Part shown: positions 1 through 64,000 of the stretch, one piece after another
Layout of the letters: each line of letters begins with the position of its first letter
Numbering within the stretch: the stretch's first letter is position 1
Origin: Malania oleifera
Taxonomy: Eukaryota; Streptophyta; Magnoliopsida; Santalales; Ximeniaceae
Length of the DNA stretch: 64,000 bases
NCBI RefSeq assembly: GCF_029873635.1
Contig: NC_080423.1
Location: 93,477,691 to 93,541,690 of the forward strand
Direction: 5' to 3'
The notes under the pieces: generated by a model
What the model saw: only the letters and a program-made list of their open reading frames with translations
What the model was told of the DNA's origin: nothing
Databases searched by the model: none
Translations under genes and position numbers: made by a program

Positions 1-1805
1 GAGAAGTTTACTAACCTGGCCTAGGGAAATATGACTGTTGGGGAGTATGCAGCGAAATTTGTAGAGCTATCTCACTTCACACCTTTTATTATTCTGAATG
101 AGGCGAGAAAGGCCAGGATGTTCGAAAAAGGCCTCAGATGAAGGATCTTTGAGCTTGTAGTGGGGTTCCAGGTCTAGAACTTCTAGGACTTGGTGGATAA
201 AGCTTCAGTACTGGAGAAAATCTTGTAGGGCGGTTCAACATTGTTAGAACAGAGAAAGAGGCATGCACCTTCCAGTTTTCAAGCTGAGACTAGTTAGGGC
301 TCGTGGAAGAGAGAAAGGGACACAGTGGGCCCGAGGCAAGGATGAGGGATCAGGATCATTCTGGGTATCAGAATGATTTATCTTACCTTGCATGCCATAG
401 ATTTAACAAGAGGCACAAGGGTGAATGTCGTGCTGGGGTCCTAACTGTTATAGGTTCAGTAGGCCGAGGCATATAATGCAGAACTATCATGTGCTGTTAC
501 CAAATACACCTGCACCGAATTAGAACCGGGAAAATCAACAAGTACCCCGAGGTGGAGGTGGACCAGCACGTGTCTATATGATGATCCTAGATGAGGTGGA
601 TAGAGCCAAGGGGGCAGGTATGAGTTTACGTTTAAGAAAGTGATAGTTTTACTTAATTATAAATGATGCAAAAGTTTATATAGTGACATATACATAACTG
701 TATGAAATATAGTGAGTTAATAAATTGTAGAAACATGAAAATGAATGATTAGCAAAATTTTGAGGATGAAATTTCTTAAAAATGGGAGAATGTAGAGACC
801 TGGGAAAAAAACAGAAGAGAAGAAAACTAGCAACGGTTTTCTGGAATGAAGAGGAAACCAGCAACGATTTTTTGGAGTTACCGCAGGCCGGTAACGGGTT
901 AAACAGTAAAATTGGGTCGATTAAAGAGAAAACCAGCAACAAAATTTTGAGGGGTTGAGAAAATTGGCGACGGTTTTCTCTGCAGAGGTGACATTAAAGA
1001 AAGATCCTGCTAAAGTTTATAAACAAAATCCATTTCTTCCTTTTTCTTTCTCTCCCTCTCACGAAATCGTACGGTTATTCCCTCATATTTCTCTGATTCT
1101 CGCCCCATTAAGTTCCTTTTTTATGATCCGGAACCACCACGAGGTTCGTAGAATCATTCTCTACAAGCTTACTAGAACAGATCGTTGATTTGGGATTTTG
1201 GGGCACCATCCCAAAATCAGGGTAAGTGAGATATTTTAGAGTTTTATAGTTAGAATGAAGTATATGGAATCTAGGAAGTGTTATAGGAATGTTGTTAGGG
1301 GATTTGAGTTGATTAAATTAGGGTTATTGATTCAGGGTTCGAGTAAGCACCGCAGGTATCATTGTGGGGTTCTTGCCAGCATAATTCAGGAAATCAGGTA
1401 AGGGGAATAGATTAAACCAGTAATTTTTATGAATTTTTTGGTATAAATGGAAAATATATGTGTTTATAAATGTATATGGTTATCAGAGGAATTTTAAAAG
1501 AAATGCCAACCGTTTGAATTATGATTTTGAGCTTAGGGCAGTATAGATATTATTCGTGAAAATGAAATGTGGAAAGTAAGGAATTTCCAAGATATTTTTT
1601 AAGAATATTAAAAGTGTATTTTTAGTAAATAGACAATGAACATTGGTTGGCTTTTGTTATTTTAAATGATATGAATATGCGTATTATGCAAATGGTGTGG
1701 CATGAGTAAAATGTAAATACTGTGATAGAATAAGACATATTTATAAGATGATGGGAATACTTAAATGAGTTAAGAATATGTATTGCATGTGTATTGTTTA
1801 AATGA

Positions 1806-1930
1806 TATGAGATTCACGTGATGTGAACTGTTACAAATAAGGTATATGACATGAGATCCACGCAAGGTGGACTTTACATGAGATCCATGTAAGGTGAACT
1901 TTACATGAGATTCATGTAATGTGAACTATG
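1806..1930 (+). repeat. About 35-bp tandem repeat inside the LTR
   Basis: About four diverged copies of a unit containing ACATGAGATCCATGTAAGG and GTGAACT follow each other inside the 791-2875 LTR. CATGAGAT and its near-complement ATCCATG give each unit some self-complementarity. No function is evident. Confidence 0.6.
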
Positions 1931-2056
1931 AAACAGAGTTATGCAAATGAATTATTATGATATGAAACACTAAGAACATGAATAGATGAATAAATACGGA
2001 GATAACAAAAATAGAGTAAAGTACGAATGAATTGTATATTGTAATATCATGTTTAC

Positions 2057-2410
2057 TTGGGGCAAGTATACTCTTCACCTGAATACTTGCTGAGAAAGGC
2101 GAGTGCCCTGATAGGTATCAGATGTAGTCAAATCGGGCTGCATAACGTATTAGGGCGGAGGGAAGCTACTTGTATGGGCAGATTATTTTTCTTATTCTCG
2201 GGAACTTCTACCAGTAAACTTTTATTTGAATGTGTGTGTGAGTACGAGATATATTAACCACTTGAGGGCTTACTAAGTAAGGTAAGTGTCTTGATATGCT
2301 TCAATTGTAACCATGGGTTGCATAACATATCAAAGCAGAGGGGTGCTACTTGTATGGGCAGGTAATCACTCCAATCCTTAGGAACTCTCATTTTATTAAA
2401 ATGCACTGCA
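2057..2410 (+). repeat. Duplicated block within the LTR
   Basis: Two related blocks (about 2085-2225 and 2262-2400) share TACTTGTATGGGCAG, a preceding CATAACrTAT stretch and GGAACTyT. A related block appears in the LTR at 44722-49800 (near 46750 and 49160-49220), so the two LTRs belong to related families and this one carries the block twice. Confidence 0.55.
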
Positions 2411-2875
2411 TGTATGTGAGTAGGGGTAGAGAATGTTTTTATACTGTGATATATTTATAAATGATGAGTATATATATTTGTACACAAACCTCATGATAGC
2501 CACACACTAGAGTTAATCTATTCCGACTTATTGAGATGTGTCTCACCCGATATGAAATTTTATCTTTTTCAAAACCTTCGCGTGATCGAGCCTAGTGAGC
2601 TCGGGGCTAGTGTAGCATTTTTGAAAGAGAGCGATGGTATAAACTTTGGTTATAATTTTTGGGATTATAATATATTTATGTTTTCAGAGTTGTAAATATT
2701 TGTGAACACTAGTTGTATGGTGAATACTTTTTGAGACTGCATATAGATATAGAAACTCTGGAATTTGTTTAGGAGTTGATGTTATTTCCGCTACATAATT
2801 GATGCTAGAATATTAGATATAACTAAATGGAACACATGGTACTCGGGCCCCACTTGGCGGGTTTGGGGTGTCACA

Positions 2876-4815
2876 AGGCGATATCAGATATTTATTTCAA
2901 ATAACACTTTGGACCTAGTTTTGAGTTCAAGGTGTTACAATCAAAACCAGGGATCAAACTTAAAAAGACAATAGGAAATTTAGAGATTTCTTTTTTCAAT
3001 TTTATGTTTCTTTTTAAATTTTATTCATTATAAAAAATGAAAATGACAAAAAGCTCAACAGTGGAATGATTAAGATTAAAATAACAAATTTTATTTGTAT
3101 AATAATACCTTATATTTTTATTTATAATTATTAATTAAACATACGAAAACAAAATATTATTTATGCCCAATTAAAAATTTATTTCATGCAATTAATTGTT
3201 GATTTTATCAAATGTATTCTAAGAGTTAAGACGATTAAAATTTAAAAAAGAAAAAAAAACATATTCAGATATTAAATGTGAAATTGTTAAAATAGTTTAG
3301 TTTTCAATTTCACTAATCAGTTCAAGTTGAATTTAGAATCTATTCACAAAATCATATTTGAATTCAGTGTTAAGCACAAAACACTTAATTTGACTAAATG
3401 CTCTTTGCGATATCTAATAAGAATTGGCTTTAATTTGGTTTACATTTTATTTGAATTTTGGCTAGGTGCTTTATTTTGGAATTTGGTTGTGATTTTTTTT
3501 TTTTTTTTATTTGTTGAATTGAGTTTGACTATGAAACATAATGGTAAGGATCTGAGCTTCTTTGAATTAGAATTTGTCGCATGTATACCAAACGCCCCCT
3601 TACTGTTAACTAAGATTATGTCATTTTTGATTCGTCACTCTTGTTTCATTTTGCACTAGTACATTTTCAAATATGAGAAATAGTGAAAATTTATTTTGCC
3701 ATTTGAGTGTTTTTAGTGCCTTGGAAGTTGTAGAATTTCAATTAATTTGCTGGAGAGGAGATAACCAACATTGAACTGCTGAGCGAAAAATAAAAATAAA
3801 ACTTAAGTACTTTTAAAAAATCAACAAAAACAAAACAAAATAAAACAAACAGTGACAAAAAATGAAAAGGTAAAGGTTAAAATATGAGAAAGTCAAACAA
3901 AAGCATCCTTCCATTTAAGAGATGGAATCAATAAAAAATGAGATGGGCGAGAACAGAAAGAATGACTGATTTAAAGTATAAAATTTTGAAGAAAATTTCA
4001 AAATTAAAAGAAGGCGATTTTATTTTTTATTTTTTAGAAATTAAAGGCTCTAGAATTAACTCTAGATAAAATATTAGGTATTGACATCCCAACTATGTGA
4101 ATGTACACCAAAACAAGATAATGCACTTTTGATTTGCATAATTGAAGCTAATGATCAATTATTTGGATGTGAAAAGCTACCTATTAATCCCTGTTACAGA
4201 GTTTTTTTTTTTTGGGGTAAGCTAGAGAGATCCATGTTATAGGGTTGATATATAGAGATGAAGCCCTCAATTTATCTACTACACAAGCAACACTCTCTAC
4301 TCCTATGAAAGATTGTTTCCTCGCTGGTTATGTGAGAATGAAACTACTAAGGTCATAGAAGAGGCCTACTTCAATTTTTGAAGCTCACCAACATGGTTCA
4401 AAGCTCCATTTTAAAGTAAAGCAAAGGTCATGCAATTATTGGCAATCAATAGTTAAAGATTGCATAGTGTATGTGAAAAAAAAAATGTCTAAGCTTACTA
4501 GCTTCACACAAAAAACAATCACATAATAGAATTGCAAATCTTGGCCATTTGATGCATGGAGGTTATATGTAGTTGGGTCACTGAATAAATTCTCTTGGGC
4601 ATCTTGACGTTTTTGATGTTGTAGAATATTTTGCAAAGTGGATTAAAGCTATTTCGCTAAGAGAAGTGAAGAAATAAATTATTATAAGTTTCATCAGTAA
4701 CAATGTTATTTTTTAGTATGGAGTTTCATATCAAAATATTATTCGACAATGGCAAACTATTCCTCATTAATCAATTATATGACAACTTTTGCATCAAACA
4801 GTGAATTTATTTACT
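2876..4815. other. AT-rich intergenic DNA, no gene recognised
   Basis: This stretch is AT-rich with homopolymer A and T runs. The open frame at 3327-3659 has composition-driven, hydrophobic content and no recognisable domain or splice context. I see no RNA gene and no clear transposon ends here. Confidence 0.5.
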
Positions 4816-4925
4816 CTATATTTGGAAGAGGATTTAGATTGGATTTGAGTGAATTTGAACAAAATTTAGTATAAATTATATTAAATTTTGTCTAAATTCA
4901 CTCAAATCCAAATCTAAAATCTGAA
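4816..4925. repeat. Hairpin (MITE-like) inverted repeat
   Basis: Two arms of about 40 bases are inverted copies: GGATTTGAGTGAATTTG on the left and CAAATTCACTCAAATCC-like sequence on the right, with a short AT spacer. It resembles the structure at 5582-5720, suggesting a small non-autonomous DNA-transposon family. Exact ends and target duplication are not resolved. Confidence 0.5.
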
Positions 4926-5019
4926 CTTTGTACTCGCAAATAACGTCAATAAATATTATCTGTTGCTAGTATGTTGGCGTTCAATAAGACCTATTATAGT
5001 TATGCTAAGAAAGTTGGAT

Positions 5020-5442
5020 CGGTAGCCCCCATGGGCATGGCACAGTGGAAAGACATCAGCATGTAAGAAAGAGCATCAGGGGTTCAATTCTAAGTAGATA
5101 CACTCACAGAACCAGTGGTACCTGTGGATGGAGAGAATTTACTCAGTGAGCCAACGGGGACCGTGGATGGTGAGAGTTCGTTCTGTGAGTCAGCGGGTAC
5201 CGTAGATGGTGAGAATTCTTTATGAGCCAACGGGGACTGTGGATGGTAATGGAGACGTGTCCCAAGGGTCGGGTTGGCCGAATGTCCAACTAATGCACGG
5301 AAGTCGTGTCCACATTCCGGATTTTACCCTAATCAGCAAGACCTAGGGGGAGGACGTTAATCCGTAGGTTTCAGGCCGCACCAGGGAGTCCGACGGGTTT
5401 GTTGGTGGTTGGAGTTCCTATGTAATAAAAAAAAAAAAAAAG
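5020..5442 (+). mobile_element. tRNA-derived SINE with A tail
   Basis: An A-box-like TGGCACAGTGG near 5039 and a B-box-like GGTTCAATTCT near 5081 have the spacing of a tRNA-type internal pol III promoter. The unit runs about 400 bases to an A-rich tail at about 5426-5442. Between promoter and tail lie about four tandem copies of a 40-bp unit (5109-5250, core GTGGATGGnGAG). It is non-coding and would depend on LINE machinery to move. Target-site duplications are not clear to me, so the ends are approximate. Confidence 0.65.
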
Positions 5443-5581
5443 CAACATTTTGGATACATTGAAATGACATATTGAACTCAAACACTAACCACCCATATTC
5501 TTTTACAAATGGATTAGAAGTTGTTCTTCTCCAAAGTAGTAGACTCCTTGTAAGGTAGAAAAATTCAACTTTAACTCTGAG

Positions 5582-5720
5582 GTAGTGTTTGGGAACATGA
5601 ATTTCGGATTTTAGATTTGAATTTTGGTTGATTTGGACAAATTTTAATACAATTTTATATTACATCTTATCCAAATCCAACATAACTCTAAATCCAAGGT
5701 CTCTTCAAATATAGAGTAAG
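5582..5720. repeat. MITE-like inverted repeat
   Basis: Left GTTTGGGAACATGAATTT and right complementary TCTAAATCCAAGGTCTC/CAAATATAG arms form an imperfect inverted repeat of about 65 bases per arm with an AT spacer. It resembles 4816-4925. Ends are approximate. Confidence 0.45.
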
Positions 5721-6479
5721 AGTTGGAAGCCTTAGATAAATATAAAAATTCATTTTCTAGTATATTATATCTCTATGTTAAATATTATCAAAAATGAAAT
5801 TTTGTTTTAATGTAATTTTTGAAACAAATCAATTGTTAATTATGTGTAATAAAATTTTGTTCATTAAGTTATTATAATTTTGTTTCTTTATTACTTTTCT
5901 TGCTAACCAAACAAGAAAAAATGGAATTTTTCAAATTCCTTTCCCTCTTCCTCAAGGCTCCATTGGGAACTCCGAAAATATTAGGGAAAGAAAAGGAAAA
6001 TATCAAAGAATCCACATTTTCATGTCTAGTTATCAAGGAAGATGAGAAAGAAGAATATATATATATATATAAAACAAATTTATCAACAAAATTTTAATTT
6101 TATATATTATTAATATTTAAATTTTTAAAAATTTTAGTTACAATTAAAATAATTTTTCATTTTTGATAGTATTTAACAGAAAAAAAAAATATATAAGGGA
6201 ATGAGTTTCCTCCTTATTTTCCTTTTCTTTCCTTTTGCTAAAAAAAAATCTTGATCCAAATGGAATTGATATTTTTTTTATTAATGTTATTGACATTAAT
6301 TCTGAGCTTTTACAAAATACGAGTGAAGAAATTGAAAGTAAAAGAAGAAACTCACTTGTAGGGGATAAGTAGCCGCATGAAAGGTGAGCATCATTAGCAT
6401 GGCAATGGGTGGTGTGGCATGTTGAATTGTAAAGTCATTTCTAGCATTATAGTGTGGTGAATTGTCAACTAAAGTTGGC
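5721..6479. other. AT-rich spacer, nothing recognised
   Basis: AT-rich sequence with a short TA/AT microsatellite near 6055-6071. The short open frame at 5900-6097 is lysine/isoleucine-rich and ends in the microsatellite, so it is not credible as a gene. The part nearest 6480 may already belong to the Copia LTR. Confidence 0.4.
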
Positions 6480-6990
6480 ATTCAAAGTCCAACATGGCTA
6501 CACTATTCATATGACAACTACACTATTCATGTAGTGGTTACACTATTCATATGATGGTTGCACTATTCATATGACGGCTGCACTATTTATGTAATGGCTA
6601 CTTGTTGAAAAAGGAGGCTTACAAGCCCCTATAAATAGGGAAGTGGTGAAGAAGGAATAAATCATCCCAAACATCTCCAACTTCAACTTCAAAGAGAGAA
6701 ATCAAGTATTCTCTTGCAAAGTATCCCTACTATAGCCTATTTCTAGTTTCTCCTATTTTACAAAGAGATTTGTATACTACTAATTCAAAAGAGTTATCAT
6801 TGTTCTCCTCTTGTAAGTAGAGAGAAGTTGTAACATCCTTTTTCATAATAGATTCCTTCTACTCTTGCTTGTGGTTTTTCTCTAGATTTGTTTGGGAGTT
6901 TTTCACGTAAATATTGGTGTCAATATTTCTTATTTTCTCATTTCTTATTTAAGTTGTGTGATACTGTTCCTACCCATTCATTTCCTAACA
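6480..6990 (+). mobile_element. Copia 5' LTR (approximate ends)
   Basis: The region precedes a Copia gag frame and has LTR architecture: short tandem repeats in the U3 position (6494-6600), a TATA motif CTATAAATAG near 6640, and a TTCCTAACAACAATATTAGAG stretch near 6980-7005 resembling a decayed junction with the Met-tRNA primer site. The left end is uncertain by 100 bases or more. It belongs to an old, broken element. Confidence 0.5.
6494..6600 (+). repeat. 20-bp tandem repeat, ACACTATTCAT core
   Basis: Five copies of a roughly 20-bp unit with ACACTATTCATATGA or a close variant run head to tail, just upstream of the putative LTR TATA box near 6640. Repeats at this place in plant LTRs can act as enhancers; that role is inferred. 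Looser TACTGTTCACA-type variants recur at 7105-7160. Confidence 0.65.
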
Positions 6991-7169
6991 ACAATATTAG
7001 AGTCTTGGGTTACGACCTTTGGGTTGGGATTACTATTCAAGATTACTATTCACATGTGTCAGCAGATACTTTTGCAATATTATGATCATATACGAGATTT
7101 GTTCAAGTATACGGTACTATTCACATATACAATACTGTTCACATACACGACATTGTTCACGGTGAAAAA

Positions 7170-8018
7170 GTGGGAGCTGGTCTAGTAGAAGTGCAGATCG
7201 TTGCTATTATCATGGCAACAAAACCAGAAATAGAGAAATTCAATGGGTGTAATTTCTCCCGATGGAAATTGAAGATGAAGGAAATTTTGAGGAAGGACAA
7301 TTGCTTAGCGGCAATTGGAGTAAGACCACAAGGGATCACAATTGAGAAATGGAGCGAGATAGAGGGCAACGCTATATCCAATCTGCATTTAGCATTATCA
7401 GATTCGGTATTATTAAGCGTTAGGGAGAAGACGTCTACAAAGGAGATTTGGGATGCGCTAGGGAAACTCTATGATGTAAAGTCTCTTCACAATAAGATCT
7501 TCTTAGAGAGGAAACTCTACACTCTTCGAATGAATGAATCCATTTCGGTGACAGATCACATAAACAATCTCAGCACTCTATTTTCCCAACTTTCGGCATT
7601 GGAGTTCAAAATAGACTAGAAGGAACGAGCTGAAATTCTACTCCAAAGTATACCAGACTCGTATGATCAACTCATCATCAACTTGACAGATAATATACTC
7701 ACAAACACTCTATCCTTCGATGATGTTACAGTTGCTGTTCTGGAAGAGGAAACAAGACGCAAAAATAAGGAAGAAAAGTCGTTTAGTTCTCAACAAGTTG
7801 AGGCACTACCAATAACGAGGGTAAGGTCAACAAAACGTGGTTCTAGTGGAAGTCATAATCATTGTAGATCAAAATCAAAGAGTAAGAAAAACTTCAAATG
7901 CTACAATTGTGGCAAAAGGGGGCATATCTCGAAGGATTGTTGGCACAGAAAGAAGAATGCAGGGAAAGCTCCTGAGGAGAAAACTTCTCAAGGATGTGCA
8001 GTGAGTACCTCTTGTTAG
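7170..8018 (+). mobile_element. Copia gag fossil with zinc knuckle
   Basis: The region encodes a Copia-type Gag. The N-terminal half (from ATG 7213) has FNGCNFSRWKLKMKEIL and the middle LYDVKSLHNKIFLERKLYTL, both typical of the UBN2 gag family. Near 7899-7950 a CCHC knuckle CYNCGKRGHISKDC is complete. Sequence of this kind stops at about 8018 and no protease, integrase or RT follows. The element is defective, with at least one break inside gag and the rest lost. Confidence 0.85.
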
Positions 8019-8405
8019 CCTTAGTGGCTACATAATCCTAATTGTTGTATTTTGATAATAACAACCCATTAGTGGTTCTAAGTTAAACTATTCTTTGCAT
8101 ACCAAGTTGTAACAGGTATAAGTGGCGAAATCATACAGATACAGGTTTAAGTCCAAAGATCAAGTGAATACTCTCATAGGCAAAGATCGAGTGGACACTC
8201 CAATAGGCAAAGATCAAGAGGATACTCACTCGGGAGATCTCAAGAACATACTGAAGGAAGCTAATGTAAAGTCATAGGAAATAAGAAGTGTTTGAGTTAG
8301 TATTTGTTGTAACTCTTATAGTTCTAATTCACACGAATTTATTAAGCAAGAGTCTAAGATATCCATCACTATTCTGAAGAAAGTAGCAAAAATCACAAGA
8401 GAAGG
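8019..8405. other. Spacer, no gene recognised
   Basis: Contains three close repeats of the phrase CAAAGATCAAGTGGAyACTC near 8155-8230, which gives a local short-repeat pattern. No coding signal is visible. Confidence 0.4.
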
Positions 8406-9034
8406 AAGGTCCACGAGCCGAGCTACTCATGGGCTACTTGGTGTTTGACTAGCTAGATAATGGCTCACTCAAACTTGTGTCTTTAGTTAAACAAACCGAG
8501 TTCGATCTTAAATTTTGAGCTCATTAACTAAAGATCCAAACTCCAACTAAGTCATGCTCAACTTGTTAGGCACATGAGCTTACGATTTAACAATTCACGA
8601 GTCAGCTCATTTACTAGTTCATTAGTAGTTTGTAATCTAACTAGATATTAGGCTCATGAACAAACCCGATACTAATCTCATTGAATATTTGATTTTGAAT
8701 TATTTTACTTTAAAATACACTTTTATTTAATTATATTTTTAATTATCAATTAATTTAATTAGTTTAGTGATTTGGTTCATTTATTAGTTTGAAATGAGTC
8801 GAGTCAATTTTGAGCTTGATCTTGAGCATAAGCTTAAACTTGCTCATTTATTAACATGAAATGAGCTTTAGTAGAGTCAATCTTGATTCAAACTCAAGTT
8901 ATATATATGCTAATCGAATCAAGTTCTAAAAAAAAATTTTAAGCTTGAGTCAAGCTTTAGCTCTCCTTTCAAACAAACGAGCTAAGCTCGAGCTAACCAC
9001 AACTTGGCTCAACTCAGCTCGTTTGCAGCCCTAC
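8406..9034. mobile_element. Possible hAT-like non-autonomous element
   Basis: The right end, read in complement, is TAGGGCTGCAAACGAGCTGA, which matches the style of plant hAT-like non-autonomous elements rich in GAGCTCGAGCT words. The left end near 8406 has CACGAGCCGAGCT. The interior is AT-rich with scattered AGCTCGAG motifs. No transposase frame and no clear 8-bp duplication were found, so this is tentative. Confidence 0.35.
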
Positions 9035-9544
9035 ATTGATCGTGCAATCTCCTCTCATCCAAAACATTGCCTATAATGATTTTGGACAAACCCAGCAGCA
9101 TGGGAGGCAATAGGCTCCTTAAGAAAACATAGGCTATGAAGATCATGAGAATGATCGACTGGCCAATTCTACAAAAAAGAAGATGAAAAGGTCGAACCCA
9201 TTATTAGCCAACATTATGAAGATTCTTTAGTGGCTGAATATACTAAGGAGAAGATTTCTAACTCGGCCAAACATGAAGAATCAAAGCTCGCTGAAAGCTA
9301 GGGTGATCTTGAGAATGAGGATGATCTCAAGTTAGATCTAGAGATGGGAGAATTCATCAGCAAAAATTTTAAGTTAGGCAAGGATCATCCTTTAGCTTGG
9401 CCTAGATATGGTATCAGGTGATTATCTTTTATTCCCCATCATTAATTGGTCAAATATACTTTCACGAGCCCAAAGGGTCATTTATAAATAATTGACCAAT
9501 CAAGAAATTGTTCGGCCAAAGAAAATAAGAACACACTTTAGATC

Positions 9545-9641
9545 GAAAAAGCATAAAATCACAATATTCTAACATATATTCTAACATCCCCCCTTAAACT
9601 CAAGATGATGAAGTATCTAAACGGGAAAAAGCATAAAATCA
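9545..9641 (+). repeat. 17-bp direct repeat pair
   Basis: GAAAAAGCATAAAATCA occurs at 9545-9561 and again at 9625-9641, bracketing about 63 bases that include a CCCCCC run. The second copy abuts the LINE fragment. It may be an insertion scar, but nothing proves this. Confidence 0.5.
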
Positions 9642-9947
9642 GAATATATGCTTCAACACTGCCATTGGAATGGGGAAAATGGAGCGCCAAAAGCATTCCA
9701 TTCCTTGAACCACTCCCTTTATTAATTCCAGTTTACCTGCATACGATAGAGTCTTCCTAGGCCAGGAGCTAATAATATTCTCTATTTTCGGAGTCAGGGG
9801 AGCATAATATGTGACATTGAGTCTCGTAGATGCCAGGGAGATGCCCAAGTATCTAAAAGGGAACTGGCCTTCGTTGAATCCAGTCATGCTTTTGATACTC
9901 TCATACTCGTAGCCACTCAGGCCTGCCGCATACATATTTGACTTGGT
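9639..9947 (-). mobile_element. LINE ORF2 (reverse transcriptase) fragment
   Basis: The minus strand encodes about 100 residues typical of the region after the RT core in plant L1-like LINEs: FPFRYLGISLAS, LTPKIENIISSW and TLSYAGKLELIKGVVQG. Only this internal piece remains; endonuclease, RT catalytic core, 3' UTR and tail are absent here. It is a short, dead fragment without neighbouring LINE sequence. Confidence 0.85.
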
Positions 9948-9989
9948 TCTTTTATTTGATTTGGTTTTGAGTGAAATCATAAGTTAGTC

Positions 9990-11330
9990 CCTATACTATT
10001 GAGCAAAATCTATTTTAGTCCTTATACTTTTAATTACTATATCTAAGGACTTATTAATATCATGCAATTGCCTTTGTTATCCTAATTAAATCTAAAAATA
10101 AGAAAGAATCTTAATAAAACTACTTACATATATAAAGTGTTGAATTAATATTTCGTGTTATATTGCAATTTTTCATATTAAGTTTACCATTAAAAAAATC
10201 TCGAAAAGTTTTATTTGTCGTCAAGTCATTAGGACTTCAAATGTATAATAACTATAAAAAAAAAATTAAAAATAACATACATTTTTTCATAACAAATAAT
10301 ATCTAGGCTCCAAATGAATCAATTAATCTCCATGGGCGGAAGGACCTTCCATTAATTTTAACTCACCAATTCATAACCATTAAATTATTTTAGATGACAA
10401 CTTCAATTGAATAAAATTAATAAGTACAAATCCTTAATCGTATAAATTTAAAATATAAGAACTAAAATAATTTTTAAATAAAAGTATAAGCGCTCACTTA
10501 TCATTACTTATCATTTCACTCTTTGATTTTTTGTTTCCAACTTTTAGTTATAAAATAAAATAAACCTAATGATAATGATTCGATACGCCTAGTTCACCTA
10601 ATTATTACTTGTTGATTGGTCTCTATATTAATCTTAAGGTCAAGGAACCAGCAATTTTGGTTTCCCTTTATGATTGAAAGTACAATTATGTGAGGGAAAT
10701 GAATTAGCACATCTTGCACACCTGTTCTACGAATAATACCTAGTTAACTGTGAATTATCCTAATTTGAATCATACGGTCCTTAATTAACTCTTAAACATT
10801 GTAATAAATTTAAAATTTTAAAAGAAAATGTAAAATCAAGTGCGATTTAGAAATCTATAATAAGACCTCCAAATGAGGGGATCTTATTAGATAGATTCCC
10901 CCCATAGCTGATATAATTGAGGTCTAAAACACCTTTTACCCTTTGTTTTATCATCGGAACGCACACATGCACATAAAAAACATGATAAAAACAAATATTA
11001 AATATGTAAATGCGTCAAACTTAAGGAAAAATGATTTCCAAAACATTCTCCAAGTTCCAAAATTTTTCTAGAATTCTTTTTTATAATTTTTCAAGATTTT
11101 TTAATAATTTTTTGGGAATTTTAAAGAATTTTATCCAATTTCATTTATTTTTATTTTTCATTTTTTCTAATTTTTTTTGGTTCCCAAGTCAAAAATGACT
11201 CAAAGAATTTTTATTTACTTCTTCTGAATTTTTCCTAATTTTATTGATTTTTTACTATTTTTTCTCAATTTTTGTGAATTAAAATTAATTAATAAAATAA
11301 ATAAATAAATGGATGGTCCAGGAATATTGG
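9990..11330. other. AT-rich intergenic DNA
   Basis: Long AT-rich tract with TTTTT/AATTTT runs (for example 11040-11290). No protein-like frame, RNA gene or repeat with definable ends is visible. Confidence 0.5.
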
Positions 11331-12840
11331 TTCGAACCGAGTCAATGGTTCAACTTAGGTTGACATGGGTCAAACCAAGTTGACCCAATTTAAGAAGGAA
11401 AAAGCAAGAAAAGGTTGTAGGGCTACCATGTGTCTACCACGCAACATGTGGCGAAGGTAGGGCAATTCAAGATTTTTTATTTTTTATTACCTATATTTTA
11501 AAAAATCATTATTTAATGGATAATGTCAGCATAACGTCACTCAACGCTAACATCACCCTTACACGCGGCAGAAATGATAAGCGTAGGAAGTTTAACACAA
11601 ATTGCTAACATAGTAATAATTCAACTGTCTAAAGAAAGCGCAATTTGGACAGCAGATCACATCATTTTATTCTCCAAATAAACCTTCTTGATCCACTAAG
11701 TGTCTCACTAACTTTTTTTTTTGAAGATTTAATATATATATATATATATATATATATTTGCTTTTCTTCCTTTTTCTTTTCTTTTACGAGCCCTCTCTCT
11801 CTCTCTCATCTCTCTCAACCCACCCTCTCTCGCTCAATGCCTCTCTCTCTCTCTCTCTCAACCCACTCTCTCCGTCTCACCACCTCCGACGACTCCCTGC
11901 CGCTTGGCAAGTCCCTTTCTCTCTCACTTTCTCATCTCACTCTCTTTTTACCCAATTTTCATCTCTCATCTTGTTCTTTGTATCACTTCTCTCACTCTCT
12001 TTCTCTTCAAATCTTTAACCTTCCCTCTCTTTTTCCTTCTTTTGCAGATCTTTAGTAGTATATGCAGCGACAGAGAGCTCAAAGCTCTTTGTCTATCCCT
12101 TTGATCATCAAATCTACGAGGAGATCTAAAGGACTTCCCCAGGTAAACCTCTATGCCCTCAATCCTTTTCATTTCTATTTTCTCTTTTCGCATTTTTTGT
12201 GATTTTCTGAAATAAATCATGTTTTCCTGTGTTTTCTTTTGAACCAAACAAGATTAGGAATGGGGTTAACCTAAGTTAGGTGATTAAATTAAATTAGGGT
12301 TTCATTTGGGTTAAATTAAGCTGGAGTGAAATTGAATTGAGGGTGTATTAGGTTGAATTGGGTCAGGCCAATCAGGCTAGACACAATTGGACCCTGGGTA
12401 GTTCGAACTTAGGTGAATCAGGCCCAATTGAGCATTATAGGATACAGGTATAAACAGGTTGGGATTTGGTTGGACTACTTATGTGTTAGTGTTTAAGTTA
12501 GGTTTGAATGAGTTTTGGACCTGGGTTTGATTGGGCTTGAGCCAATAGCCTTAGGTGGGTCAACTGACTTGGACTTGGATTTAGGGTAGGTTAGGATTTG
12601 GGTTTGGGTTAAAGGGTTAATTGACCCAACACAAGGGTTTACCTGGGCCTTGCATAAACGGGTCAGTCCCGGGTTCTTGGACTCGAGTTAGGTTCTTAGG
12701 TCAGTTGACTTGGACTTGGGTCAAGTTGACCCCGATCCCTAGGCTGGGTCAGAGGTATTTAGGCATGGGTAGTGGAATCTAGGCTTTTGGACCCAGGTTT
12801 GGTTTTTTGGGTATGGTATTTCAAATTCAGGTATAAATTT
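11331..12840 (+). other. Possible decayed LTR or promoter-like region
   Basis: The layout resembles a promoter or LTR: a TA microsatellite at about 11730-11757, a long CT-rich stretch (11790-12050) as in plant 5' leaders, then a donor-like CCCAGGTAAACC near 12138 followed by T-rich sequence. From 12240 to 12800 the DNA is rich in GGGTTnGG and GACTTGGACTTGG words, also seen near 11340-11390. The CT-rich open frames (11645-12104) are low-complexity Ser/Leu/Phe strings and are not genes. No coding exon was found downstream. Confidence 0.3.
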
Positions 12841-13084
12841 TTGGGTTAACAATCCGAGAAAATTGTTATGGTTCTTCTAATAAGAACATTTATGAACTTT
12901 TTAATTCATAATTCTGTAGCTTTTGAACTAATTATATATAACTCAATTGAAAATTCAGCCAGCTAATAATGATGTGTAAGGAAAAAGATACTGACCTTTC
13001 AAAAACTCCCTTTTGCTTGTTGCTTTAGCTTGCTTAACCCAATTTCTTCATCTGCTAAAAGTCAAACTCTCTAACCTCCTAATG

Positions 13085-15564
13085 TGTAACACCCCGACCC
13101 CGAGGGGCTTAGGATATTAACTTTTTACCATTGATTTACAGTTGAAGCAAATAAACTCAATTTTTATTAAACCAGAGCACTAATTATTCGTATTACAATC
13201 ACTTATTTCAAAAGAAGAAAATTACACAAACATAAATATCTGAAATCATACTAATATTTCTAATCAATCTTTATTTTTTCTAATCCCCACCCGCATGCTT
13301 GCTAAGCCTGATTTCCAACATGCTCTTCAGAGTTATCTGAAATAAAAATATGATTGGAGTGAGACGACGCTCAGTAAGTAAATAAGATTATTATTAATGT
13401 GTGGCCAAAATGAGCTTTTTAAAAATTTCGTAAAATAATATTTAATACTATAACTTCAAAATTTCTTTTAGAATAAATATAAATTTAAAATTTTCTGCAT
13501 AAAACTTTTGTCATCAATTACAACAGTAAAATTTTATAATCATATACTATAACCGTTAAATTAAACTTTTAACTTTAAAACTGTATAAATATTTAATGAT
13601 AAATATACATATACTTTTTCTTATACGTTTTCTTTAGATCGTCATTTAAGCACTAGAATGATCCTTTTCATGTAAACATTCACTTTTCCTTCAAATCATC
13701 AGTGACTCTATATACGTAATTAACTATGTATAAACATATATTGTAAAAACCACCCTTAGGCCTGTTTGCTGTAAGTCATGTTTACCATCATGACTGGGTT
13801 GTGCGGTCCGAAGACTGGACTTAGCTGGCTGGCCAACCAAACTAAATCAACGTACGTAAACTTTAAGTGAGATTTTCCTTATTAAGTCCTGGTCCGGAAC
13901 CAGGTGTGCACTCATGAGAAATCTACTAACATAAATAACCACTCTGTAAACAGTGTGGGTGCACTCTGATCCGTATAAGCTTTAAGTTGCGGTACCGAGG
14001 ATCTGTAACTTTGAACTTTCGTTGTCATAACGGGTTTTAAAATCATCTTATTATAATTTGTGTAATTTAAAATAATATCGTGAAAATCTCATCTTTACTC
14101 ATATTTTCATAAAAAATGTAACGTAAAAATAAACTCATGCCACACAATTTTTGTGTTAAAAATATATATATAATTTTATTTTTGAATAGAAATAATTGCT
14201 GAAAATTTACCCGAGGGGATTAGAACATTTCTTAACTCAAAAATAGATGCAAATATATTAAAGATAGAACTAGTATAATTAAATACGCGTAAAATAAACT
14301 CATAAAAATTTTGTGGAACTAATTAACATAATTGAAATTTACTTATAAATAAACTCGGATATGAATTTTAAATAAATAAATAAATAAAACTAACATAATC
14401 AAAATTTACTTACCTTCTTCCTTACGAACACTATAACTATCTCTAAGAAATGAGATCGGAAAGAGTGGGTGATTGAGAACTTACTCAAAAATTCTCTCCA
14501 CCACAATTTCTTTCACTCACTAATTCTTCTCTTCCTTGGAAAAATTGTTGTGAAAAATGAAGGTTGAGAGCTCCCTATTTATAGGAAAATTTTGGGGAAA
14601 AAATGGAATTTATAAAAGTGTGGTAAGATGGATGAAATTATAATTTTTTTAAAATTAAAGAATGGACAAGGGATGGACAAGGTATGAGTTGAGTATGGGA
14701 TGGGGATGGAGGCCATGTGCGAGTGCTTGCCACCATTCCCATTAAATAAATTTTTAATTAACCAATTACCTAATTAATTAATCAATTAGTTAATTAATTA
14801 TTTTATTATTTTATTATTTTTCTTAATCATTATTATCATTATTATTATCGTTGTTATTACTTTTAAACTACTTTTAGTATTTATTTATTTTATTATTTAT
14901 TTTTTAACAAGAATTAAATTTAAATTTTGAAAACTCATGTGGACCCCACATGGTCTTGTGGGCCCCACACAACTTCGAGACCCAAATGGATCCTACGTAA
15001 CTCGAATAACTCTTATACGATTTTATGCATCCTACATAACTTTGAGACTCGTGTAAACCTCCATACGGTTTCGGGACTCATGTGGGCCCCACACAGTCTT
15101 GTGGGCCCCGCATAGGATACCTATATTATTATTATTTTATCATATATTTTTACAAATTATATCAGTCAACACATTATTTTATGTACTTATTTACGTATAT
15201 AAATAGTGTCTTGTGGCTCCGGGACTCATGTGGACCCCACATAGGCTTGTGGGCCCCACATATGATACCTATATTATTATCATCTTATTATGTATTTCTA
15301 CAAATTATGTCTGTCAAAACACTATTTTATGTATATATACTTATTTACATGTACAAACAGTGTCTATCCTGTTTATCCTATGAAATTCCATTTTGACCAG
15401 GCCGACCTCCAGGGAGCGATTGAACCGCAATGGTCTCTGAGCACTCACTTAGACAAGGTCTTTCTTAGGCATCAAACATGGAATCAAGAATCCTACAGAA
15501 AAACACTTCTGTATTGATATTAACTTAATGACCATTTTTATTATTTTATTATTTTTGTGCTTTA

Positions 15565-15598
<34 letters not shown>

Positions 15599-15610
15599 TG
15601 GGTCATCACA
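13085..15610 (-). repeat. 3' LTR of the WOX-carrying element
   Basis: About 2.5 kb with TG/CA ends, followed on its right by the complement of the polypurine tract. It shares essentially its whole length with 18476-20989, including a TA microsatellite near its right end (15570-15595). Confidence 0.88.
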
Positions 15611-15899
15611 ATCTCCCCTCCTTATAAAAATTTTGTCCTCGAAATTTGCTAATTTAAAATGAGTACTGTATAATTGGTTGCGCTATTTAAAAGAGTACAT
15701 TGATTAACGATTTGACTAAGTCTTAGAATAGATTGAGGGTCAATTTGGCGAAATATTTTATTTTGGGAGTTGAAGTGTGAATCGTCGGTCTAATAGAGGT
15801 TGAAATGGAAAAGAAATTCAGAAGATGTGGAGAAAGATAATTATATATATGTATATATTATACATGTCCTATAAATTAAAAATATACAAGATCTGGCCT

Positions 15900-16565
15900 T
15901 TAGAGCCTTAGATCAATGTCAACATCTATCGCAGTACTAGCGGTGTCACTGCTAACCGCCTGGGTTCTTTCTTGGCAAAGTTGACCTCTTATAATGTCGC
16001 CGGCTTGGGTCGGAAAAAGGGAGAGAGCGCCCGTTTGTTCGGCGAGGGAGGAAGAGCTGCTCTCTTCCCGAGTTATTGGTGGCCCGTGTATGAGTCTCAA
16101 TGCGAATCGGATTTCCTTGCAATGGTGAAGTAGGCCAGCATTATCCGAAACCCTTAGTGTGGTGACTGCAATATTGTCATTGTAAGGGATATGGCCCATT
16201 GGTGTGATATTAGTTGTAAGTTTCATAGTCGGAATATTCTCGATAGGGAAGAGGGTTGGAAGAATGGCAGGGGCACTGTTCGGGTTGGTAGTGGCGGAGG
16301 AGGTAATATGGAGAATTGATGGGGCAGTAGTTGAGATAGTGGCTTCTCCAACTGATTCCTGCCTACGCCTACGATTCTCAAACCAAAAGCGCACATTCCT
16401 CGGCTCGATTGGACGATACCTTCGAAGTTGTGCTGCAAGTAAGATAGTTCGCTCCACAGAAGGGAGTTCCCCTTGACTGCTGCAGAAGGCCTCCTCTAAA
16501 ATCTCTAGCTGTGCCTTGCTAGGTTTCCATCTTTGGATTGGCGATCTAGTGCTGCTCTCAGCAGC
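15900..16565 (-). pseudogene. WUSCHEL-type homeodomain ORF inside the LTR element
   Basis: The minus strand is open for 221 codons ending at 15900. Residues about 12-72 align without gaps to a WOX homeodomain: RWKPSKAQLEILEEAF for helix 1, then AAQLRRYRPIEPRNVRFWF and ENRRRR where WUS proteins have the I-E-G-K-N-V-x-x-W-F-Q-N helix 3. The rest is Ser/Thr/Pro-rich like WOX tails. Residues 181-185 read LSLFP (16011-16025), resembling the WUS box (TLxLFP), with a second LFP (PTLFP) further upstream; the last residues are IDLRL, resembling the C-terminal EAR-like repressor motif. Known WUS-clade WOX proteins are nuclear repressors that control stem cells. The homeodomain has no intron, as in a copy made from RNA. 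It is in the element's sense and the only protein-like frame there. Without a clear start it may be broken or use an unseen exon. WOX class is confident; function is not. Confidence 0.72.
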
Positions 16566-16711
16566 TTAAAGAGTTGGGTGATTTGGCAACATTTTTGAGT
16601 AATGAGACAACCAAGAGAAAAGTTAGGAAGAACTAATCTCTTCAAACCGAAATGTGGTTGTTCAAGATGGTAGAAAACTGTGATGCTTAGAGTTTGAGGA
16701 GGACGTACCCT

Positions 16712-16719
16712 TTTTATAA
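16712..16719 (-). promoter_or_regulatory. TATA box upstream of the WOX-like ORF
   Basis: On the minus strand the sequence is CTTATAAAAAGG, a good plant TATA context, about 150 bases upstream of the open frame. The intervening DNA would be a 5' leader. A separate promoter inside the element, distinct from the LTR promoter, is inferred from position only. Confidence 0.5.
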
Positions 16720-16739
16720 GGAAATGACCGCGTGTTGTG

Positions 16740-17036
16740 GAAATCGAGAGAGAGCGACGTGTACTACGAGAATCGAGGGAGAGCGACGCGTGTCACGGAT
16801 ATCGAGCAACGCATTTTGCACAAATCAAGGGATAACGATGTGTGTCGCGAGAACCGAGAGGGGGTGACGCGTGTCACAGATATTGATTAACGCATTTTGC
16901 ACAAATCGAGGGAGAACGACGTGTGTCACGAGAATCGAGAGAGAGTGACGCGTGTCACAGATATTGAGCAACGCGTTTTGCACAAATCGAGGGATAGCGA
17001 CATGTGTCGCGAAAATTGAGCGAGCGACACGTATTG
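16740..17036. repeat. 81-bp tandem array with ACGT cores
   Basis: About 3.6 units repeat with an 81-bp period; CAAATCrAGGG recurs at 16821, 16902 and 16983. Each unit carries GCGACGTGTGTC-like and GACGCGTGTCAC stretches, so many ACGT/ACGCGT cores of the kind bound by plant bZIP factors. The array lies directly upstream of the minus-strand TATA box at 16712 and is much richer in GC than the surrounding element. An upstream regulatory role is inferred. Confidence 0.8.
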
Positions 17037-17116
17037 CAAAATTTGCAGACTCTAGGTTCTTTTTATGTTTTTACATCTTTATTAATGTTTTAACTATAAT
17101 TAATTTCATTCTTAGA

Positions 17117-17282
17117 TCACCACTTGGGTGGGTGGCCTAGTGGTAAGGAACCGGCCGCGCATCCATGTGATCGTGGGTTCGAGTCCCCACTATGCCCAAG
17201 TGGTCTCATGCCCTGGCCTTGCTTCCGGGGTAAGTGAGCTAGAGCCGATGATTTTCACTCATGAGGCCCTTTTTTTTTTTTT
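17117..17282 (+). mobile_element. tRNA-derived SINE (Au-like, T tail)
   Basis: An A box TGGCCTAGTGG (17133-17143) and a B box GGTTCGAGTCC (17176-17186) stand at tRNA-like spacing. The body is about 150 bases and ends in a run of about 13 T (17270-17282), as in Au-like plant SINEs. It is inserted in the interior of the LTR element, opposite to its sense. It does not fold as a full tRNA. Target duplications were not clear. Confidence 0.8.
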
Positions 17283-17298
17283 AACTACAAGTGTACCC

Positions 17299-17299
<1 letters not shown>

Positions 17300-17354
<55 letters not shown>
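17300..17354. repeat. (TA)n microsatellite, about 26 units
   Basis: An almost pure TA dinucleotide run of about 52 bases follows the SINE tail. It is long enough to be highly variable between individuals. Confidence 0.95.
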
Positions 17355-17356
<2 letters not shown>

Positions 17357-17514
17357 CATTAACATTATTATTATTATTATTTATTATTAATAAATATATG
17401 TTGGGCATGTTTAGCCAATTGATGATTTGACATTGGTTAGTTATTTAAAGGAAATTAGTTAATTTTTATATTGCTTTCATTAATGGAATTTTTTTTTTTT
17501 TAGAAAAAATTAAG

Positions 17515-17875
17515 TTGTATTAACTTTTATAAATTTATACTAAATTAAAGATTTCGTCAAAATTTGTACTCCTAAATCAAACTTGGATACTTGATGGAAA
17601 TTGAATATGTAATGGGAAAAAATAGATATACATATTTAACTTGCACATACTAAGAGATTATACATATATATATTTTTTTGAATTTAAATATAATAAGCAA
17701 TATTTGAATTATATTTAATTCCTTATAAACTGATACAAAATTAAAATTAAAGATTTTGTCAAAATATATATTCCTAAATTAAGCTTGAATGTTTTGTTAA
17801 TAACTGAATATGTAACTTAAAAATACATATTCATATCCAACTTATGCATGCAAAGAAATTTTTTGGATAAATTCA
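17515..17875. repeat. Diverged tandem duplication, about 200-bp period
   Basis: Blocks at about 17515-17690 and 17715-17870 share ATTAAAGATTTyGTCAAAA, CTTGnATnyTTkrTnrA and GAATATGTAA words. It lies in the AT-rich leader-side interior of the LTR element. No coding content. Confidence 0.55.
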
Positions 17876-18462
17876 GATTTCATAATAGACCGTTTGTTCA
17901 TATCTATTTGTATGTGTAGCACTTCTAAATTCAATAAGGTCTAATGGGTTATCTCTTATATATTTAGTGAAAATAACAACAGTGAAGATAATTAAATCTC
18001 AGATATTATTATTATATTTATATATATATATATATATAAATTTTAAGTTATTAATACATTTGACAATTAATTATGAATCATCAATATGGGTACGTGTTTT
18101 TACAAACATAAATAACATATTTAAATTAATTAACGTGTCTTCAATAATACTACTATTTTTCTTAGAGAATTTATAATTATTACCTGTCCTTGAGAGCCTT
18201 CACGTAAATCTCATTTCCTCCAATGCTACTATCTTTAAGATCCATTCTTAAATAATAATCAAATGTTATTTTAAATTCATAAATCTATTATTAGCGTATA
18301 ATAATATAACAAACTAAAATAAATATTCTAAACTACCCAATCCTACCCAAATCATGTTTTATACCTAAGTTTTGGTAAAATTTATATATTAGAGTATGGA
18401 GAACTTATATATTATGCTCTGGTAAATTATTTCTTAAAGTCTACAGAACCTATAATCAATTA

Positions 18463-18475
18463 CTCTGATACCAAA
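18463..18475 (-). other. Primer-binding site
   Basis: Read on the minus strand next to the LTR end, TTTGGTATCAGAG matches the plant primer site that pairs with the 3' end of initiator Met-tRNA. Its place fixes the element's orientation as minus. Confidence 0.85.
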
Positions 18476-20941
18476 TGTAACACCCCGACCCCGAGGGGCC
18501 TGGGATATTAACTTTTTACCATTGATTTACAGTAGAAGCAAATAAACTCAATTTTTATTAAACCAGAGCACTAATTATTCGTATTACAATCACTTATTTC
18601 AAAAGGAGAAAATTACACAAATATAAATATCTGAAATCATACTAATATTTCTAATCAATCTTTATTTTTTCTAATCCCCACCCGCATGCTTGCTAAGCCT
18701 GATTTCCAATATGCTCTTCAGAGTTATCTGAAATAAAAATATGATTGGAGTGAGACGACGCTCAGTAAGTAAATAAGATTATTATTAATGTGTGGCCAAA
18801 ATGAGCTTTTTAAAAATTTTGTAAAATAATATTTAATACTATAACTTCAAATTTTCTTTTAGAATAAATATAAATTTAAAAATTTCTGCATAAAACTTTT
18901 GTCATCAATTACAACAGTAAAATTTTATAATCATATACTATAACCGTTAAATTAAACTTTTAACTTTAAAATTGTATAAATATTTAATGATAAATATACA
19001 TATACTTTTTCTTATACGTTTTCTTTAGATCGTCATTTAAGCACTAGAATGATCCTTTTCATGTAAACATTCACTTTTCCTTCAAATCATCAGTGACTCT
19101 ATATACGTAATTAACTATGTATAAACATATATTGTAAAAACCACCCTTAGGCCTGTTTGCTGTAAGTCATGTTTACCACCATGACTGGGTTGTGCGGTCC
19201 GAAGACTGGACTTAGCTGGCTGGCCAACCAAACTAAATCAACGTACGTAAACTTTAAGTGAGATTTTCCTTATTAAGTCCTGGTCCGGAACCAGGTGTGC
19301 ACTCAGGAGAAATCTACTAACATAAATAACCACTCTGTAAATAGTGTGGGTGCACTCTGATCCGTATAAGCTTTAAGCTGCGGTACCGAGCAGTAACTTT
19401 GAACTTTCGTTATCATAAGGGGTTTTAAAATCATCTTATTATAATTTATGTAATTTAAAATAATATCGTGAAAATCTCATCTTTACTCATATTTTCATAA
19501 AAAATGTAACGTAAAAATAAACTCATGTCACACAATTTTTGTGTTAAAAATATATATAATTTTATTTTTGAATAGAAATAATTGTTGAAAATTTACCCGA
19601 GGGGATTAGAACATTTCTTAACTCAAAAATAGATGCAAATATATTAAAGATAGAACTAGTATAATTAAATACGCGTAAAATAAACTCATGGAAATTTTGT
19701 GGAACTAATTAACATAATTGAAATTTACTTATAAATAAACTCGGGTATGAATTTTAAATAAATAAATAAATAAAACTAACATAATCAAAATTCACTTACC
19801 TTCTTCCTTACGAACACTGTAACTATCTCTAAGAAATGAGATCGGAAAGAGTGGGTGATTGAGAACTTACTCAAAAATTCTCTCTCCACCACAATTTCTT
19901 TCACTCACTAATTCTTCTCTTCCTTGAAAAAATTGTTGTGAAAAATGAAGGTTGAGAGCTTCCTATTTATAGGAAAATTTTGGGGAAGAAATAGAATTTA
20001 TAAAAGTGTGGTAAGATGGATGAAATTATAATTTTTTTAAAATTAAAAAATGGGCAAGGTATGGGTTAAGTATGGAATGGGGATGGAGGTCATGTGCGAG
20101 TGCTTGCCACCATTCCCATTAAATAAATTTTTAATTAACCAATTACCTAATTAATTAATCAATTAGTTAATTAATTATTTTATTATTTTATTATTTTTCT
20201 TAATCATTATTATCATTATTATTATCGTTGTTATTACTTTTAAACTATTTTTAGTATTTATTTATTTTATTATTTATTTTTGAATAAGAATTAAATTTAA
20301 ATTTTAAAAACTCATGTGGGCCTCAAATGATCTTGTGGGCTCCACACAACTTCGAGACCCGAATGGATCCTACGTAACTCGAATAACTCTTATACGATTT
20401 TATGCATCCTACATAACTTTGAGACTCGTGTAAACCTTCATACGGTTTCGGGACTCATGTGGGCCCTACACAGTCTTGTGGGCCCCGCATAGGATACCTA
20501 TATTATTATTATTTTATCATATATTTCTACAAATTATATCAGTCAAAACATTATTTTATATACTTATTTACGTATATAAACAGTGTCTTGTGACTCAAGG
20601 ACTCATGTAAACCCCACATAGTCTTGTGGGCCCCACATATGATACCTATATTATTATCATCTTATTGTGTATTTCTACAAATTATGTCTATCAAAATACT
20701 ATTTTATGTATATATACTTATTTACGTGTACAAACAGTGTCTATCCTGTTTATCCTATGAAATTTCATTTTGACCAGGCCGACCTCCAGGGAGCGACTGA
20801 GCCGCAATGGTCTCTGAGCACTCGCTTAAACAAGGTCTTTCTTAGGCATCAAACATGGAATCAAGGATCCTACAGAAAAACACTTCTGTATTGATATTAA
20901 CTCAATGACCATTTTTATTATTTTATTATTTTTGTGCTTTA

Positions 20942-20977
<36 letters not shown>

Positions 20978-20989
20978 TGCGTCATCACA
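18476..20989 (-). repeat. 5' LTR of the WOX-carrying element
   Basis: About 2.5 kb, matching 13085-15610 nearly throughout, with TG/CA ends and a TA microsatellite near 20945-20975. The right neighbour is the target-site half CAATG. Confidence 0.88.
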
Positions 20990-20994
20990 CAATG

Positions 20995-22893
20995 TGCCAA
21001 CCTCCTAGCTCCCATTCACTCTCAATTTTTCAATGCTCTCTTTATTTTTCAAGCCTCTCAATCTCAAAAACTCTTTTTCTCTCCTTTTAATTATTTGAAA
21101 TGCTCTATTTATAGGTCAGAATGAGAACCTCAAATTAACTCTGATTTTGATCAATCAAATTTAAAATAGATTGATTTTTATTTTTTTTTAGTTTACAATC
21201 ACTAATCAATTACTAATTAAAATTTCTCTTGTGATGTGTGTGCAGGTGTAAAGATGGAGGAGTTAGCCTACCCTTTTTTTATTCTTAATTTTTTTATTTT
21301 TTTTCATGTATTTTTATTATTTTTTTATTGTATTAATGAATATTTACAAAACAATATACAAATTGGAATTGAATTAGAGTTCATACCTAGAAAAAGACCC
21401 AAGAAGACACTAAAATTAAAATAAGAAAAACTCAAATTTTGCTATATAGACAAAATGAGGTTTCTATAGATAAAATTCAATATGTGCACGTAAATTATGC
21501 ACAGGTCTAATGTACATGGATACACTACAACTTAATCAAAAAATTCGAGTCATTAGATTTTCACCATGACTATTCAAATAAGCTTATACTCCACTTTTCT
21601 TTTCAATTGGTGATGATTGAATTAGTTTTTACCGGTCAACTTACATTGTTGCTTGCCTAATTATGAACCAACTTTCATAATGCTTGCAAGCACTCTTTTT
21701 TTTTTTTTATTGGTAAATGATAAATTGTATTAATCAAAATGGATGTGTGCAGAAACTCTAGGCATACTCAAGAGGATGGAGACCAAAGTTCCCCAACAAA
21801 GAAACGCCAAAAGCAATTACACTCAACATGGGCATACCTAGGGGCGCAAAGGCCAAACAAAGCTTCAATAGAAAAACCAAAACATTAAAATAAAATTCAG
21901 CATATCAATCGACCGAAAAAAGTAGATGACATTGTTCAGGCGACCGAATTCGTTCTCCTAAATAATCCAAAAACTCAGTCAATCGAATCAAAACTTAGGT
22001 GAATGTGGATTCTCAGAAAGAGTCGGAAACATCCAACAAAAATCACCAAGACCATTTTGCCACAATTTGTCAATGGAATGGGATTAACGGTCGATGGAAT
22101 GCCCATACAGTATCTATTTCGGTTGACCAAACACTTGCTTCAATCAATCGAATATTTGCTTTAGTATCTCTTGTTTATTGCCAAGATCAAGATCCAAGCC
22201 TACATATATCAATCTAAGCATCTCGGCTTCCAAGAATTAGAAAAATTGGGAAATCTATCAAAGACAATCTTGTATGCGTTCGTTTGAATAACTTTGATCG
22301 TAGCTTTCGTTGTTTCTAAAGTGTCACATGTGATAAACCAAAGTAGTTAGGCAAGCCTTTTTAACCACAACCTGAATCCTTGTACCCCTAGCCTTCTTCT
22401 GTAGCCATTTGAGAGCTGCTTTTATGGTTGACATGGATCTTTTTAATTCTAGCCAACCCCTCAAGCCCTTACGTGTGGGCTTGCAAAGATAAATACGAGC
22501 TTAACTTAAAAAACTTAAACCAAATCTTCAGCTCGCATATCTATCTAAATCACTCATCTTCAACTCTCCCTTTTAATGTAAGAAAATTAACAAATCGATA
22601 TTTTCTATAATGTTCATGTTCATCAAATAAAGATTCCACTTCAACTATGTCTGAAGTAACATTAGATATACAAAAATCAGACCATAAAGGTGTGTTTGGA
22701 ATAAATTTTTAATTTTTTTATACGTATTGAAAATCTTATAATTAACCTCTAATTTTTTATTAATTAAACTTTAAATTAATAATTTTTTATGTATTTACTT
22801 TCTAAAAATATAATGGGTTAGGTTACCCAATATGTCAATTAGTTAATCTCTACTTGATCATTTGGTAACTATCTGAAAACGCGTTATCAAAAA
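20995..22893. other. Intergenic DNA, TATA-like motif and poly(T) tract
   Basis: On the minus strand CCTATAAATAGAGC near 21105-21118 is a good TATA context, followed toward 20995 by an AG-rich leader-like stretch that the LTR element interrupts; the sequence left of 13085 continues in the same style. No coding frame could be assigned. A T run near 21690-21710 followed by LINE-tail-like sequence may be a minus-strand LINE 3' end. Words like TCGACCGAA and TCAATCGAAT recur at 21905-22150 and suggest an unidentified repeat. Confidence 0.35.
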
Positions 22894-24693
22894 TGTAAAA
22901 ACCTGAACCGTGATATATGGAATAAATTAAAAAAGAAGGGTAAAATGGTAATTGAGTAAGTTTCGTCGACAAAGCCAGAGTTCGTCGATGAAGGCCTTCT
23001 GTTACTTGGCGACGAAATGCAAAGGCTCATCGACGAGGAGAAGCCGGAAGGTTTTGGGAAACCTAGAATCTCAGGCTCATCGACGAGGTCGTCGTCTCAT
23101 TGACGAACTGTCTTCATTGGATCGTCAATGAAAACGCCATCCCGTCGACGAGGTTGGCCGAATCAAAGGGCTATAAATATCAGTTTTCATTACTTTTCAG
23201 TTAAGAAATCTCAAATCCTCTCTCTATCTCTCTAGGAACTCAACATACTCTTTATTTCTCTCTCTAGATTTCTTCGTCATACACTGAGGAATCATTGATC
23301 TGACATTATCACGAGGATCAAGGAAGGATTCTCTACAAGATCTACGGATCGGATCTTCGTTCTGGGTGTTTTCGGGTTTTGGCTCAAAATCGAGGTAAGG
23401 CTCGGTTTTCAATTTTGATCTGGTAGTTATGTAGGGAAAAGGATTGTGAGTATATTTTGTACTGTGTTTTATAAGTTTTAAGAACTCGGTTCCCTGTTTA
23501 GGAGTCGTAGACTTTGGGATTTGATTTTCAGGGAAAGGTAAGGGGATTCAATTTATGTCTGTTATTTTTTAAATTAGACTCGATAGAACTGTAGTTCACG
23601 GTCCTGTGTGCGTTTTGGTTATTCATTTGGGAGAATCTAATAGGTAAAATTATGGGTTTTTTATGTTACAGTTTTGGGGAAAAGGGGGCATTGGGCTGCA
23701 TCCCTGGTTTTGTTAGAAAACCGTAAATATATTGTGATATATATTGTGTTATAGGGATGGTCGTGCCTTAACTTGTTTAAACTGTATATGTTTGGAAAAT
23801 CATAATTTTAGATTACCAAATGGGTGTGGTTTATTTGGTTATATAAGCATGCATAGTTGTGTTTTGTTGAAATGCAATAGGAACTGAATTTTGAATTGTT
23901 CTAGTTACTGAAAGAGTGTCCGGCTCTATATCTGAGAGCGTGAAATATCACCTGCCATGTGTAGCAAGAGTGTCCGGCTTTATATCCCAGAGCATGAGCC
24001 TTACTGGCTGATCACCGAAGGGTGTGGATCCTCCAGTTGTATTGGTACGATGTCATGGAAGCCCAGGGCTACGTCATGTGCCGGGGACGCAGTGTAATGC
24101 GGTCCGGCTTAGGGCCGAAGGGTGTGATGACACTGGGTTGCTTGATCATGTGTGTGTGCGTGTATGCACTGTACTGGAACTGTTTTGTGAAAATACTAAA
24201 ATTGCATTTTACTGTGTATGTTTTGTGTCATGATAACACTCAAATGTCACACACCGATATAACTTGTATCTGCCTTACTGAGAGGTGTCTCACCCCTGCG
24301 GTACATACATATTTTTCAGGTTTTTCGAGTAACTGGAACTAGCATCCTTGTGTTGGGAGCGTAGTGGTTAGTGTACTGCGAGAGGTACTTGGGTAAGTAA
24401 TAGGACTGTTTCAGGTTGTCTTTTGTGGTTTGGGCTAACACCCGAGTTGTGTTTTGTATTATAGGACTTGTAATTCCTTTTTGTATAGACTCTGGTATAG
24501 TACAGAATGTGTATAAAAAGACTATTTTCCGTTGTGTATACCCTTATTATATGTGAATGTGTATAGAGTACCTAAGAATCCCACGAGGTCGGACCCTCAT
24601 TCATTGTGTTGTGTCATAGATTTTGTATGATACAGAGACATGTTAGGTTACTATTTCACTCCTGGGTCCCATTACTGGGTTTGGGGTTTGACA
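22894..24693 (+). mobile_element. Solo LTR (Ty3/gypsy type), GTCGACGA-rich
   Basis: The sequence begins TGTAAAAACCTGAACC and ends GGTTTGGGGTTTGACA, typical of long plant gypsy LTRs, and no internal region adjoins either end. Flanks AAAAA and AGAAA agree at four of five bases. A TATA motif (CTATAAATAT, near 23171) follows an array of GTCGACGA palindromes (22964-23155). AAGAGTGTCCGGCTnTATATC occurs twice at 23910-23985. An old solo LTR, about 1.8 kb. Confidence 0.72.
22964..23155. repeat. Array of TTCGTCGACGAA-like palindromes
   Basis: About nine degenerate copies of a 12-base palindrome centred on GTCGAC (variants TCGTCGATGAA, CTCATCGACGAG) at irregular 15-30 base spacing, in the U3-like part of the LTR just before its TATA motif. 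Confidence 0.75.
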
Positions 24694-26458
24694 AGAAATC
24701 ACTTTGAAAATTTGTTATCATTTTTTAATGAAAATTTGCCTAATAAATAGTTTATAAAAGTCATTTTTTTTGTTCATGAAAATGGTCTTTGTTGTATGCT
24801 TAATAAAAGTTGTTGTAAAACTACCAAAAGCATAACAATTATGACAATAAGCCTTAAAGGCTAAAACTAATGTTGTCTTTTGTAAAAAATAAGGCTAATA
24901 TTGACTATTGAGTGAATAATAGTTACAAAATTATTATGCTACTTTTGCATAAGTGGAAACAAAAAGTAGTCGTTGATTCATAAATTCTACTTTGGAACAA
25001 CAACTTGTTGACAAATAATTTTTGCTTTTTTTTTTTTAATTAAATGCTACTAAAGATATTATTTAAGTGGAAAATAAAAGCATTATAAGATATATCCTTA
25101 ATTACGCGTGTCTAAAAAATCTTTATGTTACTTTTGATTCACGGGATATGTATTTTTAAGACTAGAAAGACTAATAAAAATGTCTATTCTTTTCCCATTT
25201 CGTAAAAGATGGAATACCATAAAAAATAAAATAAAAAAATTTGTTTGAATCACTTCTTTCTAAATTATTGCATTCTTATACAATTTTCATTATTTTTCAT
25301 GGTACTTCATCCTATTTGTAAGAGCACTTATTCCATGAGTCAAATGTAATCTTACTTCAAATTTATTTATTTTTAATTAGTTAGAGGCCCACACTAGGCC
25401 TAGCTAGGCTATACCTACATAACTAACAGGGTTAAGTTGAACTCGAAATTCTAACTAAACCAACCTTGTCAGTTTAGTGAAAATTCAATCCTAAGTTGAA
25501 CAATTAACTATACAATTTGTTTTGATTTGGATTGGCTTGATTATTGGATAAGTTGAGTTGGGTTAGTAGTTTAACTTTTTAAATAAGAAGAAGAAAAACT
25601 AACACAAACAAATATAAGAGATTAAAAATTTACAAAGCTTAATGAGACATATTAATTGATAAAGAAAATCTCATTCAAGTTAATTATACGTCAGATTTCT
25701 CATTTAAAAAATAGTATCAACTAGCTTATTTATATATATAACCCACTTACTATTATTTTGTTAGATTCATATCATTTAGATTTGATTTGGGTCAATCAAG
25801 TGATTACACACTCAATTCGCAACCAAACCCGCATAGTCAAGTCATAATCAAATTGGACCCTAACAACCAACCTACACGTAGTTTGAAAATACTTCTTTGA
25901 GTTGAGTTGTTTTGGTTGGGACAGGTTGGGTGGATCTTTAAATAGTTGTTACTCATCTTACAGTGCACAACCTGTCTTAAATTCGAACCTTTAATTTCTA
26001 ACATAAAATTTTCAAACTTTAAACACCAAAATATCTTCTAAGTAATGTGAAATTTAATCTTTTACACATGCCAAGTATTTGAATATCTTCATTCCTAGCG
26101 GGTGGAAATCATATTACTAGGTGAACATTTTTAACTAATTGTCTATATCAATTAATCTATTATTAGTTGATATCTCATACTGTATGTATCGATTTTTCTA
26201 TTTAACTCCTATCAAAGTCATATATATCTTGATATATTAAGGCTTATATGATACTTTGTAAAGTTAAAACCTAAATCATCTTCATATCACCATCTTTAAA
26301 GTATATGACTAACATAAGATGTAATTGACTCCTTCCATCTAATTTCTTAATGTACTCATCGAACTAGCGAGACCATATCTTTCCCTGAAACCCACTCACG
26401 TGATAGTATATCAAGGTGGTTCAAATGCCAAATATAGTTGTATTTGTCAAACCACAAT
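24694..26458. other. AT-rich intergenic DNA
   Basis: No gene, RNA gene or bounded repeat recognised. Scattered GTTGGGTTG-like words near 25540-25570 and 25900-25930 may be remnants of a repeat. Confidence 0.5.
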
Positions 26459-27686
26459 GAGATATTCTCCACTTTGACTTATTAGGTCTCACGATTTATC
26501 CTATAAAATATGTCTCTAAAGATTAAAATGTAAATCATCCTTATATGTAAAGATCTCCCTATCATATGATTGATGTAGCATTATAGAACTACGCATAATT
26601 TTTAAAAATACTTTATAAGTTAAAATTAAAATCTATCAATAAACTATTTAGGAAAAATATAATAAAGTTGTAATGAGATTCTATTGATAATAAAAATGTA
26701 ATTATTGAACTTGGAATAGATGGGCAAGAGTTTGAAAAGAGAAAAATGTAATATTATTTTAGTATGATAAAAATTCAATGAATAAAAATAAAATAAAATG
26801 CATGTACTAAATTGAAAATTATAATTCTTTTGACAATTCGATAATAAGTGTTACATAAAGATCTTTTTAATTAATAATTTTAGATGTATTTAAAAAATTT
26901 AGATTTTAGATTTAAATTGACATAATTTTGAATAAAACTCAATACAAAATTGATTAATTGAATTTCTTTTGAACTCATAAAAATTCAACCTTGAAATTCA
27001 TATTTTCAAACATTCAACTTGTTCTCATTTACCATTTAAATTTAAAATTGTTTAAGAGATAATAAGAGAGTTAGAGATAATGTAGAGTTGAGATATTCTC
27101 CATTTTGACTTATTAGGTCTCACGATTTAGTCTATAAATCGTGTCTCTAAAGATTGAAATGTAAATCACCCTTATATGTACTATGCAAACTTTTTTTAAA
27201 AAAAAAAAAAAAACTTTATACTTTAAATTTAAATTTTAGTAATAAACTATTTAGAAATAATATAGTAAATTTATAATAAGATTTCCATTGATAATGAAAA
27301 TATAATTATTGAAATTTGAGTTTGGAAAGAGAAAAATGCAATCTTCAATTCAATTGAATGTTTTGTATAGAATAAAAATAAAGTAAAATAAAATAAAAGT
27401 GCTAAATTGAAAATTAGACTTGTTTTGACAAATCCGATGATAATTATTGCATAATGATCTTTTAAATTAATAACTTCAGATGAGTTTTAAAATTTTTTAA
27501 ATTTATATTTGGGAATGTAAAATTTAAATTTTAAATTTAAATTGACATAAATTTGAATAAAACTCAATATAAATTGATTAATTAAATTTATTTTAAATTC
27601 ATAAAAATTGAATACTAAAATTCATTTTCCCAACTTGTTCACATTTATCATTTAAATTTAAATTTTTTAAGAGATAATAAGAGAGT
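26459..27686 (+). repeat. Tandem duplication of about 630 bp
   Basis: Copy 1 (26459-27089) and copy 2 (27090-27686) lie directly next to each other. They share GATATTCTCCAnTTTGACTT, TATTAGGTCTCACGATTTA and, near the ends, GAGATAATAAGAGAGTTA, in the same order with similar spacing. Copies have diverged visibly. The second copy ends about 70 bases before the likely transcribed start of the ZIP gene. Confidence 0.8.
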
Positions 27687-27755
27687 TAATTGAAATTGAA
27701 ATATTTATCATTTTTTTTTTAAGAAAATAAATAAAGAAGGTAAAGTTGGCGGTGA

Positions 27756-29235
27756 TTGCGAGTAATTGTGAGTTGGAGGGGAGGCGGAGGAAAGACCAGA
27801 AGACGACGATTTTCTTCTTCAGATTATCTCTCAACTTCTTCCACTTGTGAATTCAGATGTCATCTTCCCCAAAGTCAAACTGATTTCTTCTGCTCCCGAA
27901 CTCTTTTCAGTTTCATTCCCCAATTCATAATTCTCCCACGCCCAACCGCTTTTCCGGTGCATCGCCCGATCCGTTATCCGTTCTCCGATCAGCGGGTCTG
28001 TGACGTCATTAGCTGGTTTTGTTTTGCTTTTTGTGGGTTGTTGCTGGTTTCTTCTTGCAAAACAGCGTGCTCCTGTAATATCAACATTTGTTGATTTTGA
28101 TATTAAATTCTCTGGTTTTGCTGTTTGTTTCCGCAATTATTTTAATGCCCTTCTTGCTTTGCAGTTTATTCGGTGGAATCTACGCGTTCTTTGGGGCTGT
28201 GCCGAAGGGTGATCTTTCGGTACGTTTGATTGTCTTGTTTTGAATTTGGAATTTGGATACATGATCAATCAATTGCAATCTGCATTTTCATGCCTAGCAA
28301 TTTGACACCTTTTACCCCTTTCTCTCTCTGGTTTGGCAAGTTAATTTTGGGTATTGGTAGAAACGTTCTTCTCTTTGATAGAGTATAGAGAGGAGGGTAT
28401 GGAGTTATTTCCATTTTTTGCATGTTTTGCTCACTCGTAGATGAATTTGATTTGGGTTTCCGTCTGTGGTAATGAAATTAGGCCTTGGGAAAGAACCCTT
28501 CTTAGATAATGTTGGAATTCAAAATTTTAGTGTGATTTTTGGAAATTACAACAACTAGAAGGCTAAGGCTATATGAAGCCTTTTCTGCCATTCAAAATCC
28601 TTTTCCTCTATTCATGTTTTTGTTTTTTTTTTCCCGGATATTGTTTCTTAGAAAACGCCTTTTACATACCTTTAGATCTTTGCATTTTAGCTGCACAATC
28701 TCTGAGTTGACCCATCAATTTAATGAAGTTCATAAGCTGCATTCACTTGCTGGGTGTTTTTCCATATCTTTCCTTCTTTCTTTCTTTCTTTGTTTTTTCT
28801 GAAATTTGTTAATATAAAATCAGGTATCCTTTGCGTCCCTGCGGGTGAGAGATGTTGTGCTAGTCATTATAGCTTTAATTCTGGATGTGTACTCCATCTG
28901 ATCTTTTGCTTATGAGGTTCAACTTTTGATTGCAGCAGATATTGATCCAGCAGATTTGCTTGCAACAGGCTCATAGCTTACTTGTGCTTATTGATTGGCT
29001 TGTAGATGCATCCTTTCTACACTTCAAGAATATCGGATCTTTTCAAGCTATCCTGTTTATCAGACATATTTTGTTTGATCAAATTTGTATAAGAAGAGTG
29101 AACTGGGTCCAGTGGTGTTTCAGTTGGGGCTATAGAAACAATTCATCTTGCTGGTTTAATAATAGCGTTAACTGATGTTTTGATGGAGATTTTAATGTAA
29201 TCACAATTATTTTGGTGATTAACAGTTGAACAAAA
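27756..29235 (+). other. 5' leader exons of the ZIP transporter gene
   Basis: GC content rises at about 27750 and an exon-like leader runs to a donor CG/GTACGT at 28219/28220. A second leader exon probably begins after TTTGATTGCAG near 28936. A third acceptor AACAG/TTG at 29225 precedes the start codon by ten bases. The donor of the second leader exon is not fixed. The open frames here (27756-28094, 28539-28802, 28930-29175) match no family and are treated as untranslated or intronic. Confidence 0.5.
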
Positions 29236-32200
29236 ATGGTGTCTAAATTCAAACAGGCTGTCATATTTTTTCTATTTTTCATAGTGTTGTGTGGTTATGC
29301 TATAGCAGAGCAAGAAAAAGAAATTCCACAAACAATACGAGCTGCTCCACACAAGGATGTAGGAATTAATGTTATAGATGGCACTGGTTCTAAGAATGCT
29401 TTTAGTTCAGAGAGTACCAGTGAAAAGCTGGTTGAGAGGAAGGGTGGGAACAGTAGGGTGTCAGTGGCCACAGTTGCATTGTTTACATTGGCAATGGCTG
29501 CTGCCACTGGTTTAGGTGCTCTACCATTCTTCTTTGTGGAGCTTGATCCCCAGTGGGCTGGAATATGCAATGGAATGGCTGCTGGAGTGATGTTGGCTGC
29601 AAGCTTTGACCTAATACAGGAAGGTCAAGATCATGGGAGTGGCAGCTGGGTTGTGATTGGAATTTTGTCTGGCGGCATATTCATATGGCTTTGTAAGAAG
29701 GTGATGTCCTTTAATCTTCCAAATTTCAGCTAAATTATTTTACTAATTAGTGGCAGATGGCATTACAATTTTTCCATATCTGAACTAACAACTACATGTA
29801 AAATGTTGTCTGTTTCTAATGAGGTTGAGTAAAAGTAAAATTTAGAAAAAGAAAAACTTGAAATCAGCTGAATTATGACACACCTATACCTATATTGGTA
29901 TGTGCATAGAAAGATCTTAACAAAACAAACAAAACGAATTATAACAAATAGGTAAAATATGGCTGTCATTGTCACATAGATTCTAACAGTTCATTTAGAT
30001 TTCATCTATCTTGGCTGCATTGTCTGTCTTGAACAGTTACAGAAAAAATAAAAATAAAATAAAATAACCTTCTTCATGAAGGTTAAAGGGGATTGTTTTA
30101 CCATTGTATTAAGTGCTTGTGGTCAAGAGCAATGTGCATGGACTATAGACTTCAGAAAAAAAAAGTGTTAAAAGATGAAGGTGCTCTATTTGCTGTATAG
30201 CAACATTATTACATGATTTCCTTTAACTATTTTCAAAATTCAATTGGATTCACAACATTGTTCAATGAAGTTTTGTATTAGATTTCCCTTTTAGGACATT
30301 ATTTGAGAATTAAGGTTTGGTGACCAGAAAGAGCAAAACCCTGAGCTTGGGAAAAACATGTAACCTGTGTTTACAACCAGCAACAATTTTTCTGATGAAA
30401 AATTTCACAAGGAATACATGATTAAAATTAGAGTTGCCTTATCCATCCACATTTAAATAGTAGCTAACCTATAGTTTAGGTTTGCAATCAGGTGTGCATG
30501 TTGATCTCCCTTAAATATTTAGCTTATTGGAAAATTGCAGTTATGCGTGTGTATATTAACTGTCTCTTGGGTTTTGCGTTTACGTGTGCAACATCCAGAG
30601 TTTGAATCTTATAATAAAAGACTCTGGGTCTTTTCTGTAAGATGTTTGGGCATACCAACTTACCTTTATGTCTGACACTAATTTCTAATTGCAGTTCCTT
30701 GAACAATATGGGGAAGTAAGCATGCTAGACATAAAAGGTGCAGAGGCAGCTAAAGTTGTTCTTGTTATTGGAATAATGACTCTTCATTCCTTTGGGGAGG
30801 GCTCAGGTGTTGGAGTCTCCTTCGCTGGTCCAAAAGGTTTATCTCAGGGTCTTTTGGTAACTTTGGCCATAGCCGTGCACAACATACCCGAGGGTTTAGC
30901 TGTGAGTATGGTGCTTGCATCAAGGGGAGTTTCTCCTCAGAATGCGATGTTGTGGAGTGTAATCACATCATTACCTCAGGTAATGTTTTGTTCATTCTCA
31001 TTACTGATTGCTGTATGGGTTTTGCGCATGTATTGCTATATATTAGGCAGGAGTATTCTAGAATCAATTTCTGACTCATTTTAATATTTTAAAAGGACTA
31101 ACAGATAGTATTTAGAAATACATGTGCAGGATCACATCATTCCCTGCATATGGACAATGCTTTTCACATTGTTTGCAGCTTGATTTCTGAAATCTTGAGA
31201 CCTCAAAATTATATTATTTAAGATGTTACATGCCTTCACAGTTGGACTGCTGAACACTATGCAGTTCCATTTCATGCATCTATGATTGGTTTGTTTTGCA
31301 TACATTTCATTTATTGGATTTTAGAGTCCAAATAACTCTGTCAACTTGACATGTATTGGTCATTTTCATTTTTGGTTGTGGCAGCCCATCGTAGCAGTCC
31401 CTTCATTCATATGTGCTGATGCATTTAACAAGTTCCTACCATTCTGTACGGGCTTTGCTGCTGGATGTATGATCTGGATGGTCATTGCTGAGGTTCTTCC
31501 TGATGGATTTAAGGTAACATGCGTTGTTAATGAACATGCACAGAAATGCAGACTACATTGTAAAATTTCTTTTAATATATTTTTTATTTTTTTATTTTTG
31601 TTTTCATTAGAATTGTTTTCTCCATAATGCACTTTTCTACTGTAGTATTATGGAATGTAGACTAATTTTTAAAATTTATTTTTAATATGTCATATTAAAT
31701 GACATTTTTTATAATTAATGCATAATGCACCTCACAGTATTGGCTTAACTTGTAGAATGGAAATTGTGGCATTATTTCTGATAGATTAACCATATATATT
31801 TTTTAGGATGAAAGAATTTTCATACAAAGTCAATTTAATACTTTATCAGCTATCTGGCAAAGATTTTGGGAAACAAGTGTAAAACCACAAAGAGTAGACC
31901 TGCTGTCAACCAGCCTTAATGTAGAGCATAAGGGGCTAGGCTCAAACCTGTAACTCTCCCACATGTGGGAGAGTAAGATTTTGCTTCTTTTTCTTTTTTT
32001 ATTTGCACCACTCTTTAACTTCTTGAGCAGACATTATTTCACTAAACCAACCATTGCTTTGAGTATTCTATGTAAAATTCTTGTGCATCAGGTTCCATTT
32101 CAATTGGATATTGTAAGTTATACTTGTCCATGACATTAGTGTTGACTGCATAAATTATAAGTTTAACTTAAGGAAGATGGAATAGGTATAGATATCTGAT

Positions 32201-35200
32201 CATTTGAAAATTGACATGCAGTATATGTATATATTCTGAACTAAGTAAAAACATATACAACATGCTAAGTTTAGCAAAAATGAGATGGATGAGCAGCGTA
32301 ACCGTAATAGATAAACTAATGAATGAGCACATCCTTGTAAACTATGAGTAGCACTTGTAGAAGAAAAATGGCAGCAGGGTGGTTCTGATGGTTTTGTTAC
32401 TTGCATAAACTAGATAACTCACTAGTGAGAAAGAATAAGTTGGATGGAGGTAGTTAGGAGATTTGATGGCACTTCAACTTCCCAGGAATGTTCTTCATGA
32501 TTGAGCAGAATGGCAGAAAAGGATTGATATAACCAACGTCATCTAGTGAGACTTAAGTTGTTGATTTTTCTGTCGCATCTATGTATATCTTACTAATTTG
32601 AAGGACTGAAGGTCAAAACGCATATCACAGTTTGTGATAGGATATAAACTGTATAATTTTGTAACGATTGGAACCTTATTTTAAAAAAATGGTAACATTT
32701 AATAAGCTCTAGCCATTGATGACATAATAGCCAAAATAAGCACTTAACCATCTCTGCATCATAACCATATCTTTTAACCTCTCTCTGGGGAAAGGGAAGG
32801 GTGGCCAATTGACTGCAGTGTGGTTTCTTCTATCTAAGTAGGAATTTTTTTACGTATTTTTGTGATCAAGGTGCTATTTTTTCTCTCATGTGTGTGTCAC
32901 ATGTTCGTTGTAATGGGCAGTTGAAGTGGTGTTGTTGAATAAATCCATCATTGATCAGGAGAGAAACTTGTAGTGTGGGTTAAGGGTTTATAATTTATAT
33001 TCTAGTTTGACATCTTGACCAAGTAAGTAATAGGTGATGCAAAATGGTATTTGTTTCTAGGAGGTCCTCCTGGGCTAATTCCAGTCTATATTTGTTCCTC
33101 CACAATGTTTGCCATGGTGTGCTTTGTTCTCTTAGCATAGTTTGGCCCCATTGCTAACAGCTTAAAATTTTAGGATAATTGGTGACCTAATAGAAAGTTT
33201 TCAGTTGGTTCAGTGACAACGTAAGTAACCTACTCATTTACACTTGAATAATGTGCAGTGTTAGGCCGTTCCAAATGATACTATACTCTTTCATGTTGCT
33301 CATTCCCATTCTTGTAAGCTTTCATTTTAGTTTTTAAGTATATATCTAGGAAACTGAAGTTTAGATCGGGCATTTTATTGATAATCATTTAGCCACATTG
33401 AAACATATTTGTTTTCCATGTCGTGCATGTCTTTTTCATATATATGAGTTAATTATTGTGGCTAAATGTGTGTAGTGTCAATTTTTGAGAAGCAATAACA
33501 TTTAATGCACTTTTGTTGCTTACATTGATTTCACTTTCTTTTCTCGTATCTATTTTTCCGTGTAATGGTATGAATTCTAACTAGTTGTGTTGATTCCTGC
33601 TTTATCTTTTCCTGAATATATTTGGACGTTCTCTTCATGTGCTCGTAGGTCCTTTTTATTTTGCAATGTGTAATTCTTAAATTATTTTTTTCAGATAACA
33701 AAAATTAATTAACAATTAAACAGAAGTATAGTAGGAAGAGGATAAGACATGCTCCTCAAAACCGCTAATTACAATAATGCTGCCTCCAATCCATTTGAAG
33801 ATCAGACGGGGATGTCACCCCAAAGATTCCAAAAGAATGTGCCCAAATGAAGCCAAAAAATTAACTCTATCCCACATCAGAGAAGCAGAAGTCAACTGTG
33901 CTTTGAATATCCTCACATTCCTCTCAAGCCATAACATCAAAAAGATTGCGTGTGCTGCACCCAAACCAACACCATAAAGCCCTCCCTCTTTTACTCTTCC
34001 AAAAACCCGATGTCTTACCATTAAGATCTCATATGCATTATCTGGAGCCACCCACTATTCGCTAAAACATGAGAAAAAGCATTTGAAAGCTTTCTCACCA
34101 ATGACAGTGAAGAAGAAGGTGCTATGCGTATCTGTGCTGAGAACCTTATGTTGGTATAACCATATAAATGTTGGATGTTTCAAATTAAAAAAATATCTGT
34201 TTAATAAATATTATATAACAGTCATTGATTTTATTTTAATTAAGTATATGTTAAATTTAATATATTAGTTTTAATGTTTTAAAATATTAACTACTATTTT
34301 AACAGTTTCATATTTATGATGCTGGAAGTTATACTTTACGTCATTTCAAGATACGGTTTTTCTTCTTTGAAATAACTTTATCTTCTATTCTTTTTTTAGA
34401 TCTATATTTTATTGGGTAACTAAATGATACTACATTTCCTATCGCTCTGGTGTTTGTGAGTGCACACAAAACCAAGCCAGCTGAGTAATCTTGGAGATTG
34501 TGCGCTCAGTGACTATATGCACCGAGAAATGTTTGCCGTAGGCACGAAATCGGCTTTAAGGACAGTGGTCCTTCCATGCTTCAACTTCTAATAAGTATTT
34601 GTATTTTTATTTAATATTAATTTTATTAGTAAATATTTTTCCATACATTATATTTCCATCACCTTATAGGGCTTCCTCTTCCTGTTACAAGTCATTCATA
34701 GTAATCCTGTTGAGAGATTGGATCTAAATGAAAGCCTAGACCTTAGTAGGAACCTTAGCCTTCCAAATAACATGATAAACGAGAAGGGGTTGTAGGTCTA
34801 GAAAGATGAGAAAATAAAGATTTAGAAGAAAAGACAAGAATCCTCTAACCAGACCCAAGCATCTCCCATATTGTGAGAAATGAAAGAATCCAACACACTC
34901 AGGAAAGAAGTAAGATCATCAACTTCTCTTTTGGTAACACTCGTAAAGAAATGGAAGTCTTAAGAAAGAGAGCTTACATCTTTCACAAAAAATTTAAAAA
35001 AACCAACTGTTATTGGTGCATTAGGAAATCTGGAAAGATGAGACAACAGCTCCAACGAAGTCTTTCCCACCCAAATGTCTTCCCAAAACCAAATTCTATT
35101 GCCATTACCCACTGAAGCAAGTAAGAAGAAAGAATAAATGAGCAGCTTGGGAAACATTGCTTTCCATTTCTAAGTTGATCCAAGCACCAGATTTGTACTA

Positions 35201-37845
35201 AAATATCAAGTTTGAGCCTAAATGATTATTACGTCACCCTTTTTGTGATTTTTTAATTTTTATGTGTGCAAGATGAGGTTCTAAAAGATGTTTAATTGTT
35301 TGCTTATTCAAACTGATACCAGTTTCTTCTGGCCTCTTGATTTTAGGAAGCCTCTCCATCTCATGTTGCATCAGCTGCTACATTGTCCGTAGCTTTTATG
35401 GAAGCTCTCAGCACCGTGTTCCAAAATTTCAGCCATAGGTAAAAGCAATTTCTTTTTTTTTTTTACCATTTTTCTCTTTTGGGTAACTGCAGAATCTGAT
35501 GTTTTTTATCCCTTCTTTTTTTGTATGGGTTAGCCTTTTATAGAGTGCCCTCTCATTGATTTGGCTGTAGGTATCTGTACATGATAACCATTGTGTCTCT
35601 TATTTATTTGCCAATTATGGCTTCTCTTAGATTATGTTCTTATGCAATATTTTTAGGTTTTGTTTTATGATTATACTGTTTTAAAAAATTGACATCCTTT
35701 TATGGTTACATTCAGTATATTATTATATTGTTTCATGATTGTCGAGCCTTAGATGTATGTGGTTTATCTTGTGTTTTTAATGCGATTGATATCTGTTTCC
35801 TTTTTTTCTTGCATGAAAAATCGTAGGCAGGGATGGGTAACCAACTCATGTAAACTCCCCCTAGGTGTGGCAAAAGGAGCCTTTGCCTGCTGGGAAACAA
35901 TGTCGAAAAGGGTCTAGATGAACAAGTTTTCCTTAGGGAGCCCTGTGTGGGATACAAGTGCTCCTGCAGACATAAGATGCAAGCATGCATGTAGCATAAG
36001 ATATCCTCATAAAAAAATGTTGATCTTACCATCAGGCCAACATTTTTTTTCCAATGTATTCACAGAAGAATATATAGCATATTAATTTGACACACATAAA
36101 ACCTTGAGGTTCAGCTTAACCTGTCCTGCTTTTTTTTTTTTTTTTCCTTTTTTCCCCTTAGAGAAAGAACTTCATTAACAGGAGAGAATTACAAAGAATG
36201 GAGGATAAGAAATCCTCCTTAAAAATAGTTACAATAAAGGCCCCTTATAATCCCTCTAAAGATCAGATAACAAAACTCCCCAAAAGAACTTCAAAGAATG
36301 AGTCCGTAAGGCAGCAAGAATAACAGCACTATCCCATAATAAATGTGATGGAGTTGTTTTGCCATTAAATCCTCGTCATTCCTTTTGATCCTAAAGTCCA
36401 AAAATGAGCAAAAAGATATGCATCTTCATGAAACCATCCCTTTCTAACTTTCCTATTCTCAAAACCTCTATACTGCACCAACAAAGAGCGTCAACGGTAT
36501 TTAGCAGCACCAATGCCTCGCCAAAAAATGAAAAAAAAGATAGGTCTGCTTAGTAGCTACCCAATAATGAAGAAACACCTTTCTGCTATTTTAATAAATT
36601 CTTACTGGAGTGTCTTCCTACTCAATAAATGAGTGGTTTCTGCCTCCCTTTAAAAAATCAGTGTCTTAACATATGTATAGATTATGTTTTGATTTATTAA
36701 TTTAACATATGCACACACATGAAAATTTTATCCCGCATCACATGTATACTGAACTTGACACCTGCAGCAGACTTATCAACCTAAAATTTTATGGACTAAT
36801 CATGTAGAACGTACACATATGTGAATAAACATACTTGCAGCCTTTTGCTTTATTAATATAACCTATTAAAAGGAGTCAGACTGCCTGATTCATTGACCAG
36901 TGCTTACTTCATTTTGAATGATATGATAAAAACCTTATATTCTGACACAACTTAGCAAATTGAAATTGGGTGTTGGGCCTGCTCAATCTGTAGTTTTCAT
37001 GTACTGAATTTTTAATTGCTCTGCTTTGCAGCTCAGAAGATGTGTCTGGTTTCTTTGTTTCACTACTTTTTGGCCTTGGCCCATTGCTTGGTGGCGTCGT
37101 TCTTGTTGCATTTGCTCTGGCTTTTAGTCTTCAGCATGCTGTGCTTACTGGTGTAGCCTCTGGCATTGCCTTTGTTCTTGGTGCTTGGCGACCACTACAG
37201 CTGCTTCTATCTTCAAAAATGGGAATTCTGCCGCTCTTGTTGCTGCTTGCGATGGGATCCGCATCCACCCACATTTCAACCTCCATTGCTTTAAAAAATG
37301 CAGGTCGCAAAAGGGCTTCAGTGAATACTATATCTGCAGTAACAGGCTTTTCAGTGAGTGCCCTCACCCTCCAGTCATTCTTGTCATGCATCACAATTGC
37401 CTTCCATGCTTTGGCCGAGGGGCTTGCACTCGGGGTGGCTGCACCAAAAGCCTATGGACTTGGTCAGCACATGGTCCTTCCTGTCTCGCTTCACGGACTG
37501 CCTCGGGGTGCTGCTGTGGCTAGCTGCATCTTTGGAGCAACAAACAGCTGGCATGGGTCCCTTGCGGCTGCCGCAATGATTGGTTTTATGGGTCCATTGT
37601 CTGCAATTGGAGCAATACTTGCACAAATCGATTATAGTGGTCTCGACCACTTAATGGTCTTTGCTTGTGGAGGATTACTACCAAGTTTTGGGGGCATAGT
37701 TAGCAGAGCTGTAAAATTGGATTCAAAGAAGAGCAGTTTTGGGATCATGGTGGGCATGGGATTTGCCAGTGTATGCCTGATGTGTACCAAGTTGGTTTGC
37801 TTGCACACACCTTACTGCAACTCAGCACCAGAGGCTGTCAGATGA
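29236..37845 (+). CDS. ZIP-family metal transporter (At3g08650-like)
   Basis: Coding exons 29236-29700, 30695-30979, 31385-31513, 35347-35438 and 37032-37845, all with GT/AG borders and keeping frame, give 594 residues. The product resembles a conserved plant ZIP protein (Arabidopsis At3g08650 as I recall it), ending VCLHTPYCNSAPEAVR. It should be a multi-pass membrane protein moving zinc or related divalent metals toward the cytosol; the substrate is inferred from family. Residues 1-25 form a signal peptide (KFKQAVIFFLFFIVLCGYA), followed by a polar lumenal segment. LHSFGEGSGVG (about 185) and VHNIPEGLAV (His near 217) are the metal-site motifs of ZIP helices; a further FHALAEGLALG lies near 449. 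Intron 3 (31514-35346) is 3.8 kb and holds a LINE fragment with a solo LTR inside. A polyadenylation signal AATAAA is at 38151. Nothing suggests the gene is broken. Confidence 0.93.
31953..31974. repeat. Perfect 22-bp palindrome in intron 3
   Basis: ACTCTCCCACA is followed at once by its reverse complement TGTGGGAGAGT. It lies in the third coding-sequence intron of the ZIP gene. No role is known; it could form a hairpin in the pre-mRNA. Confidence 0.9.
33690..35170 (-). mobile_element. LINE 3' portion in the ZIP intron, split by a solo LTR
   Basis: The minus strand encodes the C-terminal part of a plant L1-like ORF2. SVGNGNRIWFWEDIWVGKTS (about 35115-35050) comes first, then LNDREVEEL-like sequence. 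After the inserted LTR come GVGLGAAHAIFLMLWLERN and VRIF (about 33960-33890), typical of the zinc-finger RVT tail. A short T run at about 33685 marks the 3' end. The LINE is dead, has no endonuclease or RT core here and has several frame breaks. Confidence 0.8.
34149..34661 (+). mobile_element. Solo LTR, copy A, with perfect target duplication
   Basis: The 513-bp unit starts TGTTGGTATAACC and ends TTTCCATCA. The 5-bp repeats CCTTA flank it at 34144-34148 and 34662-34666. It matches, in inverted orientation, 59654-60138 across its length, including GGTGTTTGTGAGTGCACACA and GGTCCTTCCATGCTTC. TG/CA-type ends and 5-bp duplications are LTR hallmarks; size and sequence suggest Copia. It sits inside the LINE remnant, so it is younger than the LINE. 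Confidence 0.85.
36125..36660 (-). mobile_element. LINE 3' end fragment in ZIP intron 4
   Basis: A T-rich tract (36131-36155) is followed by AACTTCATTAACAGGAGAGA and ATTACAAAGAATGG, the usual complement of a plant LINE 3' untranslated end, then about 450 bases of LINE-like DNA with no clean frame. It is in the last intron, antisense to the gene. Confidence 0.5.
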
Positions 37846-38180
37846 TATTGCATTGTGCTTAGATTCGGGTCAATGTCATGTGAAATTCAGTTGGGCAGCC
37901 ATGCTTTGGGACATGCCCATGCAAAAGGTTTGTACAAGTCATGGCAGTAACCCCATTGTTCTGCAAGAGATTAAATTTTGGATGAGAAAAGAAACGATTG
38001 AATGGGGCAAAAGGTTTTCAAAAGCATATATTATACATTTATACCTTGAAAAAGAATAGAATTATGGATTTTCCTTGTGTATATTAGCTATTGTTGCATT
38101 TCGTGATATGGTTCTTCATCGTCATTCATTGTTCTGTGACCCTTCAATTCAATAAAGAAAGACGACCGAAAGCCTCAATT
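37846..38180 (+). other. 3' UTR of the ZIP gene
   Basis: Follows the stop codon and contains AATAAA at 38151-38156. The open frame at 37853-38059 is downstream of the stop and has no family resemblance. Confidence 0.6.
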
Positions 38181-39780
38181 GGAGCTGAAAAAGGAGTCAC
38201 TATCTCCTTTGTCATGACTGATATGCTCCCAGCCAACTTCACTTGATGATTGTACTGAAAATTATTACCCTTTTCGAGTTTGTCTTTTATATAATCTTTT
38301 GCAAAAGATTAGATTGTGAAAATAATATATGGATTTGTTTGCTGCATTTGAAAAAAATAATTAGGATAGTTTTTTAACATATGTCAGACATTGTACATTT
38401 ATTTTCACACTTATTAAATGACAATTTTTTTTCATGAAGTGTTTTTTGCAAGTGAAAAATTAAAATAAATAAATAAATAAATTTATCATTCCATTGTATA
38501 AAAATGCTGATGATAAATTTTGAGATGCCAAGGTCGCCACTTTTGAATATGATAATTTGACCAACAATGAAAAGGTTGTAAGGGTTGATAATTTAATGCT
38601 ACTTCACTAGAGAAATTTTGTTTCCTTCAAGTCCTGAATCCAATTCTAGTATTGTTCCACTTTGGCTCATTAGTCCTGCTGGATCATCTTATGAAAGGTG
38701 TCTCATATAATTAAAGTTCAGATCATGTTCATGAACCCAAGATTTTTTTCCCAAGATTTTTTTCTAATACACACATGATGTAAGACTGATAAGGTATCAT
38801 AGGTTTTGACTCGTTGATTTTACAAATTTGTCCTACAAAAGTTATCTTATATGATTGCCTAATTGGTGCTCAGAGCATCCTTATATCAAGATTTCCATAA
38901 TACACATCGAATTGGCGCCTTCCTCAGAGTGCCTTATGTATGATCCTAAGTCCCACATTATATTACTTGACCTAATTAAATTGAGATATTGTCTACTTTG
39001 TCGCACTAACCTCACACTCCATAAAAAGTGTCGTATAATTAAAATTCAAATCATCTTTATAAGTTGAATATTTTTGTAGTACACATCTAATGCAACCCTA
39101 ACACTAATTCTACATTTGATTCACAAAATGTCTATTCCTATGAATAGCTGAGTTAGAGACAATTTGTCGTACAAAATATATCAATCATTAAACAAATAAT
39201 AATATGGACTTTTATGAATGCATAAAAAAATAAATACGGAATAACTGTTTCCAAATTTTACCACCCAGTGTTTGCTCCTTATTGCATTGTGAATGAAATA
39301 ATAAGAAACATGCAAGGATAGCAATATCTACATTCCCAATTTCACCATATTTCAATGTCTCATTTCAAGAAATTATTATACTGCGGACCCAACAAACCAT
39401 GAGATGGCCGCCAAAATATGAATATCCCAATACAGTTTCACAAATATAGCTCCATTAGGTACTTGAATCAATAAAATATACGCATATGACAGACATTCAG
39501 TGGCCCCGCAGCATTGGGTCCTAGTCAAGGCATAAACTAAAGCTTTTAAAATCATAAACTGCAAACAACTCTACATAGCATCCAAACCAGAGAGTAGTTT
39601 GATAATCACTTTTATTATTACTTTGTCCAGTGCCAAATTTGCAAAGCATCAGCAAAATAGAGAAATAATCTGACAAACATCCAATTTGGAACCACAGCAA
39701 CTCAGATCTGGTAGGAACATGGTTGCAATCCAACGAAAATTTCCAACAGCAACACACTAAGCTAAACTACCAGCAAAACC
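38181..39780. repeat. Intergenic DNA with three diverged repeat copies
   Basis: Between 38640 and 39090 three related blocks of about 180 bases carry words such as TTGnCTCATTAGTCC, GTGTCTCATATAATTAAAGTT and AAATCATCTTTATA. They resemble the 26459-27686 repeat unit (GTCTCTAAAGATTnAAATG with CATCnTTATA). No gene was recognised. Confidence 0.4.
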
Positions 39781-39783
39781 AAC

Positions 39784-39818
39784 CCCCACCCCCCCACCCC
39801 CCCCCAAAAAAAAAAAAA
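39784..39818. repeat. C-run/A-run tract near the QCR8 3' end
   Basis: Runs of C interrupted by single A residues, followed by about 14 A. On the QCR8 strand it is a T run followed by a G-rich tract just after the coding end, probably in the 3' UTR. Confidence 0.8.
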
Positions 39819-39840
39819 ACCATGCTCCTTTAATGGGAAT

Positions 39841-41663
39841 TCAGTATCTGTGAGCCAGCTTCTCCTTCTCCAGGTAGTGTTGGACATACCTGCATCACAT
39901 TTGCAACCATATGACATTAGTTATCTTGTCAAATTTAAACTCCAACTGTGTCAAGAGAAGAAGTTTGAGCATCCAAGAAACAGGCATTACCAGAAGTTTT
40001 TCATATAAAGCTGCTTTAAAGAGAAATGCTGGCTGAATTTTGTGTGTGTGTGTATAATTCCCTCACAATGCATAATCAAGGTTAAAGAAGAAGCATTATG
40101 CTCTTTTAAATATTTTTTTAAAGGGGCTAAACAAGAACCATCATTACTAAATAATGATTTAATATATATATATATCCCATGCATGGAGATTAGGGCTTTA
40201 TTATTAGAGAATGAGCCATATGCCAGGCAACTTTCCACCACACGTATTCTATGTAGTTAAAACTGTATTCAGTTTATCACCATTCACCTTAATCTGTTGA
40301 TTTTTGCACCCATACATACCCCTTTTTGGAGGTCCCCAGCATTCCATTGTGCATGGTTAAATACTAAAACTTCATCACAAATGCTCTTTGACAATCTCAT
40401 CAACATATCTTAAGGTTGAGTTTGTGGGCATGACTTTTGGACTACGGATAATTTGTTTAATTTTGGAAAAATTCAAATTTACAGCTCAAAATCATTCATT
40501 GTGCAAAGGAGCAATCGAAAAGGTTGGGTGAGGGGGTGAGGGGACTCACCTATGATGAGGGCACTATGCAGAATCAGTTCTTATAGCAATCCTAATTCTT
40601 GTTCAATGAAAATCCTTGCATGCGAAAGATCAATTTTAATATCTAGCCTTCATATCGATCCTCCCTTTTTTCCAAATGAATTATAGAATACAGAACATCA
40701 ATGGATAGAAATAAGAAAGAAAGTATAATCATGACTGCATCTGCCCCTTCTGCAACAAGTTTCATTTCATCTCAGGGTCACTCTTGCAGACTATGGCACA
40801 TTTCCTCTAACAATGAACATCAAGGGCTAGCATATGGCGCATTTCCTACAAACCATCATTTTGTTTAGCTAGATGAATAACAATCATGTTCAAAACCTAA
40901 AATACAACAGATAAACGATGACCAACCCCTGCAGACTAGAATCAAATGAATGCATAAGTCACGAACAATAAACTTCACAGTGCAATGTAAGTGTATCTAT
41001 TGACTGTATTTTTTGCAAATATTACTAGCAGCACTCAACCCATCCATTCAGCAAAAACGCTCCTTGGTTAAAAATAAAAAAATGGTTCGATCAATACAAA
41101 ATTAGAATAATAAGAAATAAAATGTGGTGAAAAAACCAGGTTGTGTTCGTATTTTATCATCTGAATTTTTTTCCCAATATTGCACTCATAGCCGGTATTA
41201 ACAAGGTGCGCAGAGCCAAGGAATGAATTTGTCAGCATCGTTACAACCAATAACATCGCTTACACTCAACTCCAACACTAAAATATGAAGAACCATCCCC
41301 TGCATCCCTAGATTACACAAAATAAAAAAGAACAAATTCAAGAAAAAACCTAAAACTCAATCTGGAAATTAAACCTGCAAGAAACGGCAAGAAATCGACC
41401 ATGATTATTAGTAGATCTCATCGATTAGAACTATTTTAAGGGGGGGGGGGGGAACCTTGATCCATAACGAGAGAGAGAGAGAGAGAGACATACGCATAGG
41501 TGCCGACCAAAGGGCCAAGGAGAAGGGTAGCGTTGATCCAGTTATCAGTGACCTTGTGAGTGACCTTGTTAGGCAAATCCTTCCATAGGCCCGCCATCAC
41601 CTTCTGCTGAAACGGCGAGAGGGTGTAGACCACCGCCTTTACCTTCACCGGTATTTTCCCCAT
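39841..41663 (-). CDS. QCR8: Cytochrome b-c1 complex subunit 8
   Basis: Exon 1 (41663-41494) and exon 2 (39889-39841) join in frame to a 72-residue protein, the usual plant length. It begins MGKIPVKVKAVVYTLSPFQQ, continues KVMAGLWKDLPNKVTHKVTD and NWINATLLLGPLVGTYAYVQ, and ends HYLEKEKLAHRY, matching the small ubiquinone-binding subunit of mitochondrial complex III. The segment NATLLLGPLVGTYAY is its single membrane span; it sits in the inner membrane and helps hold cytochrome b in the complex. The 1.6 kb intron has a GTATGT donor and an ATGCAG acceptor; the intron start and exon 2 start share GTATGT. A GA microsatellite precedes the start codon in the leader and another lies just inside the intron. 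A 13-G run is at about 41440 on the plus strand. The gene appears intact. Confidence 0.95.
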
Positions 41664-41700
41664 TTCTTCTCTCTCTCTCTCTCTCTCTCGGCCCAATCCC
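41664..41700 (-). promoter_or_regulatory. GA-repeat leader of QCR8
   Basis: The minus strand has a run of GAGAGA directly upstream of the start codon (about 41669-41689). GA-rich leaders are common in plant housekeeping genes. No TATA box is evident nearby. Confidence 0.55.
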
Positions 41701-41956
41701 AACGAGTTGAATCTGCAGACGGGGGTCGCACGATTTTTCTATGCCAGGTTTAGGGCGTGTTTGTGTGTAGCCTATAAAAATAATAATTTTTGGCAGCAAC
41801 TGCATTTTTTCTTTTTTTAATTTTTTGGGTCCAATTAGAAGCCTCTATGTCTTTTATTTCTAAAATGTATCACATGCACATCTCAGTTAGGATTAAATAT
41901 AGTTCATTAATTGAGTTTTATTTTTAAATTTTTAATCAAAGTTTATCTTTAGAATT

Positions 41957-42285
41957 TGTTGTGGGACAAAAATGGTGATGACCTACGACATTACTCTCTG
42001 ACTTTCGATGACCTGAAAATGGTGAAAACAAAGTAGCCTTAGAGGACCTGGAGTGTACTTCGGGGATCACTCCAATGCCTAAATAAGGGAACACTTCAAC
42101 CTCTTAACCCAATCTTACTGTTGCATCCAACCTCTTTGAAGCGTTTCCTTACTTAGGCATCGGAGTGATCCCCCGGAGTACACCCCGGGTCCTCCTCCAA
42201 GTCTGTTTTGTTTTCACTTTTTTCAGGTCATCGAAAGTCGGAAAGTAACGTCACAGGTCATCACCATTTTTATCCCGTAATAAAA
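41957..42285. mobile_element. Fold-back (long inverted repeat) element
   Basis: Two arms of about 130 bases are inverted copies. The left arm has AAAAATGGTGATGACC, then ACTTTCGATGACCTGAAAA and GGGATCACTCCAATGCCTAA. The right arm has their complements with about 15 percent differences, ending GGTCATCACCATTTTTATCC. The loop is about 50 bases. This is the structure of a non-autonomous fold-back or Mutator-like MITE. Target duplications are not clear. A partial third arm copy lies at about 42598-42660. Confidence 0.8.
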
Positions 42286-42597
42286 TTGTTAATCGAATCA
42301 AAATTTTGCTCCACTAGAGAATATGAATCAAAATCAAATTATTTTGAACGGTTAGTTGAAATTCAATTAACTAATTTTATGTTAATGTTTATGGTTAGAC
42401 GAATCAAACACTTGGTCACTCTCAATTAGTATTTTTATTATATTATAATTGATATGTAAATTTTAAAATTCAAACATTAATATTCAAGTGTCAATAATAA
42501 ATTATATATATTTATAAATGTTGTAGCCAAAAATTTGGCCAAATTAATCGGATGGATCACAATCTTGATCACTTACAAAAAATGAAGAAAAGAAAAA

Positions 42598-42660
42598 AGG
42601 CTTGGAGGACCTTAGATATTCTTCGCGGGGATCACTTCAATGTCTAACTTAGGAAATCTG
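42598..42660 (+). repeat. Partial copy of the fold-back arm
   Basis: GGCTTGGAGGACCTTAGA and GGGGATCACTTCAATGTCTA match the inner part of the 41957-42285 arms. It is a single arm without a partner. Confidence 0.6.
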
Positions 42661-43247
42661 GAATGATTGTAAATTTGGAACAATAAAAATATGGATGAGA
42701 ATGAAATGTCCTTACCTTTCCTATGGGATCTCTTTTATAGGCGCTAGGGGTGCGCCTTTGTTGATTTCCATTTTAATGGGTAATTACTAGGATGATGAAA
42801 GTTATATATTTCGACCAAAAACATTTACTAGGTTACTAGAATAATTAAAATTATATTTCGACTAGGAACATATACTAGGAAATTTTAATGTCAATTTCTT
42901 CTTTTTTTGGTCTTTTGCACAACATTGTTGAGATTAGCGTGGAAATTTTTTTATTTTAATACTATATCAGTTACCCCCTACTCTCGATTCTTAAAGTTAT
43001 CTCTTGATTTCAGAGTATATTGGATTTGCAATAAGTCATTTCGTTATCATGAAATTTGATTTGAGTCATTTTCTTGCTTTACCTTAATGAATTAAAGTGA
43101 AATGGGCTCAAATTTATCTTCTTTTACCTAGAGCAATTATCATGAGAGTCACTTGCTTTTGGTCTAAATCGATGTCAAATAATTCAAGCCCTTTTCTCAA
43201 CTAAATGGCTTCATCTGAGTTGTTTTTGAAGGCCTGAGCAGCATTCT
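42661..43247. other. Intergenic DNA, nothing recognised
   Basis: AT-rich sequence with two similar GACyArrAACATnTACTAGG blocks (42818-42890), suggesting a small local duplication. No coding or RNA signal. Confidence 0.4.
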
Positions 43248-43990
43248 TGTTGAGAATCCCACTTGTGAGCTTATCTCACATTGGAAAATTAGAATAGATA
43301 TTGGGTGCTTATATATATGGTTAGGGCCAAGACCTAATAGGCTTAAGCTTATGGGTCAAGTTGGTGTTCACCCATGTGTATCAAGCCCACCCATGGGCTC
43401 CTCCGGTCCTAACAAGTCTGTGACATTCAATAACAAGCATATATCCTCCACCAAGTCTTTGATGGATATGCTCTCTAATATGTACGAGTAGCCTTCAGTC
43501 GCAAATAAGGTACATCTCATGAAAAGACTATTTACTATGAATATGTTTGCAGGTGAAAGTTTTAGCAAATAATTGAATAATTTCATCAAGTTGTCGGATC
43601 AACTTGCCTCAGTCGAGATAACGTTTGACAATGAGATTCGTGCCCTACTGATTCTTAGTTAGTTTCCCAAAAGTTGGAATGGTGTTGTTACTGTCATCAG
43701 TAGCTCCGCAGGAAAAACAAAGCTTGTATACAATGAGGTCATCACCATGATCTTGATGGAGGAAATTAGAATGTAGTCGAACCATGACTCCACTTCAAGT
43801 TCAGCCTTGACCATGGAAAGTCGAGGCAGAGGAAACAGGCATGGACAATTAAACAATCGCAACAGATCAAGGCCTAGGCGGTCTAAATCCAGAAATCTCA
43901 GAGGTTCTCAAGACACAGGTTCTCAGAACACAAAAATTATTGAGTGCTTAATTGTGCAGCATCATCCAAACTGCAATCAACATAAACGAC
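43248..43990 (+). mobile_element. Short-LTR Copia fossil (LTR plus gag)
   Basis: An LTR of about 167 bases (43248-43414) starts TGTTGAGAATCCCACTT and ends TCCGGTCCTAACA, with a TATATATA motif near 43310. After it, 43480-43790 reads as Copia gag: NKVHLMKRLFTMNMFAGES, QLASVEITFDNEIRALL, SAGKTKLVYN. A basic RGRGNRHGQ region follows. The element is broken at several places, and no pol or second LTR is visible. Confidence 0.7.
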
Positions 43991-44335
43991 TTAAACCAAG
44001 TTAATTTTCTTTCTCAATACACACGGCTTCATTCGAACCGCAATCAATGTAAATAGCTTCAATCGAGTTGTTTTTAATAATTCAAGCCACACTCTCAATA
44101 TGGACAACTTTATCTAAGTTGTATTTCAAAATTTGAGTTGATTTCTCATGTAAATAGCTTGATTTGAGTTGAAAATTGAGTTGATCTTTGATCAAATAGC
44201 TTTTCTTAAAAAGTCTTTTGGCCGAATTGCTTTGCTTTTTTGTTGAGTAGCTCTTTCGGCTATGATTATAAGCCCTTAGACTAAGTAGTTTTATTTTTTT
44301 TCATTAAACAACTCTTTTGGTCGAGTAATACTATG

Positions 44336-44713
44336 ACTCGTGGGCAGTGCTCATCAAGAGGGCGTTTGAAGGGCCTTAAACACGGTGCTCATTAGACGAA
44401 CCATATTTTTAGTGAGCATAGCTCATTTTTTGATGCTTTATGAGTTGTACTCATTATATGGGAGTTTTAGGGTCTTATGAGTGGTGTTCATCAAATGACT
44501 TATATTTTTTGATGAACATAACTCGTTTCTTGATGTCTCATAAGTTGTGCTCATTAGATCAACATTTTTGTGGCTCTTGAGTGGTGCTTATAAGATGGAC
44601 CAGTATTTTGGTGAATAGAGCTTGCGTTTTTTATACCTCATAAGTGGTGCTCATCAGATTGACATTTTTGAGTCTCATGAGAGGTGCTCATCTGGTGGGT
44701 CATATTCTGGCAA
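44336..44713. repeat. 100-bp tandem repeat, about 3.8 copies
   Basis: Units starting near 44414, 44514 and 44613, with a partial unit before them, share GAnCATAnCTCrTTT, TTGATGyCTyATGAGTkGTGCTCAT and a TATTTTkGTGA end. Copies differ at about a fifth of sites. The array ends within ten bases of the LTR that starts at 44722. Less regular related words extend left to about 44010. Confidence 0.75.
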
Positions 44714-46939
44714 GCAAAATTTGTAATAACCCCAAAAATAGTCATACAAGATTAGTGGAGTGATTTCAAAAACAAAAAATAAATTAAATTAAAATTAAAA
44801 TTTAAAATTTAAATAATTAATTAATTAATTAATAATTAATAATTAAAATAATATAATATAATATTATAACATATATATATAAGTATATAATGTAATATTA
44901 TTATAATATAATATATTATAACTTATGAATCTTCCTCGAGGAATCCTTCAGGAACCAGCATCTAAATTTCAAATTTTCAGAGAATGCAGAAACACCCCCC
45001 CCCTTAAGCACTTTGTCTCTCCTTCGTTCTCTCTCCCACTCTCCTTAATTTCTCAGTTGATTTTTGTCCAATTGAAAATCAGAAAATACTGTTGGGCTGC
45101 TCCATTCTTCGCCACCAACATTTCTGCTAGAACGGATTTGTCATAGGAGTAACGCAGGTATATTTCTTAGGGTAAGCTAAATTCTCACTCTTACGTCAAT
45201 TTTTTGTAAATCTTAAGCCTAATTGATGATCGGACACCGCCACGAGAATCTAGGGATGATTCTCTACAAGTCTAGTGGAGCGGATTTCTCATGGAGTCGT
45301 TGTAGGTATAACCCCAAAATTAGGATAAGGGGGTTATTAAGGGGCTAATTATTATTTAATTAATGTAGATTTAGAAATGTTAGAATATTGGGCATTCTGA
45401 AGTTGAAGTAGGGTTTTTGAAATTCAGGGTTCGGTTAAGCGTCGCGGGTGTAATTTTGGGACCCTGCATAGTTCAGGAAACCAGGTAAGAGTGTTTAATA
45501 TTAGTTTAAATGTTAATTTGCAGTATATGAAGCCTAAGGAAGGTTATATGGGTATTATTTTGATAAATGAGTTAATTAATTTGGGAAAAACGTGAATTGC
45601 AGGATTTGAATTTCGGGCGCCGGGGGTGTAGGATCTGGGTTTTAACGAGACTCTCAATAAGTCAAGTAAGAGAAATAAATTATAGCAGTATTTTTGATAT
45701 TTATTGATTGAATGAATATGTTAAAAATGAAGTTATGATATTTTTCCCTATGAAATTTGTATATTATAAATATTAGATGAAAATTGTGTGGCATATGATG
45801 CATATTGAAAAATGTGAAATTTGATGATGAGTATTTTATGAGAAAATGATGAAATAAGAACTATCGATATATTTGTTGGAAATGATGAAAATGATATATA
45901 AATATGTGTATAGAAATGATTTTTATGAAAATGGGAAAGTATGAATACTGATTTGAGTATGTTGAGAAGTATTGAAAAACGTAAAATGAGTTATATGCTA
46001 ACATGAGAATGAAATGAATGTGAAAGGAGATATATATGTATTACTATGAAATGAATTTTGAAATGTGGGACTATTGCAATGTAAATTCTGCAATATGAAC
46101 ATTGAAATGTGGGAGTTGAAATATGAATATTGAAATGTAAATATTGAAATGAGTATACTGGGAAATGTGAACATTACAAAGTGCAAAAGCTACAATGGGA
46201 TCATTGGAAATATGATTGATGAAATGTCAATACCGCATAATGATTGCGGGTATGTGGTAATGATAATCCTGATAGATGGATATGGAAATCCTAATGATGG
46301 GTTATGATATTGAGCATGGTACCGTTGCTAGTGGTGTTAGTGTAACCACACAGACTCGTGGAGCATGTGGCGTGATAGTCGACTGAGTTGTATAGCAGAG
46401 TTATTGTGCCCTCTGAGTCTGAATCAGTGCTATAGGCCGGCCAGTCATACTACAGATATGAGATATGTGATATGATATTTTAATCTAACTGAGTCGGCCA
46501 ATTGCAGCTAGATCTAGCTTTCGGGCCACACAACCCTGACCATGGGGGTAAGCATGAAGTAGTGAATATCCTAAGGGCAGTCATAAGTTACAAACACGAG
46601 TATATTGGTTATCAGGGACACTCATGAGTTAGATGAAAATGGAAATGCAACGAAAAATGGAAATGAAATGAAAGTGGAAATGCAATGAAAGAAAATGAGG
46701 GAAGAAATAGTGTGAGTTAATAATATAAATAAATGAGACGAAGTAAAACTCTCTGCCTGAGGGCTTACTAAGTAAGGTGAGTGCTCTGATAATTATCAGC
46801 TGCTGCTGAACTTGAGTAATCATGTAATGACCCGAATTTAGAAGGGTATTTAAATAATAAAATAGGGGAATGGAGACCGGAAACAGAAGGAGGACGACAT
46901 TGAACTTTAGGAGGGAAAACAAAAAAAGGGATTAACAGG

Positions 46940-47130
46940 ACTTCGTCGACGAATACAGGGGGTTCGTCAATGAAGGCTTAAGAGAATTCATCGGTGAACA
47001 CAAGGCTTCGTCGACAAGAAAATACCGAGAGGGGTTCTGAGGTAGCCTGAATTTCGTCGATGAATACAGGCTCTCGTCGACGAAATTTGTGAAGGACTCG
47101 TCGACGAAGAATGGGCTCGTCGATGAAATC
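46940..47130. repeat. Array of TTCGTCGACGAA-like palindromes
   Basis: About eight copies of the GTCGAC-centred palindrome or close variants (CTTCGTCGACGAATAC, CTCGTCGATGAAATC) lie in the U3-like part of the nested LTR, ending just before TTTTATATATAC. The same arrangement is seen in the solo LTR at 22894. Confidence 0.8.
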
Positions 47131-47887
47131 CCCTGTTTTATATATACAAAATTCGGATTTTTAAAGCTTCTTTAAGAAGCCAACTCTCTCTCTCTCCCCT
47201 TTGGTTCTTTCTCTCTCTTCATTTTTGGGATAGTTTTACGCCGGATCGATGATCCGAAGTCACCACGACGCTCTTGGCGGAATTCTCTCCGAATCTACTG
47301 GAGCGGATCATCGGTGAAAGCAAGAAAGGAAAAATCCCAAATCTAAGGTAATGCTTTATACTCAATTTTTGGATTTGTGACAGTTGAGAGAAGCGTTGTA
47401 CGCGTTAAAATATTAAAGTTTAATACTGGAAGTTTCCGTTTCCAGGGGTGTTGATGGGAAACGTTGGGAATCATCCCTAAGTTGAGGAAAGACTTTTAAG
47501 CCTAATTTGACTTAGTGATAGTTATAGAAAATGTTGTACGTATGAAAATACTAAACTTTAGTTCTGGTGGATTTCATTTTCAGGGTATTAAGTCGAAAAC
47601 CCTGCGGGTGTAGGGAAGAGTTTCTTAGGGGCTATTCAGAAATCAATTAGGGGATAAACTAAGCTAGTTTCTATTTTTGAGAAAATGCTTATATATATAC
47701 TTATCATTTGATTTATGGAAAATGTATATGTTTATATATATATATATATATATATGTTTTATATTTGCAAAATACTGTGAAAATGATCGTATCTTGAATA
47801 TGTGGAAAATCTGTTGTGTGGCATGAGTAAAACTGTTGTGAAATACTGTTTTCTGGGAATGTGGATGATACGAATTTTTATGATGGA

Positions 47888-48145
47888 AAACCGGCGTACA
47901 GGCCGAGATTTTTATGTGATTTGCCGGCGTACGGGCTGTGCTATGTGACTGTGATTTGCCGGCATACGAGCCGTGCTATGTGGTGTGATTTGTCGGCGTA
48001 CGGTCCATGCTATGAGATGTGATTTGCCGGCGTACGGGCCGTGCTATGTGATTATGGTTTTCCAGCGTACGAGCTGTGCTATGTGTAGCTGGCGTACGAG
48101 CCGAGCTATGATAAAATGTGTAATACCGGCGTACGGACCAATGAT
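47888..48145 (+). repeat. About 36-bp tandem repeat, GCCGGCGTACG core
   Basis: Seven or so copies of GTGATTTGCCGGCGTACGGG with CCGTGCTATGT repeat with variation within the nested LTR. The open frames here are just translations of the repeat. GCCGGC and GTAC are each self-complementary. Confidence 0.8.
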
Positions 48146-49800
48146 TTTCAGGATACACATATATATGTGAAATGATATGATTGATGTGAAAATAAATGAT
48201 ATGAGATATTTATGTATCACGGTTTTAGTATATGTATATGATATCAGAACCTGGTTGGCTTGGTTTAGGCTAGCACTTGCACGGTACCGTTGCTATGTGT
48301 CCATGGTCTCCGTGATCATGATATCTGTGTTAACGCCGCTGTACGGAGTGGTGTGAGATTGGATGGTCGATGTGGTCATTTTCAAGAAGCGTGCTGTTAT
48401 CGCCCTTGGTGTACAGACCAGTCTAGGTAGACCCATCGGACCTACAGACTAGACTATTGACTTGGCAGTGGTCGGCCAAACATCGTCAGGTCTCGCCTTC
48501 GGGCTACACAACTCAGTCATATGGGGGTAATACATGACAATAACCAGCGAACCTACCAGGATTGTTTTATGATATTATTATTATGATATGAGATGAGATA
48601 TGCTTATGAAATGCAGTATGTTCTGCCATGTTTTGATATGTACATGTTTTCCTATATTTGTTAAACAGTACTGAATATGTTGTATATGGTATATGTAGAA
48701 CACTGAATACTCATGTTGTCACACACTAGTATTAGTTTATTTCTCTTACTGAGAGGTGTCTCACCCCTAAATTTCATTAACTTTTCAAGAGCCCCAGATA
48801 GGAGAGCGGGAAAAGCCCCACTGATATAGAGCAGTTATCTGCCCTTGTCGGAAGGGTAAGTCTTGGTTGGGACAGTTAGATTTTTTGTGGGAATTGTCCC
48901 TTGATTTATTTTTGGGATGTATATACTGAGAGATAGTGTTTGTAGTACTCTGGTATGTGTTATGCACATTATGATGAGATGTATATGATTATATACTTTC
49001 TGCTGCGTAGGCTTCTATTGTATGTTCTGTTATATTCCTGGTACCCACGGGTCTAGGTGGATGGTGACCTGCTGAGCTGGAGTGTATGATGTTGATTTTA
49101 TTATAAAAAAAAAAAATGTGTGAAAATGAGCAGGTCGTGACAAATCGGGTAAGGTTGCAAACGATATCAAGGCAGAGGGAAGCTGCTTGTATGGGTAGGT
49201 AAGCTTCCTTATTCTTAGGAACTTCGCTAGTAAACATGAGTTGTGTACGAATGATTTTGGAAATGAAATTAAAAGCTTTTAAAAGCTTGTGATGTATATA
49301 TATACGAGTATGAAAATGAATTTGTATACTTTCTCATATGGAAATCATTTAAATGAGTATTTTGATATAACTGAACTCATATTACCATATACTGTAAATA
49401 ATTTATTTTCGTCTTACTGAGATGTCTCTCACCAAATTATCTAAAATTTTTAAGGAACAGAGACAAACCAGGTGATAGGGCTCCGAGATAGTGTGGAGCG
49501 CATACCCTGATATACAGGATGAGTGTTGGACTGAGGAGGTGTAATTTCCCTAGGGTTGTGTTGTTTTGGGTATGATAGAAATGTATATGTTTATGTATAA
49601 TGATACTCTGGGTATTGTATTCTAGATAATTTGTATTTTATGACTTCCGCTGTTAGGTTAATATAAATGAAATACCTGTTTACCTAGTGCCCAATGCAGG
49701 TCGGGTCATGTGAGTGGTATCAAAGGTGTTGACGTGACCAATATATGATTGTTTAATATTGTTTATATAAAAAAATGGTATGAAAAATCGGGGTGTCACA

Positions 49801-50940
49801 GTTTGGTATCAGAGCCTAGATTGCTAGGCTCTGCAGACTTTAGTAAATAGAGGAATACAATACCAGAGTATAGGAATGAATTTTGAGGAAAATAAGAGAT
49901 GGGTAGATTGGAAACGAGTCAGTTATTGTGAGAGGATGAGATGAGAATTTGGGTTCTATTTTGTGGCCTAGAGACAGGGGTACTAGGGTTGTTTCTGTGT
50001 TTTTCTTGGGGTGAAGATTTCAGGAAAACCATGGATACTATCGTTGGGTCTTGTTTCAGAGTGGTAGGACTGGATCTTAAATGGGAATTGAGGATATGGA
50101 GATAAATGGTCGTAAAAGAATAATTTATGAGTGTATTGGTTGTGCGATAGTAATTGTATGTTGAGACTAGTTGTTCCCTTTGCAGGATGGATCCGGGAAA
50201 TAGTAACACGAGTGTGGGAGGTGATAGAGCAGGACCTTCCCAGCGAAGACCCTGACGCAGTATTGCGTAGCGTCCCCCAGCAGGTGATGGCTGAGATGGC
50301 TAGGAACTCGGTGGAGCGGAGCTGCACGATTGAGCAGTTCACACGTATGCGGCCCCTATCTTTTGTTGGAGGAGCGGACCCACTATTAGCAGAGAACTGG
50401 GTCTAGGACATAGAGGACACACTAACAGTCCTCTCATGTACAGACGAGCAGAGAGTGTTATTTGCTATATTTAAATTGACTAGGGAAGCAATGCACTGGT
50501 GGAGGTCGATGAGACTACTGGAGAAATAGAGGCTTGACCCTGTAATGATGACGTGGAGTTGCTTCAGGGAGATTTTCTTCGAGTGGTACTTTCCCGCTAC
50601 TGTTAGGAGTGCGAAGGCATTAAGTATCTGTATCTGACACAAGGGCCTTTGATGGTGCAATAGTATGCAGCGAGATTCATTGAGCTATCCCAATTTGCCC
50701 CGTATCTGGTGCCAGATAAGGAGAGGAAGACGAGGAAGTTTGAGGAGGGCCTGAGGCAGAACCTGTATGAGCAGGTGGTAGACTTCCAGGCTTAAACCTT
50801 CTCAGAGATAGTAGACAGAGTTGCAGTGATTGAGAGCAGCCTACAGAGAGGTGCAGCAACACAGAGTCAGGGAAAGAGGTCCGTGCCACCTGATTTTCAA
50901 GTAGGATCCAATCGAGGGCCATAGAGGAGATATGATAACA
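49801..50940 (+). mobile_element. Gypsy primer site and gag fossil
   Basis: A primer site at 49802-49814 is followed by an untranslated leader and gag-like sequence from the ATG at 50187 (MDPGNSN). Later parts read LTREAMHWWRSMRLL, AAXFIELSQFAPYLVPDKE-like and KFEEGLRQNLYEQVVDFQ, typical of Tekay/Del chromovirus Gag. It is broken at several places and stops near 50940, before any zinc knuckle, protease or RT. Confidence 0.78.
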
Positions 50941-50984
50941 GAGGGGGATGATGATAGGGAGACTTTCACCTGAAATAACTTTAC

Positions 50985-51915
50985 AATCCTTAAATGATAA
51001 AGATCAACCCTCCTAGTTAGAAAAAAATCTATTTGACTTCTATTTTGTCTACTTTAAAAGGTTATTAAGTGTTTTTTTCTCTTCTTAAAACAAGTATTCA
51101 TTATACTAAAATCATATGACATAGCAAAGTTTAAGATCATCTCTCCAGACTCACTTTTATTTCCATATCCATATCCTCTACATATCCTCTTATAATTTTT
51201 ATTATCTCTTCCAATGTATCCATTTAGATCTCTTCCTATAAATATTTTCTTAATCGCTAGTATGCCTTGTATAATACTATTTATATCTTCCCAAAATTAA
51301 CTTTTAAGATTTTCTGCTAAGCTGACTTAAGGAGCATAAACACTAATAATATTTATTATCACTTGTTCTAGTACCATCTTGATTTTTATAATTCTATCTC
51401 CTACTTTAGTTACATCCACAACACTATCTTTTAAGTTTTTGACTATAATAATGTCTACTCCATTCTTATGTTTTTCTTTTTCCAATGTACCAAAGTTTAA
51501 ATCCTGATTTACCAATTTTTCTAACTTTCTCCCCCACCCACTTAGTTTTTTTGAAGACAAATTATATTAATTCTTCTTCTAATCATTGTATCCACAATTT
51601 CCATGCTTTTACCTGTAAGTATCCCTATATTCCAAGTTGCTAATCTAATCATAGTTTCCTGAAATAATGTCTTTACCTGCCCATGTCTAGAATGATGCAG
51701 GAACCCTCGCATATTTGACATCGTACCCAAGAGCCAACACGGCGCGTCGCTTCAGGGTGATGACCTAGCCCACCCTTGCCCACTTTTTGCTACACTCGGG
51801 TGGTTCAAGTGCAATGCATCACTCGTAGGGGACGCTCCAACAAATATTCGGTAAGGATTCATATCATAGTGTTTTAACAAAATTTACGCTGGCTGTCAGC
51901 TACCTAACGCAACCC
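50985..51915 (-). mobile_element. RTE-type LINE: 5' UTR and endonuclease part
   Basis: The minus strand, from about 51915, has a GC-richer leader (51740-51915) and then an endonuclease-domain frame: TMIRLATWNIGILTGKSMEI, VDTMIRRRINIICLQ, DRIIKIKMVLEQVIINIISV followed by YAP, and FIGRDLNGYIGRDNK. This is the plant RTE family whose copies are often annotated as craniofacial development protein 2-like. The RT half and 3' end are absent: the sequence stops next to the gag fossil at about 50985. Several frame breaks make it non-functional. Confidence 0.8.
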
Positions 51916-52639
51916 TCCTCTTTTAAATGTGTGAATGGTGCATGAAGGAGTGAAAAAAACTAAAGAATGGGACAAATTAGAAAGAGAGAATGTATTTATA
52001 GAATCCATAGGTTCTTTAGAGAAAATGAATTCAAGGGCGTGTAAAAGAGAGAAGCCAATGTGGAAGAGTGCAACGATGAATCATAGAAAACTAATAGACA
52101 TACCTACAAATGTAGAAGTGTAGGATTGTGAAGAACTCCGGAAGGCTAGGAATTAAGAGGACTTAAAGAGATAAACATCACAAAGAGGGGAAAAGTTGAA
52201 TGATACAAAATGAGAACATACTCATGAATTCACTATAATACCCTGAGCAAGTGTAGAATTTGGATTGAACTTGTCATGGTCATGAATTCGAATAAGTTAG
52301 AATTGTGTTTCCAAAACTCAATTCTTATACTAAATAAAATTTTCAAAATCTAAAATTTATCTTTAACCTTTCTTTTCTATATTAGTTGAGTTTCAAATGT
52401 CAATTCAGCTATCGTTTGCAATATGGTTATGGAAAATATATACTTAAAAACACATTATTTGAAAAAAAAAAATTGAAGTTGAGTTCCAATGGTGAATTGA
52501 ATTTCTAAAATAAAAAGAATTATATATATATTTTTTAATAATACTAAAAATATTTAATACTAGTAACCCAATTTTCGAATGCCAAAACATCTCTAAGTAA
52601 TGGTGAACTCAATTTGGCAATGAGTATTATTTTGCAATA
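51916..52639. other. Spacer before IMP3, no gene recognised
   Basis: Purine-rich (51930-52240) and then AT-rich. The frame at 51935-52123 is lysine-rich with no known domain. Confidence 0.4.
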
Positions 52640-52913
52640 TGTTTGTGGAAAACTTATTTAAATTATATTATATATATATGTTAAAAAAAAAAAAAAGAAC
52701 TGGCAGCTTTCTTAAGTGTCAAGTGACGCCAAAATTGGGTTATATTAGAAACTTGGATCAGAAACCCGAAAACCCGAACTCTGTTTGGAGCGGAGACAGT
52801 TTTCGTGCACCTGAAAACCCTAGGCCCTCGGTGCCTCGTCTCTCTAAATCGTCGTCCACTTCCTCCGCCTCAACTCTCTCTCTCTCCCTCTCTCTCTCCA
52901 CTACGGAGAAACC
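52640..52913 (+). promoter_or_regulatory. IMP3 promoter region and CT-rich leader
   Basis: A TATATATATG stretch at about 52671-52680 and a CT-repeat leader (52873-52900) precede the IMP3 start codon. The frame running through this region does not match a protein family. Confidence 0.4.
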
Positions 52914-55900
52914 ATGAGAAAGCTCAAGTTCCATGAGAAGAAGCTTTTGAAGAAGGTTAATTTCCTAGAATGGAAGAGAGAAGGGGGTCACAGAGAAGCT
53001 CATGTTATGCATCGTTATCACGTCACTGGGAGGGATGATTATAAAAAGTGAGTAAAATCTTTATCTCTGTGTGCGTGTGTTGATTTTGTAATTTGTATGC
53101 GGATACTTGAATTGGGCTGTGCTTATTATGTAGTCCTTAATTTTTCCGCATTATTAAATAGGTATTCGAGCGTGTGCCGGATGGCGCAGAAGCTTGTGAA
53201 CATCTTGAAGCAAATGGGCCCAAGAGATCCCTTTCGGATTGAGATGACCGATTTGCTCCTTGAAAAACTGTGAGTAACTGGTCGTACAAGGGACACGAAA
53301 GTTCCTTTTTTTTTTTTTAATAAAAAAAGTTCCTCATTGTGGTAAATTAAAGCGTGGGATTACTGCAGGACTTCTTTATGTTAAGTTTATTTTGATTTTA
53401 GTATGAATTGTTTCCTGTTTCATCATTTTGTTGGAAAATGAGGAACTCAGCCTACCTGTTTATGATTTGTTTGGAGAAGTCAGGCTCCACATTGGTTGTT
53501 TGTTAGGGGATAAGTCATTTTATAGCATCAAAAGCTCCTGGGAGAACATTATAATGAAAAAAAAAAATGTTCATTGTTTGTTTGGTGGGGTTTGAAAACC
53601 TTAGTGAACATAACGGATACATAATTCGATTGCATTTGGTTTTTCTGTATTCAATTGTTAATGGACGTTAGATAACCAAGGATTGTTTGTTCTTGTGGGC
53701 AATTGGCAAACATTAGTATCAGTGGTACTCTGCAAATTTTGATGGTGTAAGGCTGACTCAACTTGGTGGAGTCAAGGTGATGCTTGGTTGTTTTGTTACA
53801 AGAGCTTGCCGACCATGTCATGTATGCTTGTCAGCTACAAATAAAAATGCCGGCCTTGGCTGTTTCCTTCTAGAATTGAACTTGCTTTAATGTTTAATGT
53901 TCTCATTGCATATGGTGTTACCAGTTAGCACTGCAACAGGGAATTCTTTCTACTTGACTCTTCTTTTTGTCTAAACTTTTCTTTCTTCACTTATTGAAGC
54001 TTTCTTCATGTTCTTTTTGTTTGAATAATGTTATTTGGAAGGCTAAGGTTCCTTTTAGTATCAAGACATTACTTGGACATAAAGTCTCAACAGCATTAAT
54101 ATGAATGACTTGTCGTAGGTGAGGAGGATATGTAAGGCTATTAGATTTCTGCAGGATGTGTTCATAGTTTAATGAGACTAATGCGCATCAGGTGGCTAGA
54201 CAATTTTAGGTAACACTTCTCTATTTCTGGTAAATCATGGTTAACACCACAAGCAGTAGAATACTTCATGATTTCATGTTGGTGCATTTTGGGGTTCTGG
54301 GAGAACTACAAGAGGTAGAATTTTGTGTAAATTTCCTGTGCATATTATTCTTTGGACTTTGAGGCTTGAGAGGAATGTTAAGATTAATGACAAGACGAAT
54401 GCCTCTTATCTATTATGTGACAGTTTTTTTCCTAGCTTCTCATAGGAGGATGCCTCATTCTCCAACTCTTATATGTCTACGTTTTTTTTTTTTTCTAATT
54501 ATTGAATTTCTTTTATTATTGAAAAAATTCAACTTAGTGATTGTGTATGAAGAATATATTCGTGTATTGTATAGGCTATATTCAAAAATCAATTTATTGA
54601 TATCTTTTATGAAATTATGATTTTAGCATAGTTGATAGCATACGAATACATACATAAGTGCATGCATGCATACATACATACATACTTGTCACGGTCCGAC
54701 TATTTTTGCACTGTTGTGAAGGGCCGTGCGGCGCTAGCTAAAGCACTCTTGCTTAACTAGCCAGCCTATCGTTTACCAACATTCATCCACGAAGCACTTT
54801 CATTAACATTCATTCAGATAGCAGTGGAAACAATAATCAATTCATGAAAGTCGTGACAAGCAAGCAGTAACATTGAAGCAAACGTAATTCATTAACAAAT
54901 CCTCCGTTGACATATTGTACTTAGCGAGGGAGGCAAGTAGGCTAAGCACGTTGACAATTGCTAATGAGTTTTACAATGACTGATGAACACTCACCCTCCC
55001 CTAAAGAGGTTTTTATGTAATTATCATCTTGACACTAGGAAACATCAAAGTGACCGAGGAGTCATACTGCCTTATTTGGCTTACAAAGACTCTACTAGTA
55101 GAAAATAACCCTACACTAGTATTTACATGATGGAAACCCATCCCAAGCACATGAGATAAGCGGTCACAGGCAAGCATAATGCCCTGAACAAGCTTAGCTC
55201 GTGACATTCTCCCCCACTTATGCGGTTGACGTCCTCGTAGACTTTTGGCGATAGGTACACTTCAACTTTGTCCACGAATGACTTCAAATCTTCCGCAGAA
55301 ATTCAGCTGATTTCTTTGTCATCAAGGCACTTCCACTTCACTAAGAACTTTTGCCGCTTCTTCCTTGAGGATATGAACTTTCTATCTGCAAGGATCTCTT
55401 CAACTTCATGTCTGTCAAGTTGCACTGTCTTCAACTCTGCGTTGTTTGACTGACTTCTGCTCAGGTCGTTGGTGTTGGCGTTGAATGGCTTGAGGCAGTT
55501 GACATGAAACTGCGGTCTTCTCTCCTGATTTGCCCACTTCTTCATCTGCTTAGAAGCTTTCTCCAGATAGGCTTAGGCAAACTTTGCATTTTGTCTCCCT
55601 TCACTGGTGAAGATGTACGCCCTAGGACGCTTTCGTTTGTACGGCTCGCCCACTGTGTGAGGTAACAGTGGCAGCTGGCCTATAACAAGCTCAAAAGGGC
55701 TCTTGTTGATTGTTGAGCGCCTTTGGGTGTTGCCACAGAACGGAACCACATCAAGTAGTTGCACGCCATTCTTCTGGTTGTCGTTGACACAATGGCACAA
55801 GTACTCATCTAGCAGCTCTTTGAATCTCTTCATTTGTCCGTCTGTCTGTCGATGATAACTCGAAGAGATGTCAAGGTGTGACCTGAATATCCTGAAAAAC

Positions 55901-58900
55901 TCTGTTAAGAAGTTGTCAGTGAACATTAAATCTTGGTCACAAATAATAACTTGGGGAAAACCCCAATATCCCACAATAGTCACAAGGAACAATTGTGTCG
56001 TCTCCTCTACAAAACAGTACTTTGGTGCGGCCATGAAAGTACCATACTTCTTCCGCTCCCCCTTGTCTTGTTGGCAAGTGAGACAAGTTTTGGTATAATC
56101 AACCACATCATCCCGTGTGTGCGGCCAATAATACCTTCCTAGTAGTCTTGTCATTGGAGTCATTCTCTGCGAATACCCCTCAACGAACTTCCTGCAGTAT
56201 CTAGTAAGGCCAAGAAAGGAACGCAACTCCTTCACTGTCGTGGGGATCTTCCGTTCTTGAATCATCCTTACCTTCTCCATACCCCTCCGGATACGACATT
56301 GTTCAACCACTTGACCAAGGAATTTGTTGCTCCGCTGAGCGAAAGAGAAATTCTCCTTCTTCACATCCAGACTGTTTCCCCTCAGCCTGTCGAACACCTT
56401 CTGTAGATGCTCTTCATGTTTCCTCTGAAACAACACCGATGCTCCCAACGGCGTTTTGGAAGGGCGAACACATCCCCCTTCCAATTCATCAAGCTGTTTC
56501 CCCAACTCTACTATCTCTCGAGGCGCAATCCGATATGGCCCTTTAGCAGGTGGCTTCACTCCTGATAACAACTCAATCTCTTGCTCCACAGTCCGTCGTG
56601 AAGGCAAATTTTGAGGCAGCTTATTCGGCAACACCTCCTTATACTCATCCAACACCGCTTGGATGGTCGTAGGCTCCAACTCTTGGCCTACTTCTTTGTC
56701 TACCACCACCGTGGCTAGACGTGTCTGCTCACCTTGACCCAATCTTTCATTGAGTTGTATGGCTGAAAGGGACTTCCCATTGTCTTCTTTCGTTGCAACG
56801 ACTTGCACCATGCACGAGTGATCTCCCATCAGACACAGGGAACCAGCCGAAGGCACTAGCACTGCCCTCGTCCTCATTAGGAACTCTATTCCTAGAATGA
56901 TCGGATAGTCATCCAATGGCACCGCTGTGAAATTCGCATGACCTTTCCACTGTCCAAGCTTTATAGCCACTTGCTTGGCTACTCCCAGAGTAGGCTGGGC
57001 TACAGAGTTAACTGCTTTCATGCGTCCTGTATCCTTCTCTAAGGATAAGTTGAGTCTCCATGCTTCCGACTGCGAAACAAAATTATGAGTAGCTCCCGTA
57101 TCCACCATAGCGCGAGTACTCTTCCCATTTATCCTCAAGTCCACAAACATTAACCTTTTTGCTCGTGTAACTTTAGGTGTTTTTGCCTGCTTTTCTAATG
57201 CGTTCACCAACCGCACTGAACCCACCCTCGGGGCATCATCCTCTTCCCCATCGTCTTCCACTGCTTGTTCTGCAATAGAAGCCTGTAAAGCATTAGGTGA
57301 TGCTTTGTGAGGGCACTTCAAAACTCTACGAGGACCTCGACACAAGAAACACTCAATTTTACTCTTCCCCTTTCCATTGGGTGTGTTGAACCCTTGAGAC
57401 GACGAAGCTTCCTGTAAGGTTGATGATATAGAGTCAGCTCCCCCACTCTTGGGTTTGCCATTCTTGAAAGACTTTTCATTGTTTCCCTCTCCGTCAAACT
57501 GTTTGGACAAAGTGGTATTGTCACCAGCGTAGTCCGTCAAGTATTCTGCAGCCGCTTGTGCAGTTGACAAGTCTTGAATACTTTGCCTATGAAGTTCAGT
57601 TCTTGCCCATGGTTTCATCCCCTAAAGAAAATAGAACAACTTGTCCTTCTCCAACATATCCCGAATATCTAACATTAAAGCAGAAAATTGTTTCACATAT
57701 TCGCTGATCGACCCCGTATGCTTGAGATCTTTCATATTTCTCCTTGCATTATACTCAACATTCTCAGGAAAGAATTGGGCCTTGAGCTCTCTCCTCAAGT
57801 CTGCCAACTATCAATTACACAACTTCCATTTTCAATTTCTCTGTACTTGGTACGCCACCATAGTTTGGCATCACCAACCAAGTACATGGTCGCAGTATCC
57901 ACCTTTGCTTGTTCTGAGGCCATCCTCACAACGCGAAAGTACTGCTCCACATCAAACAAGAAGTTCTCTAACTCCTTGGCATCTCGGGCACCCCCATACG
58001 TCTTGGGTTCTGGCACCTTGGTTTTGCTAACTCCCGGAGCGTTGGAGTTCCCCATAACAAGAACCATCACATTCATCTTTGCATCCAGATCTGCTATCCG
58101 GGCCTGCAAAGCTTCCACTGTATGGCGAAAGTCCTCTGACAAGTCGCCTAGCAAACCTGTTTGATGTTTTTGTGATCCCATCACCTCATCAACAAGTTCT
58201 CTCATCTGGGCCACCTCCGCGGCCATAGTGTTGGTTGTTGTCTCAACCTGTGCTTCTAGCACGCTGATCCTCTCAGCAGTGTTTGGTGCCATGGTCACTT
58301 ACCAAAGCTTTCCAATCCAACAACGAAGGCAATCGAATTCACGTAGCAACTCAACCTTGGGCTCTCACCAAGTGTCACCAACTTGGCTCTGATACCAAAT
58401 GTTACGGTTCGACTATTTTCACACCATTGTGAAGGGCCGTGCGGCGCTAGCTAAAACACTCTTGCTTAACTAGTCAGTCTATCGTTTACCAACATTCATC
58501 TACGAAGCACTTTTATGAGCACTTTTATTAACATTCATTCAGATAGCAGCGGAAACAATAATCAATTCATGAAAGTCGTGACAAGCAAGCAGTAACATTG
58601 AAGCAAACGTAATTTATTAACAAATCCTCCGTTGACATGTTGTACTTAGCGAAGGAGGCAAGTAGGCTAAGCACGTTGACAATGCTAGTGAGTTTTACAA
58701 TGACTGATGAACACTCACCCTCCCCTAAAGAGGTTTTTATGTAATTATCATCCTGACACTAGGAAACATCAAAGTGACCGAGGAGTCATATTACCTTATT
58801 TGGCTTACAAAGACTCTACTAGCAGAAAATAACCCTACACTAGTATTTACATGATGGAAACCCATCCCAAGCACACGAGATAAGCGGTCACAGGCAAGCA

Positions 58901-61882
58901 TAATGCCCTGAACAAGACTGCATGCAGGCACACATGTATCTTTATATTCATGATAGGAAACTTATAGAGACTACATCTCTAACTTTTAATAACTCTTTTT
59001 TGTAATGGATTTTGATTTCATCTATTGGTAGTTCTTAAATAATTTATACAAAATTTGATGCCCACAATTGGTCTATGAATGAATCTAACCATTTGTGAAT
59101 TGTTTTGGGTTTGGCTCTAGGAAAGCTCATGATGAATTTGAATTGATAAGAGCTTGAGCTTATGAGCTCGAAGAAGTAAAACTTTAGCTCGATAGACTTG
59201 TATGTGTGTGCTCGCATTGTTATGTTTGAACATGAACCTGACTTGAGGTCAATATTTTACTCATTGACTAGCCTAACCAACCTGAGCTCAAACTTCTCAA
59301 GATCAATTTAAGATTGAGCTTGAAAAAGTAATTGCGTTTGAGTTGAGTTTGGTCCTGGTATTTTCTTTTCAACTAAGCCGAGCTCAAATACCAAGTAATT
59401 GGCCCATTTGTAGCTTTAATCCACATGCCGAAAGACTAGTGATGATTTGATTTAGATAAACCCAAAATAAATGTTATGAGATGCTGTATTTTCTGTTCTT
59501 TGGATTGTAGGAGAGGACTTCTTGTCCTTCAAGCCTTATATTCTGTTTTTCGGATATTAATAAAATAAATTGGCTTCTCTTAGCCCCCAAAAAATGTTAT
59601 GATGATGCTAGTTAGTTTTTAAAAAATTAATAAATAACACTCTTGGAATAGTATGTTGGAAATATAATGGAAGGAAAAATATTTACTAATAAAATTTATA
59701 TTAAATAAAAATACAAATATTTATTAGAAGCTGAAGCATGGAAGGACCACAGTCCTTTAAGTCATTGCACGCACGACCTCCAAGATTACTCAGTGGCTGG
59801 GTTTTGTGTGCACTCACAAACACCAGAGCGATAGGAAATGTAGTGTCGTTTAGTTACTCAACTAAATATAAATCTCAAACAAAGAGTAGAAGATAAAGTT
59901 ATTTCAAAGAAGAAAAACTGTATCTTGAAATGGAGCTAAGTCACAATTTAGATAGGTAAAATTATGTATAACTTCCAGCATCTTAAATACAAAACCATTA
60001 AAGTAGTAATTAATATTTTTAAAACGTTAAAACTAATATATTAAATTTAACATATACTTAACTAAAATAAAATCGATGACCTATTGAACAAATATTTTTT
60101 AATTTGAAACATCTTACATTAATATGGTAATACCAACATAGTATTCCAAGATGAGCTCTTTTTATGAAAACCTTGGAGATTGAACGGTTCTTTTTCTTTG
60201 TCTTTTCTCCCTCTATTTTTTTAGTAATTTGATCTTTATTGCACTTTGCTGAAAATAGGAGTTTTCATTAAATATCTTTCCATACTTTTTACATCATTTG
60301 ATTTATGTGCGTGTATTCATGTGCCTGTGTTTGTATGTTTCCTTACTTTAGGCATTGTCCTTGCACTAGACCTTAAATGCATGTTGCCCCCCTTCTAAGA
60401 GATAGGCCTAGGACAGCAGCACCACCATGTGGACTTGAAACCCAAGTAGTCAAATGTGACAACCTTATTCTCCTAGATTGATTTCCACTTCCTTCCCCAC
60501 ATACCAGGGTTTAGAAATGATCGCTCAGTTATCAATGCTGTTCTACGAGATAGGGGAAGGACCACAAATGAGCTGCAGGTCTGCAAAACCTATTTAAGTT
60601 GGTATCGATCCTCCTCCCACTAGGGTGCAGGGGAATCTTGAGCTTAGGAAGAATGCAAACATTCTTTTAATGGGATGATGTGTTTTCAATAATGGTCGCC
60701 TGAAACCTACCCTATGAAAATATGAAATGCTTAGATGAGCAATCAGCCTCTCACTTTCTCAAGAAGCCTTCAGCTGCCTGCTGAAGTGGCCATTCTAAAA
60801 CCTAGATGCTGAGATTGCACATATATTTCTTTGTTTGCTCACGGAATAGATGGTACAATGATATGGATAATATAACTTTTAATTCCTAAATGCGATCATT
60901 TTTATGAAGATGGGAGCGTAAAATTTATTGTAATTTATTACATCAAGATTTTTTTCCCCAATAATTGTCTTATTCTATCCAACGTATATGGATATTTATA
61001 CTGAACCCCAAACGCTGAACTTTGTAAAGAAGTCATTCTCTTCTTGATGTCAATATTGAACCTTTTTTCTGGTTGGATGCCATGCATGGATTGAATAATT
61101 CAATTTTAACACCTTGTGTATTTCAATCTCTATGGCAGGTACAATATTGGTGTGATACCAACCAGAAAAAGCTTGGCTTTGTGTGATCACTTATCAGTGT
61201 CATCCTTTTGTCGGTAAGCAGTCACCCATGGTTAGGACAGGAGATATGGTCCTTTATCAAAAGAATTAGAATCTTTGGCGCATCATTTTTGTTTTGTTTG
61301 AAAATTTTGCTTAATGGACCTTGATAACATCAACAGAACCTGCCTGCTATGGTATAAAAAACCAAGGATTTGCCATAATGGTATAGGTACTCAAACCCTG
61401 TGTGGAAACTTGGAGTTTGGACCTTGGAATTGTATTTAAATGAACTCGAACAAAACACAGGACAAAATTATTTTGAGTTTCATTGAAATCCACATTAATG
61501 CAAATTCAAGTTGTCAAATCCACACTCCAAAACGAAACCAAAATCACCTATCTCCTATAATTTAAATGGGCTGGATTTTGATTCTGTTTGGTCTGCTGCT
61601 ATTACTGGTCTCCCATCTGATACACCCAAACATGCAATCTCTTTATGTAGGCGGCGGCTGTCGACTGTTTTGGTTAGGTTGAAGTTTGCTGAGCATTTGA
61701 AAGAAGCTATCACGTACATCGAGCAAGGGCACATCAGAGTTGGCCCAGAAACAGTAACTGACCCAGCATTTCTTGTTACAAGGAATTTGGAAGATTTTAT
61801 CACCTGGGTTGATTCATCCAAGATAAAGAGAAAGGTGCTGGAATACAATGAGAAGTTGGATGATTATGATGTAATGAATTGA
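52914..61882 (+). CDS. IMP3: U3 small nucleolar ribonucleoprotein IMP3
   Basis: Four exons, 52914-53047, 53162-53269, 61139-61213 and 61651-61882, join with GT/AG borders into 182 residues, the usual IMP3 length. The protein starts [20 protein letters not shown], then has [20 protein letters not shown] and [37 protein letters not shown], and ends KLDDYDVMN. Residues about 106-170 form an S4 RNA-binding domain ([20 protein letters not shown], then [16 protein letters not shown]). IMP3 belongs to the small-subunit processome in the nucleolus and helps U3 snoRNA pair with pre-rRNA for 18S processing. Intron 2 is 7.9 kb because a chromovirus and a solo LTR sit in it, both antisense. Frame, splice sites and motifs are intact. 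Confidence 0.95.
54687..55206 (-). repeat. 3' LTR of the intronic chromovirus
   Basis: 520 bases, TGTCACGG to CTCGTGACA, followed by the complement of the polypurine tract (TTCTCCCCCACTTATG). Confidence 0.88.
55303..55545 (-). pseudogene. Chromodomain part of the chromovirus fossil
   Basis: The frame ends with [20 protein letters not shown] and [11 protein letters not shown], a C-terminal chromodomain that in chromoviruses guides integration to marked chromatin. It belongs to the 54687-58916 fossil. Confidence 0.8.
55573..57618 (-). pseudogene. Protease/pol region of the chromovirus fossil
   Basis: A long frame of 681 codons contains a CCHC-like knuckle, an aspartic protease motif [13 protein letters not shown]/RNase H-adjacent segments such as [20 protein letters not shown], an integrase zinc-finger segment [11 protein letters not shown] and the core-like HRQTDGQM. 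It is shorter than a normal pol and is treated as part of a defective fossil. Confidence 0.85.
57622..58298 (-). pseudogene. Gag region of the chromovirus fossil
   Basis: Starts [20 protein letters not shown] with a coiled-coil-like N-terminus, then [20 protein letters not shown] and [13 protein letters not shown], typical of chromovirus Gag. Broken. Confidence 0.8.
58400..58916 (-). repeat. 5' LTR of the intronic chromovirus
   Basis: Matches 54687-55206 and adjoins the primer site at about 58385-58399. It has lost its outermost bases, so the target duplication cannot be read. Confidence 0.85.
59110..59600. other. Repeat-like intronic DNA
   Basis: 59140-59400 is rich in GAGCTTGAGCT/GAGCTCAAA words, similar in style to 8406-9034, but no ends could be defined. 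59500-59597 (TTCTGTTTTTCGGATATTAA then AAATTGGCTTCTC and an A run) resembles a plus-strand LINE 3' end. Confidence 0.35.
59654..60138 (-). mobile_element. Solo LTR, copy B, with perfect target duplication
   Basis: The 485-bp unit begins on the plus strand TGTTGGAAATATAATGG and ends GGTAATACCAACA. TAGTA flanks it at 59649-59653 and 60139-60143. It is the inverted counterpart of 34149-34661, with clear similarity across the length. It lies in IMP3 intron 2, antisense to the gene. Confidence 0.87.
60144..61138. other. Remainder of IMP3 intron 2
   Basis: Moderately AT-rich sequence without recognised repeats or frames, ending in the acceptor CTATGGCAG at 61138. The frame at 61511-61882 is exon 4 extended artificially into intron 3. 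Confidence 0.55.
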
Positions 61883-64000
61883 AGGGGAACATTTTTAATT
61901 ATTACAACATAAATTTTTTGTTGATTTTCCTCCTTGCTAGAGAAAATTTATTTTCATTTGAATGTATTGGGGCACCTCCAAGAGCAGTTGTATTCCTGTC
62001 GTTCATTGATCTTCTATCTTGGGCCACAGTGGCGTACGAACCTAACTGGTGATAACAATTGGAAGCTAAATCAGTAGCCATGGTAAGAAATTGAATGAAT
62101 TATGTAGTTGTGAGCCCAATATACCACAGTTTGCCCATGCACTTCTAATATTTGATTGTCTTCCTTTAAAATTTGAGTAATTTCTGGATTATCTTGGGTG
62201 GGTCTGTGTGATTATTTAGTGATCATTGAAAATTTGATCTAGGTTGATGAAACTCTTTTAACATTAGAAATGGTATTATGGGTGGATATCTAGAGAAATC
62301 AAGTTTCCAAATCCATCATGTCAGCCTCAATTAGGGTGATGTGATGTTTCTGGTTATGCAAATGAAATGTTTTCTAACTTCATTTATCTGTTTTTTTTTT
62401 TTTTTAATATATAATCACCACTCTAGGTTCCTCAATAAGAGCAACTAGAAGACAATTGCTGAAGGCTATCCTTGGCTCATTAATTGCTCTTTGTAACAAT
62501 GTGTGTAATGGGTTTCTCATAAAATATAGGGCAAAAACACTTGCTTTCTCTAAGGTCTGACAAAAAAGTACTTCTCTTAAAGTTTTTAAAATTCTATAAA
62601 ATTTTTCTAAAGTTTAAAAAATTTTAGGAATCTTTTCTTATGTTGGTTAAAGATGCACAAATTTTTTCTTATATTTTGAAAAAAAATAAATCTTCTAAGG
62701 AAAGATTTATGTTTTTTTGGTAAATTTAAGAGAGATTTACGATATTTTTAAAATCTCAACAGAGCCCAATGGAATTTTTGAAATCTTTTCAATCTCAGGA
62801 AAGAGATGTTATTACTTTTTTACCAAATCTGAAGGAGTTTGTATCTTTGACTTAAAATATATCCCAAATCAAACCAAGTGGTTGGAAGAGGTCCTGCACA
62901 AAAGTTTTTGTTGCTTTCAGTCTTTTGGCAATATTGTTTTACCTACCCAGGAACTTTTGGTTTAGCAATCAGATGCTCAGGTGGTCACAACATCTATACC
63001 AACTAAAATAATTCTCCATGTCACCTACCAATCTGAGAAAAATGGAGTACTTGATCAATCATCAAGATCACTAGGACATCTGGGTTTCTTCAATTGTTGA
63101 AAATTGCTAACTAGGCGAGAACTAGATATGTGGAATTGACTCTATCATTTTTTATTTTCAAAACACTCCACAAATAAACTCGAAACAGGGTGTTAGCAAT
63201 GTAGGTTTCCACTCCAAATGTATGTATCATACAATTTATATTGGATTTCTTCATACAAACGACGACATCTCATGAAGGAAAACTATTCAGTATTTGAATC
63301 CTTATTAGCATTTTCAATTCAAATTGATGAGATGACAGACAACAGCTCATTTTTCAAAACTTGTATTATTAAGGTAAAAAATAAAGATTTATCTAATTGT
63401 AGAAAATATTTTTCATTTTTGATTTCTAAATTGCTAAGTAATTTCTATATTTTTCATTTTTTCCAAGATTTTTCAACTTTCCTATACAGTTTCAAAAATT
63501 AGAAAATAAGTTGGTATTTCTATAATTATTTGAAAATTTAAAAATGGAAAATAAAGCTATTTTCCCCAAGAGTGTTGTGCCAAAACTTTTTATATAAAAA
63601 TAATTAAACATTAAAAGATATGCTGACTTTCTTATGGCAGCCAAAAAGTAAAAGAAAAATAAAATAAAGGCATCAACTTTGTTTACCATACTAAAAATAA
63701 AAATAGTCGATGAGAGAAAGCGACAGAAACAACCCAAAACATAATATGCAGAAATGATTGATTAAATTTGCACCTATGGATGTGTAAAATGTAAGCCCAC
63801 ACTTTCAAAATTTAAAGACTTTTCAAGTCGCGTCAGAGTGAAACCAGATCCTCTGCCGAATGTTGTCCTGGGTTGATTTTAGAGCAGGAAAATGTCATGT
63901 GGGTTTTTTTTTTCTAGGCAAACTTTTGAATTTTTCTTAATGCTAAGTCAAAAAGTTATCATTATGCATAGAAAGGAAGAACAGAAAAGAGAAAAGGACC
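61883..64000. other. IMP3 3' side and AT-rich intergenic DNA
   Basis: The first few hundred bases are the likely IMP3 3' UTR. A T run at about 62391-62405 and AT-rich DNA follow. No second gene, RNA gene or bounded transposon is visible, except the uncertain frame at 62717-62965. Confidence 0.5.
62717..62965 (+). pseudogene. Unrecognised coding-like frame
   Basis: This 82-residue frame (ISGKRCYYFFTKSEGVCIFD, then KWLEEVLHKSFCCFQSFGNI) has more balanced composition than the AT-rich shadows around it and reads like a fragment of a real protein, perhaps the N-terminal part of a plant repeat-associated ORF. I do not recognise the family. It has no splice context and no neighbour supports it. Confidence 0.2.

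What the first reader, a model, noticed from the sequence alone, without database searches (positions are those of the whole stretch)
15900..16565. WUSCHEL-type homeodomain gene carried inside an LTR retroelement
Seen: the only protein-like frame between two similar 2.5 kb LTRs aligns without gaps to a WOX homeodomain (NVRFWFENRR in helix 3) and keeps both C-terminal hallmarks of the WUS clade in order, an LSLFP resembling the WUS box and a terminal DLRL resembling the EAR-like motif. It lies in the element's sense between primer site and polypurine tract. Known: WUS-clade WOX factors control plant stem cells. Inferred: the element captured a cellular WOX transcript and can spread a possible competitor of WOX repressors. 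Whether such a carrier family has been described I cannot check.
Basis: partly seen in the sequence, partly recalled or inferred. Interest (0 to 1): 0.88.

Follow-up and report, generated by a model that had tools for sequence, protein, structure and literature searches.

The report
Plant jumping gene carrying WUSCHEL-like gene
A plant retrotransposon with no visible replication genes of its own carries, between its two end repeats, a worn copy of a gene resembling WUSCHEL, the regulator of plant stem cells; a meeting report describes similar gene-carrying elements in wild beans, so this is a striking new example rather than a new kind of thing.

Summary
On the minus strand, 15900-16565 is a 221-codon open frame with a real homeodomain (Pfam 7.1e-9). 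Its nearest solved structures, by sequence and by fold, are STENOFOLIA and WUSCHEL. It keeps WUS base-contact residues R38, N90 and R94 (Q89 is E) and has a WUS-box-like ALSLFP and a terminal DLRL; both together occurred in 0 of 200,000 shuffles. It lies in sense inside an LTR pair (2,526 and 2,514 bp, K2P 0.028) with primer site, polypurine tract and imperfect 5-bp target duplication. No gag-pol match was found in the interior pieces scanned. Best reading: a non-autonomous LTR retrotransposon with a captured, intronless WUS-type gene. This copy is probably not translatable as it stands: an in-frame TAA separates the nearest in-frame ATG from the homeodomain. A 'competitor' role is untested. 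Such carriers have been reported: a 2023 meeting report describes many WOX copies between LTRs with target duplications in Vigna marina and V. riukiuensis, over 1000 in the latter. Host species, other copies and expression could not be examined. A TAAT cluster upstream of the LTR TATA-like box is only suggestive.

The parts
13080..13084 (.). left target-site duplication, TAATG
   Evidence: flanks TAATG (left) and CAATG (right), 4 of 5 identical
13085..15610 (-). 3' LTR (2526 bp), TGTGATGA...GGTGTTACA in element sense
   Evidence: 2441 of 2510 aligned bases identical to the other LTR
14576..14583 (-). TATA-box-like TATAAATA in the 3' LTR (copy in 5' LTR at 19964-19971)
   Evidence: pattern scan, five TATAAAWA matches on this strand of the element in all; consensus match only
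14741..14800 (.). cluster of 14 TAAT/ATTA tetramers in 60 bp, upstream of the LTR TATA-like box (copy at 20118-20177)
   Evidence: 0 of 500 local shuffles reach 14 (max 10), tested on this LTR only; low-complexity sequence, speculative
15611..15623 (-). polypurine tract AAGGAGGGGAGAT next to the 3' LTR
15900..16565 (-). WUS-type homeodomain open frame, 221 codons plus stop, no in-frame ATG before the homeodomain
16350..16535 (-). homeodomain (residues 11-72)
16011..16028 (-). WUS-box-like ALSLFP (residues 180-185)
   Evidence: [TA]LxLFP in 93 of 200,000 shuffles; the pattern was widened to A after seeing the sequence
15903..15914 (-). terminal EAR-like DLRL (residues 218-221)
   Evidence: terminal [DE]LxL(x) in 355 of 200,000 shuffles; both motifs together 0
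16566..16568 (-). in-frame TAA between the nearest upstream in-frame ATG (16590-16592) and the homeodomain
16711..16718 (-). possible internal TATA box (TATAAAAA), about 120 nt upstream of the ATG
   Evidence: pattern scan, one of five such matches in the element; consensus match only
16741..17024 (-). 81-bp tandem repeat, 3.5 copies, upstream of the gene
17128..17282 (+). SINE-like insertion: A-box-like TGGCCTAGTGG, B-box GGTTCGAGTCC, T tail
   Evidence: read directly from sequence; box consensus recalled; a stricter A/B-box pattern did not match and ARAGORN finds no tRNA
18463..18473 (-). primer binding site TGGTATCAGAG, 2 nt inside the 5' LTR (initiator-Met type, recalled)
18476..20989 (-). 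5' LTR (2514 bp)
20990..20994 (.). right target-site duplication, CAATG

Best explanation
A non-autonomous LTR retrotransposon (minus strand, 13085-20989) carries as cargo a WUS-type WOX gene captured from a host, in place of gag-pol genes. Shown: LTR pair with primer site, purine tract and near-perfect target duplication; homeodomain with WUS-like contacts; C-terminal motifs in WUS order; no gag-pol match in the interior pieces scanned. Inferred: the gene entered through RNA (template switching during reverse transcription), because the frame runs unbroken although cellular WOX genes have introns. Inferred: the element moved with enzymes supplied in trans by an autonomous relative. Inferred: an intact copy would make a nuclear DNA-binding repressor that recruits co-repressors through the WUS-box/EAR-like parts. 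Inferred: this copy, with its in-frame stop before the homeodomain, is probably a decaying passenger. The frame is unlikely to have stayed open by chance over the divergence seen, so it was probably under protein-level constraint for much of its history, in the host before capture or in the element afterwards.
For: Homeodomain profile and PDB hits. Fold of residues 1-80 (pLDDT 72): the top six Foldseek chains are WUS-HD, the seventh STENOFOLIA (best E 9.9e-3, none under 1e-3). WUS contacts named in PMC7203112 (passages) mapped: R38, W39, N83, N90, R94 kept. Motif shuffles: both motifs 0 of 200,000. LTRs, primer site, purine tract, target duplication. Ten further interior pieces against Pfam gave one hit far below its cut-off (13.7 against 27 bits, E 0.071). 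Neutral simulation: when homeodomain identity has fallen to 23/62, 0 of 400 frames are open; at 37/62, 10 of 400; at 47/62, 38 of 400. WOX genes of Brassica species have two or three exons in most cases and all 12 physic nut WOX coding sequences have introns (passages of PMC6482515, and PMC7325900). No shared inverted or direct 12-mers between 15611-15905 and 17025-17130.
Against: No second copy was seen, so family-wide carriage is not shown. The target duplication has one mismatch. The homeodomain is only 19-23 of 62 identical to ten recalled WOX homeodomains, with no clear clade (STENOFOLIA 23, WOX13 23, WUS 19). Q89 to E, R96 to E, A93 to R and G77 to R differ from WUS. Codon-position GC shows little periodicity and 1 of 1000 shuffles has as long a frame. 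In the mildest simulation (47/62) about one frame in ten stays open, so constraint is not proven if most of the divergence lies on other branches. A TATA-like box and tandem repeats upstream of the frame are not expected of a plain cDNA capture.
Confidence: 0.8

Rival explanations
1. Post-insertion nesting: a gag-pol-less LTR element into which a WOX fragment was later inserted by another process (Helitron, Pack-type transposon, or retroposed WOX mRNA).
For: GC is 0.42-0.52 in the 250-bp windows from 16000 to 17249 but 0.18-0.27 from 17250 to 18499; a SINE-like piece sits next to it; upstream TATA-like box and repeats.
Against: No shared inverted or direct 12-mers (at most 1 mismatch) in the two flanks of the block, a weak test since shuffles average only 0.4 chance pairs and short or worn ends would be missed; the frame is in element sense and lies near the purine tract.
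Confidence: 0.12
2. The element carries a working accessory regulator: a WUS-like repressor that the family keeps because it acts on meristem genes or on its own LTR (TAAT cluster upstream of the LTR TATA-like box).
For: Constraint inferred; contacts and motifs kept; TAAT cluster of 14 in 60 bp exceeds all 500 local shuffles; TAATTA 9 per LTR against shuffle means of 4.9 and 5.3, reached by 17 and 25 of 300 shuffles; WUS-HD is crystallised on TAAT DNA.
Against: In-frame stop and no ATG before the homeodomain here. TAAT/ATTA totals in the LTRs are not above shuffles (79 against 80.0; 77 against 81.5); TGAATGAA and TCACGTGA are absent, TTAATGG is at the chance level and TGAA is below it. The cluster is low-complexity and a denser one (18) lies at 44807 outside the element.
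Confidence: 0.1
3. A diverged host WOX gene sits between two LTR copies by coincidence or recombination, not carried by the element.
For: TATA-like box and upstream repeats look gene-like; only one copy seen.
Against: Primer site and purine tract abut the LTRs, and the outer flanks are nearly identical: one insertion event brought LTRs and interior together unless the gene was nested later.
Confidence: 0.04

Closest known systems
WOX-carrying LTR elements of Vigna marina and V. riukiuensis (PMC10714607, passages; it reports work of K. Naito and cites bioRxiv 2022.03.28.486085, which I did not see)
   Same: WOX-family gene between two LTRs with target duplications
   Different: There the LTRs are described as identical and copies as many (over 1000 in V. 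riukiuensis); here the LTRs are 97% identical and one copy is visible. The passage gives no sequence, so kinship is untested; the window could even be from Vigna.
LTR retrotransposons with captured host genes or additional ORFs in plants (PMC3726574, PMC7264820, PMC11963269, PMC13317346)
   Same: Frame other than gag-pol inside an LTR element; both orientations are described (passage of PMC11963269)
   Different: Words beginning homeo, WUS or WOX do not occur in the held main texts of these four papers
Arabidopsis WUSCHEL and Medicago STENOFOLIA
   Same: Homeodomain fold, R38/N90/R94, gapless alignment to the WUS homeodomain, WUS-box-like then EAR-like end
   Different: Homeodomain about one third identical; Q89 to E; no intron in the frame; inside an LTR element; no in-frame ATG before the homeodomain

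Membership tests
LTR retrotransposon (non-autonomous) | two similar LTRs with TG...CA ends and target-site duplication | tested here: met
   duplication 4 of 5 bases
LTR retrotransposon (non-autonomous) | primer binding site and polypurine tract at the inner LTR edges | tested here: met
   tRNA type recalled
LTR retrotransposon (non-autonomous) | no gag-pol of its own | tested here: met
   no gag-pol match in 11 of the 19 interior pieces listed (a list cut at its 40 longest rows); LTR pieces not scanned
Ty3/gypsy Tekay-type lineage | reverse transcriptase phylogeny | not testable with these tools
   no pol found in the element; the lineage idea is recalled only
WOX family | WOX-type homeodomain | tested here: met
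WOX family, WUS clade | WUS-box (TLxLFP type) after the homeodomain | tested here: met
   ALSLFP, T to A in first place; motif consensus recalled, presence of WUS-box and EAR in WUS from the legend
WOX family, WUS clade | placement in the WUS clade by phylogeny | tested here: inconclusive
   homeodomain identities 19-23 of 62 across ten recalled sequences, no tree built
Captured-gene LTR element | intronless copy of a gene that has introns in the host | tested here: inconclusive
   frame is unbroken; WOX genes of other species have introns but intron places and the host gene were not available
Vigna WOX-LTR family | sequence kinship of LTRs or cargo | not testable with these tools
   no Vigna sequence was available to me

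The most novel reading that the evidence does not exclude
A retrotransposon family has long kept its own WUS-like repressor as a working gene. Made in shoot stem cells, it would bind the TAAT cluster upstream of the LTR TATA-like box and host WUS targets, timing or enabling the element's activity in the cells that give rise to the germ line.
Probability: 0.08. Interest if true: 0.88.

Novelty: new member of a known kind. Interest (0 to 1): 0.52.

Why it matters
A mobile element carrying a stem-cell regulator could multiply homeodomain-repressor genes through a genome and inflate WOX gene counts. With the Vigna report it suggests that WOX capture by LTR elements may be recurrent or old, which can be tested across plant genomes. 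If any copies are intact, they offer a test of whether retrotransposons exploit meristem regulators.

Tried and rejected
Relatives by sequence: viral contigs (10 pattern matches, none confirmed) and genome contigs (77 pattern matches, none confirmed); expected, since these are viral and prokaryote collections. A whole-genome search was impossible (no genome held). The whole-protein fold was too poor to use (pLDDT 39.9); only the homeodomain model was searched. WUS target motifs in the LTRs: totals not enriched. Nested DNA transposon: no shared 12-mers in the flanks tested; of 145 inverted-repeat pairs in the interior only the 25 longest were shown, AT-rich ones. Rfam: 0 matches at gathering score in the window. 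Clade by homeodomain identity: unresolved, and no tree was built because the comparison sequences were recalled.

Literature: ten searches. Several listings were cut (for example 20 of 245 papers, 12 of 51, 30 of 54). In what I saw, one paper describes WOX genes between LTRs, the Vigna report. A Vigna reflexo-pilosa paper passage reports WOX family expansion without mentioning LTRs. Twelve papers were opened, by word search only; I saw passages, not whole texts. In PMC7264820 and PMC3726574 the terms searched did not occur. PMC8521107, PMC12026529 and PMC9917227 gave nothing of use.

Full report
What is there. The window is from a plant (inferred from the WUS/STENOFOLIA-type homology; species unknown and no genome held). 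On the minus strand lies an LTR element: 5' LTR 20989-18476, primer-site-like TGGTATCAGAG at 18473-18463, interior of 2865 bp, purine tract at 15623-15611, 3' LTR 15610-13085. The LTRs match at 2441 of 2510 aligned positions, K2P 0.028; with a commonly used plant rate of 1.3e-8 per site per year (recalled) that is about 1 million years. The flanking five bases are TAATG and CAATG. In a self-comparison the element matched nothing else in the window at E 1e-5.

The gene. 16565-15900 is open for 221 codons; 1 of 1000 dinucleotide shuffles of its segment had a run as long. Pfam gives only Homeodomain, 7.1e-9. Among PDB sequences the top two are STENOFOLIA and WUSCHEL; the next is at E=0.19. A single-sequence model of residues 1-80 (pLDDT 72) finds six WUS-HD chains first and STENOFOLIA seventh in the PDB, with E-values of 0.0099 to 0.078. 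Of the DNA-contact residues given for WUS in PMC7203112 (passages), R38, N83, N90 and R94 are identical; K82 and K92 are R; Y86 is F; Q89 and R96 are E; A93 is R; R100 was not mapped. The anchoring W39 is kept; G77, whose change to E was linked to loss of WUS self-interaction in work discussed there, is R. The C-terminal part holds ALSLFP and ends in DLRL, in the order of WUS-box and EAR. In 200,000 shuffles of that part the pattern [TA]LxLFP occurred 93 times, the terminal pattern 355 times and both 0 times. The patterns were written after seeing the sequence, so these numbers are somewhat generous; the plainer LxLFP occurred in 113 of 50,000 shuffles.

How old and how constrained. Homeodomain identity to ten recalled WOX sequences is 19-23 of 62, so the protein is far from every WOX tried. 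Under neutral change, 0 of 400 simulated frames were open at 23/62 identity, 10 of 400 at 37/62 and 38 of 400 at 47/62. The frame was thus probably kept as protein for much of its divergence. Whether that happened in a fast-changing host gene before capture or inside the element cannot be told from one copy. Against strong recent constraint, codon-position GC is nearly flat and an in-frame TAA (16568-16566) cuts the nearest in-frame ATG (16592-16590) from the homeodomain; the next in-frame ATG lies after it. Splicing around the stop was not tested and is not excluded.

Capture and movement. The frame runs without a break through homeodomain, WUS-box-like and EAR-like parts, while WOX genes of other plants have introns (passages); this favours capture through RNA. 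I could not check intron places. A TATA-like box at 16718 (one of five such matches in the element) and 3.5 copies of an 81-bp repeat lie just upstream, so the cargo may have, or have gained, its own promoter. Eleven of the 19 interior pieces listed, including the frame itself, were scanned against Pfam. Besides the homeodomain there was one hit far below its cut-off. Movement therefore probably needed enzymes from another element.

Possible self-regulation. In both LTRs 14 TAAT/ATTA tetramers fall in 60 bp (14741-14800, 20118-20177), about 150-220 bp upstream, in element sense, of a TATAAATA at 14583/19971. For the left LTR, none of 500 local shuffles reached 14 (max 10) and whole-LTR shuffles reached at most 12. 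TAATTA is modestly raised (9 per LTR; 17 and 25 of 300 shuffles reach it). Yet overall TAAT counts are not raised, TGAATGAA and TCACGTGA are absent, TTAATGG is at chance, TGAA is below chance, and a denser stretch (18) lies outside the element. I treat this as a lead only.

What is known. The meeting report PMC10714607 (passages) says that V. marina and V. riukiuensis have accumulated many WOX copies, more than 1000 in V. riukiuensis, mostly surrounded by identical LTRs with typical target duplications. That is the same kind of thing. Four papers on captured genes or additional ORFs in plant LTR elements have no word beginning homeo, WUS or WOX in their held main texts. Within the ten searches made, whose listings were partly cut, the Vigna report is the only precedent I found. 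Hence: new member of a known kind, with unusual divergence and a visibly broken start in this copy.

Noticed in passing
17128-17282: SINE-like piece (pol III A- and B-box-like sequences, T tail) inside the element, on the opposite strand.
   Followed up: partly
16741-17024: 81-bp tandem repeat, a multiple of three, overlapping an 81-codon stop-free run on the minus strand (17070-16828) in another frame than the homeodomain; no Pfam hit.
   Followed up: partly
55573-57618: Open frame with aspartic protease and integrase zinc-binding matches (Pfam): remains of another, gag-pol type LTR element.
   Followed up: no
7170-8018: Copia-type gag and zinc-knuckle frames (Pfam).
   Followed up: no
29236-37845: Probable zinc transporter gene in pieces (ZIP match at 30689-31084); the frames at 29236-29733 and 37042-37845 gave no Pfam hit on their own, so their membership is a guess.
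   Followed up: no
61511-61882: Frame with an S4 RNA-binding domain, IMP3-like by recall.
   Followed up: no
44807-44866: Densest TAAT/ATTA stretch of the window (18 in 60 bp), outside the element.
   Followed up: no
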